This document shows positions 1 to 64,000 of a stretch of DNA of 64,000 bases, in pieces. The stretch's first letter is position 1. Every line of letters starts with the position of its first letter. Origin of the DNA: Streptomyces sp. NBC_01351 (lineage in GTDB: Bacteria > Actinomycetota > Actinomycetes > Streptomycetales > Streptomycetaceae); NCBI RefSeq assembly GCF_036237315.1, contig NZ_CP108356.1:1364001-1428000 (forward strand), read 5' to 3'. The translations under genes were made by a program, and so were the position numbers. A model generated the notes under the pieces. That model did not search any database, had not been told where the DNA came from, and saw nothing but the letters and a program-made list of their open reading frames with translations.

Positions 1-153
1 TACTACCCGCGCTTCGGTTTCGTACCGGCGTCGCACTTCGGGATCCGGGCGCCCTTCGAGGTACCGGACGAGGCGATGATGGCGCTGGTGCTGGACGCTT
101 CCGTGCCGGTACCGGCGGGCACGATCGGCTATCCGGCCCCGTTCGGAGTCTGA
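1..153 (+). CDS. GNAT-family N-acetyltransferase, C-terminal end (partial)
   Basis: The frame is open from base 1 to the TGA at 151-153 and gives the last 50 residues of a protein whose start lies outside the window. It opens with YYPRFGFVPA and continues into a stretch on MMALVLD, the usual C-terminal strand pattern of YhbS-like GNAT acetyltransferases, where the tyrosine/arginine segment lies near the acetyl-CoA site. The acceptor substrate cannot be inferred. A strong hairpin follows 7 nt after the stop. Confidence 0.7.
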   Translation, partial: YYPRFGFVPASHFGIRAPFEVPDEAMMALVLDASVPVPAGTIGYPAPFGV

Positions 154-160
154 TCTCCTC

Positions 161-193
161 CGCACCCCGCCGCGTAGCACGCGGCGGGGTGCG
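161..193 (+). terminator. Strong hairpin terminator after the acetyltransferase gene
   Basis: A perfect 14-bp stem (161-174 with 180-193) closes on the 5-nt loop TAGCA. There is no U-tract, which is common for Streptomyces terminators. It separates the acetyltransferase from idi. Confidence 0.75.
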
Positions 194-274
194 GGTGTGG
201 ACAGATCTTCGAAGTGGGGACAAGACCGTTTTGTACGGCAGACTGAAGGCCGAAGTCCGAAGCGAAGGATGGGT

Positions 275-874
275 ATGCCGACCACACCAGCCACCGCCGC
301 CAACAGCGCGTCCAACGGCACCGGGTCTCAAGAATCGATCATGCTCGAACTGGTCGACGAGTCCGGCAACACCATCGGCACGGCGGAGAAGCTCTCCGCC
401 CATCAGGCGCCGGGACAACTGCACAGGGCGTTCTCGGTGTTCCTCTTCGACGAGCAGGGCCGTCTGCTGCTCCAGCAGCGGGCCCTCGGGAAGTACCACT
501 CCCCCGGCGTCTGGTCGAACACCTGTTGCGGTCACCCCTATCCGGGGGAGTCGCCGTTCGCGGCGGCGGCCCGCCGGACCCACGAGGAGCTGGGCCTCTC
601 GCCCTCGCTGCTCGCGGAGGCGGGAACGGTGCGCTACAACCACCCGGACCCCGCATCGGGCCTGGTGGAGCAGGAGTTCAACCACCTGTTCGTGGGACTC
701 GCGCAGGCCTCGGTGCACCCCGATCCGGAGGAGATCGCGGACACCGCGTTCGTCACCGCCGAGGAGCTGGCCAAGCAGCACGCCGAACTGCCGTTCTCGG
801 CCTGGTTCATGACCGTGCTCGACGCGGCGCGCCCGGCGATCCGTGAGCTGACGGGTGACGCGGCGGGCTGGTAG
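275..874 (+). CDS. idi: Isopentenyl-diphosphate delta-isomerase (type I, Nudix fold)
   Basis: It interconverts isopentenyl and dimethylallyl diphosphate in the cytosol for terpenoid and quinone side-chain synthesis. The 199-residue product has the type I pattern: QLHRAFSVFLFD near residue 48, the catalytic cysteine in SNTCCGHP (C84/C85), a Nudix-like helix GESPFAAAARRTHEELGL at about 91-108, and EQEFNHLFVG carrying the catalytic glutamate region. The frame is open up to 197, but ATG 275 has AAGGA five bases upstream and gives the usual family length. A second ATG at 269 overlaps that site. The gene appears monocistronic: a strong hairpin precedes it and the next gene converges on it. Confidence 0.93.
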   Translation: MPTTPATAANSASNGTGSQESIMLELVDESGNTIGTAEKLSAHQAPGQLHRAFSVFLFDEQGRLLLQQRALGKYHSPGVWSNTCCGHPYPGESPFAAAARRTHEELGLSPSLLAEAGTVRYNHPDPASGLVEQEFNHLFVGLAQASVHPDPEEIADTAFVTAEELAKQHAELPFSAWFMTVLDAARPAIRELTGDAAGW

Positions 875-891
875 CCCGTCGTACACGTCCT

Positions 892-1401
892 TCAGTCGGC
901 CGGGGTCGGCGCGGGGATGCCCGGCGTGGTGAGCGGCAGGGCCGCCCAGATGACCTTGCCGCCGGTCGAGGTGTGCTCGACGTCGCAGACCCCGCCGGCC
1001 TCCAGCGTGACCTCCCGCACCAGGAGCAGGCCCCGGCCGCCGGTCTGGCCGAAATCGGCCTCCAGCGCCTTGGGGCGGTACGGGTGGTTGTCCTCGACGG
1101 CCACCCGTACCCATTCGCGGCCGATGGCGACCTCGACCGCGACCTCGGGCGAGAGCAGGGCGGCGTGCCGGACCGAGTTCGTCACCAGTTCGGAGACGAT
1201 CAGCAGCAGGGAGTAGACGAGGTCCTGATGGGCGGGCACCCCCTGGCGCCCGAGCAGGTCGCGGACCGCGCGGCGGGCCTGCGGAACGGATTCTTCTACT
1301 GCGGGAGCGGTGAACCTCCAGACCCCCTCGTACGCGAGGGGGTCTGCCGGAGCCCCGGGCTCCACTTCCTGGGCTGGCGGGACGCTCCCGCTGACATCCA
1401 T
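892..1401 (-). CDS. Anti-sigma-factor-like ATP-binding protein (HATPase_c_2)
   Basis: The 169-residue protein has the GHKL fold used by RsbW/SpoIIAB-type serine kinases. The N box is SELVTNSVRHA, the G1 region VEDNHPYRP and the G2 motif GGRGLLLV, all intact, so ATP binding is likely. These small Streptomyces proteins are usually inferred to control sigma factors or anti-anti-sigma factors by phosphorylation; no partner lies beside this one. Start chosen at ATG 1401, preceded by a GGGGGACGG stretch; an in-frame GTG at 1437 would add 12 residues. Confidence 0.8.
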   Translation of the reverse strand: MDVSGSVPPAQEVEPGAPADPLAYEGVWRFTAPAVEESVPQARRAVRDLLGRQGVPAHQDLVYSLLLIVSELVTNSVRHAALLSPEVAVEVAIGREWVRVAVEDNHPYRPKALEADFGQTGGRGLLLVREVTLEAGGVCDVEHTSTGGKVIWAALPLTTPGIPAPTPAD

Positions 1402-1531
1402 CTTCCGTCCCCCGTCTTCGCGCTCGATCGTCTCCACGCGTCAAGAGTGGTGAACGGGTCGGTCCGGACCGAACCGCTGACCAGAAGTCAGCATCAATCG
1501 GACACTTTCTGACCACTGGCGTATGACAGAG

Positions 1532-2266
1532 TCAGTTGTTCGACTGTTCCTGATCCCCTGGCGGACGCTTCTCGGCCGTACCGTCCGTCGCGTCCGGCCC
1601 CTGGTCCCCCTCCACCACCTCGTCCTCCCTGACCAACCCCAGGATGCGGCGGGCCCCCGTGCCCAGGGCCACCAGGCTCAGGCCGTCGAACAGGAGGGCG
1701 AGGGAGAAGAAGGTTCCGATCACGTACAGACTGCTGCCGGGCCAGCTGGACAGGATCAGCACGCCCAGCAGGATGCCGAAGGCGCCCTGCGCGAGGGCGA
1801 GCCCGAAATTGGCACCGCGCACCACGAGGGCGCCGACCAGCCGGAACACCCCGCCCGTGAGGAAGAGCAGCGCGGCGAACATGGTCAGCGCCTCGGCGCT
1901 CGCCTCGGGGCGGCGCAGGATCACGAACCCGGCCGCCAGGTTGATCGCGGCCACGATGACGGCGAGCCAGAAGTAATTGCCGTGGCGCGACTGAACGGCC
2001 TGGAGCAGGCCCACGACGCCGCCGATCAGCAGCAGCCAGCCGAAGAGGAACATCGAGGTCAGCGTGGCCAGGCCGGTGTAGACGAGGCCGACGAGACCGG
2101 CGAGCACGAGGATCACCCCGAGCAGGGCCAGCCAACCGAAACTCCGGCTCAGCTTCTGCTTGTCCCGCTGCTGCTCGCGCTGATCGCGCTGCCGTCCCTG
2201 CCGTTCCTGCCGTCCCTGCCGTTCCTGCTGTTCCTGCTGTTTCTCGCGCTGCGGTCCTTCGCCCAC
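1532..2266 (-). CDS. DUF308/HdeD-family membrane protein with Q/E/R-rich N-terminus
   Basis: A 244-residue protein with about six hydrophobic segments arranged as repeated pairs (for example GWLALLGVILVLAGLVGLVY and FWLAVIVAAINLAAGFVIL), typical of DUF308/HdeD proteins. E. coli HdeD is linked to acid resistance; the role in Streptomyces is unknown. The first 40 residues are a hydrophilic run of Gln, Glu and Arg encoded by a 9-bp tandem repeat, and the tail is acidic and hydrophilic. The start is GTG 2266, with AAGGGGG seven bases upstream; the open frame further upstream looks non-coding. Confidence 0.8.
   Translation of the reverse strand: MGEGPQREKQQEQQERQGRQERQGRQRDQREQQRDKQKLSRSFGWLALLGVILVLAGLVGLVYTGLATLTSMFLFGWLLLIGGVVGLLQAVQSRHGNYFWLAVIVAAINLAAGFVILRRPEASAEALTMFAALLFLTGGVFRLVGALVVRGANFGLALAQGAFGILLGVLILSSWPGSSLYVIGTFFSLALLFDGLSLVALGTGARRILGLVREDEVVEGDQGPDATDGTAEKRPPGDQEQSNN
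2189..2242 (-). repeat. Six tandem 9-bp repeats inside the DUF308 gene
   Basis: On the plus strand the units read CTGCCGTCC or CTGCCGTTC, with the last two drifting to CTGCTGTT(C/T). On the coding strand they encode Gln/Glu/Arg/Gly-rich repeats in the cytoplasmic N-terminus. The copy number probably varies between strains. Confidence 0.85.
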
Positions 2267-2347
2267 GGACGTGCCCCCTTCGGCTCGGCACCCCCCGGAC
2301 GGACTCCCTTGATCATAGGATCGCCGCCCCGGGATAGCATCCGGCCC

Positions 2348-3106
2348 ATGAACGCAGCCGGGGATCCCACACTCCTCCACACGGTCGCGGACGGCGTCGC
2401 CACCGTGGTCATCTCGCACCCCGCCAAGCGCAACGCCATGACGGCGGCCATGTGGCGGGCGCTCCCGGAGCTGCTGGCGGGCCTGGCGGGGGACCCGGCC
2501 GTACGGGTGCTCGTCCTGACCGGAGCCGGACCGACCTTCTGCGCGGGCGCGGACATCTCCTCACTGACCGGGGACGAGGACCAGGACCCGCGGGCCCTCG
2601 CCGTGACGGCGGAGGACGCGCTGGCCGCCTTCCCGAAGCCGACCCTGGCGGCGATCCGCGGGTTCTGCGTGGGCGGCGGCAGCCAGCTGGCGGCCGCGTG
2701 CGACCTGCGGTTCGCGGAGGAGGGCGCGTCCTTCGGGGTGACGCCGGCGAAGCTGGGCATCGTCTATCCGGCTTCCTCGACGCGGCGGTTGGCGTCCGTG
2801 GTCGGCCCGGCCTGGGCCAAGTACCTCCTCTTCTCCGCAGAGTTGATCGGTGCGGAGCAGGCGCTGCGCGCCGGGTTCCTGAACGAGCTGCTGCCGGCCG
2901 GGCAACTGGACAAGCGGGTGGCCGAGTTCACCCGGGTCCTGGCCTCCCGGTCACAACTGACGCAGGCGGCCGCCAAGGAGTTCACGGACGGCCGGACTGA
3001 CCGGGACGGATACTGGGAGGACCAGGCGGCCGGAAGCGGCGACACCTCGGAGGGTGTCGCCGCGTTCCTGGAACGCCGGGCCCCGGAGTTCACCTGGACA
3101 CCGTGA
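2348..3106 (+). CDS. Enoyl-CoA hydratase/isomerase family protein
   Basis: A 252-residue single-domain crotonase. The two oxyanion-hole segments are visible: CAGADISSL near residue 64 and CVGGGSQLAAACDL near residue 110. The conserved region after these is EEGASFGVTPAKLGI. It probably hydrates or isomerises an acyl-CoA; the substrate is not evident. ATG 2348 is the natural start: family homology begins there and a -10-like TAGCAT (2335-2340) lies 7 nt upstream with no ribosome binding site, suggesting a leaderless mRNA. It converges on the PfpI gene with only one base between stops. Confidence 0.88.
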   Translation: MNAAGDPTLLHTVADGVATVVISHPAKRNAMTAAMWRALPELLAGLAGDPAVRVLVLTGAGPTFCAGADISSLTGDEDQDPRALAVTAEDALAAFPKPTLAAIRGFCVGGGSQLAAACDLRFAEEGASFGVTPAKLGIVYPASSTRRLASVVGPAWAKYLLFSAELIGAEQALRAGFLNELLPAGQLDKRVAEFTRVLASRSQLTQAAAKEFTDGRTDRDGYWEDQAAGSGDTSEGVAAFLERRAPEFTWTP

Positions 3107-3107
3107 A

Positions 3108-3737
3108 CTACACCGGCCGGCTGTTCGCCCGCAGCCGCGCGACGATCTCGGCCGGTGCCTTGTCCGGCGAACCGGCGTCGTAGGGCGGCTGGGGGTCGTA
3201 CTCGGTCATCAGCTGGACGGTCTGGGCGAACTCGTCCCCGGCGATCCGGCCGAGCAGGGTGAGCCCCATGTCGATCCCGGAGGACACCCCGGCGGCGGTG
3301 ACGTACTTCCCGTCGGTGACCACCCGCTCCCCGGTGGCCTCGGCCCCGAACTTCGCCAGCTGGTCCAGGTACAGCCAGTGGCCGGCGGCCCGCCGCCCGT
3401 CGAGCAGCCCGGCGGCGGCGAGCAGGAGCGATCCGGTGCACACGGAGGTGGTCCACGTGCTGGTGGCGTCGACGGCCTGCAGCCACTCCAGCACGGCGGG
3501 ATTCTCCATCTCCACCTCGGGGTGCGGCCCACCGGGCACGATGACGATGTCGGGCCGGGTCACCTCGTCGAGCCCCTTGTCCGCGACGAGCGCGAGCGCC
3601 CCGCTGTCGGTCCGCACGGGCCCGGGCCGCTCGGAGACGAACACCACCTCGGCGTCGGGCAGCCGCCCGAGGGTGTCGAAGGGCCCGATGGCGTCGAGGG
3701 CGGTGAAGCGGTCGTAGAGCAGTACGGCGATCTGCAT
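3108..3737 (-). CDS. DJ-1/PfpI-family protein (class I glutamine amidotransferase-like)
   Basis: A 209-residue single domain starting MQIAVLLYDRFTALDAIGPF. The nucleophile elbow is TSVCTGSLLLAAAGLL, whose cysteine is the expected reactive residue, followed by the typical G-H-W segment RRAAGHWLYL. Members include isonitrile hydratases, chaperones and glyoxalases; which applies cannot be told. GGAGGAGAA directly precedes the ATG. The gene lies downstream of, and in the same direction as, a GlxA-type regulator that contains the same fold (119 bp gap), so regulator and enzyme may be functionally linked. Confidence 0.85.
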   Translation of the reverse strand: MQIAVLLYDRFTALDAIGPFDTLGRLPDAEVVFVSERPGPVRTDSGALALVADKGLDEVTRPDIVIVPGGPHPEVEMENPAVLEWLQAVDATSTWTTSVCTGSLLLAAAGLLDGRRAAGHWLYLDQLAKFGAEATGERVVTDGKYVTAAGVSSGIDMGLTLLGRIAGDEFAQTVQLMTEYDPQPPYDAGSPDKAPAEIVARLRANSRPV

Positions 3738-3856
3738 TGTTCTCCTCCGGAGCGGTCGACGAATCACGACACTGCCCCACGTCGGGGCGGTGGTCCTGCA
3801 CCCGGGGCAAACCCTGCCCCGGTCGGGCGAACCGGGAAGCGACGGGCCGGCGGGGC

Positions 3857-4831
3857 TCAGTGGGCAGCCGTGGGGCCGAAGCGGCGGCGGTATTCGGCCG
3901 GGGGCTGGCCCAGGGTTCGTACGAAGGCACGCCGTAGTGCCTCCGGCGTGCCGTAGCCACACGCGCGGGAGATCTGGGCGACCCCCTCCGCGCTCTCCTC
4001 CAACAGGCGGCGGGCATGTTCGACGCGGACGCGTTCCACGTACCGGCCCGGCGTCACCCCCGTCTCCGCCTGGAAGGCACGGGCGAAGTGCCGCGGCGAG
4101 AGCCGGGCCCGGGCCGCGAGGGTCTCGACGCTCAGGTCGGAGTCCGGGTGCTCCGTGATCCACTGCTGGACGTCCCGCAAAGGATCCCGCCGGGCCGTCT
4201 GGGCCGCCAGCTGCGCACTGAACTGCGCCTGGTTGCCCGGCCTGCGCAGGAACACCACCAGGCTGCGGGCGATGGTCAGTGCGACGTCCCGCCCGTGATC
4301 CTCCTCCACCAGCGCGAGCGCGAGGTCGATCCCGGCCGTGACCCCGGCCGAGGTGGCCACCGGTCCGTCCCGTACGTAAATGGGGTCGGGCTCCACCGCC
4401 ACGGCAGGGTAGTCCCGCGCCATCTGCTCGCACGCGTACCAGTGCGTCGTCGCCCGCCGCCCGTCCAGCAGCCCCGCCTCGGCCAGCAGCAGCCCTCCCG
4501 TACACACGGACACCAGCCGCTCCGCGACACCCCCGTACGTGCGCAGCCAGTCGGTGAGCCGCGGCTCGAAGTCCGCCGTGAACCAGCCCCCGGGCACCAC
4601 CAGCGTGGTCCCGGCGCCCGGCCGGGCACTCTCCAGGTCCCCGTCCGGTACCAGCGTCAGCCCGCTGCTCGTCCGGACCGGCGCGCCTCCCGGCGACACC
4701 GTCCTGATCGCGTACCCGGTCGGCCCGGGGCACCGGGCCGCGGCGGCGAACACCTCCACCGGCCCGGTCACGTCCAGGCTCTGCACCCCGTCGTAGAGGA
4801 CGACGAGCACGTTCCGCGGTAACGACGACAT
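3857..4831 (-). CDS. GlxA-family transcriptional regulator (PfpI-like domain plus AraC HTH)
   Basis: A 324-residue two-domain regulator. The N-terminal 190 residues form a DJ-1/PfpI-like domain (LVVLYDGVQSLDVTGPVEVF; elbow VSVCTGGLLLAEAGLL), probably a ligand sensor. The C-terminal 100 residues are an AraC-type double HTH: LSVETLAARARLSPRHFARAF and VAQISRACGYGTPEALRRAF. Length and layout match GlxA/FtrA regulators. The ATG at 4831 is preceded only by a weak GAGGG. It sits upstream of the PfpI gene on the same strand and is its most likely target. Confidence 0.88.
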   Translation of the reverse strand: MSSLPRNVLVVLYDGVQSLDVTGPVEVFAAAARCPGPTGYAIRTVSPGGAPVRTSSGLTLVPDGDLESARPGAGTTLVVPGGWFTADFEPRLTDWLRTYGGVAERLVSVCTGGLLLAEAGLLDGRRATTHWYACEQMARDYPAVAVEPDPIYVRDGPVATSAGVTAGIDLALALVEEDHGRDVALTIARSLVVFLRRPGNQAQFSAQLAAQTARRDPLRDVQQWITEHPDSDLSVETLAARARLSPRHFARAFQAETGVTPGRYVERVRVEHARRLLEESAEGVAQISRACGYGTPEALRRAFVRTLGQPPAEYRRRFGPTAAH

Positions 4832-5005
4832 GCCCTCATGGTGGGCCGCGGGCGCGATGGCTGCAATGACCTGCTTCCCACCTATCCGGCCATGTGGCGG
4901 GCCGTCCTCCTCCTCGGGGTGGGCCGTGCTGATCGGCGTGAACATCATCGGCCCGAGCCGACGTGCACGGGCTGCCTCGGCGGCCGAGGCGGCGGGACGG
5001 GGCCG

Positions 5006-5011
5006 TAGAAT
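5006..5011 (+). promoter_or_regulatory. -10 element of a probable leaderless promoter for the first ABC-F gene
   Basis: TAGAAT lies exactly 9 nt before ATG 5021, which places the transcription start at or beside the start codon. There is no purine-rich ribosome binding site between them and no clear -35 box. Confidence 0.55.
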
Positions 5012-5020
5012 CGGCAGATC

Positions 5021-6658
5021 ATGACTGCAACCCTCGTCGCCAAGAAGCTCACCGCCGCGCACGGTGAGCGCACTCTCTTCGCCGATCTCGACCTCGTCGT
5101 CGCGCCCGGCGACGTCATCGGTCTCGTCGGCGTCAACGGCGCCGGGAAGTCCACCCTGCTGCGCCTGCTGGCCGGGCTGGACACCCCCGAGACCGGTGAG
5201 CTGCGGCTCTCCCCGCCCACCGCCGCCGTCGGCCACCTCCCGCAGGAGCCGGAGCGCCGGCCGGAGGAGTCCGTACGGGACTTCCTGGCGCGGCGCACCG
5301 GCGTGGCCGCCGCCCAGGCGGAGCTCGACGCGGCGACGCAGGGCCTCGTGGACGGCGCCCCGGGCGCGGACGACGCGTACGCGACCGCGCTGGACCGCTG
5401 GCTGGACCTCGGCGGCGCGGACCTCGACGAGCGCGCCGAGGAGGTCGCCGCCGAGCTCGGCCTCACCGTGGGCCTCGACCTGCCCATGACGGCGCTCTCC
5501 GGCGGCCAGGCGGCCCGCGCGGGCCTCGCCTCGCTCCTGCTGTCCCGCTACGACGTCTTCCTGCTCGACGAGCCCACCAACGACCTGGACCTGGACGGTC
5601 TGGAGCGGCTGGAGCGCTTCGTGAAGGGGCTGCGCGCGGGCACGATCGTGATCAGCCACGACCGCGAGTTCCTGACCCGGACCGTCACCAAGGTCCTCGA
5701 ACTGGACCTGGCCCAACAGCAGATCAACCTCTACGGCGGCGGTTACGAGTCGTACCTGGAGGAGCGCGAGCGGGCCCGGTCGCACGCCCGCGAGGAGTTC
5801 GACGAGTACGCGGGCAAGAAGTCCGCGCTCGAGGGCCGGGCGCAGATGCAGCGGAACTGGATGGACAAGGGCGTGCGCAACGCCCGCCGCAAGGCGAGCG
5901 ACAACGACAAGATCGGCAAGAACCTGCGCGGCGAGTCCAGCGAGAAGCAGGCCGCGAAGGCCCGCCAGACGCAGCGGGCGATCGAGCGGCTGGAGGTCGT
6001 GGACGAGCCGCGCAAGGAGTGGGAGCTGCGCATGGAGATCGCGGCTGCCCCGCGCTCAGGCTCGGTGGTGGCCACCCTGCGCGAGGCGGCCGTCCAGCGC
6101 GGGGACTTCGCCTTCGGCCCGGCCAGCCTGCAGATCGACTGGGCGGACCGGGTGGCGATCACCGGGGCGAACGGCGCCGGCAAGTCCACCCTGCTGGCCG
6201 TGCTGCTGGGCCGGCTGGCCCCGGACTCCGGATCCGCCACCCTCGGCTCCGGCGTCCTGGTGGGCGAGGTGGACCAGGCCCGCGGCCTGTTCCTCGGCGA
6301 CGAGCCGCTGCTGGAGGCCTTCTGCGCGGCGGTCCCGGACACCGAGCCGGCGGAAGTCCGTACGCTGCTGGCCAAGTTCGGCCTGAAGGCGGCCCACGTC
6401 CTGCGCCCGGCGGCCACCCTCTCCCCCGGCGAGCGCACCCGCGCCGCCCTGGCCCTGCTCCAGGGCCGCGGGGTGAACCTGCTGGTCCTGGACGAGCCGA
6501 CCAACCACCTGGACCTCCCGGCGATCGAGCAGTTGGAGGCCGCCCTGGAGACCTACGAGGGCACCCTCCTGCTGGTCACGCACGACCGCCGCATGCTGGA
6601 CGCCGTCCAGGTGACCCGCCGGCTGGAGGTCTCGGGCGGCAAGGTCGTGGAGCTCTAG
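5021..6658 (+). CDS. ABC-F family ATPase (ribosome-associated type)
   Basis: 545 residues with two ABC domains and no membrane segments. The first Walker A is GVNGAGKST (37-45), the first signature LSGGQAARAG, the first Walker B VFLLDEPTNDLDL; the second set is GANGAGKST, LSPGERTRAA and LVLDEPTNHLDL. The linker between the cassettes is charged and coiled-coil-like. ABC-F proteins act on the ribosome, either as translation factors or in antibiotic protection; this one has no biosynthetic neighbours, so a housekeeping or intrinsic-resistance role is inferred. Expression is probably leaderless. Confidence 0.9.
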   Translation: MTATLVAKKLTAAHGERTLFADLDLVVAPGDVIGLVGVNGAGKSTLLRLLAGLDTPETGELRLSPPTAAVGHLPQEPERRPEESVRDFLARRTGVAAAQAELDAATQGLVDGAPGADDAYATALDRWLDLGGADLDERAEEVAAELGLTVGLDLPMTALSGGQAARAGLASLLLSRYDVFLLDEPTNDLDLDGLERLERFVKGLRAGTIVISHDREFLTRTVTKVLELDLAQQQINLYGGGYESYLEERERARSHAREEFDEYAGKKSALEGRAQMQRNWMDKGVRNARRKASDNDKIGKNLRGESSEKQAAKARQTQRAIERLEVVDEPRKEWELRMEIAAAPRSGSVVATLREAAVQRGDFAFGPASLQIDWADRVAITGANGAGKSTLLAVLLGRLAPDSGSATLGSGVLVGEVDQARGLFLGDEPLLEAFCAAVPDTEPAEVRTLLAKFGLKAAHVLRPAATLSPGERTRAALALLQGRGVNLLVLDEPTNHLDLPAIEQLEAALETYEGTLLLVTHDRRMLDAVQVTRRLEVSGGKVVEL

Positions 6659-6898
6659 GCCGTGGGCCCCGAGGTGCCGACCGACTCGTGCGCGACTAGC
6701 CTTTGTGGGTGAGAGCCGCAACCGCGGAGCACGCCCCCATGGCCTGAGTCCCATCGGCGCCCGGGGTGACCGAGCATGTGCTTCCGCACTTCCCGCGGCC
6801 CTGTATCCGATCCGCGCCGCCCGTCCTGTCCCGCGGCCGCGGTTCCACGTCCCCCATGCCTCGGAGAGGTGCGAGGGAGTGGGAGGAAGGGAATTCTC

Positions 6899-7165
6899 AT
6901 GCACGCACAGCGAGCGAAGCGCCTCTTCGTGGCCTCCGCCGCCGGTCTCCTGATGGCCGGTGGGGCCGCACTCGGCACGGCGGGCACCGCCTCGGCGGCG
7001 GCCCCGGCCCAGCCCGTCAGCTACGTCAACGGCGGCGGCTGCGGCGACGATGACGACGACGACTACGGCCATCACAAGAGCGGCTGGCGCCACGGCGGCT
7101 GGGACCACGACGATGACGACAAGGGTTGGGGAGGGCACCGCAACGGCCACGGGCACGGCCACTGA
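6899..7165 (+). CDS. Small secreted Asp/His/Gly-rich peptide
   Basis: 88 residues. Residues 1-33 are a Sec signal peptide with positively charged start (MHAQRAKR), an alanine/glycine-rich core and a likely cleavage after TASA. The mature part of about 55 residues contains a run of six aspartates, a second run of four, at least ten histidines (ending GHGHGH), several GGW/GW pairs and one cysteine. This composition suggests metal binding (Ni, Cu, Zn or Ca) or a cell-surface polyelectrolyte; it is not a chaplin or rodlin. A strong GGGAGGAAGGG site precedes ATG 6899. A hairpin terminator follows. I recognise no family. Confidence 0.75.
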   Translation: MHAQRAKRLFVASAAGLLMAGGAALGTAGTASAAAPAQPVSYVNGGGCGDDDDDDYGHHKSGWRHGGWDHDDDDKGWGGHRNGHGHGH

Positions 7166-7180
7166 TTCGTTCCCTTGACA

Positions 7181-7224
7181 GCACGCCCTGCGCGGACCCG
7201 ACACCGGTCCGCGCATCGGCGTGC
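7181..7224. terminator. Bidirectional hairpin terminator between convergent genes
   Basis: A 10-bp perfect stem (7189-7198 with 7206-7215) on a 7-nt loop is extended, after a small internal loop, by a further 7 bp (7181-7187 with 7218-7224). It lies between the secreted-peptide gene and the convergent dehydrogenase gene. Confidence 0.8.
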
Positions 7225-7234
7225 CGCAGCAGCC

Positions 7235-8023
7235 TCAGCGCGCGTCCGACCACTCCGCCGGAGGCCGCCGCGTGCGGGCCATCCTGCGGGCCACGAACTC
7301 GCGCGGGAGGTGGCGGGCCGCCAGCGCGTACGCGCGGTAGCGGCGGCCGGTGATGCTGAGCGGGCGGCGCAGGGCGAGGTCGCGCAGGGCCCGGGCGACG
7401 ACCGCCTCCGGTTCGAGCCAGACCGCGTCGCGCAGCGCGCTGACGTCCATGCCGGCCCGCTCCTGGAACTCGGTACGGGTGAAGCCGGGGACCACCGCCA
7501 GCACACGGACCCCGTACGGCTCCATGTCCACCCGGAGGGATTCGCTGAAGCCGGTGATCCAGGCCTTGGCCGCGCCGTAGGTGCCGGTGGGCAGCAGCCC
7601 CGCCACCGAGGAGACGTTGAGGACGGCCCCCCGGCGGCGTTCGCGCAGGCCCGGGAGAAGGGCGTGGGTGAGCCGGAGCGGGACCTTGACCAGCAGGTCC
7701 AGCATCCGCTCCTCGTCCTCCACCGGGCTGTACGGGAACGGCGCCGGCAGCCCGAAGCCCGCGTTGTTGACCAGGACGTCGACGGGCCGGGCCCGGTCGG
7801 CGAGCCGCTCCGCGACCGAGGCGCACTGGGCCGGGTCCAGAAGATCGGCCGGAAGGACCTCGGCCGCGGCGCCGAACTCCCGGCCCAGTTCCCCGGCGAG
7901 GGCGTCGAGGCGGTCCTTGTCCCGGGCCACGAGGACCAGGTCGCAGCCCTTCGCGGCGAAGCCGCGGGCGAAGGCCGCGCCCAGTCCGGCGCTCGCCCCC
8001 GTGATCAGTACGGTCGTCGTCAA
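7235..8023 (-). CDS. Short-chain dehydrogenase/reductase (classical SDR), module A
   Basis: 262 residues with the NAD(P)-binding TGASAGLGAA (8-17), NNAG (86-89), catalytic serine in NVSSVAG and the Tyr149/Lys153 pair in YGAAK. The acidic/basic residue pattern after the second strand (VARDKDRL) suggests NADP preference, which is an inference. The substrate is unknown. It begins 7 bp after the stop of the 7-TM protein gene, so the ImmA-like, 7-TM and SDR genes are almost certainly one transcript. Module B of this window also pairs MAB_1171c proteins with oxidoreductases. Confidence 0.88.
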   Translation of the reverse strand: MTTTVLITGASAGLGAAFARGFAAKGCDLVLVARDKDRLDALAGELGREFGAAAEVLPADLLDPAQCASVAERLADRARPVDVLVNNAGFGLPAPFPYSPVEDEERMLDLLVKVPLRLTHALLPGLRERRRGAVLNVSSVAGLLPTGTYGAAKAWITGFSESLRVDMEPYGVRVLAVVPGFTRTEFQERAGMDVSALRDAVWLEPEAVVARALRDLALRRPLSITGRRYRAYALAARHLPREFVARRMARTRRPPAEWSDAR

Positions 8024-8030
8024 GACGGGT

Positions 8031-9206
8031 TCACTTCCTCGTGGGAGCCGCGGCGGCGTATTCCTGGGCGACGTCGACGAGGAACGCTGCCTCGTCCGCC
8101 AGGTCGCCGTCCGCCTTCGTGGTCTGGATCGCGGCCGGGAGTTCCAGCGCGGCCGCCTCGCCCGCCTGCCCGGGCAGGCCGTCGAGTTTCGCCTGCCGCG
8201 CCTCCCTCAGTACGGAGGCCAGCGCGGCCGCGGTGCGGCGCTGCTCGGGGACCCCGCGTCCGGCGACCTGGCCGCGGGCCTGCTCCAGGGCGCCCGGGGC
8301 GACGTACTCCCCCAGGATCAGGATCGCGTCGCGGGTCTCGATGACCTTGCGGTAGACGAGCAGGTTGCGCGGTACGGGCGGCCACAGCAGCTCCACCACC
8401 CGGCCGGCCCGCGGCTTGTTGAGGGCGACGTGCGGGACGGCCTGCACCAGGTCGCGCCACAGGGGCCACAGCCGCCACGCGGTGGCGATGTCGGCGGCGC
8501 CGCGGCGGAAGAGGAACAGGGTCGGCACGAGGATGGCGGCCGCGCGCAGCAGGCCGTGCAGGTTCATCATCAGCGGCAGCGCGGGCATCGCCCACGTGCT
8601 GCCGAACAGCCCCTTGAGCAGGTACGCGAACCAGAACAGGCCGGCGAGCGCGGTGCCGAGCCCGAAGAGCAGCAGCCCGGCGGCCAGCCCGCGGCTCTCG
8701 GTGCGGCGGCTGTAGCGCCAGCACAGGGCCACGCAGACGGTGTTGGCGACCAGGTGCGCGGAGATCAGCACCAGCCAGTACGCGAGTGAGGGCACCGGGT
8801 CGCCGACCGGCGGCATGGTGTGGCTGCCGTGAGCGGGGGCGGCCGCGTCCAGGGCGAGGAGGGCGGCGATCCACCCCACGGTCGCCACGCAGGAGGCGAG
8901 TTGGAGCCTGCGGCCCCGGGTGGTGGCGGCCACGAAGTAGAGCACGGCGCCCGCCGACAGCACGCCGATGAAGTTGCGGGAGAGCCCGATGGCGTGGGCG
9001 TAGTCGGGGCCGCGGCGCATCGCGTACGCGACCACGTCGGGCAGGTTCAGGGTCATCGCGGCGGCCGCGGTGGCCACCGCCAGCCACAGTCCGCGCTGTT
9101 GCGGGGAGCGCAGGGCACCGGGGGCACGGAGCAGGAGGGCGATCCACAGGCACACCACGCTCGGGACGGCCAGCCAGTTGCCGAAGGCGGTCAGATCAGC
9201 TGCCAT
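8031..9206 (-). CDS. MAB_1171c-family 7-TM membrane protein, module A
   Basis: 391 residues. About seven hydrophobic segments fill residues 10-235, followed by a soluble tail of roughly 150 residues. It shares spaced motifs with the two paralogues of module B: Y..L..AH near 143-151, CWRYSR at 162-167, LWPLW at 246-250, and a helix YRKVIETRDAIL that matches their RDIFDAVL/DISDRLL segment. The family carries a 'putative transporter' label but no function is established; the 7-TM plus cytosolic tail layout is equally like a receptor. The start overlaps the end of the protease gene by 11 bp, so the two are translationally coupled. Confidence 0.78.
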   Translation of the reverse strand: MAADLTAFGNWLAVPSVVCLWIALLLRAPGALRSPQQRGLWLAVATAAAAMTLNLPDVVAYAMRRGPDYAHAIGLSRNFIGVLSAGAVLYFVAATTRGRRLQLASCVATVGWIAALLALDAAAPAHGSHTMPPVGDPVPSLAYWLVLISAHLVANTVCVALCWRYSRRTESRGLAAGLLLFGLGTALAGLFWFAYLLKGLFGSTWAMPALPLMMNLHGLLRAAAILVPTLFLFRRGAADIATAWRLWPLWRDLVQAVPHVALNKPRAGRVVELLWPPVPRNLLVYRKVIETRDAILILGEYVAPGALEQARGQVAGRGVPEQRRTAAALASVLREARQAKLDGLPGQAGEAAALELPAAIQTTKADGDLADEAAFLVDVAQEYAAAAPTRK

Positions 9207-9699
9207 CGTTCCTCCGCTCGTACCCCATGGCCGACTCCAGCCGGGCCAGGGTGCCGCGCGGCCGGACCGTGGTCCCGTGTGCCGCGGTGTTCGCCGTGCG
9301 GATGCGGATCATGCTGGCGAGCATCTCCGCTTCCTGCTCCTGGCGGGTGGTGTAGTTGGTGCGTCCGAGGACGGTGGGGACGTGGTCGTCGTTCCCCTCC
9401 CCCTCGACCGAGTGGTGGCCGAAGAGGATGTGGCCGAGTTCGTGGAGAACGATGTGCTCCCGGTGCAGCGGGGTGGTCTGGGCCTCGTAGAAGACGTAGT
9501 CGACGTTGACGGTGCCCACCCAGAGCCCGCAGACGCCCGTCTCCGCCGCCTCCTTGGGGAGCGGGTGGAGCCGGATGGGGCGGCCCCGCTGTTCGGCTAT
9601 GCGGTTGCAGAGCTCGTCGAGGGAGAACGGATGAGGCAGTTCCAGATGGCCGAGAATGTTCTCGCACCTTTTGCGCAGACTGACTTGCCGGTGGGACAT
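9196..9699 (-). CDS. ImmA/IrrE-like zinc metalloprotease, module A
   Basis: 167 residues. The zinc-binding HELGH is at 86-90 and a downstream EQEAEMLAS (about 121-129) supplies the probable third ligand, as in ImmA/IrrE proteins. In characterised cases these proteases cut an XRE-type repressor on a signal (ImmA/ImmR of ICEBs1, IrrE/DdrO of Deinococcus). Here no repressor gene is adjacent, so its substrate would be encoded elsewhere. Start chosen at ATG 9699 with GAGGGA upstream; an in-frame ATG at 9777 is less likely. Confidence 0.75.
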   Translation of the reverse strand: MSHRQVSLRKRCENILGHLELPHPFSLDELCNRIAEQRGRPIRLHPLPKEAAETGVCGLWVGTVNVDYVFYEAQTTPLHREHIVLHELGHILFGHHSVEGEGNDDHVPTVLGRTNYTTRQEQEAEMLASMIRIRTANTAAHGTTVRPRGTLARLESAMGYERRNDGS

Positions 9700-9812
9700 G
9701 TGATCCCTCTTCGGACCCTTTCTCGGGCAGCGTCTGTAGGCGTGCGGGGGCATGGGCATGGTGTCCTGTGCCTTCAAAGCGGCCTCGGGGAACGCGGTCC
9801 TGAGGGGAATGC

Positions 9813-9901
9813 GGAAGCCCGTCCGCCGAAGTGACGAACGGGCGTTCCACCATGCCTACATATCTTGTACGACCATTGGCAAGACAAGTCCCCACGTGGG
9901 G
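9813..9901 (-). promoter_or_regulatory. Promoter, palindrome and leader hairpin of module A
   Basis: On the minus strand TTGTCT (9882-9887) and GATATG (9859-9864) are separated by 17 nt, a plausible promoter for the protease operon. Just upstream is a perfect 12-bp palindrome CCCCACGTGGGG (9890-9901). The predicted 150-nt leader contains a hairpin (9813-9822 with 9838-9848, one bulge) that could instead be the terminator of tex. Confidence 0.45.
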
Positions 9902-9945
9902 TACGTATTCGGCCATTCCGTACGCATGCCCGCGCGGGGCACGGC

Positions 9946-12429
9946 CTAGCGCTTGCGGCGCTCCTCGGGGCCGGTGAGGCCCGCGCGGCGCAGGGCGTCC
10001 GCCATCGCGCTGTTGGCGGGGGCGGGGCCGGAGGCGCTGCCGCCGCCGCCCTGCCGCTGGCCCTGACCGCCGCCTCGCTGGCCCTGGCTCTGGCCCTGGC
10101 CCTGGCCCTGACCCTGACCCTGACCGCCGCCACGCTGGCCCTGGCCCTGGCCCTGACCGCCGCCGCGCTGCTGGGGCGGACGGCCGCCGCCGGAGCGGCG
10201 CTCCTGCCGGTCCTGCCGGTCCTGCCTCGGGGCGCCGACTGCCGCCGTCCGGTCGGCCTCGTCCTCCAGCCGCAGCGTCAGTGAGATCCGCTTGCGCGGA
10301 ATGTCCACGTCCATGACCTTCACGCGGACGATGTCGCCCGGCTTGACCACGTCCCGCGGGTCCTTGACGAAGTTCTTCGACAGCGCCGAGACGTGCGCCA
10401 GTCCGTCCTGGTGGACGCCGATGTCGATGAAGGCGCCGAAGGCGGCCACGTTGGTGACCACGCCCTCCAGGATCATCCCGGGGGCCAGGTCGCCGATCTT
10501 CTCCACGCCCTCCTTGAAGGTGGCCGTCTTGAAGGCGGGGCGCGGGTCGCGGCCCGGCTTCTCCAGCTCGCGCAGGATGTCGGTGACCGTGGGCAGGCCG
10601 AAGGCCTCGGTGACGAACTGCTCCGGGCGCAGGGAACGCAGGACGGAGGTGTTGCCGATCAGGGCCGCCACCTCGCCGCCCGCGGTCTTGCCCATGGCCC
10701 GGACCACCGGGTACGCCTCGGGGTGCACGGCCGAGCCGTCCAGCGGGTCGTCCCCGCCGCGGATGCGGAGGAAGCCGGCGCACTGCTCGTACGCCTTCGG
10801 GCCGAGGCGGGCCACGTCCTTGAGGCCCTTGCGGCTGCGGAAGGGGCCGTTGGCGTCGCGGTGGGCCACGATGTTCTCGGCGAGGCCGCCGCTGATGCCC
10901 GACACGCGCGAGAGCAGCGGCGCGGAGGCGGTGTTGACGTCCACGCCGACGCCGTTCACGCAGTCCTCGACGACCGCGTCGAGGGAGCGGGAGAGCTTCA
11001 CCTCGGCCAGGTCGTGCTGGTACTGGCCGACGCCGATCGACTTCGGGTCGATCTTGACGAGCTCGGCGAGCGGGTCCTGGAGGCGGCGGGCGATGGAGAC
11101 CGCGCCGCGCAGGGACACGTCCATGCCGGGGAGTTCCTGCGAGGCGAAGGCGGAGGCCGAGTACACGGAGGCGCCCGCCTCCGAGACCATCACCTTGGTG
11201 AGCTTCAGCTCGGGGTGGCGGGTGATGAGGTCCCCGGCGAGCTTGTCGGTCTCGCGGGAGGCCGTGCCGTTGCCGATGGCGACGAGCTCGACGGCGTGTT
11301 CCTTCGCGAGGCGGGCCAGCTTCGCGAGGGACTCGTCCCACTTATTGGCGGGCACGTGCGGGTAGATCACGTCGGTGGCCACGACCTTGCCGGTGGCGTC
11401 GACGACGGCGACCTTCACACCGGTGCGGAAGCCCGGGTCGAGACCGAGGGTGGCGCGGGTGCCGGCGGGGGCCGCGAGCAGCAGGTCGCGCAGGTTCGAC
11501 GCGAAGACCCGTACGGCCTCGTCCTCGGCGGCGGCGCGCAGCCGGGTCCGCAGGTCGATCCCGAGGTGCACCTGGATCTTCGTACGCCAGGCCCAACGGA
11601 CGGTGTCGGCCAGCCACTTGTCACCCGGGCGGGCGCGGTCGGCGACGCCGAAGCGGCGGGCGATCATGCCCTCGTACGTGGACGGCCCCGGGGTCTCACC
11701 CGGTTCCTCCGGCTCCAGCTCCAGGCTGAGGACGTCCTCCTTCTCGCCGCGCAGCATGGCGAGGACTCGGTGGGAGGGCAGTGCGGTGAACGGCTCGGTG
11801 AAGTCGAAGTAGTCGGCGAACTTGGCGCCCGCCTCCTCCTTGCCCTCGCGGACCTTCGCCGCGAGCCGGCCGCGGCCCCACATGCGCTCGCGCAGTTCGC
11901 CGATGAGGTCGGCGTCCTCGGCGAACTTCTCGGTGAGGATGGCGCGGGCGCCCTCCAGGGCGGCGGCCGGGTCGGCGACGCCCTTGTCGGCGTCGACGAA
12001 CGCGGCCGCGGCGGCGGCCGGTTCCACCGACGGGTCGGCCAGCAGGCCGTCGGCGAGCGGCTCCAGACCGGCCTCGCGGGCGATCTGCGCCTTGGTGCGC
12101 CGCTTGGGCTTGAAGGGCAGGTAGATGTCCTCCAGCCGGGCCTTGGTGTCGGCCGCGTTGATCCGCGCCTCCAGCTCGGCGTCGAGCTTGCCCTGCTCCC
12201 GTACGGAGTCCAGGATCGCCGAGCGCCGGTCCTCCAGCTCGCGCAGATACCGCAGCCGCTCCTCGAGGGTGCGCAGCTGGGCGTCGTCGAGCATCTCGGT
12301 CGCTTCCTTGCGGTAGCGCGCGATGAACGGCACGGTGGAGCCGCCGTCGAGCAGCTCGACCGCGGCCTTGACCTGCCGCTCCCGTACGCCGAGCTCCTCG
12401 GCGATCCTGCCTTCGATGGACGTCGTCAC
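9946..12429 (-). CDS. tex: Tex family transcription accessory protein with S1 domain
   Basis: 827 residues. Tex proteins bind RNA and affect transcription; the family order is visible: N-terminal helical region (MTTSIEGRIAEELGVRERQVKAAVELL), the YqgF/RNase H-like centre (LGLDPGFRTGVKVAVVDATG), helix-hairpin-helix elements (DVNTASAPLLSRVSGISGG; FRSRKGLKDVARLGPKAYEQ) and an S1 domain (ILEGVVTNVAAFGAFIDIGV). After the S1 domain comes a disordered Gly/Gln/Arg-rich tail of about 80 residues, longer than in Gram-negative Tex and probably RNA-binding. The gene is isolated from its neighbours by intergenic gaps. Confidence 0.93.
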   Translation of the reverse strand: MTTSIEGRIAEELGVRERQVKAAVELLDGGSTVPFIARYRKEATEMLDDAQLRTLEERLRYLRELEDRRSAILDSVREQGKLDAELEARINAADTKARLEDIYLPFKPKRRTKAQIAREAGLEPLADGLLADPSVEPAAAAAAFVDADKGVADPAAALEGARAILTEKFAEDADLIGELRERMWGRGRLAAKVREGKEEAGAKFADYFDFTEPFTALPSHRVLAMLRGEKEDVLSLELEPEEPGETPGPSTYEGMIARRFGVADRARPGDKWLADTVRWAWRTKIQVHLGIDLRTRLRAAAEDEAVRVFASNLRDLLLAAPAGTRATLGLDPGFRTGVKVAVVDATGKVVATDVIYPHVPANKWDESLAKLARLAKEHAVELVAIGNGTASRETDKLAGDLITRHPELKLTKVMVSEAGASVYSASAFASQELPGMDVSLRGAVSIARRLQDPLAELVKIDPKSIGVGQYQHDLAEVKLSRSLDAVVEDCVNGVGVDVNTASAPLLSRVSGISGGLAENIVAHRDANGPFRSRKGLKDVARLGPKAYEQCAGFLRIRGGDDPLDGSAVHPEAYPVVRAMGKTAGGEVAALIGNTSVLRSLRPEQFVTEAFGLPTVTDILRELEKPGRDPRPAFKTATFKEGVEKIGDLAPGMILEGVVTNVAAFGAFIDIGVHQDGLAHVSALSKNFVKDPRDVVKPGDIVRVKVMDVDIPRKRISLTLRLEDEADRTAAVGAPRQDRQDRQERRSGGGRPPQQRGGGQGQGQGQRGGGQGQGQGQGQGQSQGQRGGGQGQRQGGGGSASGPAPANSAMADALRRAGLTGPEERRKR
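10078..10160 (-). repeat. tex: Hexamer repeat encoding the Gly-Gln tail of Tex
   Basis: Tandem CTGGCC/CTGACC hexamers on the plus strand encode alternating Gly-Gln on the coding strand, interrupted by Arg-Gly-Gly. The low-complexity tract is likely to vary in length by slippage. Confidence 0.8.
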
Positions 12430-12513
12430 GATCGGGTCCCGCCTGCCTTCGTTTGCACTGGAAGGCTGCCAATTGTGGCAGGTGGCGGTGACGGACGGCG
12501 GGAGCCCTGCCCG

Positions 12514-13371
12514 TCAGCCCCGAAGGTCCCGGGGGAAGGCGCCGGCCGCCATGGCCTTGTACACGATGGCGCCGCCGAGTTCGGCGAGGCGGGCCAGGCC
12601 GGCCGCGCCGAGGTGCTCGTACGGGGCGGCGTCGAGGCGGTCGGTCTCGGTCTCCAGCCGCTCGCGCAGGGCGGCGCCCTGTTCGGTGAGGGCGCCGTCG
12701 GCGTCGAGCACGCCGCGGGAGCGCAGCCGGTCGGCGGCGGCGTCCAGGTCGGTCTGCTCCCAGCCGCGGATGCGCTTGAGCCACTTGGGGCTCATGCCCT
12801 TGCCGGTGGCGGTGTGGCTGACCAGGGCCTCCAGCGGGTCGAGGTCCGCGAGGAGGAGGGCGGCGAGGTGGCCGTCGCCGCGGTGCTCGCGCAGCAGGGT
12901 GGTGGCGTGCCAGAGCCGCAGGTGCGGCTGCTCGGGGACCGGGAGGTCGGCGTGGGCGGCGTAGAGGACACGGCCGTGCCGGGTGCAGCCCTCGGTGGCG
13001 CGTATCGCCAGGTCGGCGGCCTCGGCGAGCTCGGGCGACTCGATGGTCTCCGCGCCGAGGAGCCGGCGCAGGGTGGCGTCGGCGGTTCGCAGCCGGGCGG
13101 CGAGGACCTGCTCGGGGGTGGCGACGTCCCAGACGGCGGGCAGGTGCCGGGCGACGAGGTCGTGGCGGTAGTTGTAGAACGCGGCCGTCACGGCGCCCGG
13201 ACCGACGGCGCCCATGGCGGCGGACCGGTGGGCGAGGTTGACGGCGACGTGGTCGGTGATCCCGAGGTCGGCGAACTCCTTGGCGGTGTCCGGCGAGAAG
13301 TAGATCGTGGAGTGCAGCGGGTTGATGGCTGCATGCCAGCAGTGCCGGGCCGCGAGCGGGGGAAGCGTCAT
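12514..13371 (-). CDS. SCO6745-family protein (predicted winged-HTH-like)
   Basis: 285 residues starting MTLPPLAARHCWHAAINPLHSTIYFSPDT, the characteristic opening of the SCO6745 family. The middle is helical; the region LDAAADRLRSRGVLDADGALTEQGAALRERLETETDR has the look of a MarR-like winged helix. No biochemical function is known to me. It lies 84 bp downstream of the tex start on the same strand, so read-through is not expected. Confidence 0.75.
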   Translation of the reverse strand: MTLPPLAARHCWHAAINPLHSTIYFSPDTAKEFADLGITDHVAVNLAHRSAAMGAVGPGAVTAAFYNYRHDLVARHLPAVWDVATPEQVLAARLRTADATLRRLLGAETIESPELAEAADLAIRATEGCTRHGRVLYAAHADLPVPEQPHLRLWHATTLLREHRGDGHLAALLLADLDPLEALVSHTATGKGMSPKWLKRIRGWEQTDLDAAADRLRSRGVLDADGALTEQGAALRERLETETDRLDAAPYEHLGAAGLARLAELGGAIVYKAMAAGAFPRDLRG

Positions 13372-13488
13372 GCGCGCCAGGTTACCGACTGCTCAGTATG
13401 CCGGGAAGGCCGTGTCACAGGCGGGCTGCCGCTCCCGCCGCACCGGCCCGCGCGGTCGCGGGGAAGCTGTCTGTCCTAGCCTGACCCG

Positions 13489-14238
13489 ATGATGTTCGAG
13501 CGGGACTTCCGGGTCGGTGACGTGCTGTCGGTCACCTGCCCCTTCACGCCGACCACGGTCGATCGAGGCCTGATGTGGAACCACGTGTCGGTGCGCTGGC
13601 CGTGGCGGCGCATCGACACCGACAGCGACTTCTTCCGCTGGAACGGGGGCGTCGCCCTCGGCGTGGCCGACGACCACCAGGTCCCGTCGGAGGCCGGTAT
13701 GGAGCTGTTCCGGACCGACCCGCCGCCCGAGCGCCTGGCGGCCGGAGACGCCTGCCGGGTCGGAGTCCCGCCGACCGTGGTTCACGTGACGGCTGTCGAC
13801 CACCACGACCCTCCGCTGGAGACGGGCTGGCTACCGCGCCCCGCCCTGGGCGTGACCGTGCTGCGCCGCGGCCTGTCCTACCGGGAGTACGCGGACGACG
13901 ACCATCTCAACGGCGTGGGTTACACCCTTCACCCGGGCGACGGGACCCCCTTCACCTTCGAGCTGCTGATGCGGCCGTACGCGTTCCTCCAGCCGGGCGA
14001 CGAACTCGCCGACGCCGCCGGGCGGGCGTGGCGGTTCGACGGCCCTTGGGACTGGACCGCCTTCGACGGGAACGGGCCCGGGGCGGGTCCCGCGTGGCCT
14101 CTCGTCCTCCTGACCCGCTCCGGAGCACCGCGCCTCGTCGCGGACGCGGAGGCGGTCGCCGAACGCACGGCGGTCGGGTCCCACCAGGAGACGGTCCGGC
14201 ACTGGATGTCCCTCACCGAGGCATCGCCCACCCCCTGA
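13489..14238 (+). CDS. Hypothetical protein, 249 aa, leaderless
   Basis: I do not recognise the family. The protein has no signal peptide or membrane segment, is rich in Trp, Pro and Asp, and contains acidic patches such as YREYADDDHLNGVGY. Several strand-turn segments (GVTVLRRGLSYREY; FTFELLMRPYAFLQPGDEL) suggest an all-beta soluble fold. The -10-like TAGCCT (13477-13482) lies 6 nt before ATG 13489 with no ribosome binding site, so translation is probably leaderless; ATG 13492 is an alternative. Codon use is normal for the genome, supporting a real gene. Confidence 0.7.
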   Translation: MMFERDFRVGDVLSVTCPFTPTTVDRGLMWNHVSVRWPWRRIDTDSDFFRWNGGVALGVADDHQVPSEAGMELFRTDPPPERLAAGDACRVGVPPTVVHVTAVDHHDPPLETGWLPRPALGVTVLRRGLSYREYADDDHLNGVGYTLHPGDGTPFTFELLMRPYAFLQPGDELADAAGRAWRFDGPWDWTAFDGNGPGAGPAWPLVLLTRSGAPRLVADAEAVAERTAVGSHQETVRHWMSLTEASPTP

Positions 14239-14597
14239 CCGACGACGTGCGGCACCGGCTTGATCCAGCCGATCCGGAGGGCCGCCGCCGGCGACCGGCG
14301 CGGGTTCCCGGCCGCCGGCGGGGCACTCTGCGACCGGCGCGCGCACACCGACGCGGCCCCGGCGCTCGGGATGCTCCGCAGGCCAGGGCCCCGGACGGCG
14401 GCGCGGGCCGCCCGCGCGGGGCTGCGCGGCACCCGGTCACGCGGTCGGAGCCGCGGCGCCACCCGGCGGAGCGTGACGGCCGAATGGCGATCATGTGACA
14501 ACACGGGCCATGGACATGACCTGATGCGCCACGGATGAATACGGTCGGACGACCAGAGCTCGAACCGATCTGTCTCCCCTACCACTTGGAGCCATTC
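14239..14597. other. Intergenic region upstream of the M1 peptidase
   Basis: About 360 bp without a convincing gene. It must hold the promoter of the secreted peptidase, but I could not identify clear -35/-10 boxes or an operator. The GC-rich first two thirds contain only spurious frames. Confidence 0.5.
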
Positions 14598-16145
14598 GTG
14601 CACCGCAAAGTCATCGCCCCGAGCGTGCTCGCCGCTTCCCTGCTGCTGGTGATCCCGGCGTCGGCGGCGAGTTACGGTCCGGGCGCCCCGGGTATCGGCG
14701 ATCCCTACTACCCGGCCAGCGGCAACGGCGGATACGACGTGTCGCACTACGACCTGCGGCTGAAGTACCAGCCGCAGACGGACCTGCTCGAAGGCACCGC
14801 CACCCTGCTCGCCACCGCCAAGCAGGACCTGTCCCGCTTCAACCTCGACTTCGGGCTCAAGGTCAGCGAGGTCCGGGTCAACGGCGTCAAGGCGAAGTTC
14901 GCCGCGTCCGGCACCCAGGAACTGGAGGTCACCCCGGCCAAGCCGCTCGCCCGCAACACCCCGCTGACCGTCGTCGTCAAGTACGCGGGCAAGCCCTCCG
15001 AGCTGAAGATCGACGGCTGGACGGCCTGGCACCGCACGCCCGACGGCGGCGTGGCGGCGCAGGAGCCGGACTCGGCGGTCTGGTGGTTCCCGAGCAACGA
15101 CCACCCGCTCGACAAGGCCACCTTCGACGTCTCGGTCAACGTCCCGGACGGCACCCAGGCCATCAGCAACGGCGTGCTGCAGTCGCAGACTTCACGCCTC
15201 GGCTGGACCAGGTACAACTGGCGCTCCAACAAGCCGCAGGCCACCTACCTCGCGACCCTCGCGGTCGGCAAGTTCGACATCACCACCGACAAGACGGCGA
15301 GCGGACTGCCGATCCTCAACGCGTACAGCAAGGACCTCGGCGACAACGCGGGCGCGGCCCGCGCGAGCGTGGAGCGGACCGGCGAGGTCGCGGAGTGGCT
15401 GGAGGGGGTCTTCGGGCCGTACCCCTTCAACGCGCTGGGCGGCTACGTGCCGAACGTGTCGGCCGGCTTCGCGCTGGAGACGCAGACCCGCCCCTTCTAC
15501 GGGCCGCGCCAGTTCCAGAACGGCGCCAACGTCTCGGTGGTCGTGCACGAGCTGGCCCACCAGTGGTACGGCGACAGCGTGTCCGTCGACGGCTGGAAGG
15601 ACATCTGGATCAACGAGGGCTTCGCCCGCTACAGCCAGTGGCTGTGGTCGGAGAAGGAGGGCGAGGGCACCGCCCAGGAGCTCGCCGACTGGGCGTACGG
15701 CGTGCGCCCGGCCGAGGACCCGTTCTGGCAGGTCAAGCCGGGCGACCCGGGCCCGGAGAACCAGTTCCACGGAGCCGTCTACGACCGTGGCGCCATCGCC
15801 GTGCAGGCGCTGCGCAACCACATCGGCGACGAGAAGTTCTTCGAGATCCTCAAGGGCTGGCCGACCGAGCGCGCCCACGGCAACGCGAAGGTCGCGGACT
15901 TCGTCTCGTACGCGGAGAAGGTCTCCGGGCAGCCCCTCGCCCAGCTCTTCCAGACCTGGCTCTACACCCCGGGCAAGCCCGACGCCTCGGCCCTGAACCC
16001 CACGGCCCCGAGCGCCGCGGCCCGCTCCCTCGCGGCGCCGCCCACGGCCCCGGCGCCGAAGACCGAGCCGAAGTCCTGGAAGAAGATCGCGGAGACGAAC
16101 ACGATCCACGAGCACGGCGAGCACGGCGGACACGCCGGCCGCTGA
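14598..16145 (+). CDS. Secreted M1-family metallopeptidase (aminopeptidase N-like)
   Basis: 515 residues. An N-terminal signal peptide (HRKVIAPSVLAASLLLVIPASA) targets it outside the cell. The catalytic zinc site is HELAHQW followed 18 residues after the second histidine by the glutamate of NEGFARY, the standard HExxH-x18-E arrangement. The exopeptidase loop reads SAGFALETQ in place of the classical GAMEN, as in other short secreted Streptomyces M1 enzymes, and the C-terminal helical domain is short. The tail after residue 470 is Pro/Ala- and then His-rich (EHGEHGGHAGR). Start chosen at GTG 14598, with GGAG eight bases upstream and the signal peptide directly following. Confidence 0.9.
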   Translation: MHRKVIAPSVLAASLLLVIPASAASYGPGAPGIGDPYYPASGNGGYDVSHYDLRLKYQPQTDLLEGTATLLATAKQDLSRFNLDFGLKVSEVRVNGVKAKFAASGTQELEVTPAKPLARNTPLTVVVKYAGKPSELKIDGWTAWHRTPDGGVAAQEPDSAVWWFPSNDHPLDKATFDVSVNVPDGTQAISNGVLQSQTSRLGWTRYNWRSNKPQATYLATLAVGKFDITTDKTASGLPILNAYSKDLGDNAGAARASVERTGEVAEWLEGVFGPYPFNALGGYVPNVSAGFALETQTRPFYGPRQFQNGANVSVVVHELAHQWYGDSVSVDGWKDIWINEGFARYSQWLWSEKEGEGTAQELADWAYGVRPAEDPFWQVKPGDPGPENQFHGAVYDRGAIAVQALRNHIGDEKFFEILKGWPTERAHGNAKVADFVSYAEKVSGQPLAQLFQTWLYTPGKPDASALNPTAPSAAARSLAAPPTAPAPKTEPKSWKKIAETNTIHEHGEHGGHAGR

Positions 16146-16151
16146 GTCCCG

Positions 16152-17048
16152 TCAGCGGGCGGCGGCGCGCCATCGGGCGCGCGCCGCCCGCGCCAGGGGG
16201 AGGTAGCGGAGCCGTTCGGGCAGCAGGGGTACGAGGATCCGCGCGGCCGTGCTGAACCGGCGCAGCCGGCGTTCCTGGGCCGGGGTCCACTCCAGGCCGA
16301 GCACGGTGCGCGCCTCGGGCGGCATGTACCCGACGGTGACGAAGGCGCGCACGCGCAGGAACGCCACCCGCAGGGCCGGCCAGGTGAGCCGCAGCAGCAG
16401 CCGTACCGCGGGCGAGCCGACCTCGGGCCGGGGCAGCGGCACGTCGGTGGCGACCAGTTCGCGGGCGACCTTGGTGGGCTCGATCTCCTCGGCCAGCATC
16501 CGGCCCCAGTACGTCCAGTACTCCTCGACGGTCTGCGGCATGTCCCGGTCGCGCAGGCCCAGGATGCGGCCGACCTGGAGCCACTCCCGGTAGAGCTGGC
16601 GCTCCTGGGCGGGGGTGATGGGGCGGAACAGGTAGCGGCCGGCGTACAGGGCGACCGGGAACCCGGTGGCGTGCACCCAGGCGTAGCAGGCCGGGTCGAG
16701 GGAGTGGTACCGCCTCCCCCGGGTGTCGGTGCCCTGGATCTCCTTGTGTGCGCGGCGTACCCGGCGGCCCTCCTCGGCGGCGTCCTCCCCGCCGTACACC
16801 CACAGCAGGACGGACCGCAGGGAGCGCTCGCCCCGGCCCCAGGGGTCGGTGCGGAAGACCGAGTACTGGTCGACTCCGGCCCCGACGGCGGGATGGGCGA
16901 CCTGCAGGGTGAAGGCGGCGGGCAGCGTGAGCAGGGACCGGATGTCCCCCGCGTTGGTCCACAGCACGCCGCCGGGCGGGGGCGGCGCGGGATCGGTTCG
17001 GGTTCCCGCGGGGCGGTTCTCCGGTGCATGTGCTGCCGTTCTGCTCAT
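16152..17048 (-). CDS. MpaB/DUF2236-family oxygenase
   Basis: 298 residues. The family is named for MpaB, a membrane-associated enzyme of mycophenolic acid synthesis, and for latex-clearing-type oxygenases. Visible hallmarks are the helix around LLTLPAAFTLQVAHPAVGAGVDQYSVF with a conserved histidine, the VHATGFPVAL segment with a second histidine, and a DPWGRGERSL turn. It may bind heme or iron; the substrate is unknown. A -10-like CATACT (17055-17060) lies 6 nt before ATG 17048, so it is probably leaderless. Its 3' end is only 6 bp from the convergent peptidase stop, within a GC-rich inverted repeat that may end both transcripts. Confidence 0.8.
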   Translation of the reverse strand: MSRTAAHAPENRPAGTRTDPAPPPPGGVLWTNAGDIRSLLTLPAAFTLQVAHPAVGAGVDQYSVFRTDPWGRGERSLRSVLLWVYGGEDAAEEGRRVRRAHKEIQGTDTRGRRYHSLDPACYAWVHATGFPVALYAGRYLFRPITPAQERQLYREWLQVGRILGLRDRDMPQTVEEYWTYWGRMLAEEIEPTKVARELVATDVPLPRPEVGSPAVRLLLRLTWPALRVAFLRVRAFVTVGYMPPEARTVLGLEWTPAQERRLRRFSTAARILVPLLPERLRYLPLARAARARWRAAAR

Positions 17049-17178
17049 GTGACAAGTATGCGAGAGACAGATGTCCCCGGGCCGGACAGAAAGTCGCTGC
17101 ACGGGTGTTACCCAGAGGTAACCGTGGCTGCTTGGATGACGGAGACGATCTTCCCCCGCAGGAATGATGGAGTCCTTC

Positions 17179-18174
17179 ATGCCGCACACCTCCCACCGCC
17201 GCCACCGCGCCGCCGCCGCGGCCGTCGCAGCGATCGCCGCCGGCGCCCTGGCCGCCACCACCGCGCCCGCCGCCACGGCCGCGGAATCTTCCGCGACCGC
17301 CACGCCACGGCTCAGCGTCCTGTCGTACAACGTGTTCTTGATGAGCAAGAACCTGTACCCGAACTGGGGTCAGGACCACCGGGCCGCGGAGATCCCGAAG
17401 GCCTCCTTCTACCAGGGCCACGACGTGGTCGTGATCCAGGAGGCGTTCGACAACGCCGCCTCGGACGCGCTCAAGGCCAACTCGGCCGCCAAGTACCCGT
17501 ACCAGACCCCGGTCGTCGGCCGCAGCAAGACCGGCTGGGACGCCACGGGCGGCGCGTACTCCTCCACCACCCCGGAGGACGGCGGCGTCACGATCCTCAG
17601 CAAGTGGCCCATCGTCCGCAAGGAGCAGGTCGTCTACAAGGACGCCTGCGGCGCCGACTGGTGGTCCAACAAGGGCTTCGCGTACGTCGTTCTGAACGTG
17701 AACGGCACCAAGGTGCACGTGGTCGGCACCCACGCCCAGTCCACCGACCCGGGCTGCGGCGCGGGCGAGGCGGCGGAGATGCGCGCCCGCCAGTTCCGCT
17801 CCATAGACGCGTTCCTGGACGGGAAGAACATCCCGGCGAACGAGCAGGTCATCGTCGCCGGCGACCTGAACGTCGACTCGCGGACGCCGGAGCTCGCCTC
17901 CATGCTCGCCAACGCCGACCTGGTGAACTCCGACACCCGCACGGGCCACCAGTACTCCTTCGACACCGCGCTGAACTCGATCGCGAAGTACCGCTACCCG
18001 ACCGACCCTCGCGAGGACCTCGACTACGTCCTGTACCGCAAGGGCAACGCCCGTCCGGCGGGCTGGGAGAACAACGTGCTCCTGGAGCAGTCGGCGCCCT
18101 GGACGGTCTCCAGCTGGGGCACCTCCTACACGTACGACAACCTCTCCGACCACTACCCGGTGATCGGCCGCTAG
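17179..18174 (+). CDS. Secreted sphingomyelin phosphodiesterase (neutral sphingomyelinase type)
   Basis: 331 residues with a signal peptide of about 40 residues ending near AATAAES. The mature protein has the endonuclease/exonuclease/phosphatase fold: LSVLSYNVFLM, the metal-binding glutamate in VVIQEAFDN, VVGTHAQSTD, the catalytic VIVAGDLNVD, LDYVLY and the C-terminal LSDHYPV histidine. It should cleave sphingomyelin to ceramide and phosphocholine; action on other phospholipids is possible. ATG 17179 is chosen because GGAG lies six bases before it; ATG 17164 is in frame upstream. Confidence 0.9.
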   Translation: MPHTSHRRHRAAAAAVAAIAAGALAATTAPAATAAESSATATPRLSVLSYNVFLMSKNLYPNWGQDHRAAEIPKASFYQGHDVVVIQEAFDNAASDALKANSAAKYPYQTPVVGRSKTGWDATGGAYSSTTPEDGGVTILSKWPIVRKEQVVYKDACGADWWSNKGFAYVVLNVNGTKVHVVGTHAQSTDPGCGAGEAAEMRARQFRSIDAFLDGKNIPANEQVIVAGDLNVDSRTPELASMLANADLVNSDTRTGHQYSFDTALNSIAKYRYPTDPREDLDYVLYRKGNARPAGWENNVLLEQSAPWTVSSWGTSYTYDNLSDHYPVIGR

Positions 18175-18185
18175 CGCACACGAAG

Positions 18186-18224
18186 GCGGCTGCGCGACCC
18201 GGCCCGGCCGGGTCGCGCGGCCGC
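18186..18224. terminator. Bidirectional terminator between sphingomyelinase and acyl-CoA ligase genes
   Basis: An 18-bp stem (18186-18203 with 18207-18224) with a single T-G wobble on a 3-nt loop, located between two convergent stop codons. Confidence 0.85.
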
Positions 18225-18244
18225 CGCACGGCCGGACGGTTGGG

Positions 18245-20077
18245 TTACGGAGATTCGTACGATTCCCCGTACAGACCGTCGATCAGTGCGCCGTACTTCT
18301 CGCGGACCACTTTGCGGCGGAGTTTCAGCGAGGGGGTGAGCTCCCCGCTGTCGGGGCCCCACTCTTCGGTGAGCAGCCGGTACCTCTTGATCTGCTCGGT
18401 GCGGTTCAGTCGCTCGTTGGCCGCCCCGACCGCGCGGGCGATCTCCTCTCGGACGGCCGGGTGCGCGGCGAGTTCGGCCGGTGACCGCGCCTCGATTCCG
18501 CGGGCCGCGGCCCACACGGGGGCCAGTTCCGGGTCCAGGACCAGCAGGGCGACGAGGTAGGAGCGGCCGTCCCCGTGCACCAGGGCCTGGCCGATCAGCG
18601 GGTGTTCCTTGACGGTGTTCTCCACCAGGGCCGGCGAGACGTTCTTGCCGTTCGAGGTGATGATCAGTTCCTTCTTGCGGTCGGTGATCCAGAGGTACCC
18701 GTCCCCGTCGAGCCGGCCGACGTCCCCGGTCGGGAACCAGCCCTCGGCGTCGGAGGCACTCTCCAGCGAGCCGTCGGGGCGCATGTACCCGCCGAAGACG
18801 GTCTCGCCGCGGGTGAAGATCTCCCCGTCCTCGGCGACCCTCAGTTCCAGCCCTTCGATCGCGCGACCCACCGAGCCCAGCCGGAAGCCGTCCGGGCTGT
18901 TGATCGTGCACACGCCGGAGGTCTCGGTGAGCCCCCAGGCGTCCATGATGGTGATGCCCCAACCGGCCCAGAACTGCACCACGTCGATGGGCATCGGCGC
19001 GGTGGCGCTGGCCGTCCAGACCAGGCGGTCCATCCCCGCGAGCTGGAGCAGTGGGTCCAGGACCTGCTCCTTGGCCGTGGCGTACGAGGCTTCGAGCACG
19101 GCCGGGACCTCTTCGGCCCGCTCCCGGTGGCCGGCGTGGGCGCGGGCCAGGTCGTTCGCAGCCTCTATGGCCCGGCGCTGCTCCTCGGGGAGCTGCGCGA
19201 GGACGGCCCGGACGGACGCGGCGAGCTTCTCCCAGACCCGGGGGACGCCGAAGAACTGCACGGGGTGCAGCTCGCGGACGGCGGCCGACACGGCGGTCGG
19301 GTCGGCGCACAGCCGGACGTGGGCGGCGCGCAGCAGGGGCAGGTAGATCCCGAGGACCCGTTCGGCGATGTGCGCGAAGGGGAGGTAGCAGATGTGCTCG
19401 GGGTGCTCGGGCAGTTCGATGTGCCGGTCGATGCGGACGGCCTGGAGCACGAGGTTGCGGTGGGTGAGGCGGACGCCCTTGGGGTCGCCGGTGGTGCCCG
19501 AGGTGTACACGACGGTCAGCGCGTCCTCGGGCGAGACCTCCCGCCAGGCCTTCTCGAAGTCCTCCGAGGCGAACAGCCGGGCGCCACTGGCGTGCAGGGA
19601 GCCGTAGGTGTGGTGCGGGCCCGCGTCCGCGGCCTCGGCGACCACCAGGCGCTCCAGCGGCACGGTGTCGTCGGCCAGCAGGGGTTCCCACCGGGCCAGT
19701 TCCCGGGCGCCCTCGATCACGGCGACCCTCGCCCGGCTGTGGCGGGCGATGTGGGCGATCTGCTCGGGCGCGGAGGTCCCGTACACGGTGACGGGGACGG
19801 CGCCCAGGTGGACGAGGGCGAGGTCGCTGAGCCAGTGCTCGGGGCGGTTGCCCATCATCATCAGGACGTGTTCGCCGCGCTCGACGCCGAGGGCGGCGTA
19901 TCCGGAGGCGAGGACGGCCACCTTGCGGCGGACCTCGCTCCAGGTGAGGGTCTCCCAGCCGTCGCCCGAGCGCCACGAGAGGGCGGGCAGTTCCCCGTAC
20001 TCGGTGGCGTTGCGGGCCAGCAGGGCGGGATAGGTGATCTCTTCGGGTCGTCCGGGCAGTCGCAGTTTCGTGGTCAT
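18245..20077 (-). CDS. Long-chain fatty acid-CoA ligase (AMP-forming)
   Basis: 610 residues of the ANL superfamily, resembling mycobacterial FadD15. The P-loop is VVYTSGTTGDPKGV, the A5-type segment DAWGLTETSG, and the hinge/A8 region ITDRKKELIITSNGKNVSP. It activates a fatty acid with ATP and CoA, probably at the membrane surface. AGGAG precedes ATG 20077. It is transcribed divergently from a MerR-type regulator with 85 bp between starts, and a dyad in that gap is likely the regulator's operator. No thioester-reductase or carrier domain follows. Confidence 0.92.
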   Translation of the reverse strand: MTTKLRLPGRPEEITYPALLARNATEYGELPALSWRSGDGWETLTWSEVRRKVAVLASGYAALGVERGEHVLMMMGNRPEHWLSDLALVHLGAVPVTVYGTSAPEQIAHIARHSRARVAVIEGARELARWEPLLADDTVPLERLVVAEAADAGPHHTYGSLHASGARLFASEDFEKAWREVSPEDALTVVYTSGTTGDPKGVRLTHRNLVLQAVRIDRHIELPEHPEHICYLPFAHIAERVLGIYLPLLRAAHVRLCADPTAVSAAVRELHPVQFFGVPRVWEKLAASVRAVLAQLPEEQRRAIEAANDLARAHAGHRERAEEVPAVLEASYATAKEQVLDPLLQLAGMDRLVWTASATAPMPIDVVQFWAGWGITIMDAWGLTETSGVCTINSPDGFRLGSVGRAIEGLELRVAEDGEIFTRGETVFGGYMRPDGSLESASDAEGWFPTGDVGRLDGDGYLWITDRKKELIITSNGKNVSPALVENTVKEHPLIGQALVHGDGRSYLVALLVLDPELAPVWAAARGIEARSPAELAAHPAVREEIARAVGAANERLNRTEQIKRYRLLTEEWGPDSGELTPSLKLRRKVVREKYGALIDGLYGESYESP

Positions 20078-20093
20078 GGGCAGCTCCTGGCCG

Positions 20094-20124
20094 TTTCACA
20101 TCGTTGGTGCGACAGCAATACTGT
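20094..20124 (+). promoter_or_regulatory. Promoter and candidate operator between fatty acyl-CoA ligase and MerR genes
   Basis: For the MerR gene, TTTCAC (20094-20099) and AATACT (20117-20122) are 17 nt apart. The -10 lies inside the dyad ACAGCAATACTGT (20112-20124), with arms ACAG and CTGT. Its placement between divergent genes fits autoregulation and control of the ligase gene. Confidence 0.5.
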
Positions 20125-20162
20125 TGAACCCAAGCTGTGGAGCAGAGAGCGAGGCGCAGACG

Positions 20163-20912
20163 ATGGCCGACCAGGCACCCGAGCCGATGCTCACCGTCGA
20201 CGAGCTGGCGGCCCGGGCGGGCGTCACCGTGCGCACCGTACGGTTCTACAGCACGCGCGGGCTTTTGCCTCCCCCCGTGATCGGACCTCGTCGGGTGGGC
20301 CACTACGGGCCGGAGCACCTGTCCCGGCTGGCGCTGATCGAGGAGCTCCAGCACCAGGGGATGACCCTGTCGGCGTGTCAGCGCTATCTGGAGGCACTGC
20401 CGGACGACCTGAGCGCGCACGATCTGGCGATCCACCGGGCGATGGTGGCGAGTTGGGCCCCGGACGCGGCGCAGGAGGTCTCGCGGGCGGAGCTGGAGAA
20501 GCGGGCCGGGCGGAGCCTGTCCGACGCCGACGTGCGGCGGCTGACGGCAATGAACGTACTGGCCCCCTCGGGCACTTCCGGCGGCGGGTTCCGGGTGGAC
20601 GTGGGGCTGCTGCGGCTGGGGGTCGCGCTGCTCGACGTACCGATCGCGCACGAGACGATCCTGGCGGCGCGCAAGGTGCTGGTGGAGCACACCCGGTCGG
20701 CGGCGCACGAGCTGACGGCGCTGTTCCGCGACGAGGTGTGGGGGCCGTTCACGGAGGGCGAGAGCGATCCGGAGCGGGTGGAGTCGATGAAGGCGCTGTC
20801 GGCGCACATGCAGCCGATGGTGGTGCAGGCCCTGGTGACGGCTTTCCAGCGGTCCCTGCGGGAGGAGCTGCGGGCGGCGTTCGTGGACGGTGAGACACCC
20901 GGCGGGCCATAG
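20163..20912 (+). CDS. MerR-family transcriptional regulator
   Basis: 249 residues. The N-terminal winged HTH is MLTVDELAARAGVTVRTVRFYSTRGLLPPP, followed by the second HTH segment HLSRLALIEELQHQGMTLSACQRYLEAL. The rest is a helical effector region with no cysteine pair, so it is not a metal sensor; an acyl-CoA or fatty-acid ligand is a reasonable inference from the divergent ligase gene. ATG 20163 is chosen as the family start. A short hairpin (20920-20936) follows the stop. Confidence 0.88.
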   Translation: MADQAPEPMLTVDELAARAGVTVRTVRFYSTRGLLPPPVIGPRRVGHYGPEHLSRLALIEELQHQGMTLSACQRYLEALPDDLSAHDLAIHRAMVASWAPDAAQEVSRAELEKRAGRSLSDADVRRLTAMNVLAPSGTSGGGFRVDVGLLRLGVALLDVPIAHETILAARKVLVEHTRSAAHELTALFRDEVWGPFTEGESDPERVESMKALSAHMQPMVVQALVTAFQRSLREELRAAFVDGETPGGP

Positions 20913-20919
20913 CCGCAGC

Positions 20920-20936
20920 CCAAAGCCCTGCTTTGG
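20920..20936 (+). terminator. Short hairpin after the MerR gene
   Basis: A 7-bp stem CCAAAGC/GCTTTGG on a 3-nt loop starts 7 nt after the stop codon. No U-tract follows, so it may be weak. Confidence 0.4.
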
Positions 20937-21084
20937 CGGGGCAGGCCCGTTCTCAGTACGCTGGAAAGGAGTCTTTGCGCCCGCCGGCCCCTGCTCTGAG
21001 CGGGTCGGCCCCAGCGGCCCCAGCGGATTGTGATTCTGCCGCTCAAGGTGGCGGCCACCCCTGCATGTAACGGGCAGGTGCTTC

Positions 21085-21912
21085 ATGGACCTCAACACCA
21101 TCAGCGAAGTCGTCAGGCGACCGTCCGACCGTCCGGGCGCCGACTGGCGCGAGGGCGATGCCTGGCTCGCCGGCGGGACATGGCTGTTCTCCGCCGAGCA
21201 GCCGGGCCTGCGCCGCCTGGTCGACCTGACAGGCCTGGGCTGGGACCCCCTCGTGCCGAGCGACGCGGGCCTCGAGATCGGCGCCACGTGCACCATCCGG
21301 GACCTGTACGCCTTCACACCCCCGGCCGAATGGATCGCGGGCCCCCTCTTCGCGCAGAGCTGCGAGGCGTTCCTGTCCTCGTTCAAGGTCTGGAACTCGG
21401 CGACCGTCGGCGGAAACATCTGTATGTCCTTGCCGGCCGGCCCCATGATCACGCTGACGGTCGCGCTCGAGGCCGAGTACGAGCTGTGGGCCCCCGACGG
21501 GTCGGCGCGCACCGCCGACGCCCTCGACTTCGTGACCGGGAACAACCGGAACATCCTCGCTCCCGGGGAACTGCTGCGGCGCATCCGCATTCCGGCACGC
21601 GCCCTGCGCAAGCGCACCGCACACCGCCTCTTCACACTGACCCACCTCGGCCGTTCGACGGTCTTCCTCGTCGGTACGCACACGCCGGGAACGAGCGACC
21701 TGCTGCTCACCATCACGGCCGGCACCACACGGCCGGTGCGCATCGCCTTCGACACCATGCCCGATGCCCGCGCCCTGCAGGAAAGCATCAACGGCATCCC
21801 TGCCGACGTCTGGTTCGCCGACCCCAACGGAACCCCGGACCACCGTCACCACCTCACCCTGCACTTCGCCGAAGAGATCCGCCACGCACTCATGGCTGGG
21901 GGCCCGGCATGA
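21085..21912 (+). CDS. FAD-binding subunit of a molybdenum hydroxylase (CoxM/XDH-B type)
   Basis: 275 residues with the vanillyl-alcohol-oxidase-type FAD fold used by the medium subunit of CO dehydrogenase and xanthine dehydrogenase families. Diagnostic segments are AWLAGGTWLF (first FAD loop), LEIGATCTIRDL, and WNSATVGGNICMSLPAGPM (second FAD loop). It passes electrons from the iron-sulfur centres of its partner to an acceptor. Its stop overlaps the next start as ATGA (21909-21912), so the two subunits are translationally coupled. AGGTG lies five bases before ATG 21085. Confidence 0.88.
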   Translation: MDLNTISEVVRRPSDRPGADWREGDAWLAGGTWLFSAEQPGLRRLVDLTGLGWDPLVPSDAGLEIGATCTIRDLYAFTPPAEWIAGPLFAQSCEAFLSSFKVWNSATVGGNICMSLPAGPMITLTVALEAEYELWAPDGSARTADALDFVTGNNRNILAPGELLRRIRIPARALRKRTAHRLFTLTHLGRSTVFLVGTHTPGTSDLLLTITAGTTRPVRIAFDTMPDARALQESINGIPADVWFADPNGTPDHRHHLTLHFAEEIRHALMAGGPA

Positions 21913-24635
21913 CCTACACCGTGAACGGCAGGAGCTTCTCCGAGGACCCGGACCCCGGCCAGTGTCTGCGTACGTTCCTGCGTGCGCTCGGCCACTTCGG
22001 CGTCAAGAAGGGCTGCGACGCCGGCGACTGCGGCGCGTGCACCGTGTGGCTGGACGGCACTCCGGTCCACAGTTGCATCACCCCCGCCTTCCGCGCGGAA
22101 GGCCATGAGGTGACCACGATCGAGGGTCTCGGATCACCCGGCGACCTGCATCCCGCGCAGCGCCGGTTCCGAGACGCCCCGGGGTTCCAGTGCGGTTTCT
22201 GCACCGCGGGGATGATCATGACCTCGGCGACGTTCACCGACGCCCAGAAGGCGGACCTGCCACGGGCGTTGAAGGGCAATCTCTGCCGTTGCACCGGCTA
22301 CCGGGCGATCGAGGACGCGGTGAAGGGCGTCGCCAGTGTGCAGACGGCCGCGCCGGGTAGGGCCGTCGGAACGAGCGTTGGCGCGCCGGCGGCCGACGAC
22401 GTGGTGACCGGTCGGGCCGAGTTCACGATGGACACCCGCATGGAAGGCATGCTGCACCTCAAGGTGCTGCGCTCGCCCCACGCGCACGCCCGCATCGTCT
22501 CGATCGACAAGACCGCCGCGCTCGCGGTCCCCGGCGTCCATCGCGTCTACACCTGGGAGGACGTGCCCCGCAAGCGCTTCACCACCGCCATCCACACCGA
22601 CCACCTCGTCGATCCGGACGACACCTACATCCTCGACAACACGGTCCGCTTCGTCGGCCAGCGCGTCGTCGCGGTGCTCGCCGACACGGTCGGGGCGGCC
22701 GAGGAGGGCTGCCGGAAGGTGGCCGTGGAGTACGAGGTGCTGCCGGCGGTCTTCGACCCCGAGAAGGCCATGGCCGACGGGGCACCGCAACTGCACGGCT
22801 CGGAGGACCCGTTCGCCCGCGACTACGTCCACAACCTCCTGCTGGAGATCCACTCGCACATCGGCGATGTCGATGCGGGCTTCGCCGCGGCCGACGTGAT
22901 CCACGAGGGCACGTACTTCTCACCGCGCGTGCAGCACGCGCATCTGGAGACGCACGGCTCGATCGCCTGGATGGAGGACGGGCGCCTGAACGTCCGCACC
23001 AGTTCGCAGTCTCCGTCGATCGCGAAGGTCAAGCTGGCCTACCTGTTCGCGCTGCGCCCGGACCAGCTCCGCGTGTTCTGCAAGCGCGTCGGCGGCGGTT
23101 TCGGCGGCAAGCAGGAGGTCATCTCGGAGGACCTGGCCGCGCTGGCCGCCCTCGACACCGGGCAGCCCGTCTGTTTCGAGTACACGCGCGAAGAGGAGTT
23201 CACCACGGCTTCTCCACGGCATCCGATGAAACTGACGGTCAAGCTCGGCGCGAAGGCCGACGGCACGCTCACCGCCTTCCAGGTCCGCAACGTGTCCAAC
23301 ACGGGCGCCTACGGCAACCACGGCGGCGAGACCCTGTACGCGGGCGGCGCCGCCGTCATGATCTACCGCTGCCCCAACAAGAAGTACGACGCCTTCTCCG
23401 TCTACACGAACACCGTTCCGAGCGGCGCCCTGCGCGGTTACGGAATGACCCAGCCGGCCTTCGCCGTGGAATCGGCGATGGACGAACTGGCCCTCGCCCT
23501 GCACATGGATCCGCTCGAACTGCGACGCCGCAACATCGTGCGCCCGGGCGAGCCGCTCGTCGCCCTGCACGACGGGCCCGACGACGTGGTGTTCCACGAG
23601 GACGGGCTCGGCAAGTGCATCGACCTCGTGGCCGGCGAGCTGGCCCGTACCGCCGACCAGCCCTCCCCCGGCCCCGGATGGCTCGTCGGGGTCGGCGTCG
23701 CGAGTTCCCTGCACGAGACCGCGCCCCCGACCGAACACATCTCCGAGGCCTGGCTCACGCTCGGCGACGACCTCGTGTACGAGCTGGCCGTCGGCACCGT
23801 CGAGTTCGGGGAGGGCACGTCGACCGCGCACGTCCAGATCGCGGCCAACCAGCTGGGTACGACTCCGTCTCGGATCCGCCTGGTGCAGTCCGACACCGAC
23901 CGCACGGGATTCGACACCGGCGCCTTCGCGAGTGCCGGACTCTTCGTGGCGGGCAACGCGGTCCTCCGTGCGGCCAACGCGGTGCGCGACCGCATCATGG
24001 ACTTCGCCTCCACGTACACGGGCGTCCACGTCGTGATGTGCTCGATGGACGACGACGGCGTCGTCTGCGGGGACGAGCGCGTCTCGCTGGCCACGCTCGT
24101 CGCCAAGGCCCGGGCGCGCGGCATCCGCTTCACGGCCGCCCGCAAGGCGTACGGCTCGCCCCGCAGCCTCACCTCCAATACGCAGGGCTTCCGCGTCGCC
24201 GTCCACCGGGTGACGGGTGAGATCCGTGTCCTGTACAGCGTCCAGGCGGCCGACGCCGGTGTGCTCATCAACCCGGAACAGGTCCGGGGACAGGTGGAGG
24301 GCGGTGTCGCCCAGGGCATCGGATTCGCGCTGACCGAGAACTTCCAGATCGACGCGGACGGCGTCATGGCCAACCCGAACCTCCGCAACTACCGCATCCC
24401 CACCTACGCCGACGTGCCCCGCACGGACGTGCTCCTGGTGGGCTCGTCGGACTCCGTCGGGGCCATGCGGTCGAAGGGGATGGCGGAGTGCTGCATCAAC
24501 CCGGTGGCCCCCGCGCTGGCGAACGCGCTCCGAGACGCCACGGGCATCCGCTACCGCGAGCTGCCCCTCACTCCGGAACGGATCTACGGCCGGCTCGTAG
24601 AGAGCCAGTCGGCGCGGACGGGCACGCGACGATGA
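21909..24635 (+). CDS. Fused iron-sulfur and molybdopterin subunit of an XDH-family hydroxylase
   Basis: 908 residues. Residues 1-145 are a small-subunit-like domain with two [2Fe-2S] sites: Cys36, 41, 44, 56 and Cys95, 98, 126, 128 (motif CRCTGY). A short linker leads to the large-subunit domain with the molybdopterin-binding GGFGGKQE, RGYGMTQPAFAVESAMDELA, and a C-terminal GMAECCINPVAPALANAL that keeps the catalytic-glutamate position. Such enzymes hydroxylate heteroaromatics, aldehydes or purines; the substrate here is unknown. Fusion of these two domains is unusual, since CoxS and CoxL are normally separate. It ends in ATGA overlap with the next gene. Confidence 0.88.
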   Translation: MTYTVNGRSFSEDPDPGQCLRTFLRALGHFGVKKGCDAGDCGACTVWLDGTPVHSCITPAFRAEGHEVTTIEGLGSPGDLHPAQRRFRDAPGFQCGFCTAGMIMTSATFTDAQKADLPRALKGNLCRCTGYRAIEDAVKGVASVQTAAPGRAVGTSVGAPAADDVVTGRAEFTMDTRMEGMLHLKVLRSPHAHARIVSIDKTAALAVPGVHRVYTWEDVPRKRFTTAIHTDHLVDPDDTYILDNTVRFVGQRVVAVLADTVGAAEEGCRKVAVEYEVLPAVFDPEKAMADGAPQLHGSEDPFARDYVHNLLLEIHSHIGDVDAGFAAADVIHEGTYFSPRVQHAHLETHGSIAWMEDGRLNVRTSSQSPSIAKVKLAYLFALRPDQLRVFCKRVGGGFGGKQEVISEDLAALAALDTGQPVCFEYTREEEFTTASPRHPMKLTVKLGAKADGTLTAFQVRNVSNTGAYGNHGGETLYAGGAAVMIYRCPNKKYDAFSVYTNTVPSGALRGYGMTQPAFAVESAMDELALALHMDPLELRRRNIVRPGEPLVALHDGPDDVVFHEDGLGKCIDLVAGELARTADQPSPGPGWLVGVGVASSLHETAPPTEHISEAWLTLGDDLVYELAVGTVEFGEGTSTAHVQIAANQLGTTPSRIRLVQSDTDRTGFDTGAFASAGLFVAGNAVLRAANAVRDRIMDFASTYTGVHVVMCSMDDDGVVCGDERVSLATLVAKARARGIRFTAARKAYGSPRSLTSNTQGFRVAVHRVTGEIRVLYSVQAADAGVLINPEQVRGQVEGGVAQGIGFALTENFQIDADGVMANPNLRNYRIPTYADVPRTDVLLVGSSDSVGAMRSKGMAECCINPVAPALANALRDATGIRYRELPLTPERIYGRLVESQSARTGTRR

Positions 24636-25603
24636 CGACCGACCGGCAGGCGGACGCCGCGGCGACGGTCATCATCGGCCGGAAGGTCCGCCCCGGCATG
24701 GAACGGGCGTACGAGAAATGGCAGGAGGAGGTCAACGCCGCCGCCGCCCGCTACGCCGGTCACCTCGGCGCCGAGGTGTCCAAGCCGACCGCCTTGCAGT
24801 CCGACTGGGTGATCGTCTACCGGTTCGACTCGGTGGCCCATCTGCAGGCGTGGATGAACGGCGCGACCAGGCAGAAGCTCCTCGACGTCGGCGCGCACTA
24901 CTTCGACGGTCCCGCCACCCAGCAGGTGATCAGCGGAGGCACGACGCCGACAGACCCGCTCGTGACCGTGGTGGTGAGCCACCGCGTCAATCCGGACAAC
25001 GTTGACGACTTCCTCGCGTGGCAGGAGCACATGAGCCAGGAGGAGAGCAAGTTCGAAGGGTTTCGCGGCACCGAGATATTCCGCCCCGTCGAAGGCCTTC
25101 AGGACGAGTGGACCACCCTGTACCGCTACGACAACGCCGAACACCTGGACGCCTGGCTGACGTCGGAGAAGCGACGGGAGATGCTCGCCGAGGGAGAGAA
25201 GTTCAACGACTTCAGACTGCGCACGATCGACAACTCGTTCGGCAGTTGGTTCGCCTTCGAGGAGAACGGCAGAGAGGCTCCGCCGCCATCGGAGACCAAG
25301 ACCGCCATCGCCGTCTGGGTCGGCCTGTACCCGACCGTCGTGCTGCTGACGCTCGCCCTGCATCCGCTGGGGATGCCGCTCTGGCTCGGGCTGCTCGTGG
25401 GCAACCTGCTGTCGAGCTTCATCATGAGCTTCTTCACCATGCCGCACTATGTGAACCGGCTGCTCAGGCGGTGGCTGCGGCCCTCACCGGACGAACCGCC
25501 CGCCAGGACCAACCTCGTCGGCGGCGGCATCGTCGCCGCGCTGACCGTGTTCTGGGTCCTCGTCTTCTACCTCGTGACCGAGGTGTTCTGGACACTGCCC
25601 TGA
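24632..25603 (+). CDS. Double ABM-domain protein with C-terminal membrane anchor
   Basis: 323 residues. Two antibiotic-biosynthesis-monooxygenase-like (ABM) repeats occupy about 10-100 and 110-205; both repeat the pattern of an opening strand, then a Y/W-rich helix (YEKWQEEVNAAAARY; FLAWQEHMSQEESKF), then YRFDSVAHLQAWM / YRYDNAEHLDAWL. Two to three TM helices follow (VGLYPTVVLLTLALHPLGM; LLVGNLLSSFIMSFF; IVAALTVFWVLVFYLV). ABM domains include cofactor-free monooxygenases and heme-degrading enzymes. The overlap with the molybdenum subunit implies a shared task at the membrane, possibly acting on the same substrate. Confidence 0.82.
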   Translation: MTTDRQADAAATVIIGRKVRPGMERAYEKWQEEVNAAAARYAGHLGAEVSKPTALQSDWVIVYRFDSVAHLQAWMNGATRQKLLDVGAHYFDGPATQQVISGGTTPTDPLVTVVVSHRVNPDNVDDFLAWQEHMSQEESKFEGFRGTEIFRPVEGLQDEWTTLYRYDNAEHLDAWLTSEKRREMLAEGEKFNDFRLRTIDNSFGSWFAFEENGREAPPPSETKTAIAVWVGLYPTVVLLTLALHPLGMPLWLGLLVGNLLSSFIMSFFTMPHYVNRLLRRWLRPSPDEPPARTNLVGGGIVAALTVFWVLVFYLVTEVFWTLP

Positions 25604-25620
25604 CCCGGGGCCACGGAAGC

Positions 25621-25655
25621 GGAAGGCGGGCCGGAATCACCCCGGCCCGCCTTCC
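25621..25655. terminator. Perfect bidirectional terminator after the molybdenum hydroxylase operon
   Basis: A perfect 14-bp stem (25621-25634 with 25642-25655) on a 7-nt loop, between the convergent ABM and fadB-like genes. Confidence 0.88.
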
Positions 25656-25666
25656 CCCTCACTGCA

Positions 25667-27838
25667 CTAGTCGCTGTACGTCTCGCCGCGCTCGGCCTTC
25701 GCGACCAGGGAGGCGGGCGGGGTGAAGCGCTCCCCGTACTGCGCGGCCAGCTCCTGGGCGCGGGCCACGAAGCCCGGCAGGCCGCCCTCGTAGCCGTTGA
25801 TGTACTGGATCACGCCGCCGGTCCACGCCGGGAAGCCGATGCCCATGATGGAACCGATGTTGGCGTCGGCGATCGAGGTGAGGACGCCCTCGTCGAGGCA
25901 GCGGACGGTGTCCAGGGCCTCGGAGAAGAGCATCCGCTCCTTCATGTCGACGAACGGGATCTCGGCGTCCGGTTTGGCGAAGTGCTCGCGCAGGCCCGGC
26001 CAGATGCGGGCGCGCTTGCCGTTGTCGTCGTACTCGTAGAAGCCGCCGCCCCCGCTGCGGCCGGGGCGGCCGAACTCGTCGACCATGCGGTCGATGACGG
26101 TGTCGGCGGGGTGCTCGGCCCACGCCCGGCCCTCGGCCTCGAAGGCCTTCCGCGTCTCGTTGCGGATCTTGCGCGGGAGCGTGAGGGTGAGCTCGTCCAT
26201 CAGGGAGAGCACCTTGGCCGGGTACCCGGCCTGGGCGGCGGCCTGCTCGATCGAGGCGGGCTCGATGCCCTCGCCGACCATCGCCACACCCTCGTTGATG
26301 AACTGGCCGATGACGCGCGAGGTGAAGAACCCGCGCGAGTCGTTGACCACGATCGGGGTCTTGTTGATCTGGCGGACCAGGTCGAAGGCGCGGGCGATGG
26401 CCTCGTCGCCGGTCCGCTCCCCCTTGATGATCTCGACGAGCGGCATCTTGTCGACCGGCGAGAAGAAGTGCAGCCCGATGAAGTCGGCGGGGCGCGAAAC
26501 CCCTTCCGCCAGGCCGGTGATGGGCAGGGTGGAGGTGTTGGAGCAGAGCAGCGCGTCCGGGGTGAGGAAGTCCTGGATCTCCTGGAACACCTTGTGCTTG
26601 AGGGCGGTGTCCTCGAAGACGGCCTCGATGACGGCGTCGCAGCCCGCCAGGTCGGCGGCTTCGGCGGTCGGCGTGATCCGGGCGAGCAGCTCGGTGCGCT
26701 GGGCCTCGGTGGTACGGCCGCGGGAGACGGCCTTGTCGAGCAGCTTCTCGGAGTACGCCTTGCCCTTGGCGGCGGCCTCGGCGGTGACGTCCTTGAGGAC
26801 CACCTCGATGCCCGCGCGGGCGCAGGAGTAGGCGATGCCCGCACCCATCATCCCGGCGCCGAGCACGGCCACCTTGGTGACCTTGCGCGGTGCGATGCCC
26901 TGGGGGCGGCTGCGGCCGGCGTTGACGGCCTGGAGGTCGAAGAAGAACGCCTGGATCATGTTCTTTGCGGTCTGCCCGGTCACCAGCTCGGTGAAGTAGC
27001 GCGCCTCGATGGTCAGCGCCGTCTCGAAGTCCACCTGGGCGCCTTCGACGGCGCAGGAGAGGATGTTGCGCGGCGCCGGGTACGGGGCCCCGTTCAGCTG
27101 CTTCTTCAGGTTGGCCGGGAAGGCCGGGAGGTTCGCTGCGAACCGCGGGTTGGACGGCGTACCGCCCGGGATCTTGTAGCCGGGTACGTCCCAGGGCTGC
27201 TTCGACTCGGGGTGCGCGTCGATGAAGGCGCGGGCCTTGGCGAGCATCTCCTCGGGGGTGGCGGCCAGTTCGTGCACCAGGCCGTTGTCCAGGGCGCGCT
27301 GCGGGTTGTACTGGGTGCCCTGGAGCAGCACCTTCAGCAGCGCGTCGGCGATGCCCATGAGGCGGACGGTGCGGGTGACGCCGCCGCCGGCCGGGAGGAG
27401 GCCGAGGGTGACCTCGGGCAGGCCGATCTTCGAGCCGGGGGCGTCGAGGGCCACGCGGTGGTGGGAGGCCAGGCAGATCTCGTAACCGCCGCCCAGGGCC
27501 GTGCCGTTGATGGCGGCGACGACGGGCTTGCCGAGGGTCTCGATGCGGCGCAGCGAGTGCTTGATGGCGGTGCCGGTGTCGAAGGCCAGCTGCGCGTGCT
27601 CGGGACGCAGCTGGATCATGTCCTTGAGGTCGCCGCCCGCGAAGAAGGTCTTCTTGGCGGAGGTGTAGATGATGCCGCGGATGGAGTCCTTCTCGGCCTC
27701 GGCGCGGTCGGCGACGGCCGCGATGGAGTCCTTGAAGGCCTGGTTCATCGTGTTCGCGGACTGGTCGGGGTCGTCGAGGATCAGGGTGACGACGCCGGTC
27801 TCGTCCTGTTCCCAGCGGATCGTGGTGGACTCGCTCAT
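25667..27838 (-). CDS. Fatty-acid oxidation multifunctional protein (enoyl-CoA hydratase / 3-hydroxyacyl-CoA dehydrogenase)
   Basis: 723 residues like FadB/FadJ alpha subunits. The N-terminal crotonase domain contains TFFAGGDLKDM and NGTALGGGYEICLA. The NAD-binding domain begins at KVAVLGAGMMGAGIAYSCA (about 325), with NTSTLPITGLAE and HFFSPVDKMPLVEII, followed by the C-terminal 3HCDH dimer domain. It carries out the hydration and NAD-dependent oxidation steps of beta-oxidation and is paired with the thiolase 50 bp upstream in the same transcript. It is the last gene of a five-gene catabolic operon. Confidence 0.92.
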   Translation of the reverse strand: MSESTTIRWEQDETGVVTLILDDPDQSANTMNQAFKDSIAAVADRAEAEKDSIRGIIYTSAKKTFFAGGDLKDMIQLRPEHAQLAFDTGTAIKHSLRRIETLGKPVVAAINGTALGGGYEICLASHHRVALDAPGSKIGLPEVTLGLLPAGGGVTRTVRLMGIADALLKVLLQGTQYNPQRALDNGLVHELAATPEEMLAKARAFIDAHPESKQPWDVPGYKIPGGTPSNPRFAANLPAFPANLKKQLNGAPYPAPRNILSCAVEGAQVDFETALTIEARYFTELVTGQTAKNMIQAFFFDLQAVNAGRSRPQGIAPRKVTKVAVLGAGMMGAGIAYSCARAGIEVVLKDVTAEAAAKGKAYSEKLLDKAVSRGRTTEAQRTELLARITPTAEAADLAGCDAVIEAVFEDTALKHKVFQEIQDFLTPDALLCSNTSTLPITGLAEGVSRPADFIGLHFFSPVDKMPLVEIIKGERTGDEAIARAFDLVRQINKTPIVVNDSRGFFTSRVIGQFINEGVAMVGEGIEPASIEQAAAQAGYPAKVLSLMDELTLTLPRKIRNETRKAFEAEGRAWAEHPADTVIDRMVDEFGRPGRSGGGGFYEYDDNGKRARIWPGLREHFAKPDAEIPFVDMKERMLFSEALDTVRCLDEGVLTSIADANIGSIMGIGFPAWTGGVIQYINGYEGGLPGFVARAQELAAQYGERFTPPASLVAKAERGETYSD

Positions 27839-27888
27839 GTTCGCTACTTCCGTGTGAGGTGGGATCAGGGATCAGGGATCAGGACGGT

Positions 27889-29103
<1,215 letters not shown>

Positions 29104-29130
29104 TGGTCAAGCCTTTCGGGAGGTCTGGGT

Positions 29131-30273
29131 CTAGCCGAGCAGGGAACGGCCGATGATCTCTTTCATGATCTCGGTCGTGCCGCCGTAGATGGTCTGGATG
29201 CGGCCGTCGGTGAAGGCCCGCGCGACCCGGTATTCGGTCATGTACCCGTATCCGCCGTGCAGTTGCAGGCACCGGTCGGCGACCCGCTTCTGAAGCTCGG
29301 TCGCCCACCACTTGGCCATCGAGGCGTGTACGTGGTCCAGTTCGCCGTTCGCGTGGTCGACGATGCACCGGTCGAGGAAGGTACGGGTGACCGCGCACTC
29401 GGTGGCCATCTCCGCGATCTCGAACCGGATGTGCTGGAGCTTGGACAGCGGCCGCCCGAAGGCCTCGCGCTCCTTCACGTACCGGGTGGTGATCTCCAGC
29501 AGGTACTCGGCGGCTGCGATGCCGGCCATCGCGATGCCCATCCGCTCCTGCGCCAGGTTGGTCATCAGGTGGACGAAGGCGCCGTTGAGCTCGCCGAGCA
29601 GGTTCTCCTTCGGGACGCGGACGTCGTGGAAGAAGAGCTCGGCCGTGTCCTGGGACTTCTGGCCGATCTTGTCGAGGTTGCGGCCGCGCTCGAAGCCCTC
29701 CGTACCGCGCTCGACGACCAGCAGGGAAAGGCCGTGCGCACCGCCCTCGGGGGTGGTCTTGGCGACGACGATGACCAGGTCGGCGAGGATGCCGTTGGAG
29801 ATGAAGGTCTTGGAACCGTTCAGCACCCAGTGGTCGCCGCGGTCCTCGGCGGTCGTACGGATCCCCTGGAGGTCGGAGCCCGCGCCCGGCTCCGTCATCG
29901 CGATGGCGGTGATGGTCTCGCCCGAGCAGAAGCCGGGCAGCCAGCGGCGCTTCTGCTCCTCGGTGGCGAGTGAGGTCAGGTAGGGCCCGATGATGTCGTT
30001 GTGCAGGCCGATGGCCAGCCCGGGGGCGCCCGCCCGGGTGAACTCCTCGGCGATCACGGCGGCGTAGCGGAAGTCGGTGTTCCCGCCGCCTCCGTACTCC
30101 TCCGGGACGGCGAGGCCCAGCAGCCCCTGCCGGCCGGCGGCCCGCCAGGCCTCGCGGCTGACGATGCCGTCCTTCTCCCACTGCTCGTAGTGCGGCAGTA
30201 CCTCCTTGGTGAGGAAGGTGCGGACGGTTTCGCGGAACGCCTCGTGGTCGGCGTCGAAGATCTGGCGTTTCAT
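29131..30273 (-). CDS. Acyl-CoA dehydrogenase
   Basis: 380 residues, the usual length. The FAD/substrate segments AMTEPGAGSDLQGI and WVLNGSKTFISNG are present, and the C-terminal LQLHGGYGYMTEY carries the position of the catalytic glutamate. It introduces the alpha-beta double bond in an acyl-CoA, feeding the hydratase and thiolase in the same operon. The gap to the thiolase gene is 27 bp. Chain-length or branched-chain preference cannot be judged. Confidence 0.92.
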   Translation of the reverse strand: MKRQIFDADHEAFRETVRTFLTKEVLPHYEQWEKDGIVSREAWRAAGRQGLLGLAVPEEYGGGGNTDFRYAAVIAEEFTRAGAPGLAIGLHNDIIGPYLTSLATEEQKRRWLPGFCSGETITAIAMTEPGAGSDLQGIRTTAEDRGDHWVLNGSKTFISNGILADLVIVVAKTTPEGGAHGLSLLVVERGTEGFERGRNLDKIGQKSQDTAELFFHDVRVPKENLLGELNGAFVHLMTNLAQERMGIAMAGIAAAEYLLEITTRYVKEREAFGRPLSKLQHIRFEIAEMATECAVTRTFLDRCIVDHANGELDHVHASMAKWWATELQKRVADRCLQLHGGYGYMTEYRVARAFTDGRIQTIYGGTTEIMKEIIGRSLLG

Positions 30274-30285
30274 GGGTACGGCTCC

Positions 30286-31311
30286 TTAAAGCCAGTTCTT
30301 GACGGTCTCGATCAGCCGGGCCGGCTCCGGGCCCACGGGCGTGACGTTGAGCATGGTGACGCCCGCCTCGCGGAAGGCCTCGATCCGCTCGCGGACGTAG
30401 CCCTCGGGCCCGCACAGCGTCATCAGCTCGCAGAACTCGTCCGGGACGGCGGCCGCGGCGTCGCGCTTCCGGCCGGAGAGGTAGAGCTCCTGGATCTTCC
30501 GGGCCTCCTCCTCGTAGCCGTAGGCCACGGCGAGGTCGTTGTAGAAGTTCTTGCCGACCGCGCCCATGCCCCCTACGTACAGGGCGATCTGCGGGCGCGC
30601 GAGGTCCCGTACCGCGGCCGCGTCCTCGCCGATGGCGAGCAGGCCGCCCGCGACGGTCTGCAGCGGGCCGAGCTCCGCGGGCCGCTTGGCGGCGCCCTCG
30701 GCGAGCGGGGCGCCCCACACCGCCCGCGCCTTCTCCGGGATGAAGAGGGTGGGCAGCCAGCCGTCGGCGATCTCCGCCGTCATCGCCACGTTGGCCGGGC
30801 CGAGCGAGGCGATGTAGACGGGGATGGCGCTGCGCACGGGGCGGGTGAGGAGCTTCAGCGGCTTGCCGTGCCGGCCGCCCTTCTCGGGCGGCAGCGGCAT
30901 GTCGGTGATGCCGTGGTGGTCGATGGTCTCCCGCCGCCAGATGCGGCGGCACAGGTCCACCGTCTCGCGGGTGCGGCCGAGCGGCCTGTCGTACGGCTTC
31001 CCGTGCCAGCCCTCCACCACCTGCGGGCCGGAGGCGCCGAGGCCGAGCAGCGCCCGGCCGCCGGAGACGGCGTCGAGGCCGGCGGCCGTCTGGGCGATGA
31101 GGCCCGGGGTGCGGGAGTAGACGTTGAGGATCGCCGAGCCGATCTTCAGGCGCTCGGTGCGGGCCGCGAGGTACCCCATGATCGTCGGGGAGTCGAAGCC
31201 CCAGGCCTCGGCGACCCACACCGCGTCGAGCCCCGCCGACTCCAGCTCGGCCGCCTGGTCGGCGGCGCGGCGGGCGTCGCCGGCGTAGTCGAGCATCATG
31301 GACAGTTCCAT
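30286..31311 (-). CDS. LLM-class F420-dependent oxidoreductase
   Basis: 341 residues with a luciferase-like TIM barrel: MELSMMLDYAGDARRAADQAAELESAG, GLDAVWVAEAWGFDSP, LLGLGASGPQVVEGWHG and IPVYIASLGPANVAMTAEIADGWLP. In actinobacteria such proteins mostly use reduced F420. Its place in an acyl-CoA catabolic operon suggests it reduces or oxidises an intermediate of the same substrate. The ATG (31309-31311) overlaps the upstream stop in TGATG, so translation is coupled. Confidence 0.88.
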   Translation of the reverse strand: MELSMMLDYAGDARRAADQAAELESAGLDAVWVAEAWGFDSPTIMGYLAARTERLKIGSAILNVYSRTPGLIAQTAAGLDAVSGGRALLGLGASGPQVVEGWHGKPYDRPLGRTRETVDLCRRIWRRETIDHHGITDMPLPPEKGGRHGKPLKLLTRPVRSAIPVYIASLGPANVAMTAEIADGWLPTLFIPEKARAVWGAPLAEGAAKRPAELGPLQTVAGGLLAIGEDAAAVRDLARPQIALYVGGMGAVGKNFYNDLAVAYGYEEEARKIQELYLSGRKRDAAAAVPDEFCELMTLCGPEGYVRERIEAFREAGVTMLNVTPVGPEPARLIETVKNWL

Positions 31312-32555
31312 CAGGCGTCCTTCTCGGGCTTGGCCGGGGCGTCGTTCGCGGGGTTGGCCGAAGCGTCGTTCGCGGGGTTGGCCGGGGCGTCCTTCAGGAG
31401 TGCCGGCACCCCCCAGTCCGCGGCCACGGACTCGGTGTGCGCGCCCGGCTGGGCGGGGCCGGCGGTGACGGCGGCCGGGGTCGCCGAGAAGCGCGGGGCG
31501 GGCGCGGGCTGCACGATCCCGCCGAAGTCCGTGAAGGTGCCGCGGGCGGCGAGGTGCGGGTGCTCCGGGGCCTCGCGCAGGGAGAGTACGGGCGCCACGC
31601 ACGCGTCGGTGCCCTCGAAGACGGCCGTCCACTCCGCGCGCGTACGGGTCCTGAAGCGTGCGGCGACGGCCTCGCGCAGCTCGCCCCAGCGGGCCAGGTC
31701 CTTGCGGGCCGGGGCCTGGTCCTTGATGCCGAGCAGCTCCACGAAGGTGTCGTAGAACTGCTGCTCCAGGGCCCCCACCGCCATGTACTGGCCGTCGGAG
31801 GTCTCGTAGTTGCCGTAGAAGGGACAGCCTCCGTCGAGCAGGTTCGCCCCGCGGCGGTCCTGCCAGCCGCCCGCCGCCATCATGCCGTGGATCATGGCGG
31901 TGAGGTGGGCGGTGCCGTCGACGATGGCCGCGTCGACGACCTGGCCGGCGCCACCGGGGGTGCGGGCGTGCTGGAGGGCGGCGAGGACGCCGATGACGAG
32001 GTAGAGCGAGCCGCCCGCGTAGTCGCCGACGAGGTTGGCGGGGACGGCCGGGGGCTCGTCCGGGTTGCCGATCATGCCGAGGGCCCCGGTGACGGCGATG
32101 TACGCGATGTCGTGCCCGGCGGTGTGCGCGAGGGGGCCTTCCTGGCCCCAGCCGGTCATCCGGCCGTAGACCAGCTTCGGGTTGCGGGCGTGGCAGTCGG
32201 CCGGACCGACGCCGAGCCGCTCGGCGACCCCGGGGCGGAAGCCCTCGATGAGGACGTCGGCCCGCTCGACCAGGTCCAGGACCCGGGCCGGGCCGTCGGC
32301 CGACTTGAGGTCGACCAGGACGGAACGCTTGTTGCGGTTGGTGACGTCGTAGGCCGGATTGACCGCGAGCCCGCCACCGCCCGGCCGGTCCACCCGTACG
32401 ACGTCGGCCCCCAGGTCGGCGAGGAGCATGGCGGCGAACGGGCCGGGGCCGATGCCCGCCAGTTCGACGACGCGCACGCCGGCCAGCGGGCCGCGGGCGG
32501 CCGCGGTTCCGCTCGCGGTTCCGGCGGTGCCGGCCTCGTTCCCTGTCACTGCCAT
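31311..32555 (-). CDS. CaiB/BaiF-family (family III) CoA transferase
   Basis: 414 residues. The family fold is recognisable from LAGVRVVELAGIGPGPFAAMLLADLGADVVRVDRP, the DLKSADG segment, EGFRPGVAERLGVG, and the active-site-region sequence HDIAYIAVTGALGMIG. It moves CoA between thioesters, and is probably the entry enzyme of the operon, resembling alpha-methylacyl-CoA racemase-like members. The ATG at 32555 has GGGGG four bases upstream; ATG 32591 is in frame but lacks a site. The C-terminus ends in an Ala/Asn/Pro/Asp-rich tail from a 24-bp tandem repeat. Confidence 0.88.
   Translation of the reverse strand: MAVTGNEAGTAGTASGTAAARGPLAGVRVVELAGIGPGPFAAMLLADLGADVVRVDRPGGGGLAVNPAYDVTNRNKRSVLVDLKSADGPARVLDLVERADVLIEGFRPGVAERLGVGPADCHARNPKLVYGRMTGWGQEGPLAHTAGHDIAYIAVTGALGMIGNPDEPPAVPANLVGDYAGGSLYLVIGVLAALQHARTPGGAGQVVDAAIVDGTAHLTAMIHGMMAAGGWQDRRGANLLDGGCPFYGNYETSDGQYMAVGALEQQFYDTFVELLGIKDQAPARKDLARWGELREAVAARFRTRTRAEWTAVFEGTDACVAPVLSLREAPEHPHLAARGTFTDFGGIVQPAPAPRFSATPAAVTAGPAQPGAHTESVAADWGVPALLKDAPANPANDASANPANDAPAKPEKDA
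31339..31386 (-). repeat. Two tandem 24-bp units in the CoA-transferase tail
   Basis: Units at 31339-31362 and 31363-31386 differ only at the end (GAA versus GGG) and are flanked by partial copies. They encode repeated A-N-P-A-N-D-A in a disordered tail. Confidence 0.8.
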
Positions 32556-32610
32556 CGAGCCCCCAGCGTTGTTAGCCGCACGGTGTGACACAACTGATGT
32601 AACACCAGCG

Positions 32611-32639
32611 ATGCTAGGAACGTGACCCCGTCAGCACAA
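32611..32639 (-). promoter_or_regulatory. Promoter of the acyl-CoA catabolic operon
   Basis: On the minus strand, TTGTGC (32634-32639) and TAGCAT (32611-32616) are separated by exactly 17 nt. It lies just upstream of the CoA-transferase start and immediately downstream of the YjbR stop. Confidence 0.6.
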
Positions 32640-32649
32640 GAGCAAGCGC

Positions 32650-33042
32650 TTAGTCGTTTGACTCGATCCTGGCGTCGAGCTCTTTGACGTGCCGCTTGAG
32701 CGCACGGGCCCGATAGCTCTCCTCCACCCACTCGCACAGCACCTCGACCGACGGCGCCCCCTTCTCCCCCAGCGGGACGGACACCCAGCCGGACCGGCCC
32801 AGGCCGTACCCGGTCGGTTCCGCCCCCGGCGCGGCCATGGCGTGGCCGTGCAGTGCCTCGCCCTGGAGCTTCACCGAGAGTCCGGGCTGCTGCGGCCCGT
32901 CGACGGTCCCGAGGAAGAGGAAGATCTTCTTGTTGACCTTGATCACGCAGTCCTCGGGCCCCCACGGGTGGTCCTCCACCGCCTCCGGCAGCCCGAGGGC
33001 GAACTCCCGCACCGCCTCCCACTTGCGCACCGCAGCCTTCAC
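32650..33042 (-). CDS. MmcQ/YjbR-family protein
   Basis: A 130-residue protein with the CyaY-like fold of the YjbR family: VREFALGLPEAVEDHPWG, KVNKKIFLFLG, VSVKLQ and a C-terminal helical SYRARALKRHVKELDA. Family members are described as DNA-binding, but no activity is established. The start is GTG 33042 with GGAGG five bases upstream. It is transcribed divergently from the dehydrogenase-like gene at 33138. Confidence 0.8.
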   Translation of the reverse strand: MKAAVRKWEAVREFALGLPEAVEDHPWGPEDCVIKVNKKIFLFLGTVDGPQQPGLSVKLQGEALHGHAMAAPGAEPTGYGLGRSGWVSVPLGEKGAPSVEVLCEWVEESYRARALKRHVKELDARIESND

Positions 33043-33137
33043 CGACACCTCCAGTTTCCCGCAGGTCGCACCTGCTCGCACGGACAGTCGCTCCTCACGC
33101 TAGCCTCAGCCACCGACACCAGCCGGGAGGAGCGGTC

Positions 33138-34337
33138 ATGAACGCACAAGTTCCGCAGGGCGGGCCCGAACGGGCCTACGACATCGTGCTCTTCGGCGCG
33201 ACGGGGTTCGTCGGGGCCCTGACCGCCGAGTACCTCGCCGCACACGCTCCCGCCGGCTGCCGGTGGGCGTTGGCCGGCCGCGACCTCGGGAAGCTGGAGC
33301 GGCTGCGCGAGCGGCTGGCGGTCATCGACCCCGCGTGCGCGGAGCTGCCCCTGCTCCGGGCGGACGCCGGGGACGTCGCGGCGATGCGCCAACTGGCCGC
33401 TTCCACAGGGGTGCTGGCCACCACCGTGGGTCCGTATATCTGGCACGGGGCGGCGCTGGTCGCCGCCTGCGCCGAGGAGGGCACGGACTACGTGGACCTC
33501 ACCGGGGAGCCGGAGTTCGTGGACCGGATGTACGTCGAGCACGACGCCCGCGCCCGGGAGACGGGGGCCCGGATCGTGCACGCGTGCGGCTTTGACTCGA
33601 TCCCGGCGGACCTCGGGGCGTACTTCACGGTGTCGCGGCTGCCCGAGGGGGTTCCCCTCCGGGTCGACGGGTTCATGCGGTCCAACGCCGTCTTCTCCGG
33701 CGGGACCCTGGCCTCCGCGCTGACCGCGCTGGGGCGCGGCCCGCAGACCTTCGCGGCCGCGCACGCCCGCAGACTGCACGAGCCCCGGCTGCTGGGCCGC
33801 CGCGCGCGGGGGCCCGTGGGGGCACCCAGGTTCAGCCGGGAGACGGGCACCTGGGCGCTGCCGCTGCCCACCCTGGACCCGGCGATCGTGGCGCGGTCGG
33901 CGGCCGCGCTGGAGCGGTACGGCCCGGACTTCCGCTACCGGCACTACGCCTCCGTCAAGCACCTGCCCGTCGCGGTGGGCGGTACGGCGGCCCTGGGTGC
34001 GACGGTGGCCCTGGCCCAGGTCCCGCCCGCGCGGCGGTGGCTGATGAGCCGTTGGGAGTCGGGCCAGGGGCCGGACGCGGAGCGCCGCGCGCGCAGCTGG
34101 TTCACCGTGCGGTTCGTGGGCGAGGGCGGCGGGCGGCGCGTGCTCACCGAGGTCTCCGGCGGCGACCCGGGCTACGGGGAGACGGCGAAGATGCTGGCGG
34201 AGTCCGCTCTCTGCCTGGCCTACGACACCCTGCCCGCCCGTGCCGGCCAGCTCACCACGGCGGTGGCGATGGGCGACGCCCTGCTGGACCGGCTGCGGAA
34301 GGCGGGGATTGGTTTTCGGGTGGCGGACGAGCGGTGA
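33138..34337 (+). CDS. Saccharopine dehydrogenase-like / trans-acting enoyl reductase family protein
   Basis: 399 residues. The N-terminal Rossmann motif is IVLFGATGFVGALTAEYLA, followed by ALAGRDLGKLERL and the family signature DYVDLTGEPEFVDRM and HACGFDSIPADLG. Mycobacterial members act as trans-acting enoyl reductases with polyketide synthases; no synthase is near here. GGGAGGAG precedes ATG 33138, and TAGCCT at 33101-33106 is a likely -10. The stop codon runs directly into a heptamer repeat. Confidence 0.85.
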   Translation: MNAQVPQGGPERAYDIVLFGATGFVGALTAEYLAAHAPAGCRWALAGRDLGKLERLRERLAVIDPACAELPLLRADAGDVAAMRQLAASTGVLATTVGPYIWHGAALVAACAEEGTDYVDLTGEPEFVDRMYVEHDARARETGARIVHACGFDSIPADLGAYFTVSRLPEGVPLRVDGFMRSNAVFSGGTLASALTALGRGPQTFAAAHARRLHEPRLLGRRARGPVGAPRFSRETGTWALPLPTLDPAIVARSAAALERYGPDFRYRHYASVKHLPVAVGGTAALGATVALAQVPPARRWLMSRWESGQGPDAERRARSWFTVRFVGEGGGRRVLTEVSGGDPGYGETAKMLAESALCLAYDTLPARAGQLTTAVAMGDALLDRLRKAGIGFRVADER

Positions 34338-34370
34338 GGTGCGAGGTGTGAGGTGTGAGGTGTGAGGTGC
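34336..34370 (+). repeat. Five tandem GAGGTG(T/C) heptamers
   Basis: Five uninterrupted 7-bp units begin inside the TGA stop of the dehydrogenase-like gene; a further GTGAGGTGT copy follows at 34376. The tract lies between convergent genes. Confidence 0.9.
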
Positions 34371-34424
34371 CAACGGTGAGGTGTCAGCTGCGGGTTGTGG
34401 CTGGTCGGCTTGTGGGCGGCCACC

Positions 34425-35105
34425 TCACCCCGCCGCCTCGCGCAGCGCGCGCCGGCACAGGGAGTCCGCGTGCCGGGTGGACTCGGGGATCCGGAAGCGG
34501 GGGCTGAGGGCGAGGGCGTGGGCGCAGGCGTTGTCCAGCGAGACCCGGTGCCCGACGGAGACGTAGACCGGCTTGATGCCGTCCTGCGTGCGCAGCGCCC
34601 GGCCGACGACGGCGCCGTCCGGTGCGTGGAGCGGGGCGGCGTCTCCGCGCCGGGCGCCCGGTTCCTCGTAGGTGAAGGTGAACGGGTTCTTCGCGATGCC
34701 GATGGCCGGGAGGCCGGTGACCACGCCGAGGTGGCAGGCGAGGCCGAAGCCGCGGGGGTGGGCGAGGCCGTAGCCGTCGCAGACGACCAGGCCGGGCGGG
34801 GTGGTCAGGGCGTCGAGGGCGGCCAGTACGGTCGGCAGCTCGCGGAAGGCGAGCAGGCCGGGTACGTAGGGGAAGCTGACGTGCCCCACGGCGGTGGCCT
34901 CCTCGACCACGTCCAGGGTGACGGCGTCGAGCACCACGGCCGCGGCGGCGACCAGGTCGCGTTCGTCGTCGTAGGCGACGTCGACGCCCGTCACGAACCC
35001 GTGTCCGGGTGGCGGGCCGGGCTCGTCGAGCACGACGTGGTGGCGTAGTTCGTCTTGTATCGCCCGGGCCTCGGCCTCGTCGGCGGGGGTCTTCACAGTC
35101 GTCAT
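34425..35105 (-). CDS. nfi: Endonuclease V (deoxyinosine-specific repair nuclease)
   Basis: 226 residues. Signature segments are FVTGVDVAYDDE (first catalytic aspartate), SFPYVPGLLAFRELP (catalytic glutamate) and VVCDGYGLAHPRGFGLACHLG (second aspartate), followed by GIAKNPF. It nicks DNA or RNA near inosine. Length and motif spacing match the family. It is divergent from the YciI gene, with 26 bp between start codons. Confidence 0.93.
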   Translation of the reverse strand: MTTVKTPADEAEARAIQDELRHHVVLDEPGPPPGHGFVTGVDVAYDDERDLVAAAAVVLDAVTLDVVEEATAVGHVSFPYVPGLLAFRELPTVLAALDALTTPPGLVVCDGYGLAHPRGFGLACHLGVVTGLPAIGIAKNPFTFTYEEPGARRGDAAPLHAPDGAVVGRALRTQDGIKPVYVSVGHRVSLDNACAHALALSPRFRIPESTRHADSLCRRALREAAG

Positions 35106-35131
35106 GGTCCAGCGAGAGTAGCCTGGCGATC

Positions 35132-35431
35132 ATGTTCGTAATGGAGCTCACCTACACGGCGCCCGTCGAAGCCGTCGAAGAGCAGATGGACGCCCACATC
35201 GCCTGGCTGGACGGCTACTACGCCTCCGGCATCTTCCTCGCGTCGGGCCGAAAGGTCCCGCGCGACGGCGGCGTGATCCTGGCCGGCGGGGTGTCCCGGG
35301 CCGAGATCGAGAAGATCGCGGCCGAGGACCCCTTCACGGTGGCGGGCGTGTGCGCCTACCGCATCACGCAGTTCATCGCGACGAAGACCTCGGCGGACCT
35401 GTCGACGGTGCGGGAGAACCCGCTGGTCTGA
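35132..35431 (+). CDS. YciI-family protein
   Basis: 99 residues with the ferredoxin-like YciI fold: MELTYTAPVEAVEEQMDAHIAWLDGYYASGIFLASG, then a GGVILAGGVS turn and DPFTVAGVCAYRI. The conserved histidine/aspartate pair (AHIAWLD) is present. Function is not established; some members act as dehydrochlorinases or stress proteins. The -10-like TAGCCT (35119-35124) lies 7 nt before the ATG with no ribosome binding site. Confidence 0.85.
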   Translation: MFVMELTYTAPVEAVEEQMDAHIAWLDGYYASGIFLASGRKVPRDGGVILAGGVSRAEIEKIAAEDPFTVAGVCAYRITQFIATKTSADLSTVRENPLV

Positions 35432-35455
35432 GGGACTCCGAGACAGCGGGTGCCG

Positions 35456-36526
35456 CTAGCCGCGCCGCTCCAGCCGGGCCACGCGGCCCTTCTCCCCCGA
35501 CGCCCAACACCCGGCGGCAGGCGCGCAGTCGACGGTGTCGAAGGAGCCCGGGTCCAGCGGCCGCCAGTGGCGGCCCCCGTCGGTGCTCACGTCCGTGCCC
35601 GTCGGGCCCACCGCCAGGGCCGTGTTCCCGGCGTACGGGTACCAGGCCGCGCCCGAGCGGTACGCCGGCGGCGGGGTGGCCGCGCCGTTCCAGCTGCGGC
35701 CCCCGTCGGAGGTGACGGCCGCGGCCTGCGGGGAGGGTTGGCCGGTGCGGTAGTCGCCGCCGACGGCGAGGCCCTTCGTACGGTCGCGGAAGGCGAGGGC
35801 GAAGACGCCGCGCGCCGGGTCGCCGGCCGGGAGGGTGGATTCGGTGGCCGTCCAGGTCAGGCCGCGGTCGGAGGAGTGCAGGATGCGGGCGGTCGCGGCG
35901 CCGCCCGTGGCGAGCCAGACGTCCTTCGGGCCCGCGCTGACCAGGCACTGGCCGCTCGCGGCGAAGCCGGCCTCGCCGGGCAGCGCCTCGGGCATGCCCT
36001 CGGTGGGCAGGACCTCCCAGGTGCGCCCGCCGTCGTCCGTGGACAGGAGGCGGAACTTGCCGTCCACGGGGTCGCTCATGGCCAGCCCGTGGCGGCTGTC
36101 GAAGAAGGTCAGGCAGTCGTAGAAGGCGCGCGGGTCGGGGTTGCGGAAGGTCTCGGCCCAGGTGGCTCCGCCGTCCTCGGTGCGCAGTATTCGGGAGGCC
36201 TCGCCCTCGCCGATGGACAGGGCCACGGCGCGGCGGGAGTCGAAGGCCTCGATGTCGCGCAGTTCCAGGGCCTGCGCCACGGCGGACGGTGGGGAAACGT
36301 CGCTCCAGGTGCGGCCGCCGTCCACCGTGCGCAGGACCGTGCCCTTGGAGCCTGCCAGCCACGCGGTGGTGTGGCTGACCGCCGCCAGGCCGCGGAAGCG
36401 GACCTCCTTGCCGGTGCTCTTCAGTGCCCAGCCGGCGCCGTGCAGGGGCTCTGCGGCGTGGGCGGGGGCCGCCAGTAAGCCGAGTGTGAGGGCTGCCGCG
36501 CACATGCCAACTCCCAGAAGTCTCAT
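35456..36526 (-). CDS. Secreted BNR/Asp-box beta-propeller protein
   Basis: 356 residues with a signal peptide ending at APAHA. At least five BNR repeats are visible: TVDGGRTWSDV, TEDGGATWAET, STDDGGRTWEV, HSSDRGLTWTA, TSDGGRSWNGA and STDGGRHWRPL, indicating a six- or seven-bladed propeller. There is a C-terminal pair of cysteines (DCAPAAGCW). Related proteins are annotated as oxidoreductases or YCF48-like assembly factors, but sialidase-type catalytic residues are not evident. Confidence 0.82.
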   Translation of the reverse strand: MRLLGVGMCAAALTLGLLAAPAHAAEPLHGAGWALKSTGKEVRFRGLAAVSHTTAWLAGSKGTVLRTVDGGRTWSDVSPPSAVAQALELRDIEAFDSRRAVALSIGEGEASRILRTEDGGATWAETFRNPDPRAFYDCLTFFDSRHGLAMSDPVDGKFRLLSTDDGGRTWEVLPTEGMPEALPGEAGFAASGQCLVSAGPKDVWLATGGAATARILHSSDRGLTWTATESTLPAGDPARGVFALAFRDRTKGLAVGGDYRTGQPSPQAAAVTSDGGRSWNGAATPPPAYRSGAAWYPYAGNTALAVGPTGTDVSTDGGRHWRPLDPGSFDTVDCAPAAGCWASGEKGRVARLERRG

Positions 36527-36893
36527 GGCGCGGGAAGCTAACGCACGGCTGATTTGCCGTCCAGGGTGCCTCCGGTACCGGCTCGTGCTGCGCGGCCGAG
36601 TGTGACGACCGGGGACGGGGAGGTCGGAGGGGGACCAGGGCCATGCTTTGCGCCTGTGGAGTGAGCGGTAATCAGCCCTTCTGCGCTCCGTCCGGGGCGG
36701 GCCACGGCGAGTGACTTTCCTGGCGCCGCGCCGCGCGGATGGTCACGCTGTGCGATCACACGGGCGGGTTCCGGCCAATCGGTGACACAGCTCACGTCAC
36801 CTTCCATGCACGGATTTGCCGATTCCGGCGTCTATCGAGTTGCCGGGCTCCACCCCACGGCCCGGCAGCAGATCCGCCGCAAGGGAGTGAGCC
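36527..36893. other. Regulatory intergenic region upstream of the SsgA-like gene
   Basis: About 370 bp without a gene. It contains a BldD-like element at 36781-36801 (listed separately) and the ribosome binding site AAGGGAG (36881-36887). I could not assign a clear promoter. Confidence 0.5.
36781..36801. promoter_or_regulatory. BldD-like inverted repeat upstream of the SsgA-like gene
   Basis: GGTGACACAGCTCAC contains GTGA and TCAC arms six bases apart, and a second TCACC follows at 36797-36801. BldD boxes are described as AGTGA/TCACC dyads, and ssg genes are among known BldD targets in Streptomyces. The assignment here is inferred from the motif. Confidence 0.4.
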
Positions 36894-37310
36894 TTGATCA
36901 CTGTCATCGAGCAGGCCGTACAGGCCCGTCTGGTCGCCACCGCGCCGAAGGTCGAGACCGTGCCCGTCACCCTCTGCTACGACCGTGCGGATCCGTTCGC
37001 CGTCCGCATGGCCTTCCCCGCTCCGGCCACGCTGGAGGGCGTCGAGGTCTCGTGGACCTTCTCGCGCGAGCTGCTGGAGAGCGGGCTGGACCGCCCGACG
37101 GGTTGCGGCGACGTGCGCGTGCGCCCGTACGACGGTGACCGGACGACCATCGAGTTCCACGCCCCGGAGGGCGTCGCGATCGTGCTGATGGTGACGGCCG
37201 AGCTGCACCGGTTCCTGGAGCGGGCCTCGACCGTGGTCCCGCCGGGGCTGGAGCACCTCTACCTCGACATGGACCACAGCCTGGCCGAGCTGATGCGTGA
37301 CAGCTGCTAA
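36894..37310 (+). CDS. ssgD: SsgA-like sporulation/cell-division regulator, probably SsgD
   Basis: 138 residues of the SsgA-like family, unique to sporulating actinomycetes, which steer septum position, FtsZ assembly or peptidoglycan changes during sporulation. Diagnostic parts are VPVTLCYDRADPFAVRMAF, VSWTFSRELLESGL, DVRVRPYDGDRTTIEF and the C-terminal LDMDHSLAELM. The start is TTG 36894, six bases after AAGGGAG; no ATG or GTG fits. SsgD is proposed because the neighbours (ABC-F gene, WhiB-like gene, ligase pair) match the S. coelicolor SCO6722 region as I remember it; family membership is firm, the paralogue letter less so. Confidence 0.85.
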   Translation: MITVIEQAVQARLVATAPKVETVPVTLCYDRADPFAVRMAFPAPATLEGVEVSWTFSRELLESGLDRPTGCGDVRVRPYDGDRTTIEFHAPEGVAIVLMVTAELHRFLERASTVVPPGLEHLYLDMDHSLAELMRDSC

Positions 37311-37318
37311 TTCGTTTG

Positions 37319-37338
37319 CGGGCGGCTTCGGCCGCCCG
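37319..37338 (+). terminator. UUCG-tetraloop terminator after the SsgA-like gene
   Basis: A perfect 8-bp stem (CGGGCGGC with GCCGCCCG) is capped by TTCG, an unusually stable tetraloop, starting 8 nt after the stop codon. Confidence 0.8.
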
Positions 37339-37505
37339 TAGCTTCGTAGACGCTCCCCCGGCTACCGCTGGGAAGCGCCCCCACATCACCGTCGAAACGG
37401 AGCAGGACGTTGCTCTTCTGAGGTTCGAGACACCGACCACCGCCATTGCCGATGTCGGCTGTCTCCCCGCGTTGCACGGACCACTCACGCAACCTGGAGG
37501 CCTCT

Positions 37506-39146
37506 ATGAGTCATTCCCCTGCATTCATCACCTGCTCCGACCTGTCCTTCGGCTGGCCCGACGGCACACCCGTCTTCGACGGTTTCTCCCTTGCCGTGGG
37601 ACCCGGCCGGACCGGACTGATCGGCCTCAACGGCTGTGGGAAGTCCACGCTGTTGAAGCTGATCGCCGGCGAACTGGACGTCAGTGACGGTCAGTTGTCC
37701 GTTGCGGGCACGATCGGGTATCTGCCGCAGAACCTCACGCTCGACACCGCGCTACGGGTCGACGAGGCCCTCGGCATCCGCACCGTCCGCGCCGCCCTGC
37801 ACGCCATCGAGGCGGGCGAGGCCACCGAGGCCAACTTCGCCGCCGTCGGCGACGACTGGGACGTGGAGGAGCGGGCCACGGCCATGCTCGACCAGCTGGG
37901 ACTCGCCCGGATCGGGCTGGACCGCACCGTCGGCGAACTGTCGGGCGGCGAGTGCGTACTGCTGCGACTGGCCGCCCTGCTGCTGGCCCGTCCCGATGTG
38001 CTGCTGCTCGACGAGCCCACCAACAACCTGGACCTGCGCGCCCGGCGCCGCCTCTACGCGGCGGTCGAATCCTGGACCGGGGTGCTGGTCCTGGTCAGTC
38101 ACGACCGGGAGCTGCTGGAGCGGGTCGACCAGATCGCCGAGCTGCGCGACGGCGAGGTCCGCTGGTACGGGGGGAACTTCACCGACTACGAGGAGATGCT
38201 CGCCATCGAGCAGGAGTCGGCCGAGCGGATGGTCCGGGTCGCGGAGGCCGACGTACAGCGGCAGAAGCGAGAACTGGCCGATGCCCAGGTCAAGTTGGCC
38301 CGGCGCAAGCGGTACGGCCAGAAGATGTTCGAGAACAAGCGCGAGCCGAAGATCGTGATGGGCGCCCGCAAGCGCGCGGCGCAGGAATCGGCCGGCAAAC
38401 ACCGGATCCTGCACACCGAGAAGCTCGCGCAGGCGAAGGAGCGCCTCGACCAGGCCGCGGAGGCGGTGCGCGACGACGACGAGATCCGCGTCAAGCTCCC
38501 CGCCACCCTGGTCCCGCCCGGGCGGCGCGTCCTGACCCTGAGCGACGTACGACTGGCCCACGGGGCGGCCGTACGGGGCGAGTGGGAGCTGCGCGGGCCG
38601 GAACGGATCGCCCTGGTGGGGCACAACGGCTCGGGCAAGACCACGCTGCTGCGCACGATCGCCGGGCAGCTGGCGCCGGTGTCCGGGGCGGCGGTGACGC
38701 ACGTGACCACGCGGTTCCTGCCGCAGCGCCTCGACGTGCTGGACGAGGGCCGTTCGGTGGTGGAGAACGTGGCACGGTTCGCCCCGCAGGCCACGAACAA
38801 CCTGATCCGGGCGCGGCTCGCGCACTTCCTGTTCCGGGGCGCCCGGGCGGACCGGCCGGCCAGCACCTTGTCGGGCGGCGAGCGGTTCCGGGCGACGCTG
38901 GCGGCACTGCTGCTCGCGGAGCCGGCTCCGCAGCTACTGATGCTGGACGAGCCGACGAACAATCTGGACCTGGCGAGCGTGCGGCAGTTGACGGAGGCGC
39001 TGGAGTCCTACGAGGGCGCACTCGTGGTGGCCGGCCACGACGTGCCGTTCCTGGAGTCGATCGGCATCACGCGGTGGCTGCTGCTGGACGGCGAACTGCG
39101 GCCGACGACGGCCGAGGAGGTCCGGGAGACGCTGTGGCACGAGTAG
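37506..39146 (+). CDS. ABC-F family ATPase, second copy
   Basis: 546 residues, two ATPase cassettes, no TM segments. First cassette: GLNGCGKST, LSGGECVLLRLA, LLLDEPTNNLDL; second: GHNGSGKTT, LSGGERFRATLA, LMLDEPTNNLDL. The linker is long, basic and coiled-coil-like (QRQKRELADAQVKLARRKRYGQ region) and differs clearly from the copy at 5021, so the two are not recent duplicates. It may be a translation factor or confer antibiotic protection. GGAGG precedes the ATG, and a 165-nt leader separates it from the upstream terminator, room for attenuation as in some resistance ABC-F genes, though I see no clear leader peptide. Confidence 0.88.
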   Translation: MSHSPAFITCSDLSFGWPDGTPVFDGFSLAVGPGRTGLIGLNGCGKSTLLKLIAGELDVSDGQLSVAGTIGYLPQNLTLDTALRVDEALGIRTVRAALHAIEAGEATEANFAAVGDDWDVEERATAMLDQLGLARIGLDRTVGELSGGECVLLRLAALLLARPDVLLLDEPTNNLDLRARRRLYAAVESWTGVLVLVSHDRELLERVDQIAELRDGEVRWYGGNFTDYEEMLAIEQESAERMVRVAEADVQRQKRELADAQVKLARRKRYGQKMFENKREPKIVMGARKRAAQESAGKHRILHTEKLAQAKERLDQAAEAVRDDDEIRVKLPATLVPPGRRVLTLSDVRLAHGAAVRGEWELRGPERIALVGHNGSGKTTLLRTIAGQLAPVSGAAVTHVTTRFLPQRLDVLDEGRSVVENVARFAPQATNNLIRARLAHFLFRGARADRPASTLSGGERFRATLAALLLAEPAPQLLMLDEPTNNLDLASVRQLTEALESYEGALVVAGHDVPFLESIGITRWLLLDGELRPTTAEEVRETLWHE

Positions 39147-39163
39147 CCGGGCGCTCCTGCGGT

Positions 39164-39631
39164 TCATGGTTCGCGCGGCAGTAAGGCCCAGGATTTGGTG
39201 CCGCCCATCGAGGTCAGGACGGGGGTGAGGCCCCAGTCCCCGCCACAGGCCTCGACGGCCGTGGCGAGCAGCCACATCGCGCGGCTGCGCCGGCGCCTGC
39301 ACTCCTCGCTCGCCTCGGGCGAGGAGTGCGCCGGGTGCTGGTCGTAGACGACGATCCGCAGCGCGTCGAACTGCCAGCGGATCTTCAGCATCATCTCCTT
39401 GTCGGGCGTGAAGCGGTGTGCGTACGCCACGAGTTCGGAGGCGGCGAGGGCCGCGTTGTCACACAGGTCGGTCAGACCGTGCCGGGTGAGCAGTGACCGG
39501 ACGACGGAGCGGGCGGTGCCCGCGCAGTAGGCGCCGCCGGGCAGGCGTATCGAGTAGTTCAACTTCTCCGCCTCGGGCGGGATCCGCCGGGGCTCATGGA
39601 CCGACCGCAGGCCACGGAGAGTGCCCGTCAT
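39164..39631 (-). CDS. ATP-binding-like anti-sigma-type protein with degenerate GHKL motifs
   Basis: 155 residues aligned with the HATPase_c_2 family (RLPGGAYCAGTARSVVRSLL; ALAASELVAYAHRF; LRIVVYDQHP). The N-box asparagine after SELV is missing (SELVAYAH rather than SELVTNAV), and the glycine-rich G2 motif is replaced by SRAMWLLATAVEACGGDWG, so ATP binding and kinase activity are doubtful. Such proteins accompany Scr1-type HTH and DUF397 genes in Streptomyces developmental clusters (whiJ-like), and both are divergently encoded beside it. Confidence 0.75.
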   Translation of the reverse strand: MTGTLRGLRSVHEPRRIPPEAEKLNYSIRLPGGAYCAGTARSVVRSLLTRHGLTDLCDNAALAASELVAYAHRFTPDKEMMLKIRWQFDALRIVVYDQHPAHSSPEASEECRRRRSRAMWLLATAVEACGGDWGLTPVLTSMGGTKSWALLPREP

Positions 39632-39860
39632 CGTGCTGCTCCAAGTATGGGTGTGATCGACAGCCGTGTGATCAAAGACCGGTTGGTCATGGAGTGGTCA
39701 TACGGGACCGCGAGGTCGCCGCGTGTGAGACTTGCACTACCGACCGTAGCGTAACCGGGTGCACAGTGCTACTACTTGTCTCATCACTTGCTGATTTCTC
39801 AGGGCATTTCAGGATGGGTACGGCTCTCGGGCCTGCCCCGCACCGAAGGGGAGGACACCC

Positions 39861-40712
39861 GTGCCACCCAGGAGCACGCCGACCGCGAGGCAGCAGCGCC
39901 TAGGCTCGGAGCTGCGCAAACTCCGCGAGGAGTCGGGCATGACGGTCCAGCAGGCCGCGGCTCTCCTGGGGGTCGACCGCACGCGGATCCCGAACATCGA
40001 ATCCGGCCGGATCGGCATCAGCGCCGAGCGTGTCCGCACCCTCGCCTTCAACTACGACTGCCCCGACACCGGCCTCGTCGAGCTGCTCTCGACGATGGCG
40101 CAGGAGCGGGACAAGGGGTGGTGGGAGCAGCACCGCGGCATGCTGCCGCCCGGCCTGCTCGACATCTGCGAACTGGAGCACCACTCGGTCGAGTTGCACA
40201 CCGCGGTCACCACACACATACCCGGTCTGCTGCAGACCGAGGCGCACGCGCGAGCGGTCTTCGACACCGCCGATCCGCCGCTGCCGGAGCCGGACCTGCA
40301 GGCACGGCTCGCGCTGCGGATGAGCCGGCAGCAGGTGTTCGCGCGGGAGCGGCCCCCGCTGTACGAGGCGGTCGTGCACGAGGCGGCCCTGCGGATGCAG
40401 TTCGGCGGACCGAAGGTCGCCCGGGCGCAGCTGGAGCACATCCTGGAGCAGTCGGAGCGGGCGCGTACGACGGTCCTGGTCATCCCCTTCACCGCCGGCG
40501 GCTTCCCCGGCGCCGGGCAGTCCTTCACGTACGCCGCAGCCGAGATATCCCAGCTCGACACCGTGCAGCTCGACAGCTCGCACGGCTCGATGCTGCTCGA
40601 CTCGCACATGAAGCTGCTGCGCTACCGGGGGCTGCTGGAGCGGCTGCGCTCGCTGGCGCTGCCGGCCGCCGACTCCCGCGATTTCATCCACGCCGTCGCA
40701 CAGAGCCTCTGA
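39861..40712 (+). CDS. Scr1-family helix-turn-helix regulator (XRE HTH plus DUF5753)
   Basis: 283 residues. The N-terminal HTH covers LGSELRKLREESGMTVQQAAALLGVDRTRIPNIESGRIG. The C-terminal DUF5753 domain includes WWEQHRGMLPPGLLDICELE, TTHIPGLLQTEAHARAVF and a beta-rich VVHEAALRMQFGG region. WhiJ-type regulators of this kind control development and antibiotic production together with DUF397 partners. It starts at GTG 39861, six bases after GGGGAGG, and the DUF397 gene follows after 23 bp. Confidence 0.88.
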   Translation: MPPRSTPTARQQRLGSELRKLREESGMTVQQAAALLGVDRTRIPNIESGRIGISAERVRTLAFNYDCPDTGLVELLSTMAQERDKGWWEQHRGMLPPGLLDICELEHHSVELHTAVTTHIPGLLQTEAHARAVFDTADPPLPEPDLQARLALRMSRQQVFARERPPLYEAVVHEAALRMQFGGPKVARAQLEHILEQSERARTTVLVIPFTAGGFPGAGQSFTYAAAEISQLDTVQLDSSHGSMLLDSHMKLLRYRGLLERLRSLALPAADSRDFIHAVAQSL

Positions 40713-40735
40713 CCGACCCTCCGAGGAAAGACGCC

Positions 40736-40978
40736 ATGAACACGACCACTGCCAGCCCCACGACCGCCACCACCGAGTCGCCCGTGGCGAGCAAGATCGC
40801 CTGGGACGAGGCCTTCTGCAGCGAGGGAGCGAACTGCTTCCGCTTCGGACGGGACGCCGAGGGCAAGGCGTACATCGGGACGACGGAGTCCTCGACGTAC
40901 GTCACCGACTCGATCGACGCCCTCCGTGCACTCATCTCCGCGGTCAAAGCGGGCGCCGCGGACCACCTTCTGGCGTGA
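40736..40978 (+). CDS. DUF397 small regulatory partner
   Basis: 80 residues. The DUF397 core is present in divergent form: IAWDEAFCSEGANCFRFGRDAEGKAYIG followed by a C-terminal helix ending DHLL. These small proteins are inferred to act as antagonists of the adjacent Scr1-type regulator, in a toxin-antitoxin-like or WhiJ-like relation. CGAGGAAAG precedes the ATG. It is in one operon with the regulator. Confidence 0.82.
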   Translation: MNTTTASPTTATTESPVASKIAWDEAFCSEGANCFRFGRDAEGKAYIGTTESSTYVTDSIDALRALISAVKAGAADHLLA

Positions 40979-41061
40979 CTTTGCCCTTTCCGGAGGCTCT
41001 GAATCCGCCCTCAAACTGCATAGATAACCGGATGTAACCAGACATACACCTGCCTGGGACT

Positions 41062-41121
41062 TGGCTGGTCTTGATGTCACGCTTAACCTACGACTCCGTA
41101 GGCTACGGAACCGTAGGTAAT
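41062..41121 (+). promoter_or_regulatory. Promoter and 37-bp palindromic operator of the desaturase gene
   Basis: TTGGCT (41062-41067) and TAACCT (41085-41090) are 17 nt apart. The -10 is embedded in a 37-bp imperfect palindrome (41085-41121) centred on G41103 with 15 of 18 positions paired. It contains two smaller dyads: CCTACG/CGTAGG (41088-41103) and CTACGG-AA-CCGTAG (41104-41117). This looks like cooperative binding of a TetR-like repressor over the transcription start. Confidence 0.65.
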
Positions 41122-41144
41122 TCGCTTTGCACCCAGGAGTACCC

Positions 41145-42116
41145 GTGACGATCACCTCTCCCCACCTCGGCAGCTCGGAGGCGTGGACCGACGCCAAGCT
41201 GCTGTTCGCGCTGGAAGAGGTGGTCGAAAAGGAGCTCAACCGCCACCTGAAGGTCACCAAGGACTGGATGCCCCACGAGTACGTCCCGTGGAGCGACGGC
41301 CGGAACTTCCCGGGCTTCTTCGAGGACGGCGAGGCCTGGGACCCGGAGCAGTCCAAGGTCACCGAGATCGGCAAGATCGCGCTGGTCGTGAACCTGCTGA
41401 CCGAGGACAACCTCCCCAGCTACCACCACGAGATCGCCTCGCTCTTCGGGCGCAACGGCGCCTGGGGCACCTGGGTGCACCGCTGGACGGCCGAGGAGGG
41501 CCGCCACGGCATCGTGATGCGCGACTACCTGCTGGCCTCGCGCGCCGTGGACCCGGACAAGCTGGAAGCGTTCCGGATGCAGCACATGTCGGAGGGCTTC
41601 GAGTCCGACAACCGCCACTCGATGCTGCACTCGGTGGCGTACGTGGCCTTCCAGGAGCTCGCCACCCGCATCTCGCACCGCAACACCGGCCACCAGTCCG
41701 GTGACCCGGTCTGCGACCGCATGCTGGCGCGCATCGCGCAGGACGAGAACCTGCACATGGTCTTCTACCGCAACCTGCTGGGCGCGGCCTTCGAGCTCGC
41801 CCCGGACCTGACGATGCAGGCCGTGCGGGACGTCGTGGTCAACTTCCGGATGCCCGGACACGGCATGCCCGGCTTCGAGCGGATGGCCGCGCAGATGGCG
41901 ATCGGCGGGGTCTACAACCTGCGGATCCACCACGACGACGTACTGAGCCCCGTGATCCGCTTCCTGAAGATCATGGACATCGACGGCCTGGGCCCCGAGG
42001 GCCAGAAGGCTCAGGAAGAGCTCGGCCTGTTCATGGACGGCCTGGACTCCGAGGCCCGCAAGTTCGACGAGCGCCTGGCCGCCCGCGCGGCGCGCATCGC
42101 TGCCCGCAAGGCCTGA
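41145..42116 (+). CDS. Acyl-ACP desaturase (soluble di-iron type)
   Basis: 323 residues of the stearoyl-ACP desaturase family. The di-iron ligands are in the helices EDNLPSYHHEI, WTAEEGRHGIVMRDYL (EExxH), and AQDENLHMVFYRN (DExxH-like second motif). It inserts a double bond into acyl-ACP using O2 and reduced ferredoxin, adjusting membrane fluidity. The GTG at 41145 follows CCAGGAG; an upstream TTG is less likely. It has its own operator and a rho-independent terminator, so it is monocistronic. Confidence 0.92.
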   Translation: MTITSPHLGSSEAWTDAKLLFALEEVVEKELNRHLKVTKDWMPHEYVPWSDGRNFPGFFEDGEAWDPEQSKVTEIGKIALVVNLLTEDNLPSYHHEIASLFGRNGAWGTWVHRWTAEEGRHGIVMRDYLLASRAVDPDKLEAFRMQHMSEGFESDNRHSMLHSVAYVAFQELATRISHRNTGHQSGDPVCDRMLARIAQDENLHMVFYRNLLGAAFELAPDLTMQAVRDVVVNFRMPGHGMPGFERMAAQMAIGGVYNLRIHHDDVLSPVIRFLKIMDIDGLGPEGQKAQEELGLFMDGLDSEARKFDERLAARAARIAARKA

Positions 42117-42176
42117 CCTCAGGCCTCAGCCCAGGCCTGACCGGTTTCAGCTCCCTCCGGGGAGTGACGCGGATTC

Positions 42177-42206
42177 CCCTGGCAGAGCACCGCTCTGCCA
42201 GGGTTT
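42177..42206 (+). terminator. Rho-independent terminator after the desaturase gene
   Basis: A perfect 11-bp stem (42177-42187 with 42193-42203) on a 5-nt loop is followed by TTT. The next gene starts only 6 nt later, and its best ribosome binding site (CCAGGG) is in the right arm of this stem. Confidence 0.8.
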
Positions 42207-42212
42207 CGCGTC

Positions 42213-42515
42213 ATGACCTCGCTCCAGGTGGACATCGACCAGCTGACCCGACTGACGCGCGCCCTGGACTCGTCCCTGGTCTCCTTACGGGAAGCCCGGC
42301 GCGCGCTGGACCACGTACGGGCCGACCAGCTGGGCACCGCGGACCTCGACCGGGCGTGCGACGCGTTCCAGGACCGCTGGGCCTACGGCACCCGTGAGCT
42401 GACGAAACGGGTCAAGCGCGTCCGGGAGGGCGTCGACCGCAGCGCCGCGGAGTACGCGGAGCTTGAGGAGGCCATCCGCGAGGCCTTCCGCCGGGCGGCG
42501 GCCGCGCGTGGCTGA
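42213..42515 (+). CDS. WXG100-like small helical protein, with a TTA codon
   Basis: 100 residues, almost entirely helical with a central turn at FQDRWAYGTRELTKR, in size and shape like ESX/WXG100 proteins or their chaperones. It lacks a strict WXG turn (it has W-A-Y-G). Codon 25 is TTA (42285-42287), so expression should depend on the bldA tRNA. It overlaps the next gene by 8 bp and opens a four-gene operon. Identification as a type VII secretion partner is inferred from size, helicity and the next gene. Confidence 0.65.
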   Translation: MTSLQVDIDQLTRLTRALDSSLVSLREARRALDHVRADQLGTADLDRACDAFQDRWAYGTRELTKRVKRVREGVDRSAAEYAELEEAIREAFRRAAAARG

Positions 42516-43641
42516 CCACGCGGCCCTGGGCTTCGACCCGGCCCCGGGGAACCCGGCGGCGGTCCTGGCCCTCACGAAGAAGCTCTCCGCCTCCGCGAAC
42601 TCCCTCGGAGAGGCCTCCCGGGTCGTGAAGGCCCTGGTCTCCCACAGCTCGTCCTGGCAGGGCGAGGCCGCGACCGCCTTCCGCGCCTCCCTCTCGCAGG
42701 ACCTCCCCCGCTACCTCGGCTCGGCGCACACCTCCCTGGCGGAGGCCGCCCGCCGGCTCTCGGGATGGCACGACACCCTGGTCGCCCACCGCGCGCTGGC
42801 GGCCCGCTACGAGTCCCAGGCGGCCGCCGCGAAGACGGAGGAGGCCCGCACCGACGCCCGCCGCCTGGCCCGCGAACTGGCCTCGGAGCACAGCGCGGCG
42901 GCCCGCCGGGTGGCATCCACCCTGAACGCGGCGGCGGACCGGCTGGCCCCGCAGGAGCCGGGCTGGCTCGCTTCGACCTGGCAAAAGATCGTGGACGACC
43001 CTGGCGACGCCCTGTCGAACGCGTCCGCCATCCTGGGCGCCGTCGGGGCCCTGGTGGCCCTCGCCTGCCCACCAGCGGGCCTGGCGATCATGCTGGTCGC
43101 AGGTGGCCTGTCCCTGGCTGCCCTCACGACGCATCTCTCTGACCCCAAGTTCCGCAAACCCCTGGCCGACGGCTTCACGAAGGGCGAGTTCGACGCGGAT
43201 TTCTGGAAGAGCGGCGTGACGTTGCTGGGCGACGCCGTGGGCTCGGTCCCAGGCCTCGCCACCGTCGCCTCGGGCGCGAAGGCGGGCACCGCAGCTGCCC
43301 GCGCCGCCTTCGCCGCTGCCCCTGAGGCGAGCGCTTTGTCGTCCCTGGGCACGGGGGCCACCACGTTCCGCAGCACGACCTGGTCGACCGGCCTCGCGGT
43401 CCAGGCGGTCGAGAACCCGCTCATCACATGGGCCGTTCATTCCACAAACCCGACAGTGAGGAACTCTGTGAACATGGTTGCCCCCACTGCGGGACTCGCG
43501 ACCGCTGTTGCGGACTGCGTGACCTCGAACGACACGGTCGAGCAGGCCGGAACCGCCACGGACGGCGTTCGCATCGTCGCCGACGACGCACCCTCAGCAT
43601 TCAAGAAGGCAGCGCACGTATGGTCGGCGGTCACTCCGTGA
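42508..43641 (+). CDS. Putative type VII-secreted protein with WXG-type N-terminus
   Basis: 377 residues starting with GTG overlapping the previous stop. Residues 1-150 form an extended helical hairpin with the turn SSSWQGEAATAFRASL (a WxG motif), as in LXG/WXG polymorphic proteins. Then comes PGWLASTWQKIVDDPGDALSNAS and a hydrophobic segment ILGAVGALVALACPPAGLAIMLVAGGLSLAALTTH typical of the pre-toxin region. The C-terminus of about 100 residues is Ala/Thr-rich without a recognisable toxin domain. It may be a secreted effector or scaffold. No secretion-machine genes are in the window. The stop overlaps the next ATG by one base. Confidence 0.72.
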   Translation: MADHAALGFDPAPGNPAAVLALTKKLSASANSLGEASRVVKALVSHSSSWQGEAATAFRASLSQDLPRYLGSAHTSLAEAARRLSGWHDTLVAHRALAARYESQAAAAKTEEARTDARRLARELASEHSAAARRVASTLNAAADRLAPQEPGWLASTWQKIVDDPGDALSNASAILGAVGALVALACPPAGLAIMLVAGGLSLAALTTHLSDPKFRKPLADGFTKGEFDADFWKSGVTLLGDAVGSVPGLATVASGAKAGTAAARAAFAAAPEASALSSLGTGATTFRSTTWSTGLAVQAVENPLITWAVHSTNPTVRNSVNMVAPTAGLATAVADCVTSNDTVEQAGTATDGVRIVADDAPSAFKKAAHVWSAVTP

Positions 43642-44258
43642 TGACCGACACGAGCGCCCCGCCCGTGTGGTTCCGGCTGCCACCCGGGTTCCACCATGTC
43701 TCCCCGAAAGATCGGGGCGCACTGGACAACATCGCCGGCGCTCTGGGTAGCCCAGAGGCTCAGCAAGAACTCTCAGCGCTCATGGACGGCTTGGACGAAC
43801 TCGCCGGACATCATGTTGCTTTCACCGCGGTCGGGATCCATCCCGAAGAGCCCGCGGGGGTCTCGACTTCACTGTTCTCCTTGGCCGTCCATACTGCCGA
43901 ACCCGGCAGTCTCCGGCTGAACGTGGCACGGACGGCGCTCGCCCTGGCGGGCTCCCCCCTGTGGAACAACCCGGAGCGCCGACAGATCGACCTGCCCTCG
44001 ACACTTCCGTGCTTCTTGGTCGCGGGAACCATCTCGATCCCAGGCACGGACCAGCACATGTTTCAAGCCAAAGTGGCGACAGCCCACGCGGACGGAGTCC
44101 ACGTCCTCGTCCTGGACTTGACCAGCGCGGCAACCTGCCAGGGTGACTCGTACAGCGACATCCTCGAAGCCGTCGCCTACACCCTCACCTTCTCCGACCC
44201 CAACCCCACTCCCTCAACCGCGCCGAGGACCTCGCGCATCCTGGAGGTGCTCCTGTGA
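43641..44258 (+). CDS. Hypothetical protein of the T7SS-like operon
   Basis: 205 residues, soluble, no signal peptide. It begins TSAPPVWFRLPPGFHHVSP and has an alpha/beta mix with VAFTAVGIHPEEP, STSLFSLAVHTAEPGSLRLNVAR and LPCFLVAGTISIPGTDQHMFQAKVATA. It vaguely recalls the single-domain chaperone or immunity proteins near ESX substrates, but I do not recognise the family. It is coupled on both sides: TGATG upstream and GTGA downstream. Confidence 0.65.
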   Translation: MTDTSAPPVWFRLPPGFHHVSPKDRGALDNIAGALGSPEAQQELSALMDGLDELAGHHVAFTAVGIHPEEPAGVSTSLFSLAVHTAEPGSLRLNVARTALALAGSPLWNNPERRQIDLPSTLPCFLVAGTISIPGTDQHMFQAKVATAHADGVHVLVLDLTSAATCQGDSYSDILEAVAYTLTFSDPNPTPSTAPRTSRILEVLL

Positions 44259-44842
44259 CGCTTCTGCTGAGCAAGGTGGCGTGGGATCACCTGCCAACCG
44301 TCACTGGATACAAACGTTTGAGCGTACGTCGAGGCGTCTGCCTGTGCAGCTTCTCCGCCCTCTTCCTGCTCACGCTGATGTGCGTCATTTTCGGCAATCG
44401 CAGCCTAGCCATGGCCGCCTTCTTCATGATCGTGTTCATCTTCCCGGTCTGTCTCCCGTGGGTGGCAATCGCCTTCATCCGACGCCTCCGTGTCAAAGCC
44501 ATCCTCCGGTCATACCCCTGGCGCGAATGGCCATGTCAGCACCCCCGCTACGTGAGCGGTAGCCCCGCGACCATCGCCATCCCCTTCCGGGAGGAGTTCA
44601 CGGCGCTGTTCCGGATCATCCCGTTCCCCATCGACCTCACCGCCCAGGCCAACGACCACCCGGACCGCATCTGGTTCGCCGGGGACCCCCGCTTCGGTGG
44701 CGTCGTGTCACCAGTCGGGGGTCACTACCCCGTGCGCGTCGTGGCCCACGTGCCGCGCCGGGAGGAGTGCGGAGGCGAGGGGTTCGAGCTGGCCCTCCGG
44801 GTCGGGCTGGTGCGGCGTAGCGGGAAAGGGACCCGTACCTGA
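44255..44842 (+). CDS. Two-TM membrane protein of the T7SS-like operon
   Basis: 195 residues beginning at GTG 44255, overlapping the previous stop as GTGA. Two TM helices lie at about 28-75 (VCLCSFSALFLLTLMCVIFG; AFFMIVFIFPVCLPWVAIAF), followed by a soluble domain of about 110 residues containing DHPDRIWFAGDPRFGGVVSPVGGHYPVRVV. That tail pattern is common in Streptomyces membrane proteins next to type VII substrates. It could be a membrane-anchored immunity protein; this is inferred. Its TM region is visibly less GC-rich than the neighbours. Confidence 0.65.
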   Translation: MTLLLSKVAWDHLPTVTGYKRLSVRRGVCLCSFSALFLLTLMCVIFGNRSLAMAAFFMIVFIFPVCLPWVAIAFIRRLRVKAILRSYPWREWPCQHPRYVSGSPATIAIPFREEFTALFRIIPFPIDLTAQANDHPDRIWFAGDPRFGGVVSPVGGHYPVRVVAHVPRREECGGEGFELALRVGLVRRSGKGTRT

Positions 44843-45097
44843 TCAGCGGCGCGGCCGAAGGGCCAGGCGTTCGGACTCCGAGAGGCCGCCCCAGACCCCG
44901 AAGCGCTCGTCATTGGCCAGGGCGTACTCCAGGCACGCCACCCGCCCCTCGCACGCCCCGCACAGCCGCTTCGCGTCGCGCAGCGACGAGCCGGGCTCCG
45001 GGAAGAAGAAGCCCGGGCCCGTCTGGGCGCAGAGGGCGAGGGCGTACCAGGCCGGGGCGGCGGTACCAGTGGCGGAGGGGGTGGGGTTCATCGACAT
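44843..45097 (-). CDS. WhiB-like [4Fe-4S] transcription factor
   Basis: 84 residues. Four cysteines fit the Wbl cluster: one in ALCAQTGPGFFF and the CGACEGRVAC triplet (C-x2-C-x5-C), followed by the FGVWGGLSESER turn and a basic end LALRPRR. It probably binds the principal sigma factor region 4 and DNA. The position relative to the SsgA-like gene suggests the S. coelicolor wblJ locus, from memory. The -10-like CAGTAT (45105-45110) lies 7 nt before ATG 45097 with no ribosome binding site, pointing to a leaderless mRNA. Confidence 0.88.
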   Translation of the reverse strand: MSMNPTPSATGTAAPAWYALALCAQTGPGFFFPEPGSSLRDAKRLCGACEGRVACLEYALANDERFGVWGGLSESERLALRPRR

Positions 45098-45154
45098 GCC
45101 GGTGATACTGACCGCCGCCGATGGACGTCCGATCAACGACTGATCAACACGCCC

Positions 45155-45949
45155 TCACACCCCCGCCTCCGGCGCGCTCGCTATGATCGCGAACCGCGCT
45201 CCGAAGGGGTCCGCCAGCTTGGCGAAGCGGCCGACTCCCTCCATGAACACCGGCGTCAGGCGGACCTTGCCGCCCGACTCCTCCGCCTTGGCCGCCGTCG
45301 CGTCGCAGTCGACGACCTCGAAGTACGGTGTCCAGTAAGGCTGTTCGACGTCTTCCACCGGGTCCGCCGAGATCGGGACCAGACCGGCGAAGGCCTCTTC
45401 GTCCGTCGTGCCGGCCGGCTTCGCCATCGTGTACGTGCCGCCCTCGAACGGCATCTCGCTGATCTCCCACCCCAGCACCGCGCGGTAGAACTCGACCGCT
45501 CCTGGCACGTCCCCCGTGTAGAGCTCCGTCCAGCACAGGGAACCCACCTGCGTCACCGCGCCCAGGCCCTTGTTCTGCCGCGGCTGCCATACCCCGAACC
45601 CCACCCCCGACGGATCGGTGAAGATGGCCATCCGGCCGAAGTCCAGCACGTCCATCGGCTCGAACGTCACCGCGCCGCCCGCCTTCGTCACGGCCGCCGC
45701 CGTGGCGTCCGCGTCCGGGGTCTGGAAGTACACCGACCAGGCCGACGGGTTCTGCTCCGCCGGGACGGTCATACCGCCGGCGACCGTCTTGTGGTCGAGG
45801 TGGAACATCCCGTACCCCCCGACCTCCTCGCCGCCCGGCCGGAAGTCCCAGCCGAAGAGTCCCTGGTAGAACCCGGCGGCCGCGTCGACGTCGGGCGTCC
45901 CGAGGTCCACCCAGTTCGGGGAGCCGTCCTTGTAGTCCGTGGTGAGCAT
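45155..45949 (-). CDS. Two-domain VOC (glyoxalase/bleomycin-resistance fold) protein
   Basis: 264 residues with two VOC modules: WVDLGTPDVDAAAGFYQGLFGWDF ... DPSGVGFGVWQP and WTELYTGDVPGAVEFYRAVLGWEI ... DPFGARFAIIAS. Metal-ligand positions are mostly hydrophobic, so it may bind rather than catalyse. Candidates are drug binding, glyoxalase-like or CFP-30B-like proteins. GGAAGGAG lies ten bases before ATG 45949. It is divergent from the TetR gene, so it may share that regulator. Confidence 0.82.
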   Translation of the reverse strand: MLTTDYKDGSPNWVDLGTPDVDAAAGFYQGLFGWDFRPGGEEVGGYGMFHLDHKTVAGGMTVPAEQNPSAWSVYFQTPDADATAAAVTKAGGAVTFEPMDVLDFGRMAIFTDPSGVGFGVWQPRQNKGLGAVTQVGSLCWTELYTGDVPGAVEFYRAVLGWEISEMPFEGGTYTMAKPAGTTDEEAFAGLVPISADPVEDVEQPYWTPYFEVVDCDATAAKAEESGGKVRLTPVFMEGVGRFAKLADPFGARFAIIASAPEAGV

Positions 45950-46044
45950 GGTCCGCGCTCCTTCCGGCCGGTACCGCCAGTGCTCGCTGTTGTGTCCTCT
46001 TCGAGCATGGCACCCGCCACTGACAGCGGCCCGGCCCACAGAGT

Positions 46045-46068
46045 GAACGACCGTGCGTTCGGTAAGAT
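46045..46068 (+). promoter_or_regulatory. TetR operator and leaderless promoter of the regulator gene
   Basis: The -10-like TAAGAT (46063-46068) lies 6 nt before ATG 46075. Overlapping the spacer are GAACG/CGTTC arms (46045-46060) and the dyad ACCGTGCGTTCGGT (46050-46063). The 12-mer GAACGACCGTGC (46045-46056) recurs with one change upstream of the hydrolase gene at 49110-49121. Confidence 0.55.
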
Positions 46069-46074
46069 GGCGGC

Positions 46075-46737
46075 ATGGCAGACGGACGTGTGGAACGAGG
46101 CAATCAGACGCGGCGCACCGTCCTCGACCGGACGATGAGCATCGCTTCCGTCGACGGGCTGGAAGGCCTCTCCCTGGGGAAGATCGCCACGGATCTGGGG
46201 CTGAGCAAGAGCGGGGTCTTCGCCCTGTTCGGCTCCAAGGAGGACCTCCAGCTCGCCACCGTCCGCGCCGCCGTGGACGTCTTCGTGGAGCACGTCGTCC
46301 GGCCCGTGCGCGAGGATCCCGCCGGGCTCGCCAAGGTGTGGCGGGTGTGCGAGCTGTGGCTCGGTTACTCCGGGCGCCGGATCTTCCCCGGCGGGTGCTT
46401 CTTCTACTCCGTCTCCGCGGAGTTCGACGCGCGCCCGGGCCCGGTGCACGACGAGATCGCCAAGGTGCGTTCCGACTGGACCCGTTACGTCGAGCGGTTG
46501 CTGGAGGAGGCCCGCGTGGCGGGCGCGTTCCGGGAGGGCTTCGATCCTGCCGACGTGCCTCAGCTCGCCTTCGAGGTGATCGCCCTGATGGAGCTGGCCA
46601 ACGCGCATTCCGTCCTGCACGAGGACCCGGTGGCGTACGAGCGCGCCGGTCGAGGCATCCTCGACCGGCTGCGGGCCGCGGCGGCCGCCCCGGAGGAACT
46701 CCCGGAGCGACCGCCGGTCGTCAGCGCGACCGCCTGA
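46075..46737 (+). CDS. TetR/AcrR-family regulator
   Basis: 220 residues. The DNA-binding HTH is LEGLSLGKIATDLGLSKSGVFALFGSKEDLQLATV. The ligand domain contains RRIFPGGCFFYSVSAEFDARPGP, typical of the TetR_C_16/YxaF-like subgroup that governs efflux or enzyme genes. It converges on, and overlaps by 17 bp, the MFS transporter gene, and a matching operator lies in front of the hydrolase-MFS operon. It probably represses both itself and that operon. Confidence 0.88.
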   Translation: MADGRVERGNQTRRTVLDRTMSIASVDGLEGLSLGKIATDLGLSKSGVFALFGSKEDLQLATVRAAVDVFVEHVVRPVREDPAGLAKVWRVCELWLGYSGRRIFPGGCFFYSVSAEFDARPGPVHDEIAKVRSDWTRYVERLLEEARVAGAFREGFDPADVPQLAFEVIALMELANAHSVLHEDPVAYERAGRGILDRLRAAAAAPEELPERPPVVSATA

Positions 46738-48157
46738 CCCCGCCGGCCCTGCCGGCACGGCCGGACCCGCCGCCCGCGCGCATCGACCAGCCCGCGGCAG
46801 CGGCGCCCAGCGCGGCGACGGCCGCCAGCAGGAACACCCCGCGCCAGTGGTCCCCGGCCCCGGTCAGCACGGCCGCCGTGGCGGCGATGCCGAGCGCGCC
46901 GCCGAGTTGGCGGGCCGTCATCAGCAGTCCGGTACCGGCGGCGAACCGCTGCGGCGGGAGGGTGGCGGAGGCCGCCGTGGAGAGCGCGGTCAGGGTCACC
47001 CCGACGCCGAGGCCGCCCAGCAGGCCCGCGGGGAGGAAGATCTGGGCGTACGAGGTGGAGGCGTCGGCCCAGCCCCACAGCAGCAGGGCGCCGGCGGCGA
47101 AGAGCAGGGAGCCGACGGTGACCGCCGCCCACTGCAGGCGGGCCGGTACGCGGCGCCCGACGACCAGCGCTCCGGCCATGGCGAGCAGCGCTCCCGGGGT
47201 GACGCCGAAACCGGCCTCCAGGACCGAGTAGTCCCACCGGGCGATGAGGTACGAGGGCCCCGTCAGCAGCCACGCGTACATGGCCGCCCCGAACAGCAGC
47301 GAGCCCGCGTTGGCACGCGCGAAGACCGGGGCGCGCCACAGGTCCAGGTCGATGGCGGGGGCGGGGTGACGGCGCGAGCGGTGGAGCGCAGTCGCGGACG
47401 CCAGGACTCCGCCGGCCACGAGTACCACCACCGCGGGGTCGGCCCAGCCGCGCTCCTCGCCCTGGGACAGGCCCGCCACGACGCCCCCGATGCCGAGCGC
47501 GAGGGCGGCCGTACCGACCGGGTCCGGGAGTCGGCTCGCCGTACGCGGCTCCCGGGGCACGGCGCGGGCGGCGGCCCAGCAGACCAACAGGCCGAGCGGC
47601 ACGTTGATCAGGAAGATCGCCCGCCAGTCCCAGGCCTCGACGAGCAGGCCGCCGACGGTGGGTCCGACCGCCGCGGCGAGTCCGCCGGCCGCGCCCCAGA
47701 CTCCGAGCGCCGCGGCCCGCCGCTCGGGCGCGGTGTGGGCGAGTACGAGTCCCAGTGCGGCCGGGATCATCCCGGCGGCCGCCGCGCCCTGAAGGGCCCG
47801 GGCGACGATGAGGAGTTCGGCGGTGGGGGCCGCGCTGGCGGCGAGCGAGGTGAGGGTGAAGGCGAGGGTGGAGCCGAGGAACAGGGTGCGCCGCCCGAGG
47901 GTGTCGGCGAGGCGCCCGGCGGCGGCCAGCAGGGCGGCGAACAGCACGGCGTACGAGCTGACGACCCAGGTCAGCCGGGGCAGGGACACCTCGGGGAAGG
48001 CTCGTCGCAGGTCCGGGAAGGCTACGTTGACGACGGTGGCGTCGAGGAAGGCCAGGAAGGTGACGGCGGCGGCCAGTAGGAGCGTCCGGCGGGGGTCGGC
48101 GGCGACGGGCGTCGGCCGGTGGGCGGCGGAGGCGGTCGGCGGACCCGGCCGGCTCAT
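46721..48157 (-). CDS. MFS drug transporter, DHA2 (EmrB/QacA) 14-TM type
   Basis: 478 residues with about 14 hydrophobic helices. Motif A is GRLADTLGRRTLFL, the DHA2 opening is LDATVVNVAFPDL and motif C is GAAGGLAAAVGPTVGGLL. It should export drugs by proton antiport. The start overlaps the upstream hydrolase stop as ATGA, and the 3' end overlaps the convergent tetR gene. Confidence 0.9.
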   Translation of the reverse strand: MSRPGPPTASAAHRPTPVAADPRRTLLLAAAVTFLAFLDATVVNVAFPDLRRAFPEVSLPRLTWVVSSYAVLFAALLAAAGRLADTLGRRTLFLGSTLAFTLTSLAASAAPTAELLIVARALQGAAAAGMIPAALGLVLAHTAPERRAAALGVWGAAGGLAAAVGPTVGGLLVEAWDWRAIFLINVPLGLLVCWAAARAVPREPRTASRLPDPVGTAALALGIGGVVAGLSQGEERGWADPAVVVLVAGGVLASATALHRSRRHPAPAIDLDLWRAPVFARANAGSLLFGAAMYAWLLTGPSYLIARWDYSVLEAGFGVTPGALLAMAGALVVGRRVPARLQWAAVTVGSLLFAAGALLLWGWADASTSYAQIFLPAGLLGGLGVGVTLTALSTAASATLPPQRFAAGTGLLMTARQLGGALGIAATAAVLTGAGDHWRGVFLLAAVAALGAAAAGWSMRAGGGSGRAGRAGGVRRSR

Positions 48158-49044
48158 CGGTTCACCGCGGCCGGGGCCTCGACGGCGACGGCGGGCTGTG
48201 GCGCGGTGGCGAACTCGACCGCGGCCGCGATGACCGCCCGGTCGGCGAGGATCCGGCGATGGCCCAGGCCGGTGGTCTCGATCAGCCTCGCCTGTGAGCC
48301 GTAGGCGGCGGCGATCGCGCGGGACTGGGAGGGGGCGGCCACGTCGTCGTCCACGTCGTGGAGGAGCAGGATCGGCGCGGCCAGGTCCGCCTGGCGCCGG
48401 CCGGCGTCGAGCCGTCGCCAGATGTCGGGTTCGCCGGGGAACAACCGGTCCTCGACGTGGCTGCCCAGCACCTGTCGGACCCTCTCGCCCAGACGCAACT
48501 GAGCGCAGAAGCGGTCAAGGAGGTAGTCGAAGTCGGCCACGGCCCCGATGGCGACGACGCGTTCGGCGCGTATGCCCTCGCGGAGCATGAAGAAGGTGGC
48601 GAGCACGCCGAAGGAGTGCGCGACGACGGCGGAGAACTCGCCGTGCTCCGTGTGCAGTCGGCGGATGATCTCGCGGTAGTCGACGATCGTACTGGCGCGC
48701 CCGCCGGATTCCCCGTGCCCGGGGGCGTCGAAGGCGACCACGCTCCGCCCCTCGGCCAGGAGCGCCTCGACGATCCCGCTGAACCGCGAGGCGCGCGAGG
48801 ACCACCCGTGCACCACGAGCACGGGCCGGTCGCCGTCGCCCCAGTGGTACGTGGTGACGTCCACCCCGCGCACGACCAGCCGCCCGGTCCGCGCGCGAGC
48901 CATCAGCTCGGCTTCCTCGGGCCGCAGCCGCGGCCGGCCGAGGGGTCGTACGAACAGCGCGAACGCACGCGGCCCGAGCAGGCCCGGGGCGAGGCGGGCG
49001 GCGACGTTGAGGGTGGTGCTCAGGAGTGAAGCCATGGGATGCAT
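48154..49044 (-). CDS. Alpha/beta hydrolase
   Basis: 296 residues. The fold is visible from VLVVHGWSSRASRFSGIVEALL, FDAPGHGESGG, the nucleophile elbow VVAHSFGVLA (serine), the acid region LLLHDVDDDVAAP and GLGHRRIL with the histidine; the triad is complete. The substrate is unknown. It is the first gene of a two-gene operon with the MFS exporter, hinting at modification plus export of one compound. ATG 49044 has GGAG eight bases upstream; a second ATG at 49035 is possible. Confidence 0.87.
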   Translation of the reverse strand: MHPMASLLSTTLNVAARLAPGLLGPRAFALFVRPLGRPRLRPEEAELMARARTGRLVVRGVDVTTYHWGDGDRPVLVVHGWSSRASRFSGIVEALLAEGRSVVAFDAPGHGESGGRASTIVDYREIIRRLHTEHGEFSAVVAHSFGVLATFFMLREGIRAERVVAIGAVADFDYLLDRFCAQLRLGERVRQVLGSHVEDRLFPGEPDIWRRLDAGRRQADLAAPILLLHDVDDDVAAPSQSRAIAAAYGSQARLIETTGLGHRRILADRAVIAAAVEFATAPQPAVAVEAPAAVNR

Positions 49045-49103
49045 GCCCGGTTCTCCGGATCTCCGCTGGATGGCCAAATGGCGCTGGCAGGATGACGCGG
49101 GAG

Positions 49104-49132
49104 ACATTAGCACGATCGTTCGTGTTGTTTCA
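49104..49132 (-). promoter_or_regulatory. Promoter and operator of the hydrolase-MFS operon
   Basis: On the minus strand TGAAAC (49127-49132) and TAATGT (49104-49109) are 17 nt apart. Between them sits GAACGATCGTGC (49110-49121), 11 of 12 identical to the element in front of the tetR gene and part of the dyad CACGAACGATCGTG. Confidence 0.5.
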
Positions 49133-49283
49133 TGGTCGCGAACTCACGGTTGGTACGACGGCAAGTTCAAGCGTCGGCGCGCGCCTGACTACTGCTGCTC
49201 ACCGGCTTCGAGAGCCCGCCCGGCGACGATGGTCGGCCCTTCGCATCGACAGGGCGTTGAGCGAGGACCCGCGATGCGGGTCG

Positions 49284-49571
49284 ATGTCCAGAGGGACATC
49301 CAGAAGAATTCAGGACGAGTGGAAGCGGGAGGCCCTGGACGCCTTCGAGCGGTCCGGTGGCGCGCCCGTCTCGATTCCCGTGGAATACCGGGCACCCGGT
49401 CCCCCGCTGGAGGACGGCCCGAACTTCCAGAACCGGGACTGGTATCTGGGCGTCGGCGCCTACCAGCGGGTGGTCTCCGGCGAGGTCTCCGTCGTCCCGG
49501 GCGCGGACGGAAAGCCGAAGATCAACATGGACCGCAGTGACCCGTCCCGCGGCGAGGAGGAGAACCGGTGA
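49284..49571 (+). CDS. Small ORF resembling the C-terminal end of a secreted toxin-like protein
   Basis: 95 residues from ATG 49284, whose ribosome binding site is poor. The part IQDEWKREALDAFERSGGAPVS, NRDWYLGVGAYQRVVSGEVSV looks like the conserved end of Streptomyces type VII/RHS-type proteins, where it is normally followed by a D-R-Y-N-W-like segment; here it ends MDRSDPSRGEEENR. It may therefore be a truncated relic. Its stop overlaps the next start as GTGA (49568-49571), so it may still be translated. The recognition is from memory. Confidence 0.45.
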   Translation: MSRGTSRRIQDEWKREALDAFERSGGAPVSIPVEYRAPGPPLEDGPNFQNRDWYLGVGAYQRVVSGEVSVVPGADGKPKINMDRSDPSRGEEENR

Positions 49572-50086
49572 AGCGCAGGACGGTCGCGGTCGGGGTCGCA
49601 GTGGTGGCCCTGACGGCCGTGGGGCTGGGCATCGCCGCCGGCTGGGTGCCGGAACCGAAGGACAACCGGTCTGTTGCCCCGCAGTGGCTGGAAGGCGTGG
49701 GGGGCAAGGAAGCGGCCGCGTACCTGCGCGTACAGATTCCGGCGGACGCCCAGGACGTGAAGGGGGCGGGCGCGGACGGCTGGGACGCCGACAGCTACCT
49801 CCTGACCTTCACCGTGCCGCACGCCGAGGCAGAGGCGATCGCCGCCGATCTACGCCTCGACCAGCCGTTGAAGTCCTACACTCCACTGCCCCCGAAGGAG
49901 CACCCGTCCGCGGTGCCGTTCGCACACCTGGGTCTGCCCAGTCCCGACACCGTCCCGAACGCCCGCACGGGCAGCGTCTGCCCGCCGTGCGTAGGGGACA
50001 AGCGCAGGTCCATGCTCCAGACCATCGGCATCACCCTCCAAGACCTGGGAGGCGGGATCACCCGGGTCTATCTCGGGGGGCAGTGA
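49568..50086 (+). CDS. Small membrane-anchored or secreted hypothetical protein
   Basis: 172 residues with an N-terminal hydrophobic helix (RRTVAVGVAVVALTAVGLGIAAGW) serving as signal peptide or anchor; no lipobox cysteine. The external part has AYLRVQIPADAQDVKG, DSYLLTFTVPHAEAEAIAADL and a CPPC pair near residue 138, which could form a disulfide or bind metal. GGCGAGGAGGAGAA precedes the GTG start. Coupling to the toxin-like remnant suggests an immunity-type partner, but no family is recognised. Confidence 0.65.
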   Translation: MKRRTVAVGVAVVALTAVGLGIAAGWVPEPKDNRSVAPQWLEGVGGKEAAAYLRVQIPADAQDVKGAGADGWDADSYLLTFTVPHAEAEAIAADLRLDQPLKSYTPLPPKEHPSAVPFAHLGLPSPDTVPNARTGSVCPPCVGDKRRSMLQTIGITLQDLGGGITRVYLGGQ

Positions 50087-50211
50087 GCACGTTGCGTGTC
50101 CTGGCCGTCTGTGATCATTTATTTCCCCGCAGAACGACGCCCGTCGCTTGAAGGGCGAATCCGTGCCTTTGAGCTCGTGCCGGATCAGGCTCGACTACTT
50201 CCGGGGGACCG

Positions 50212-51600
50212 TTAGCCGGTGCAGCCGGGGACCGCGCCGGCCGGGCTGCAGTTGTTCGGCCGGTTGTCGCGGATGATGTCGCCGTTCAGGGTGAGGATGC
50301 CGGACGCCTTGAAGATGCCGCCGCCGTCACCCGCCCGGTTGTGGGTGATGGTGTTCTCTTCCAGCGTGGTGGTGCCCAGCCCCGTGGGGCCGCCGGCGTG
50401 GTAGAGGCCGCCGCCCTGTGCTGTGCCGTCCTTCGCGGTGACCCCGTTGTGCAGGACCCTGTTGCGCCTGGCTGTCAGGGTGCCGCCGTCGGGGTTGTCG
50501 AGGCCGCCGCCCTGAGCGGTGCCGCCCGGTGCCTCGACGGTGTTGCCGGTGACGCGGCTGTCGTTCAGGTCGAGCGTGCCGAAGGGGCCCACGCGGACGC
50601 CACCACCGCGCGCCGTGCCGTCCTTGGCGACGGCCCGGTTGCCACTGATCTCCACCTTGCTCACGGTCATCAGGCCGTTGTTCGCGATGCCGCCGCCCTG
50701 GGCGAAACCGTGCGGAGCGTCCGAGGCGTTGTCCGAGATGGCGCCGCCGGTGACGGTGAGCCTGCCGGGCGCCGGGATGCCGTTGGAGACGGCGGCACGC
50801 GCGAACCCGCCCGGGGCGAAGGAACGGTTCTTGCTGATGACCGTGTCCTCAACGGTCGTCTCGGCGAAGCTGATGATGCCGGCCCCGAAGGCGGTGCTCT
50901 GGGTGTCCTCCGTGACGGTCGCGGTGTTCCCGGTCAGCCGGGATCTGGTGACCGTCAGCGGACCGTCGTTCGCGATGGCAGCGCCTGCGGCGCCACCGCC
51001 GACGTTGCTCCCGCTGTAGACGACGTGGTTTCCGGTCACCTCGGTCTCGCTCACGCTTCCGGTGCCGGGGCTGTCGATGCCGCCGCCCTGGGCGAACACG
51101 TCCGACCGGGCCGTGTTGCCGACGAACCTGCTGCGGGTCACCTTCATCGTTCCGGTGTTGGAGATACCGCCGCCACAGGCCAGGCCCGGGGGGGCAGGGA
51201 AGGCGGGGCAGTCCGTGGCGAAGCCGCCGCTGATCGTCGTGTGAGTGAGCGTGAGGTTTCCCGTCGGGCCGACGAGGAGGATCCGGAACTTCGGCGTCTT
51301 GTGCCCGCGCTCGTCCCGCCTGATCGTGGCCCCACGTCCGTCGATGGTGATCTCACTGGTGATCACCGGCAGCCCATTGCCGGGGGTCACGGGGTCCGGC
51401 GACGTCAGCTTGTACGTGCACTTGCGCGCCAGCCGGAGCGTGTCCGGTCCGGGTGCGCTGTTCGCGGCGTTGATCGCCGCGACGAGATCCGGGACCGAGC
51501 AGCGAACCTGCACCGTGGCGGCGTGAGCGGCCGGGACGGGGACCGCCACCAGCGCGCCCGCCACAAGGCCGAGGACGGCCGGAACATACCGACGAGACAT
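50212..51600 (-). CDS. Secreted right-handed beta-helix protein
   Basis: 462 residues with a signal peptide (residues 1-28, ending AAHA). The body is a long series of about 25-residue turns, each with GGGI/GGGL followed by a T-x-T strand and SxxxGN (for example QGGGIDSPGTGSVSETEVTGN, RGGGVRVGPFGTLDLNDSR), the pattern of polymorphic outer-membrane/pectate-lyase-like beta-helices. It starts with an INAANSAPGPDTLRL segment common to such proteins. It is likely a surface adhesin or glycan-binding protein; no lyase residues are evident. GAAGGAGGAG precedes ATG 51600. Confidence 0.82.
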   Translation of the reverse strand: MSRRYVPAVLGLVAGALVAVPVPAAHAATVQVRCSVPDLVAAINAANSAPGPDTLRLARKCTYKLTSPDPVTPGNGLPVITSEITIDGRGATIRRDERGHKTPKFRILLVGPTGNLTLTHTTISGGFATDCPAFPAPPGLACGGGISNTGTMKVTRSRFVGNTARSDVFAQGGGIDSPGTGSVSETEVTGNHVVYSGSNVGGGAAGAAIANDGPLTVTRSRLTGNTATVTEDTQSTAFGAGIISFAETTVEDTVISKNRSFAPGGFARAAVSNGIPAPGRLTVTGGAISDNASDAPHGFAQGGGIANNGLMTVSKVEISGNRAVAKDGTARGGGVRVGPFGTLDLNDSRVTGNTVEAPGGTAQGGGLDNPDGGTLTARRNRVLHNGVTAKDGTAQGGGLYHAGGPTGLGTTTLEENTITHNRAGDGGGIFKASGILTLNGDIIRDNRPNNCSPAGAVPGCTG

Positions 51601-51972
51601 CGGGGACTCCTCCTTCGCGGTGTACGGCCGGCCGTCAGGGGACCGCAACCAGCCGAGCCCAGCCGACCATGCGCAACCGCCGTCGGCTTCCCGGCCTGAT
51701 CCGTACGGGCGGGCGGACAGCCCGGACGGAGCACGCTGGGCGCGCGAAGGGGCCAAGACGCGCGAAGGGGCCTTGTGCCCCCGAAGCTGCCGCGAAGTGA
51801 CAAGTAGTACGTAGTCAGGAGAACTGGGTACTCGTGCCGCCTCACCACCCTTGCTGCCATCAAGGTCGTGGATCACGATGGAAGCCGATGGGAAGGACTC
51901 CTTCCGTCTCCGCGCCGACCTCGAGAACCCAGACCACGCCGACCAGCAACGACGCCGCCGCCTAGGAATCCA
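51601..51972. other. Intergenic region with a 14-bp direct repeat
   Basis: About 370 bp without a gene, forming the upstream region of the beta-helix gene. CGCGCGAAGGGGCC occurs at 51741-51754 and again at 51759-51772 (18-bp period). I see no clear promoter boxes. Confidence 0.55.
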
Positions 51973-52128
51973 GTGCCCGATGTCAACGTGCTCGTTCAGC
52001 TCTGTCCGCCGCCGTCCGGCTCCGTCCCCGCCATCGACTGGGACACGGTGGAGAACACGCTGGGCATGCGGCTTCCACAGGACTACAAACGGCTCGCCGC
52101 CACGTACGGGCCGGGAACCTTCTCATGA
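51973..52128 (+). pseudogene. Truncated SUKH (SMI1/KNR4) immunity-like protein
   Basis: 51 residues from GTG 51973 (AGGA upstream): VDVNVLVQLCPPP-type opening, IDWDTVENTLGMRLPQDYKRL, then AATYGPGTFS and stop. This is the conserved first quarter of SUKH proteins (DW..VE..LG..LP.DYK.L...YG.G.F), which usually run 150-200 residues and confer immunity to polymorphic toxins. The stop at 52126 cuts it off within the motif, so it is a broken gene. Confidence 0.6.
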
Positions 52129-52521
52129 CGAACGACGAGAGTTCACCCGAACCGCCTCGGAGGTCGTGGCCAGGGACGGCGAACCGTCCTGGCCCATGGG
52201 CCGGACCGGGTCGTTCCTGCCGGGCGGGGCGGAGGATCTTCCGCGGGCCCCTCGTGACGAGCCTGTGCCTCGGGGGCCCACGCCGCCCCGAGGCCCTGGC
52301 GGCCGCGCTCGACGGGCCCGCCATTCTTCGAAGCCGGCGACGAGGAAGTCGAGGCCGTCGCCGCAAGTCTGCGAACCGTCCGCATCGGCCTCACGGCGAT
52401 GGTGGCCCGCGGTACCGAGGGCGAGTCCCAGAACGCCGAACTCATGCGCTGGGTCGCTGACATGTTCGGAGGATCACCTCAGGGTGACGGCGCCGCCCCC
52501 TCGCCCCGGCCTGCGAGCTGA
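52129..52521 (+). pseudogene. Degenerate coding remnants
   Basis: No single frame looks coding throughout. From about 52327 to the TGA at 52519-52521, one frame reads convincingly as protein (FEAGDEEVEAVAASLRTVR, MVARGTEGESQNAELMRW), and a different frame upstream reads LAAALDGP, suggesting frameshifts. The tail is not recognised. Together with the cut SUKH gene it indicates decay of a small toxin/immunity neighbourhood. Confidence 0.5.
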
Positions 52522-52642
52522 TCCTCCCCCGGCCGACAAACCCCTTTCGGGCCGGGCGCGTTACCGGATATCAGGCGCACGACCGGACCAAACGAACGAC
52601 ACTTGCGTCGCGCCCCGCTCCGGTCCCCGCTGTCCGTCTCAC

Positions 52643-52687
52643 GAAACGATCGTTTCATTGCGAATCCGACCGTTCCCATGATCTAGT
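52643..52687 (+). promoter_or_regulatory. Palindromic operator and promoter of module B
   Basis: GAAACGATCGTTTC (52643-52656) is a perfect 14-bp palindrome. Immediately after it, TTGCGA (52658-52663) and TCTAGT (52682-52687) are 18 nt apart and form a plausible promoter for the HTH gene at 52750. The position fits control of the -35 region. Confidence 0.5.
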
Positions 52688-52749
52688 GGCGGCGCGGGTC
52701 GGGGCCTCATCCGGACCGCATGTTCCCCTTCATCCTGCCCGGAGGATCC

Positions 52750-53361
52750 ATGAGCGACGGGTACGAGCAGCTCGCCGAGACCGTGAGAGAGGTCGAGCAG
52801 CTCCAGTCGGAATCGGGGCTCGACAAAGCGTCAGTTTTCAACCTGCACGACCTCTCGTTCCAGACCTCCCTTCCGGAGGCCGACATCCGGCGACTGCTCG
52901 ACGGTGAGCCCGTCGAATCGCCGAGAAGCGGCCCGGCCGAGCTCGCCCGCCGCATCGCATTCCTGAGGGAAACCCGTCTTACCGTGGACGAGCACACAGG
53001 CAGCCGACGTCAGTACACGATCGTCGAGATTGCAGCCGGCAGTGGGATGACGCCGCAGTGGCACGGCAAGCTGCTGAACCAAAGCACGCCGAACATCTGG
53101 CACGGCGCGGGCCTGGCCAAGTTCTTCAACGTCCCCATGGAATACTTCACCCACACGCCACCCGAGGCCCTGAAGCGAGTTCTGGACAGCAAGGTCATCC
53201 CAGACCTCACGGCGCTCCTGAAGAACCCTTCCGAGGCTGTGATGAATCGCCACGCCATGCAGATCCAGCTCCGTCTTGGCGACAAGGAGCTGCCGCCGAA
53301 TCTGGAGACGGCGCTGATGGCCTTCGTGGACGCGATCTCACAGGAAAGCTCCGGCCCCTAA
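52750..53361 (+). CDS. EspR-like HTH transcriptional regulator, module B
   Basis: 203 residues. The DNA-binding part is predicted at 64-135: AELARRIAFLRETRL, then YTIVEIAAGSGMTPQWHGKLLNQSTPN and HGAGLAKFFNVPMEYF, the layout seen in mycobacterial EspR and related XRE proteins (helix, insert with TxxEIA, recognition helix, FFxVPxxYF). A helical N-terminus of 60 residues precedes it and a helical C-terminus follows. GGAGGATCC precedes ATG 52750. Its neighbour encodes an ImmA/IrrE-like protease, whose usual substrates are XRE repressors. Confidence 0.72.
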   Translation: MSDGYEQLAETVREVEQLQSESGLDKASVFNLHDLSFQTSLPEADIRRLLDGEPVESPRSGPAELARRIAFLRETRLTVDEHTGSRRQYTIVEIAAGSGMTPQWHGKLLNQSTPNIWHGAGLAKFFNVPMEYFTHTPPEALKRVLDSKVIPDLTALLKNPSEAVMNRHAMQIQLRLGDKELPPNLETALMAFVDAISQESSGP

Positions 53362-53470
53362 GGTCGGGGCGGGGACGCAGACGACTGACCTGACTTTCAG
53401 TCACAGGAAGCTGCAAAGCGAGCCACGGCTTCACCACCCATCGGAGCGAACGCAGAGTGGGGGCACTCGG

Positions 53471-54139
53471 ATGAACCAGCGGCAGATGGCCGACTTTCAT
53501 GAGTGGGTACTCGCGGCGATCGGCAGGCTGACACCTCCCAAGAGCCTGCTTGCCGCGCCGAGGACCTACCTGGCGCGGCGGTCAGGCGAGTGGAAGATCG
53601 CGAAGTTCTGCGACGAGCTTCTCGCGGGGCTCGACAGGCCCATTCCCTCAGATCCGGACAGCTTGTTCGAGGTGTTGAGGGCCGACGTCGAGCGGCGCTT
53701 CAACGAGGACCGCGGGGCGCTCCCGTACCGCCCGGTCCACCTGTACTTCCGCGAATTTCCCGATGGGACGGCCAGCGGCCTCACCGCGAGATTCGACGAC
53801 CGACTCGTGATCATCGTCGAGAGTCAGACGACCACGCTTCACCAGTTCGTGATCTTCGCACACGAGATGTGGCATGCCCTGATGGGGGAGTGCCTGGCTC
53901 ACGGGGCCCACAGCGACGTTGCCGCAGCAGCCGCCCGGTCGCTCGGTGGTGAACTGGCAAGCGACGACCTCGTCGCCCTGGCCGCGAGGAGCCACGTCAA
54001 CACCAAAGAGGAAAACGACGCCGAGGAGTTCGGGCTGCAGCTGGGAGCCCGCCTGCGGGAGTACCTCGAAGGTGGCGGTGCCGTGCCGGTCACCGGTTTG
54101 GCAGGCCGGATCCAGTCCAGCATAGGCAGAGGCTACTGA
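53471..54139 (+). CDS. ImmA/IrrE-like zinc metalloprotease, module B
   Basis: 222 residues. HEMWH at 131-135 is the zinc motif, with the preceding helix HQFVIFA; a downstream EENDAEEFGLQLG (about 180-192) supplies the likely third ligand. Strands at LPYRPVHLYFREF and RLVIIVES lead into the active site, as in ImmA. It is longer and only distantly similar to the module A protease. The stop and the following ATG are 2 bp apart, so it is coupled to the first 7-TM gene. Inferred role: signal-dependent cleavage of the upstream HTH protein. Confidence 0.72.
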   Translation: MNQRQMADFHEWVLAAIGRLTPPKSLLAAPRTYLARRSGEWKIAKFCDELLAGLDRPIPSDPDSLFEVLRADVERRFNEDRGALPYRPVHLYFREFPDGTASGLTARFDDRLVIIVESQTTTLHQFVIFAHEMWHALMGECLAHGAHSDVAAAAARSLGGELASDDLVALAARSHVNTKEENDAEEFGLQLGARLREYLEGGGAVPVTGLAGRIQSSIGRGY

Positions 54140-54141
54140 GC

Positions 54142-55353
54142 ATGACCGGATCGGACTACTACATACCCGCCGGCGTCCTGGCCATCGCCTTGGTGGTGAA
54201 GTCGCCCTCGTTCTGGCGTACCTGGCACTCGCCGATGTCGAAGTCGATTTTCGTGATCCTCACGTCCTCGGCGGCGGGCTTCGTGTTCGGTGCTCCGCCG
54301 ACGATCGAACGGGTCAACCGCATCACCGGCGTCCCGAACATCTCGGCGCTGATCGTCTACTGCATCCTGTCATGCCTGTCGTGCGGCTCGCTGGTGCTCC
54401 TCATGCACTGGCGTGGGGGGCCCGAGGAGACCGTCCGGCGGCACACCAGAATGTGGATCGCGGCAACCGCCGCGGTGATCGCGACGTTTTGTGTCCTCTT
54501 CTCGCTCGGCAACGTGCCCATCGAGCAACAGCGCGACTTCGACACCTTCTACGCGACCACCCCCTACGCGCGCGAGATGATCGTTCTCTACCTGACCGCG
54601 CACACCACCACCAGTCTCGTGGTGGCGACGAAGTGCTGGCGGTGGGCACGTGAACTTCGAGATCTCCAGGCGGCGTGGACCCACTGGGGTCTGCTCATCC
54701 TCGTGGCCGCGTTCGGCCTCACCTTGTCGTTCGCCCTGGCCAAGTTCCTGGCTGTCGGCGCCCGCTGGGCCGGGACGGACACCTGGGACTCGCTCAGCAC
54801 CGACGTCGCTCCCCCCCTTGCAGGACTGGGCGCAGGCATGACCACGATCGGTTTCCTGCTCCCCGTCGTCGGGCCGCAGCTGGGGTCGATATGGGTGTCC
54901 TGGCGGGCCTACCGGGCGATGGAGCCCCTCTGGCATGCGCTCGAACCATTCTCGGGTCCTGGCAAGCCCATGCGGATTCGTCCTACCTCGTCGCCGGAGA
55001 TCCGGGCGATGGCCAGGGCCACCGACATCTCCGATCGTCTGCTCAATCTGGCGCCCCACCTGGACGGCAGCCACCGCGAGGCAGCCGAGCGATACGCCTC
55101 CGCGCAAGGATGCGAGTCGGAAGCCGCCCTCATCTTCGCCGAAGCGGCCACGATCCACGCCGCCCTGGCCGCCGCGAAGGCCGCCGGGACGCCGGCATCC
55201 GGACAGACAGCCGTCGCCGTCGCCGTCGAAACGAGCACCACGCTTCCCACCCGCGTCTCCGGAACGAACGGTCTTGCCCGACTGAGCATCCAGTTCTCCA
55301 AGATCCACCGTTCCGGCTTCCCCGCCGGCGCCGCCCACTCAGAGAGCAACTGA
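54142..55353 (+). CDS. MAB_1171c-family 7-TM protein 1, module B
   Basis: 403 residues. Seven hydrophobic helices lie between residues 7 and 245, followed by a soluble C-terminal tail of about 155 residues. Motifs shared with its neighbour: GVPNI (63-67), HWRG (89-92), TPYAREMIVLYLTAHT (140-155), FLLP (238-241) and PLW (262-264). AHT and PLW also align with the module A protein. No ATPase or transporter signature is visible; 7 TM plus a cytosolic tail would suit a receptor. The label 'putative transporter' for the family is not backed by function. Confidence 0.77.
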   Translation: MTGSDYYIPAGVLAIALVVKSPSFWRTWHSPMSKSIFVILTSSAAGFVFGAPPTIERVNRITGVPNISALIVYCILSCLSCGSLVLLMHWRGGPEETVRRHTRMWIAATAAVIATFCVLFSLGNVPIEQQRDFDTFYATTPYAREMIVLYLTAHTTTSLVVATKCWRWARELRDLQAAWTHWGLLILVAAFGLTLSFALAKFLAVGARWAGTDTWDSLSTDVAPPLAGLGAGMTTIGFLLPVVGPQLGSIWVSWRAYRAMEPLWHALEPFSGPGKPMRIRPTSSPEIRAMARATDISDRLLNLAPHLDGSHREAAERYASAQGCESEAALIFAEAATIHAALAAAKAAGTPASGQTAVAVAVETSTTLPTRVSGTNGLARLSIQFSKIHRSGFPAGAAHSESN

Positions 55354-55393
55354 TCATGCGCACTCCTCCCCAAGCGGCGCACGCGAGCCGCCG

Positions 55394-56575
55394 GTGAACG
55401 CGGGAACGGCTTTCCTGTCCGCGGCCGCCGGCTTGTTCGTCGCCACCGCCATCAAGCTCTGGGCGCTGCGGAAGAACCCTCGGGACCCGCTTCTGAGGGC
55501 GGTGACCGCGACCCTTTTCGTTGGCGCGCTCCTGTTCGTCACCGCCGCCCCGCCGAATCTCGCAGCCATCAACGCGATGCTCGGCGTACCGAACATCGCG
55601 GCACCCATCGTGTACTCGATCTTGACCGCGTTTGACGGCGTCAGCATCGTGCTGCTGATCCACTGGCGGGGAAACGATGATCCGCGTGCCACCCGGCGTC
55701 AGACCCGGCTGTGCCTGATCACCTACGCCGCGGTGGCGGTGGCCGTCTACGTCCTGTTCGCGCTGGGCGACACACCGGTCGAGCGAATCCGTGACCTGGA
55801 CACCTACTACTCCAGCACGCCCTGGATCCGCGAGATGATCCTTCTCTACCTGGCGGCGCACACCGTAGCGGCCGTCACCATGGTGGTCCTCAGCCGGCGT
55901 TGGTCGAGGCAGGTCCCCGGCACCCTGAAGCTCGGGCTGCTGCTGATAGCCGCAGGGGCGGCAAGCTCCGTCGCCTACGACCTCTTGAAGTTCACGGCGA
56001 TCGTTGCCCGCTGGCTCGGGCACGACTGGGACTGGCTGAGCACCCACGTCGCTTTCGCCCTGGCCGGTTTCAGCGCCTTCCTGGTCTCCGCCGGTTTCCT
56101 CCTCCCACCCCTCGCACAAGGCTTCGGCTCCCGGTGGCGGGCCCTTCGCCGCTTTCGCCGGCTCCAACCTCTGTGGCTGGAGATCCGCCCGGAGATACCT
56201 CCGACAAGTCCGCCGCCAATGCCTTGGTGGCAGTCCGTGGAGCACCGCCTCATGCAGCGCGAAAGGGATATCTTCGACGCGGTACTGCGGCTGACGCCCT
56301 GGTTCGACCGCTCGATCGGCGCGAAGGTCTACGCGCTCGCCTTGGCAGAGCACTCCGACAGCCGCCGGGCCCGCGGCGAGGCCGATGCCTCCGTGATAGC
56401 CCGCGCGGTCATCCAGAAGAGTTGCGCCTCACCCGCAGTCACGCCGGAACATCGATGGATGGTCAGCTCCATTGAGGACTCCGATGACCTCGTCAACATG
56501 TCCGCCGCCATGCTGTGCTCCCCGCGAGTGGAGGTGACACGGCAGTCCACGGTACTCGCCGAGGACAGTGCATGA
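55394..56575 (+). CDS. MAB_1171c-family 7-TM protein 2, module B
   Basis: 393 residues beginning GTG 55394, 40 bp after the first copy. Same topology (TM 1-7 within residues 5-240, soluble tail 150) and same motifs at near-identical positions: GVPNI (64-68), HWRG (90-93), TPWIREMILLYLAAHT (142-157), FLLP (235-238), PLW (259-261), RDIFDAVLRLTPWFDRS. The two are tandem paralogues that have diverged strongly, mostly in the tail, which suggests different ligands or a heteromeric complex. The stop overlaps a micro-ORF as ATGA. Confidence 0.77.
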   Translation: MNAGTAFLSAAAGLFVATAIKLWALRKNPRDPLLRAVTATLFVGALLFVTAAPPNLAAINAMLGVPNIAAPIVYSILTAFDGVSIVLLIHWRGNDDPRATRRQTRLCLITYAAVAVAVYVLFALGDTPVERIRDLDTYYSSTPWIREMILLYLAAHTVAAVTMVVLSRRWSRQVPGTLKLGLLLIAAGAASSVAYDLLKFTAIVARWLGHDWDWLSTHVAFALAGFSAFLVSAGFLLPPLAQGFGSRWRALRRFRRLQPLWLEIRPEIPPTSPPPMPWWQSVEHRLMQRERDIFDAVLRLTPWFDRSIGAKVYALALAEHSDSRRARGEADASVIARAVIQKSCASPAVTPEHRWMVSSIEDSDDLVNMSAAMLCSPRVEVTRQSTVLAEDSA

Positions 56576-56640
56576 GCACGGAGAGCAGGCTGAGAGCCCG
56601 CTTCCGGTCCGCCGCTCAGAGGCTTCTCGCAGAGCGATGA
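56572..56640 (+). CDS. Micro-ORF, 22 residues, basic amphipathic
   Basis: MSTESRLRARFRSAAQRLLAER starts in an ATGA overlap with the 7-TM gene stop (56572-56575) and ends in a second ATGA overlap (56637-56640). The peptide could form a basic amphipathic helix. Two back-to-back overlaps in one operon favour translation, but peptides this short are hard to confirm. Confidence 0.35.
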   Translation: MSTESRLRARFRSAAQRLLAER

Positions 56641-56789
56641 CCATGACCACCACTCACCCGAAGCACGGCGAGGTCCTCCACGTCGGGAGCCTGTGGGACG
56701 TCAACGGTCTGGCATCCGGCTCAAGCCGTTCGCCCCGGGCCTCTCCACACGCCTTTCGCGCGCATGGGCGGCAGCAGGTCGGGTTCTGA
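56637..56789 (+). CDS. Small ORF, 50 residues, unknown
   Basis: It starts at ATG 56637 (or 56643) overlapping the micro-ORF stop and ends with TGA at 56787-56789. The product is MTMTTTHPKHG, then EVLHVGSLWDVNGLASGSS, and a basic His/Arg/Ser-rich end (HGRQQVGF). No known family. Size and position between 7-TM and flavoenzyme genes invite comparison with a peptide precursor, but no modifying enzyme of a known RiPP class is present. Confidence 0.4.
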   Translation: MTMTTTHPKHGEVLHVGSLWDVNGLASGSSRSPRASPHAFRAHGRQQVGF

Positions 56790-56906
56790 GACTGCGAGCC
56801 CGCTGACCCGGAAACCTGGCCGGAACCGGGCACGGAGCGAGAATGGCACCCGCGCCCGGGAGCCACGACCGGACTTCGCGTGACGACATTCAGAGGGGAA
56901 TCTTCC

Positions 56907-58169
56907 ATGCACCTGTCCACACCTCTCGTACTGCGGAACGGCAGCCGCATTGCGAACCGGATCGCGAAGGCCGCCATGGAGGAAAGCCTTGCCCGGCAGC
57001 CCGGACAGTTGCCCGGGCCGGAGATCGAGGAGCTCTACCGCAGTTGGGCACGCGGCGGGAGCGGACTGATCATCACGGGAAACGTGATGGTGGACCGGCG
57101 GGCCCTCACTTCTCCGGGAACGATCGTGCTGGACGCCGAAACCGACCTGGCCCCGTTCCGTCGCTGGGCTGTGGCGGCCGGCTCGGAAGGCGGCCAGGTC
57201 TGGATGCAGATCAACCACCCAGGTCGGCAGGTCCGGTCGGACCTTCCCGGTGTCGCATGGGCGCCGTCCGACATCGGCGTCAGCCTCGGAAAGCACACCA
57301 GCGCATTCGCCCGCCCGACGGCCATGAATGAAGGGGACATTCAGGCCACGATCGACCGGTTCGCCACAACGGCACGTCTCGCGGAGGAGAGCGGGTTCCA
57401 CGGCGTCCAGATCCACGCGGCCCACGGCTACCTCCTCAGCCAGTTCCTCTCGCCCCTGGTGAACCGCCGCACCGACCGATGGGGCGGCAGCCTTGAGAAC
57501 AGAGCCAGGCTGCTTCTGGAAGTGGTGCGCGCCGTCCGCACTGCGGTTTCCCCGGCCTTCGCCGTGAGCATCAAGATCAACACCGCTGATTTCCAGCGAG
57601 GCGGCTTCGACATCGACGAGGTGGAGCAGGTACTCGCCTTCCTCAAAGACCTCGACGTGGACCTGGTGGAACTCTCCGGCGGAAGCATGGAGAGCGCCGC
57701 GACCATGGGCCGCACGGCCGACGACAGGAAGCTCGACCGGGAAGCGTACTTCCTCGCCATCGCCGAGCGGCTCGTCGCATCCGCGCCCATGCCGCTCATG
57801 CTGACGGGAGGCATCGGTCGGCGCGCGTCCGCCGAGCGTGTCCTGGCGGGCGGGTTCGCGATGGTCGGTCTGGCCACCGCCCTCGCACTCCGCCCCGACC
57901 TGCCCACACGCTGGCAGCAGGGAGAGGACATCGAGGTTGCAGCGCCTCGCCTGAACTGGCGAGACACGGACATCGCCAGCGCAGGCGTCCTGGCCCTCGT
58001 CCGGGCCCACCTGAGCCGCATTTCCCGCGGCCGCCCGCCTCGTGCGCGGGCCTCCGCGCGCCTCGCCCTCACCCTTGACACCCTGCGGAACCGAGGAATG
58101 ATCCGCGCGTACGGGCAGTGGCTCGCCCAGAACCCGGCCCCGGAGGCAACCACACCGTTCAGAGGCTGA
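56907..58169 (+). CDS. NADH:flavin oxidoreductase, Old Yellow Enzyme family, module B
   Basis: 420 residues. FMN barrel motifs: NRIAKAAMEE, QINHPGRQVRSD, the family hallmark GVQIHAAHGYLLSQFLSPLVNRRTDRWGGSLENR, and LTGGIGRRASAERVLAGG. It likely reduces activated double bonds with NAD(P)H. The short C-terminus lacks the iron-sulfur and second FAD domains of larger members. ATG 56907 has GAGGGGAA upstream; GTG 56880 is in frame. It lies 117 bp after the 50-residue ORF on the same strand. Confidence 0.88.
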   Translation: MHLSTPLVLRNGSRIANRIAKAAMEESLARQPGQLPGPEIEELYRSWARGGSGLIITGNVMVDRRALTSPGTIVLDAETDLAPFRRWAVAAGSEGGQVWMQINHPGRQVRSDLPGVAWAPSDIGVSLGKHTSAFARPTAMNEGDIQATIDRFATTARLAEESGFHGVQIHAAHGYLLSQFLSPLVNRRTDRWGGSLENRARLLLEVVRAVRTAVSPAFAVSIKINTADFQRGGFDIDEVEQVLAFLKDLDVDLVELSGGSMESAATMGRTADDRKLDREAYFLAIAERLVASAPMPLMLTGGIGRRASAERVLAGGFAMVGLATALALRPDLPTRWQQGEDIEVAAPRLNWRDTDIASAGVLALVRAHLSRISRGRPPRARASARLALTLDTLRNRGMIRAYGQWLAQNPAPEATTPFRG

Positions 58170-58188
58170 CAGATCGGGGCCGGCGGGC

Positions 58189-58209
58189 GCCGGCCTGGTT
58201 CAGGCCGGC
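58189..58209 (+). terminator. Hairpin between the flavin reductase and monooxygenase genes
   Basis: A perfect 9-bp stem GCCGGCCTG/CAGGCCGGC on a GTT loop starts 19 nt after the reductase stop. It could end module B's main transcript or attenuate expression of the monooxygenase. Confidence 0.6.
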
Positions 58210-58324
58210 CAGGCGCCGTGCTCGTCAGGGCCCGCACATGCCGCCCGATCTCACGAGCTCCACATCCACGCTCCACATCGACTTCCGCCGTACCGACCGA
58301 CGTCGGGGCAGAGAGCAGACCTGC

Positions 58325-59740
58325 ATGGCCACCACCTCCCAACCTCGTCCCCGGGTTCTCATCCTCGGAGGCGGGCTGAGCGGCACCCTGGCAGCAGCCG
58401 CCCTCGCTCCGCACAGCGACAGCATCGACATCGTCGAGCGACACCCCCTGCCGGATGCCGCAAAGCCCCGCCGCGGCCTTCCCCAGGCCCGCCACGCCCA
58501 CATGCTCTGGTCGGGCGGGGCCGACGCGATCGAATCGCTGCTCCCGGGAACCATGGACATGTGGCTACGCGCCGGCGCGCACCGGGTGCCCATTCCCAAC
58601 GGCATGATCTCGCTCTCTCCCGGCGGCTGGTACCGGCGGTGCTGGCCCGAGGCTCAGTACCTCATCAGCGCCAGCCGCGACCTCGTCGACTGGGCCGTCC
58701 GCACCCAGGCCCTGGCGATTCCGGGGGTTCGCCTGCTGTCCGAGGCCGAGCCGGTTCGCCTCCTCGGCACCCGCACCCGAGTCACCGGTGCGGCCATCCG
58801 GCATCGGGACGGCACCGTGGAAGCTCGCGAAGCCGACCTGGTCATCGATGCCACGGGCCGCTCCTCGCATGCCCCGGGCTGGCTGACCGAGCTGGGCATG
58901 CCGGCCGTTGCCGAGACCGTGGTCGACGCGGGAGTCACCTACGCGAGCCGCCGCTACAAGGCGCCGGTCGATACCACCGGCTGGCCCGTCATCAACGTCC
59001 AAGCCGATGCCCGACTGGCTGTGGCCGGCACGGCCGGCACCATCCTCCCCATCGAGGGCGGTGAGTGGATGGTCAGCCTCTCCGGCACCCGCGGCGGCGA
59101 ACCCACCAGCGACGGAACCCAGTTCACGGCGTTCGCCCGCCAGATGCGAAGCCCTCTCATAGCCGATTACCTGGCCCGTGCCGAGCCCCTCGGCCCAGTG
59201 ACGGTCGCCCGGAACACGGCCAATCGGCGTCGCCACTATGAGAAGGCCCGTGTCGACGGCTTCATCGCGCTCGGGGACTCCGCCACCGCTCTCAACCCGC
59301 TCTACGGGCACGGCATGTCCGCAGCAGCCCAGGGCGCCCGGGCCCTGCGCGACCTGGCGGCGAACAGCGACATCACGTCGAAGGGATTCGCGCGGCGCGC
59401 ACAGCGTGCGATCGCTCGCCCCGCGGCCGCCGCCTGGCTTCTCGCCGTCGGCCAGGACGCCGCCTTCCTTCACGAGGCCGGGAAGAAGCCCAAGCTCGCC
59501 GACCGCCTCGCCGCCAGGTATGTCAATCGCCTCATCACGACGGCCTGCTCGGACTTCACCGCTGTCGAAGCCCTCACCGACGTCATGACCCTCCAGGCGA
59601 GCGGGGTGGTCCTCGCCCACCCCCGGATCCTCCTCGCCGCGATCCGCGGCCCCCGGCTCGCGCCGCTCAGCGGACCCGCCCTCACCTCGGCCGAGGAAGC
59701 GGTACTCCTCGGCCGGCCCGTCCCAACGCCCACCCCATGA
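58325..59740 (+). CDS. FAD-dependent monooxygenase, LasC/epoxidase-like, module B
   Basis: 471 residues. The FAD-binding start is VLILGGGLSGTLAAAALAPH, with the internal ADLVIDATGRSSHAPGWL and the GD motif GFIALGDSATALNPLYGHGMSAAAQGA. The group includes polyether epoxidases such as LasC, tryptophan-halogenase relatives and uncharacterised oxygenases; no halogenase WxWxIP motif is seen. It would oxygenate a lipophilic substrate. ATG 58325 is used as homology begins there, although its ribosome binding site (AGAG) is weak; an upstream ATG at 58238 exists. It is separated from the reductase by a hairpin. Confidence 0.85.
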   Translation: MATTSQPRPRVLILGGGLSGTLAAAALAPHSDSIDIVERHPLPDAAKPRRGLPQARHAHMLWSGGADAIESLLPGTMDMWLRAGAHRVPIPNGMISLSPGGWYRRCWPEAQYLISASRDLVDWAVRTQALAIPGVRLLSEAEPVRLLGTRTRVTGAAIRHRDGTVEAREADLVIDATGRSSHAPGWLTELGMPAVAETVVDAGVTYASRRYKAPVDTTGWPVINVQADARLAVAGTAGTILPIEGGEWMVSLSGTRGGEPTSDGTQFTAFARQMRSPLIADYLARAEPLGPVTVARNTANRRRHYEKARVDGFIALGDSATALNPLYGHGMSAAAQGARALRDLAANSDITSKGFARRAQRAIARPAAAAWLLAVGQDAAFLHEAGKKPKLADRLAARYVNRLITTACSDFTAVEALTDVMTLQASGVVLAHPRILLAAIRGPRLAPLSGPALTSAEEAVLLGRPVPTPTP

Positions 59741-59922
59741 CCGCCGTCCGGATCTCGCGCCGTTCGGTTGACAGACCCGTCAGCGGCCCTGCGGGCGGGG
59801 GCCGAGGTCATGGGTGGCAGGAACCGGCGCCCGCGGGGCCGGCATCCGACGCGAGACGGACGAACGCACTACGACCATCCTGCGCAGCGGGCAGCATCGG
59901 TGACGTGTCCGACGCCGGGGCT

Positions 59923-60942
59923 TCAGGGCTCGTGTTTGGCGCGGCTCGGCTGGACGCGCTTCGGTTCGCCCGGCATTTTCGGGTAGTCCGGCGGGTACGG
60001 CATGTCGCCCAGGCCGTGTTCGTGTTCGTCGCGGTCCGCGAGTTCCAGTACGGCCTCCAGGCTGAAGGCGTGGTCGTCCATGTCCGCGTGCAGGTCGCCC
60101 AGTTCGGCGAAGCGGGCCGGCATCGTCACGATGTCGAAGTCGCGCGGTTCCGCGTCGTCCACCTCGTCCCAGCGCAGCGGGGCCGAGACCGGGGCGTGCG
60201 GGCGGGGGCGGACGGAGTAGGCGGAGGCGATCGTGCGGTCGCGGGCCGTCTGGTTGTAGTCGACGAAGATCCGCTCGCCGCGCTCCTCCTTCCACCAGGC
60301 CGTCGTGACCTTGCCCGGCATGCGGCGCTCCAGCTCCCGGCCGAGGGCGATCGCGCACCGGCGGACCTCGGTGAAGGTCCAGCGCGGGGCGATCGGGACG
60401 AAGACGTGCAGGCCGCGGCCGCCCGAGGTCTTGGGCCAGCCGCGCAGGCCCAGTTCCTCCAGCAGGGCGCGCAGTTCATGGGCGGCCGCCACCGCGTGGT
60501 GGTAGTCGGTGCCCGGCTGCGGGTCCAGGTCGATGCGCAGTTCGTCGGGGCGGTCCGTGTCCTCGCGCCGTACGGGCCAGGGGTGGAAGGTGAGGCAGCC
60601 CAGGTTGGCGGCCCACAGGACGGCCGCCGGCTCGGTGGGGCAGATCTCGTCCGCCGTGCGCCCGCTGGGGAAGGCGATGTGGGCGGTCGGGATCCAGTCG
60701 GGGAGGTTCTTCGGGGCGCGCTTCTGGAAGAAGGACTCGCCCTCCACCCCGTCCGGATAGCGCTCCAGGGTCGTGGGCCGGTTCCGCAGGGCGCGCGTGA
60801 TGCCCTCCGCGACCGACAGGTAGTACTGGGCCACGTCCCTCTTGGTGAGGCCGCGCTCGGGGAAGTACACCTTGTCCGGGCTGGAGAGGCGGACCGCACG
60901 CCCGCCCGCGTCCAGCTCGATCGCATTACCGGCAGCACCCAT
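59923..60942 (-). CDS. LigD-type DNA polymerase/primase domain protein (NHEJ)
   Basis: 339 residues corresponding to the stand-alone polymerase domain of LigD. Motifs are LSSPDKVYFPERGLTKRDVAQYY, ERYPDGVEGESFFQK, the two metal-binding aspartates in ELRIDLDPQPGT, and SGGRGLHVFVPI. It fills in and adds ribo- or deoxynucleotides at double-strand break ends. It is divergent from an ATP-dependent ligase; in Streptomyces these activities are split into separate genes. No Ku gene is in the window. Confidence 0.9.
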   Translation of the reverse strand: MGAAGNAIELDAGGRAVRLSSPDKVYFPERGLTKRDVAQYYLSVAEGITRALRNRPTTLERYPDGVEGESFFQKRAPKNLPDWIPTAHIAFPSGRTADEICPTEPAAVLWAANLGCLTFHPWPVRREDTDRPDELRIDLDPQPGTDYHHAVAAAHELRALLEELGLRGWPKTSGGRGLHVFVPIAPRWTFTEVRRCAIALGRELERRMPGKVTTAWWKEERGERIFVDYNQTARDRTIASAYSVRPRPHAPVSAPLRWDEVDDAEPRDFDIVTMPARFAELGDLHADMDDHAFSLEAVLELADRDEHEHGLGDMPYPPDYPKMPGEPKRVQPSRAKHEP

Positions 60943-61017
60943 GGGGGCCACGTTAGGCGGGCCCGGGCGGCCGCGCATACCGGGCGGGTCCGGACGTACC
61001 ACCGCAGAATCATGAGC

Positions 61018-62103
61018 ATGGATCTGCCGGTGATGCCCCCCGTGAAACCGATGCTCGCCAAGTCCGTGGCCAAGATCCCGCCCGGCATGCAGTACGAGGC
61101 CAAGTGGGACGGTTTCCGGGCGATCGTGCATCGGGACGGCGACGAGATCGAGATCGGCAGCCGCACGGGGAAGTCCCTGACCAGGTATTTCCCGGAGCTG
61201 GTGGCGGCGCTGCGGATCAATCTGCCCGACCGCTGCGTCATGGACGGCGAGATCGTCATCGTCAATGGCGGGCGGCTCGACTTCGACCGGCTGACCGAGC
61301 GGATCCATCCCGCCGCCTCCCGCGTGAAACTGCTCGCCGAGACGACCCCCGCCAGTTTCGTCGCCTTCGACCTGCTCGCCCTCGGCGACGAGGCGCTCCT
61401 CGACACCCCGCTCACCGAGCGCCGTACCGCCCTTGCCCAGTCCCTCTCCACCGCTCGGCCCCCCGTTCACCTCGCGCCCGCGACCACCGACCCCGCGCTC
61501 GCGCGGGAGTGGTTCGAGCGGTTCGAAGGCGCCGGGCTCGACGGGGTGATCGCCAAGCCGCTCGATCTCCCCTACCGGCCCGATGCCCGCCTCATGTTCA
61601 AGATCAAGCACGAACGTACCGCCGACGTCGTCGTCGCGGGTTTCCGTTTCCACAAGAGCGGTCCGATTGTCGGATCGCTCCTGCTGGGGTTGTACGACGA
61701 CACCGGCGTCCTCCAGCACGTGGGCGTGTGCGCCGCCTTCCCCATGAAGCGGCGCGCCGAGCTGGTGGAGGAGCTCGACCCGCTGCGGATGGAAGACCCC
61801 ACCGGGCATCCCTGGGCGGCCTGGGCCGAGGAGTCCGCGCACGAGAGCGCCCGGCTGCCCGGCGCGCAGAGCCGCTGGACCGGCAAGAAGGACCTGTCCT
61901 GGGTGCCGCTGCGCCCGGAGCGGGTCGTCGAGGTCGCCTACGACCACATGGAGGGCGACCGCTTCCGGCACACCGCCCAGTTCCGCCGGTGGCGGCCCGA
62001 CCGGGTGCCGGAGAGCTGTACGTACGCCCAGTTGGAGGAGGTCGTCGGCTACGACCTGGCGGAGGTGCTCGGCCCGCGGCCGGACGCCGCGGGGGCACCC
62101 TGA
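61018..62103 (+). CDS. ATP-dependent DNA ligase (LigD ligase-domain type)
   Basis: 361 residues. The nucleotidyl lysine is K29 in EAKWDGFRAI (K-x-D-G), with later motifs MDGEIVIV, FVAFDLLAL, LDGVIAKPLDLPYRPD and the C-terminal OB-fold RPERVVEVAYDHMEGDRFRH. It seals nicks using ATP in non-homologous end joining. The -10-like CAGAAT (61005-61010) lies 7 nt before ATG 61018, suggesting leaderless expression; ATG 61012 in the same frame is the alternative. Confidence 0.9.
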   Translation: MDLPVMPPVKPMLAKSVAKIPPGMQYEAKWDGFRAIVHRDGDEIEIGSRTGKSLTRYFPELVAALRINLPDRCVMDGEIVIVNGGRLDFDRLTERIHPAASRVKLLAETTPASFVAFDLLALGDEALLDTPLTERRTALAQSLSTARPPVHLAPATTDPALAREWFERFEGAGLDGVIAKPLDLPYRPDARLMFKIKHERTADVVVAGFRFHKSGPIVGSLLLGLYDDTGVLQHVGVCAAFPMKRRAELVEELDPLRMEDPTGHPWAAWAEESAHESARLPGAQSRWTGKKDLSWVPLRPERVVEVAYDHMEGDRFRHTAQFRRWRPDRVPESCTYAQLEEVVGYDLAEVLGPRPDAAGAP

Positions 62104-62111
62104 GGCCCGCC

Positions 62112-63530
62112 TCAGCCCGTCGTCAGCTTCTCCCACTCCCCCCGGTCCGGGCCCGCGAGCCTCGGCGCGTAGTCCGGACGCGCTTCCAGCCAGCGCGCGA
62201 CCCGGGCCCGGATCTCCGGGCCGGCGTACGCGCGCTCCGGCGGCTCGGCCAGGTGTCGGACCCGCGCCCTCGCCCGCATCACCTCCGGGTCCTCCAGCGC
62301 GCAGTCGAACAGCGCCGCCACCTCGCGCGGCGTCCCCGAGCGCACGGCCCGGGTCGCGAACCGCTCCCCGATCGCCGAGTCGGCGACCACCTGGAAGTCG
62401 AACCAGGGCTTCAGCGTGCGCACCGCCCAGTCGTGGTACTCGGCGGCGAACCGCTCCGATCCGGGGTCCTGGTGCGCCGTACGGGCCACCCTGAGCGCCG
62501 CCCACAGCGCGAGCGAAGTGCCCTGCCCGAGGGTCGGGTTGGTGTGCGTGATCGCGTCCCCGATCGGGACCAGCCCGCTCACCACGGGGCCCCGCTCGTC
62601 GGCCTGCGGGCTCCACCGGTTGTCCAGGCTCGCGGTGGCGAGTACGTCCGACAGCGGTCGCGCGCCCAGTGCCAGCCAGGCCTCGCCGGGCGGGAAGGCC
62701 CGGGCGGCCCCCTCGAAGATCGCGGGGTCGCGCAGCGCCGAGCGCGTGGTGTCGGTGGTGTGCACGAACAGCGTCACGGCGAACACCCGGTTGTCGGCGG
62801 GGAAGACCGCGCACCCGGCGAAGGCCCCGCCGGTCACCGCCCACGGGCGGCGCGGCCCTTCGTCCATGCCCTCGGGCAATCGGTACCAGCGGCAGAAGTA
62901 GGCGAGTCCGGTGCGGTGCCGTTCCACGACGGCCGGCCGGCAGCCCGCCGCGGTCAGCCAGCGCTCGGCGCCGCCCCGGCGCCCGCCCGCGTCCACCACG
63001 AGGTCCCCCTCGTAACTCCCCTCGTCGGTCGTCACCCCCGTCACCCTGATCCCTGGGGTACCGGGCGTCCCGGGGGCCGCGGTGGGCATGGGGGCCGCGG
63101 TCAGCCCGGTGACCGGTTCCCCGTACCGCGAGACGACCCCCGGTTCGGCGCGCAGGGCCGTGGCCAGCGCGCTCTCCAGCAGGATGCGCCGGGCCTGGAT
63201 CATGACGAGGTCCTCGTCGCCGGGGCGCGCGGGAGGACGTACGTCGAACCAGTCCAGCTCGTGCCGTTCGCGGGCGCCGAGCCGGAGCATCTCCTCGTAG
63301 ACATCGGGCAGTTCGTGCCGCAGGACAGCGCGCGCGGCGCCGAGCAGTGCGTGCGGCTGGCCCGCCTGCGGTACGGACGGACGGCGCCAGCCGAAGAAGT
63401 CGCGGTCGAGGGCGGTGCCCGGGGCGCGGGTGTCGCGCTCGAACAGTTCGGCGGTGTGCCCGTGCCGTGCCGCGAGCAGGGCGGTGGCCAGGCCTCCGAT
63501 GCCTCCGCCGATGACCAGCACGTGTGCCAT
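62112..63530 (-). CDS. FAD-dependent oxidoreductase/monooxygenase (LasC-like)
   Basis: 472 residues. Rossmann start HVLVIGGGIGGLATALLAARHGHTAELFERD, DLVVDAGGRRGGAERWL and the GD motif PIGDAITHTNPTLGQGTSLAL. It belongs to the same broad group as the enzyme at 58325 but has a longer C-terminal helical part with ARVRHLAEPPERAYAGPEIRARVARWL. The substrate is unknown. It converges on the ligase gene with 8 bp between stops. Confidence 0.85.
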   Translation of the reverse strand: MAHVLVIGGGIGGLATALLAARHGHTAELFERDTRAPGTALDRDFFGWRRPSVPQAGQPHALLGAARAVLRHELPDVYEEMLRLGARERHELDWFDVRPPARPGDEDLVMIQARRILLESALATALRAEPGVVSRYGEPVTGLTAAPMPTAAPGTPGTPGIRVTGVTTDEGSYEGDLVVDAGGRRGGAERWLTAAGCRPAVVERHRTGLAYFCRWYRLPEGMDEGPRRPWAVTGGAFAGCAVFPADNRVFAVTLFVHTTDTTRSALRDPAIFEGAARAFPPGEAWLALGARPLSDVLATASLDNRWSPQADERGPVVSGLVPIGDAITHTNPTLGQGTSLALWAALRVARTAHQDPGSERFAAEYHDWAVRTLKPWFDFQVVADSAIGERFATRAVRSGTPREVAALFDCALEDPEVMRARARVRHLAEPPERAYAGPEIRARVARWLEARPDYAPRLAGPDRGEWEKLTTG

Positions 63531-63624
63531 TGCGCCCCCCTGAGCCGATGAACGGTACGACGATCAGACCGCCCAGAGCCTGCGCGCGCGGAACCTGGCC
63601 GAAACCCGCACGGCCGTCCGAAGA

Positions 63625-64000
63625 TCAGGAGCCCGCGCGGTACGCCTCCACCGCCCGCCGGATCTGCTCCTCGATCAGGTCCGCGTTGATGGCGACGGCC
63701 GCCTGGACCCCCTGCGCCGCGGCGCCCGCGACCTGCGCCATCGGGGCCGTCACGTTCCCCGCGACCCAGACCCCGGGCAGCGCGGTGGCCCCGGTCGCCG
63801 CGTCGGACGCGACGCAGGTGCCGATCACGTGGCCGTCCCGCTCCAGCCCCGCCGTCGGCAGGCCGAGGCTGGTCAGCACTCCGGAGCGGGCAGCGAACCG
63901 GGGGGCCACCACCAGCGCCCGGCATTCCAGCGCTCCTCCGCCCGCCAGGGTCACCCCGCTCAGCCGGTCGTCACCGTCGACCACGAGGCCCGTCACCTCC
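63625..64000 (-). CDS. NAD(P)/FAD-dependent oxidoreductase, thioredoxin-reductase-like (partial)
   Basis: The frame is open to the right edge of the window, so the N-terminus is missing. The visible 125 residues contain LVVAPRFAARSGVL and the C-terminal FAD-binding GVWVAGNVTAPMAQVAGAAAQGVQAAVAINADL, which identifies the low-molecular-weight thioredoxin-reductase-like subgroup. The redox CxxC would lie outside the window, so whether it reduces thioredoxin cannot be judged. Confidence 0.82.
   Translation of the reverse strand, partial: EVTGLVVDGDDRLSGVTLAGGGALECRALVVAPRFAARSGVLTSLGLPTAGLERDGHVIGTCVASDAATGATALPGVWVAGNVTAPMAQVAGAAAQGVQAAVAINADLIEEQIRRAVEAYRAGS

Follow-up and report, generated by a model that had tools for sequence, protein, structure and literature searches.

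Does the row of genes between positions 52643 and 59740 of this Streptomyces stretch work as one unit, and what would such a unit do? The window (the whole stretch of 64,000 nucleotides that was analysed) holds there, in the order palindrome, H, I, D1, D2, OYE and monooxygenase, the genes that the preliminary description had put forward as a new system, and all of them were found in place on the + strand. The features are as follows.

52643..52656, no strand: perfect 14-bp palindrome GAAACGATCGTTTC, the proposed operator of H and left border of the conserved cassette
52750..53361, + strand: H, XRE-type regulator resembling EspR, with additional sequence at its N-terminus (profile match to EspR)
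53471..54139, + strand: I, probable IrrE/ImmA-type metalloprotease (HExxH motif, downstream Glu, IrrE fold in the model)
54142..55353, + strand: D1, 7-TM receptor-like protein with a DUF6545 tail, MAB_1171c family (NF042915, 123.3 bits; PF20182, E 3.5e-11)
55394..56575, + strand: D2, second 7-TM protein, an old paralogue of D1 (NF042915, 136.3 bits; PF20182 tail)
56643..56806, + strand: remnant of MO1, a LasC-like monooxygenase otherwise deleted here (start codon and MTTTHPKH common to MO1 of L030-L033)
56907..58169, + strand: OYE, Old-yellow-enzyme-family reductase (PF00724, E about 9e-50)
58325..59740, + strand: MO2, LasC/Lsd18/MonCI-like flavin monooxygenase of the epoxidase family (Lsd18/LasC, PDB 8up4, E 8.5e-99)

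The cassette is carried by five strains, and its flanking genes are unrelated among them in the stretch compared. The two flavoenzymes therefore belong to the unit, as had been supposed; their identity to the counterparts in the four close relatives (L030-L033) is 88.5-92% for OYE and 82-85% for MO2. Similarity to these four orthologous loci begins 1 to 39 nt before the palindrome, which is exact in three of them (L031-L033) and has one mismatch in L030. Across the 8.9-Mb genome GAAACGATCGTTTC occurs exactly once, and two more places match with one mismatch. One lies 104 nt before a paralogous H (37% identical to the cassette H), the head of an eroded module in which a monooxygenase is still kept; the other is flanked by sugar-metabolism-like genes, and no H is nearby. 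The start of H is more likely at 52750 than at the 52720 of the gene caller, giving a protein of 203 aa, as called in three of the four orthologues. Judged by eye, the palindrome touches a possible -35 region, so that activation by H is as possible as repression. A promoter scan upstream of H returned no sigma-70-like site. The terminator scan of the + strand gave no terminator-like site in the D2-OYE interval and one weak site within D1, at 54471.

Two ATGA-linked micro-ORFs had also been counted among the parts. They do exist as ORFs (56572-56640 and 56637-56789), but neither is retained here as a component of the system. The second is accounted for by the MO1 relic that lies there, the scar of a deleted third flavoenzyme: two internal deletions took the FAD-binding motif with them, the C-terminus is out of frame, and the full MO1, a second monooxygenase, is kept by the four close relatives. 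In each of the five strains the first one overlaps the stop codon of D2, but its peptides, 22 to more than 79 residues long, are not conserved.

Does the arrangement recur elsewhere? Random neighbours around MAB_1171c homologues, the outcome that the preliminary description had named as counting against a module, were not what we found: in 124 of the 149 modules the gene immediately before D is I, most commonly with a gap of -4 (an overlap), as against 1 I gene among 890 genes more than five genes away from D. An H profile search placed H next upstream of I in 62 of those 124 modules. At the loci outside the genus, one of them from another class, I-D is present in 16 of 16 and H-I-D in 15 of 16. 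LasC-like monooxygenases likewise make up 50 of 115 same-strand genes at +1 versus 3 of the 890 far genes. The module sample covers a part of the D matches, without several of the short contigs and some of the matches at order level; five of the 145 sequences (L018, L067, L100, L119 and L120), in which gene calling found no D, stand outside the 149 modules. Because gene order and overlaps recur widely, the order is beyond chance. H-I-D-enzyme is thus a real conserved module, found as a block at different places in genomes.

In 91 of the 149 modules the gene that follows D belongs to one of seven families (monooxygenase, PAP2-like, P450, amidohydrolase, SDR, amidase and TPR-like protein), no same-strand gene stands close behind D in 44, and 12 of the 103 +1 genes fall outside the seven families. 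The expectation of variable redox enzymes thus stood in part: the enzyme families do vary, seven being the main ones, but not all are redox enzymes, and the TPR-like class may be no enzyme. On a tree of 96 D proteins the enzyme family requires 7 changes (minimum 6), whereas shuffled labels gave a mean of 43.8 and a lowest value of 39. When no gene and other gene were included as states, the monooxygenase label needed 13 changes versus 41.8 after shuffling. Each +1 family is almost wholly confined to its own D clades, and a freely swapped cargo was rejected on this ground. The partnership between D and its enzyme is an observed one, but cassettes simply inherited as a whole would be expected to show such a match too. 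Several different modules coexist within one genome, and a paralogous one lies in the same 64-kb window.

7235..9699, - strand: paralogous module, comprising I (9196-9699), D (8031-9206) and a short-chain dehydrogenase (7235-8023; PF00106, E 4.4e-43)

What are the single components? In I, the residues H131, E132, H135 and E181 (HExxH plus a downstream Glu, the presumed third zinc ligand) are invariant across 105 aligned homologues, taken from 132 listed after 27 (near-copies and the shortest or weakest) had been left out; the protease motif is intact. PF06114 is matched by 27 of these 105 homologues. The cassette I gave no match to Pfam, so structure comparison was used. Its model is of middling quality (pLDDT 71.8). 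Foldseek alone returned nothing at E 0.001, and the best 50 matches that it listed include no IrrE; only the VIA second look put IrrE first, and the model has the IrrE fold. The I profile, searched against PDB sequences, matched BepA entries only, at E 0.0055 or worse. By its motif and modelled fold, I would belong to the IrrE/ImmA-type metalloproteases.

The profile of H, built from 85 of the 87 H proteins, matches EspR (PDB 4ndw) with E 2.4e-35; its positions 92-226 align to EspR 19-151, which covers the HTH and also the C-terminal part. HTH_3 is matched by 53 of the 85, the cassette H not being among them. H differs from the mycobacterial regulator EspR in its length (203 aa versus chains of 123-153 aa), in its extra N-terminal sequence and in having a protease gene as its neighbour.

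Both D1 and D2 exceed the curated cut-off of 100 bits for NF042915 and are thus members of the MAB_1171c family of putative transporters, with the DUF6545 domain (PF20182). That family name rests on no assay, and the family includes neither the H-I partners nor the enzyme classes. The D2 model has seven TM helices, the predicted orientation of D is N-out/C-in, and in this topology the best conserved segment, loop 4-5, is on the outside. Among Foldseek's top 1000 candidates, the best 50 solved neighbours listed for the D model were all GPCR or designed GPCR-like folds; their E-values are not significant (best 0.047), and the matches may merely reflect a 7-helix bundle. D would therefore be GPCR-like in predicted architecture (a 7-TM, N-out, C-in bundle), which bears on how it may work and not on membership. 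When nine D proteins were compared with receptor families, the best Pfam match was 7tm_7 on D1, a weak one (E 1.5). To our knowledge, coupling to heterotrimeric G proteins is not expected in bacteria. The 7TMR-HD receptors are a known class with an HD domain after seven TM helices, and a deep-branching D (L153) resembles them and the HD-GYP phosphodiesterases in carrying an HD-like domain past its membrane part (PF13487, 29.1 bits, cut-off 27.2; PDB 4r8z, E 2.1e-7). However, its HD residue pair appears by eye to be lost, and the tails of D1 and D2 gave no HD match.

MO2 is homologous over its full length to the polyether epoxidases Lsd18/LasC and MonCI (E 2.6e-98 for MonCI): residues 11-461 align with Lsd18 and 3-471 with MonCI, that is, about 450-470 residues at E about 1e-98. 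A passage of PMC4053376 describes XimD, 33% similar to LasC, as the enzyme proposed to epoxidise a geranylated compound. The cassette itself differs from these systems in containing no polyketide synthase or prenyltransferase, and MO2 is a putative epoxidase only. Of the 43 close MO2 homologues in 41 genomes, 35 have a D gene no more than 5 kb away, compared with 1 of 20 and 2 of 16 for more distant homologues.

These findings led us to favour, at a probability of roughly 45%, a self-contained chemical-sensing cassette, in which D would sense a lipophilic molecule, I would inactivate H, and the operon would yield an enzyme that processes the molecule. We infer that D1 and D2, membrane proteins whose outward side is conserved and whose tail would lie in the cytoplasm, would bind a lipophilic small molecule, and that binding would free or activate the protease I. 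I would then cleave or otherwise disable H, acting as an EspR-like repressor on the palindromic operator, and the operon would be induced together with the enzyme of its last gene. By oxidising or otherwise modifying the inducing molecule, this enzyme would close a feedback loop; in this cassette the enzymes are the ene-reductase-family protein OYE and the LasC-like MO2.

The proposed logic is that of BlaR1/MecR1-BlaI-beta-lactamase, where a membrane sensor, a metalloprotease, a repressor and an enzyme acting on the inducer are combined. In the cassette, however, the presumed sensor (D) and the protease (I) are separate proteins of other folds, and in H-I-D modules different sensor clades pair with different enzyme families. 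Among all called proteins, I and D matches fell into one protein only in a 151-aa remnant (L013). The cassette also resembles ImmA/ImmR and IrrE(PprI)/DdrO (COG2856, M78), having an HExxH protease of predicted IrrE fold beside an XRE-type regulator associated with a palindrome; it differs in that its operon also encodes a membrane protein of the 7-TM type along with a small-molecule enzyme, and in that H is EspR-like. ImmA is triggered by DNA damage or cell-cell cues. According to sections of PMC8072749 and PMC2701414, the effect of IrrE and ImmA on XRE repressors is proteolytic, and a section of the former gives the release of zinc as the presumed trigger of IrrE.

Other explanations deserve weighing against the sensing cassette. 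One is a hormone circuit of the kind known from the butyrolactone and avenolide systems, in which the enzyme would make or finish an endogenous signal, D would perceive it, and I and H would amplify its production. The tailoring-type enzymes at +1 (monooxygenase, P450, SDR, PAP2-like) and the presence of D genes in 36 of the 41 genomes of the genus agree with such a circuit, but one enzyme per module would be too few to synthesize a signal unaided, the amidases and amidohydrolases (12 of the 103 +1 genes) are better suited to breakdown, and different modules share one genome; we consider this circuit unlikely. That D transports the substrate or product of the enzyme, regulated by H and I, appears to us quite improbable: D is a single 7-helix bundle with the GPCR-like neighbours listed above, it is best conserved in an outer loop, and it is regularly paired with a regulatory protease. 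Transport is nevertheless what the NCBI name 'putative transporter' implies, and a part of PMC8707978 relates that a MAB_1171c knockout had about half the biofilm, its authors taking the gene for a transporter.

There is still less to be said for H-I as a toxin-antitoxin-like or mobile-element immunity pair with D as its accessory, which we rate as very improbable. It would fit the database name of the I homologues ('toxin component'), the 19 Streptomyces plasmid records in which D genes occur, and the placing of IrrE-type/XRE pairs among TA-like and mobile elements in a section of PMC2701414. However, PADLOC gave no match for H, I, D1, D2 or OYE and a weak one for the monooxygenase only (E 0.0078), by which a known defence system was also dismissed; D2 had no phage match, the Pfam and NCBIfam scans of the cassette contained no toxin family, and a constant D with a clade-specific enzyme is ill-suited to addiction. 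Chance neighbourhood, with the regulator, protease and 7-TM genes unrelated to the flavoenzymes, could appeal to the modules that lack a same-strand gene close behind D. It is refuted by the conserved adjacency and has a negligible probability in view of the unrelated flanks in five strains, the close MO2 homologues near D, the I-D pair at all 16 loci compared outside the genus, the rarity of I and LasC-like genes far from D, and an enzyme family that tracks the D clade.

Returning to the sensing cassette, a wider and more tentative proposal, doubtful as a whole, is that D represents an actinobacterial GPCR-like receptor class, with an obligate D1/D2 heteropair in one branch. It would signal without G proteins or kinases by unleashing an IrrE-type protease on an EspR-like repressor, each receptor clade being wired to one ligand-processing enzyme family, and would be ancient, portable and present about three times per Streptomyces genome. 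In the literature searched, MAB_1171c occurs in one paper and DUF6545 in none, and wider searches likewise brought up no description of the H-I-D module. If the proposal is true, a family now called 'putative transporter' and 'toxin component' would gain a function and partners, many orphan P450s, monooxygenases and hydrolases would gain a role, and IrrE-type proteases would gain a membrane-receptor input. The modules would also offer ready-made inducible small-molecule sensors, in which the matched enzyme hints at the chemistry of the ligand.

The H-I-D module, in which an EspR-like XRE-type regulator (H) and an IrrE/ImmA-type metalloprotease (I) are encoded before a 7-TM protein of the MAB_1171c family/DUF6545 (D), is general. 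D-family matches were present in 36/41 genomes of the genus, our own included (121 matches, median 3 per genome), in 35/41 genomes of the order sample, in 58/296 of the class and in 12/198 of the phylum. Around most, not all, of the matches we took 140 stretches of at most 20 kb each and used a codon model to predict genes; together with the window and four close relatives (L030-L033) this gave 145 sequences, 140 of them with a D gene, and 149 D modules. When the neighbours of MAB_1171c homologues were tabulated, as the preliminary description had suggested, adjacency proved to be conserved. I lies immediately upstream of D on the same strand in 124/149 modules, most frequently with a 4-base overlap, while 890 genes at a distance of over five genes from D include one I, four H and three LasC-like genes. 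H was next upstream of I in 62 of these 124 modules, and D was doubled in 19/149. D genes were also found on 19 Streptomyces plasmid records (including NZ_CP108815.1 and NZ_CP108443.1), some carrying two or three places, and in L105, from another genome, an in-frame TGA breaks the D match.

Outside the genus, I precedes D in 16/16 loci and H precedes I in 15/16, these loci being the 15 best-scoring from other genera (33 non-genus genomes matched; weaker matches, e.g. genus code g7, were left out) plus L153 from a deep-branching actinobacterium of another class. L153 is a tight H-I-D operon, with H ending at 9141, I at 9142-9681 and D starting at 9678. Its D (9678-11087) bears a degenerate HD-like tail and is followed by an opposite-strand gene.

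The genome itself holds further modules, two of them eroded:
window 7235-9699 (-): another module, paralogous to the first and of SDR class, with I, D and a short-chain dehydrogenase
G000:C1:1435998, just past the window: third module (L012), with no same-strand gene behind D
L154, 3128-5831: eroded module, H, D tail and LasC-like gene
L013, 9591-11233: eroded module, fused I-D remnant, then a P450-cluster gene
In both eroded modules the enzyme gene outlasts protease and receptor.

A same-strand gene follows D within 300 nt in 105/149 modules, and 103 of these 105 genes are non-core. Clustering of the 103 gave 50 LasC-like monooxygenases, 9 PAP2-like genes, 8 P450s, 8 amidohydrolases, 7 SDRs, 5 TPR-like proteins, 4 amidases and 12 others, with names resting on a scan of one or two members of each cluster plus a tally of all 103, and with PAP2 and TPR matches scoring under Pfam cut-offs. 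L084, L089 and L140 have a 472-508-aa gene between I and D, where the offset count gives three LasC-like genes. Outside the genus, a PAP2-like gene stands behind D in 6/16 loci and an amidase in 1/16. In L176, L177 and L181, from other genera, a convergent FAD oxidoreductase, by eye like a relative of geranylgeranyl reductase, lies behind D on the opposite strand.

As a rule a module carries one enzyme, matched to its D. For 96 D proteins with one of seven families behind them (D below 300 aa and modules with no or another gene behind D being left out), enzyme family required 7 changes on the D tree against a minimum of 6 (PAP2 3, P450 2, the other five 1 each), while shuffled labels averaged 43.8 with a lowest value of 39. 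With modules having no or other genes retained as states, the monooxygenase label changed 13 times versus 41.8 when shuffled. For close homologues of MO2, the LasC/Lsd18/MonCI-like monooxygenase of the cassette (E 1e-90 or better, MO2 included; 41 genomes), a D gene lies within 5 kb in 35/43 cases, and for more distant homologues in 1/20 and 2/16; one of the eight close homologues not near a D gene belongs to the eroded module L154.

The cassette (52643-59740) comprises H, I, two D genes (D1, D2), an old-yellow-enzyme-family reductase (OYE) and MO2. These genes, with a second monooxygenase (MO1) that is a relic in the window, are common to the window and L030-L033 at 71-92% protein identity. 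At the DNA level the cassettes resemble one another from 1 to 39 bases ahead of the palindrome up to 59727-59747, at about the MO2 stop codon. Within the comparable stretch of ~8.5 kb upstream and, downstream, 0.4 kb (L031) to at most 4.4 kb, no common flanking gene was found, except that an 84-aa ORF weakly matches L032 (39%); two more matches are paralogues, namely an FAD oxidoreductase at window 62112 versus MO2 and an extra I-D pair directly before the L033 cassette. Because the cassette is shared as a block between unshared flanks, the flavoenzymes are tied to the regulatory genes, as had been proposed, and more firmly by block occurrence than by gene spacing. The right flank (59923-62103) holds a convergent pair resembling, by eye, a LigD-type polymerase and an ATP-dependent DNA ligase. 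The FAD oxidoreductase (62112-63530, minus strand), outside the cassette, shares 27-30% identity with MO2 from L030-L033.

The two micro-ORFs (56572-56640 and 56637-56789), previously taken as system parts, do not fit that role. In each of L030-L033, the nearest relatives of the window cassette (D1 identity 83-86%), a LasC-like MO1 of 401-443 aa sits between D2 and OYE. Of MO1 the window keeps just the start codon with the first eight residues, one short internal fragment and an out-of-frame C-terminus, the FAD-binding motif being lost; the second micro-ORF is this deletion scar. The first micro-ORF and the D2 stop codon overlap in 5/5 cassettes, and the encoded peptide varies in length and sequence among the five.

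L031-L033 share the palindrome before H exactly, and L030 shares it with a single mismatch. Our genome contains one exact copy and two with one mismatch; of these two, one lies 104 nt upstream of a paralogous H (37% identity to that of the window) in an eroded module, and the other between genes that look like sugar metabolism and its regulator, without a nearby H. Matches with at most three mismatches occur upstream of 9/91 H genes versus 5/1289 control genes; the window and its near relatives account for five of these nine, and four are more independent (L081, L082, L096, L101). Other H classes bear their own palindromes at about -95, chiefly GCCACAGCTGTGGC, whose eight carriers are mutually related:
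L012, L046, L050, L060, L121: GCCACAGCTGTGGC ~95 nt before H, modules without a same-strand gene close behind D
L049, L128, L134: GCCACAGCTGTGGC before H
Since the window palindrome adjoins a possible -35 region (by eye), H would likely act as a repressor at this putative operator.

By precedent of IrrE/ImmA proteolysis of XRE repressors (PMC8072749 and PMC2701414), D at the membrane would signal the presence of a ligand to I, I would then inactivate H, and the operon would yield the enzyme; we infer this whole chain, from ligand through to cleavage, by analogy. The enzyme set (oxygenases, reductases, dehydrogenases, amidases, amidohydrolases and lipid-phosphatase-like proteins) fits the modification or degradation of lipophilic bioactive compounds. 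Lsd18 is reported to have an extra-large pocket accommodating a polyene (PMC12144862), and a geranylated substrate is proposed for XimD, a LasC relative (PMC4053376).

In literature searches mostly without subscription papers, MAB_1171c was found in one knockout study alone, in which the knockout reportedly formed about half the biofilm (PMC8707978); no mention of DUF6545 and nothing on an H-I-D-enzyme module was found. To that extent the make-up stands as undescribed, as claimed earlier. Because every part belongs to a known family and no description of the assembly was found, we read the cassette as a new form of repressor-cleaving protease switch, which differs from the known ones in also encoding a putative receptor and an enzyme matched to it.
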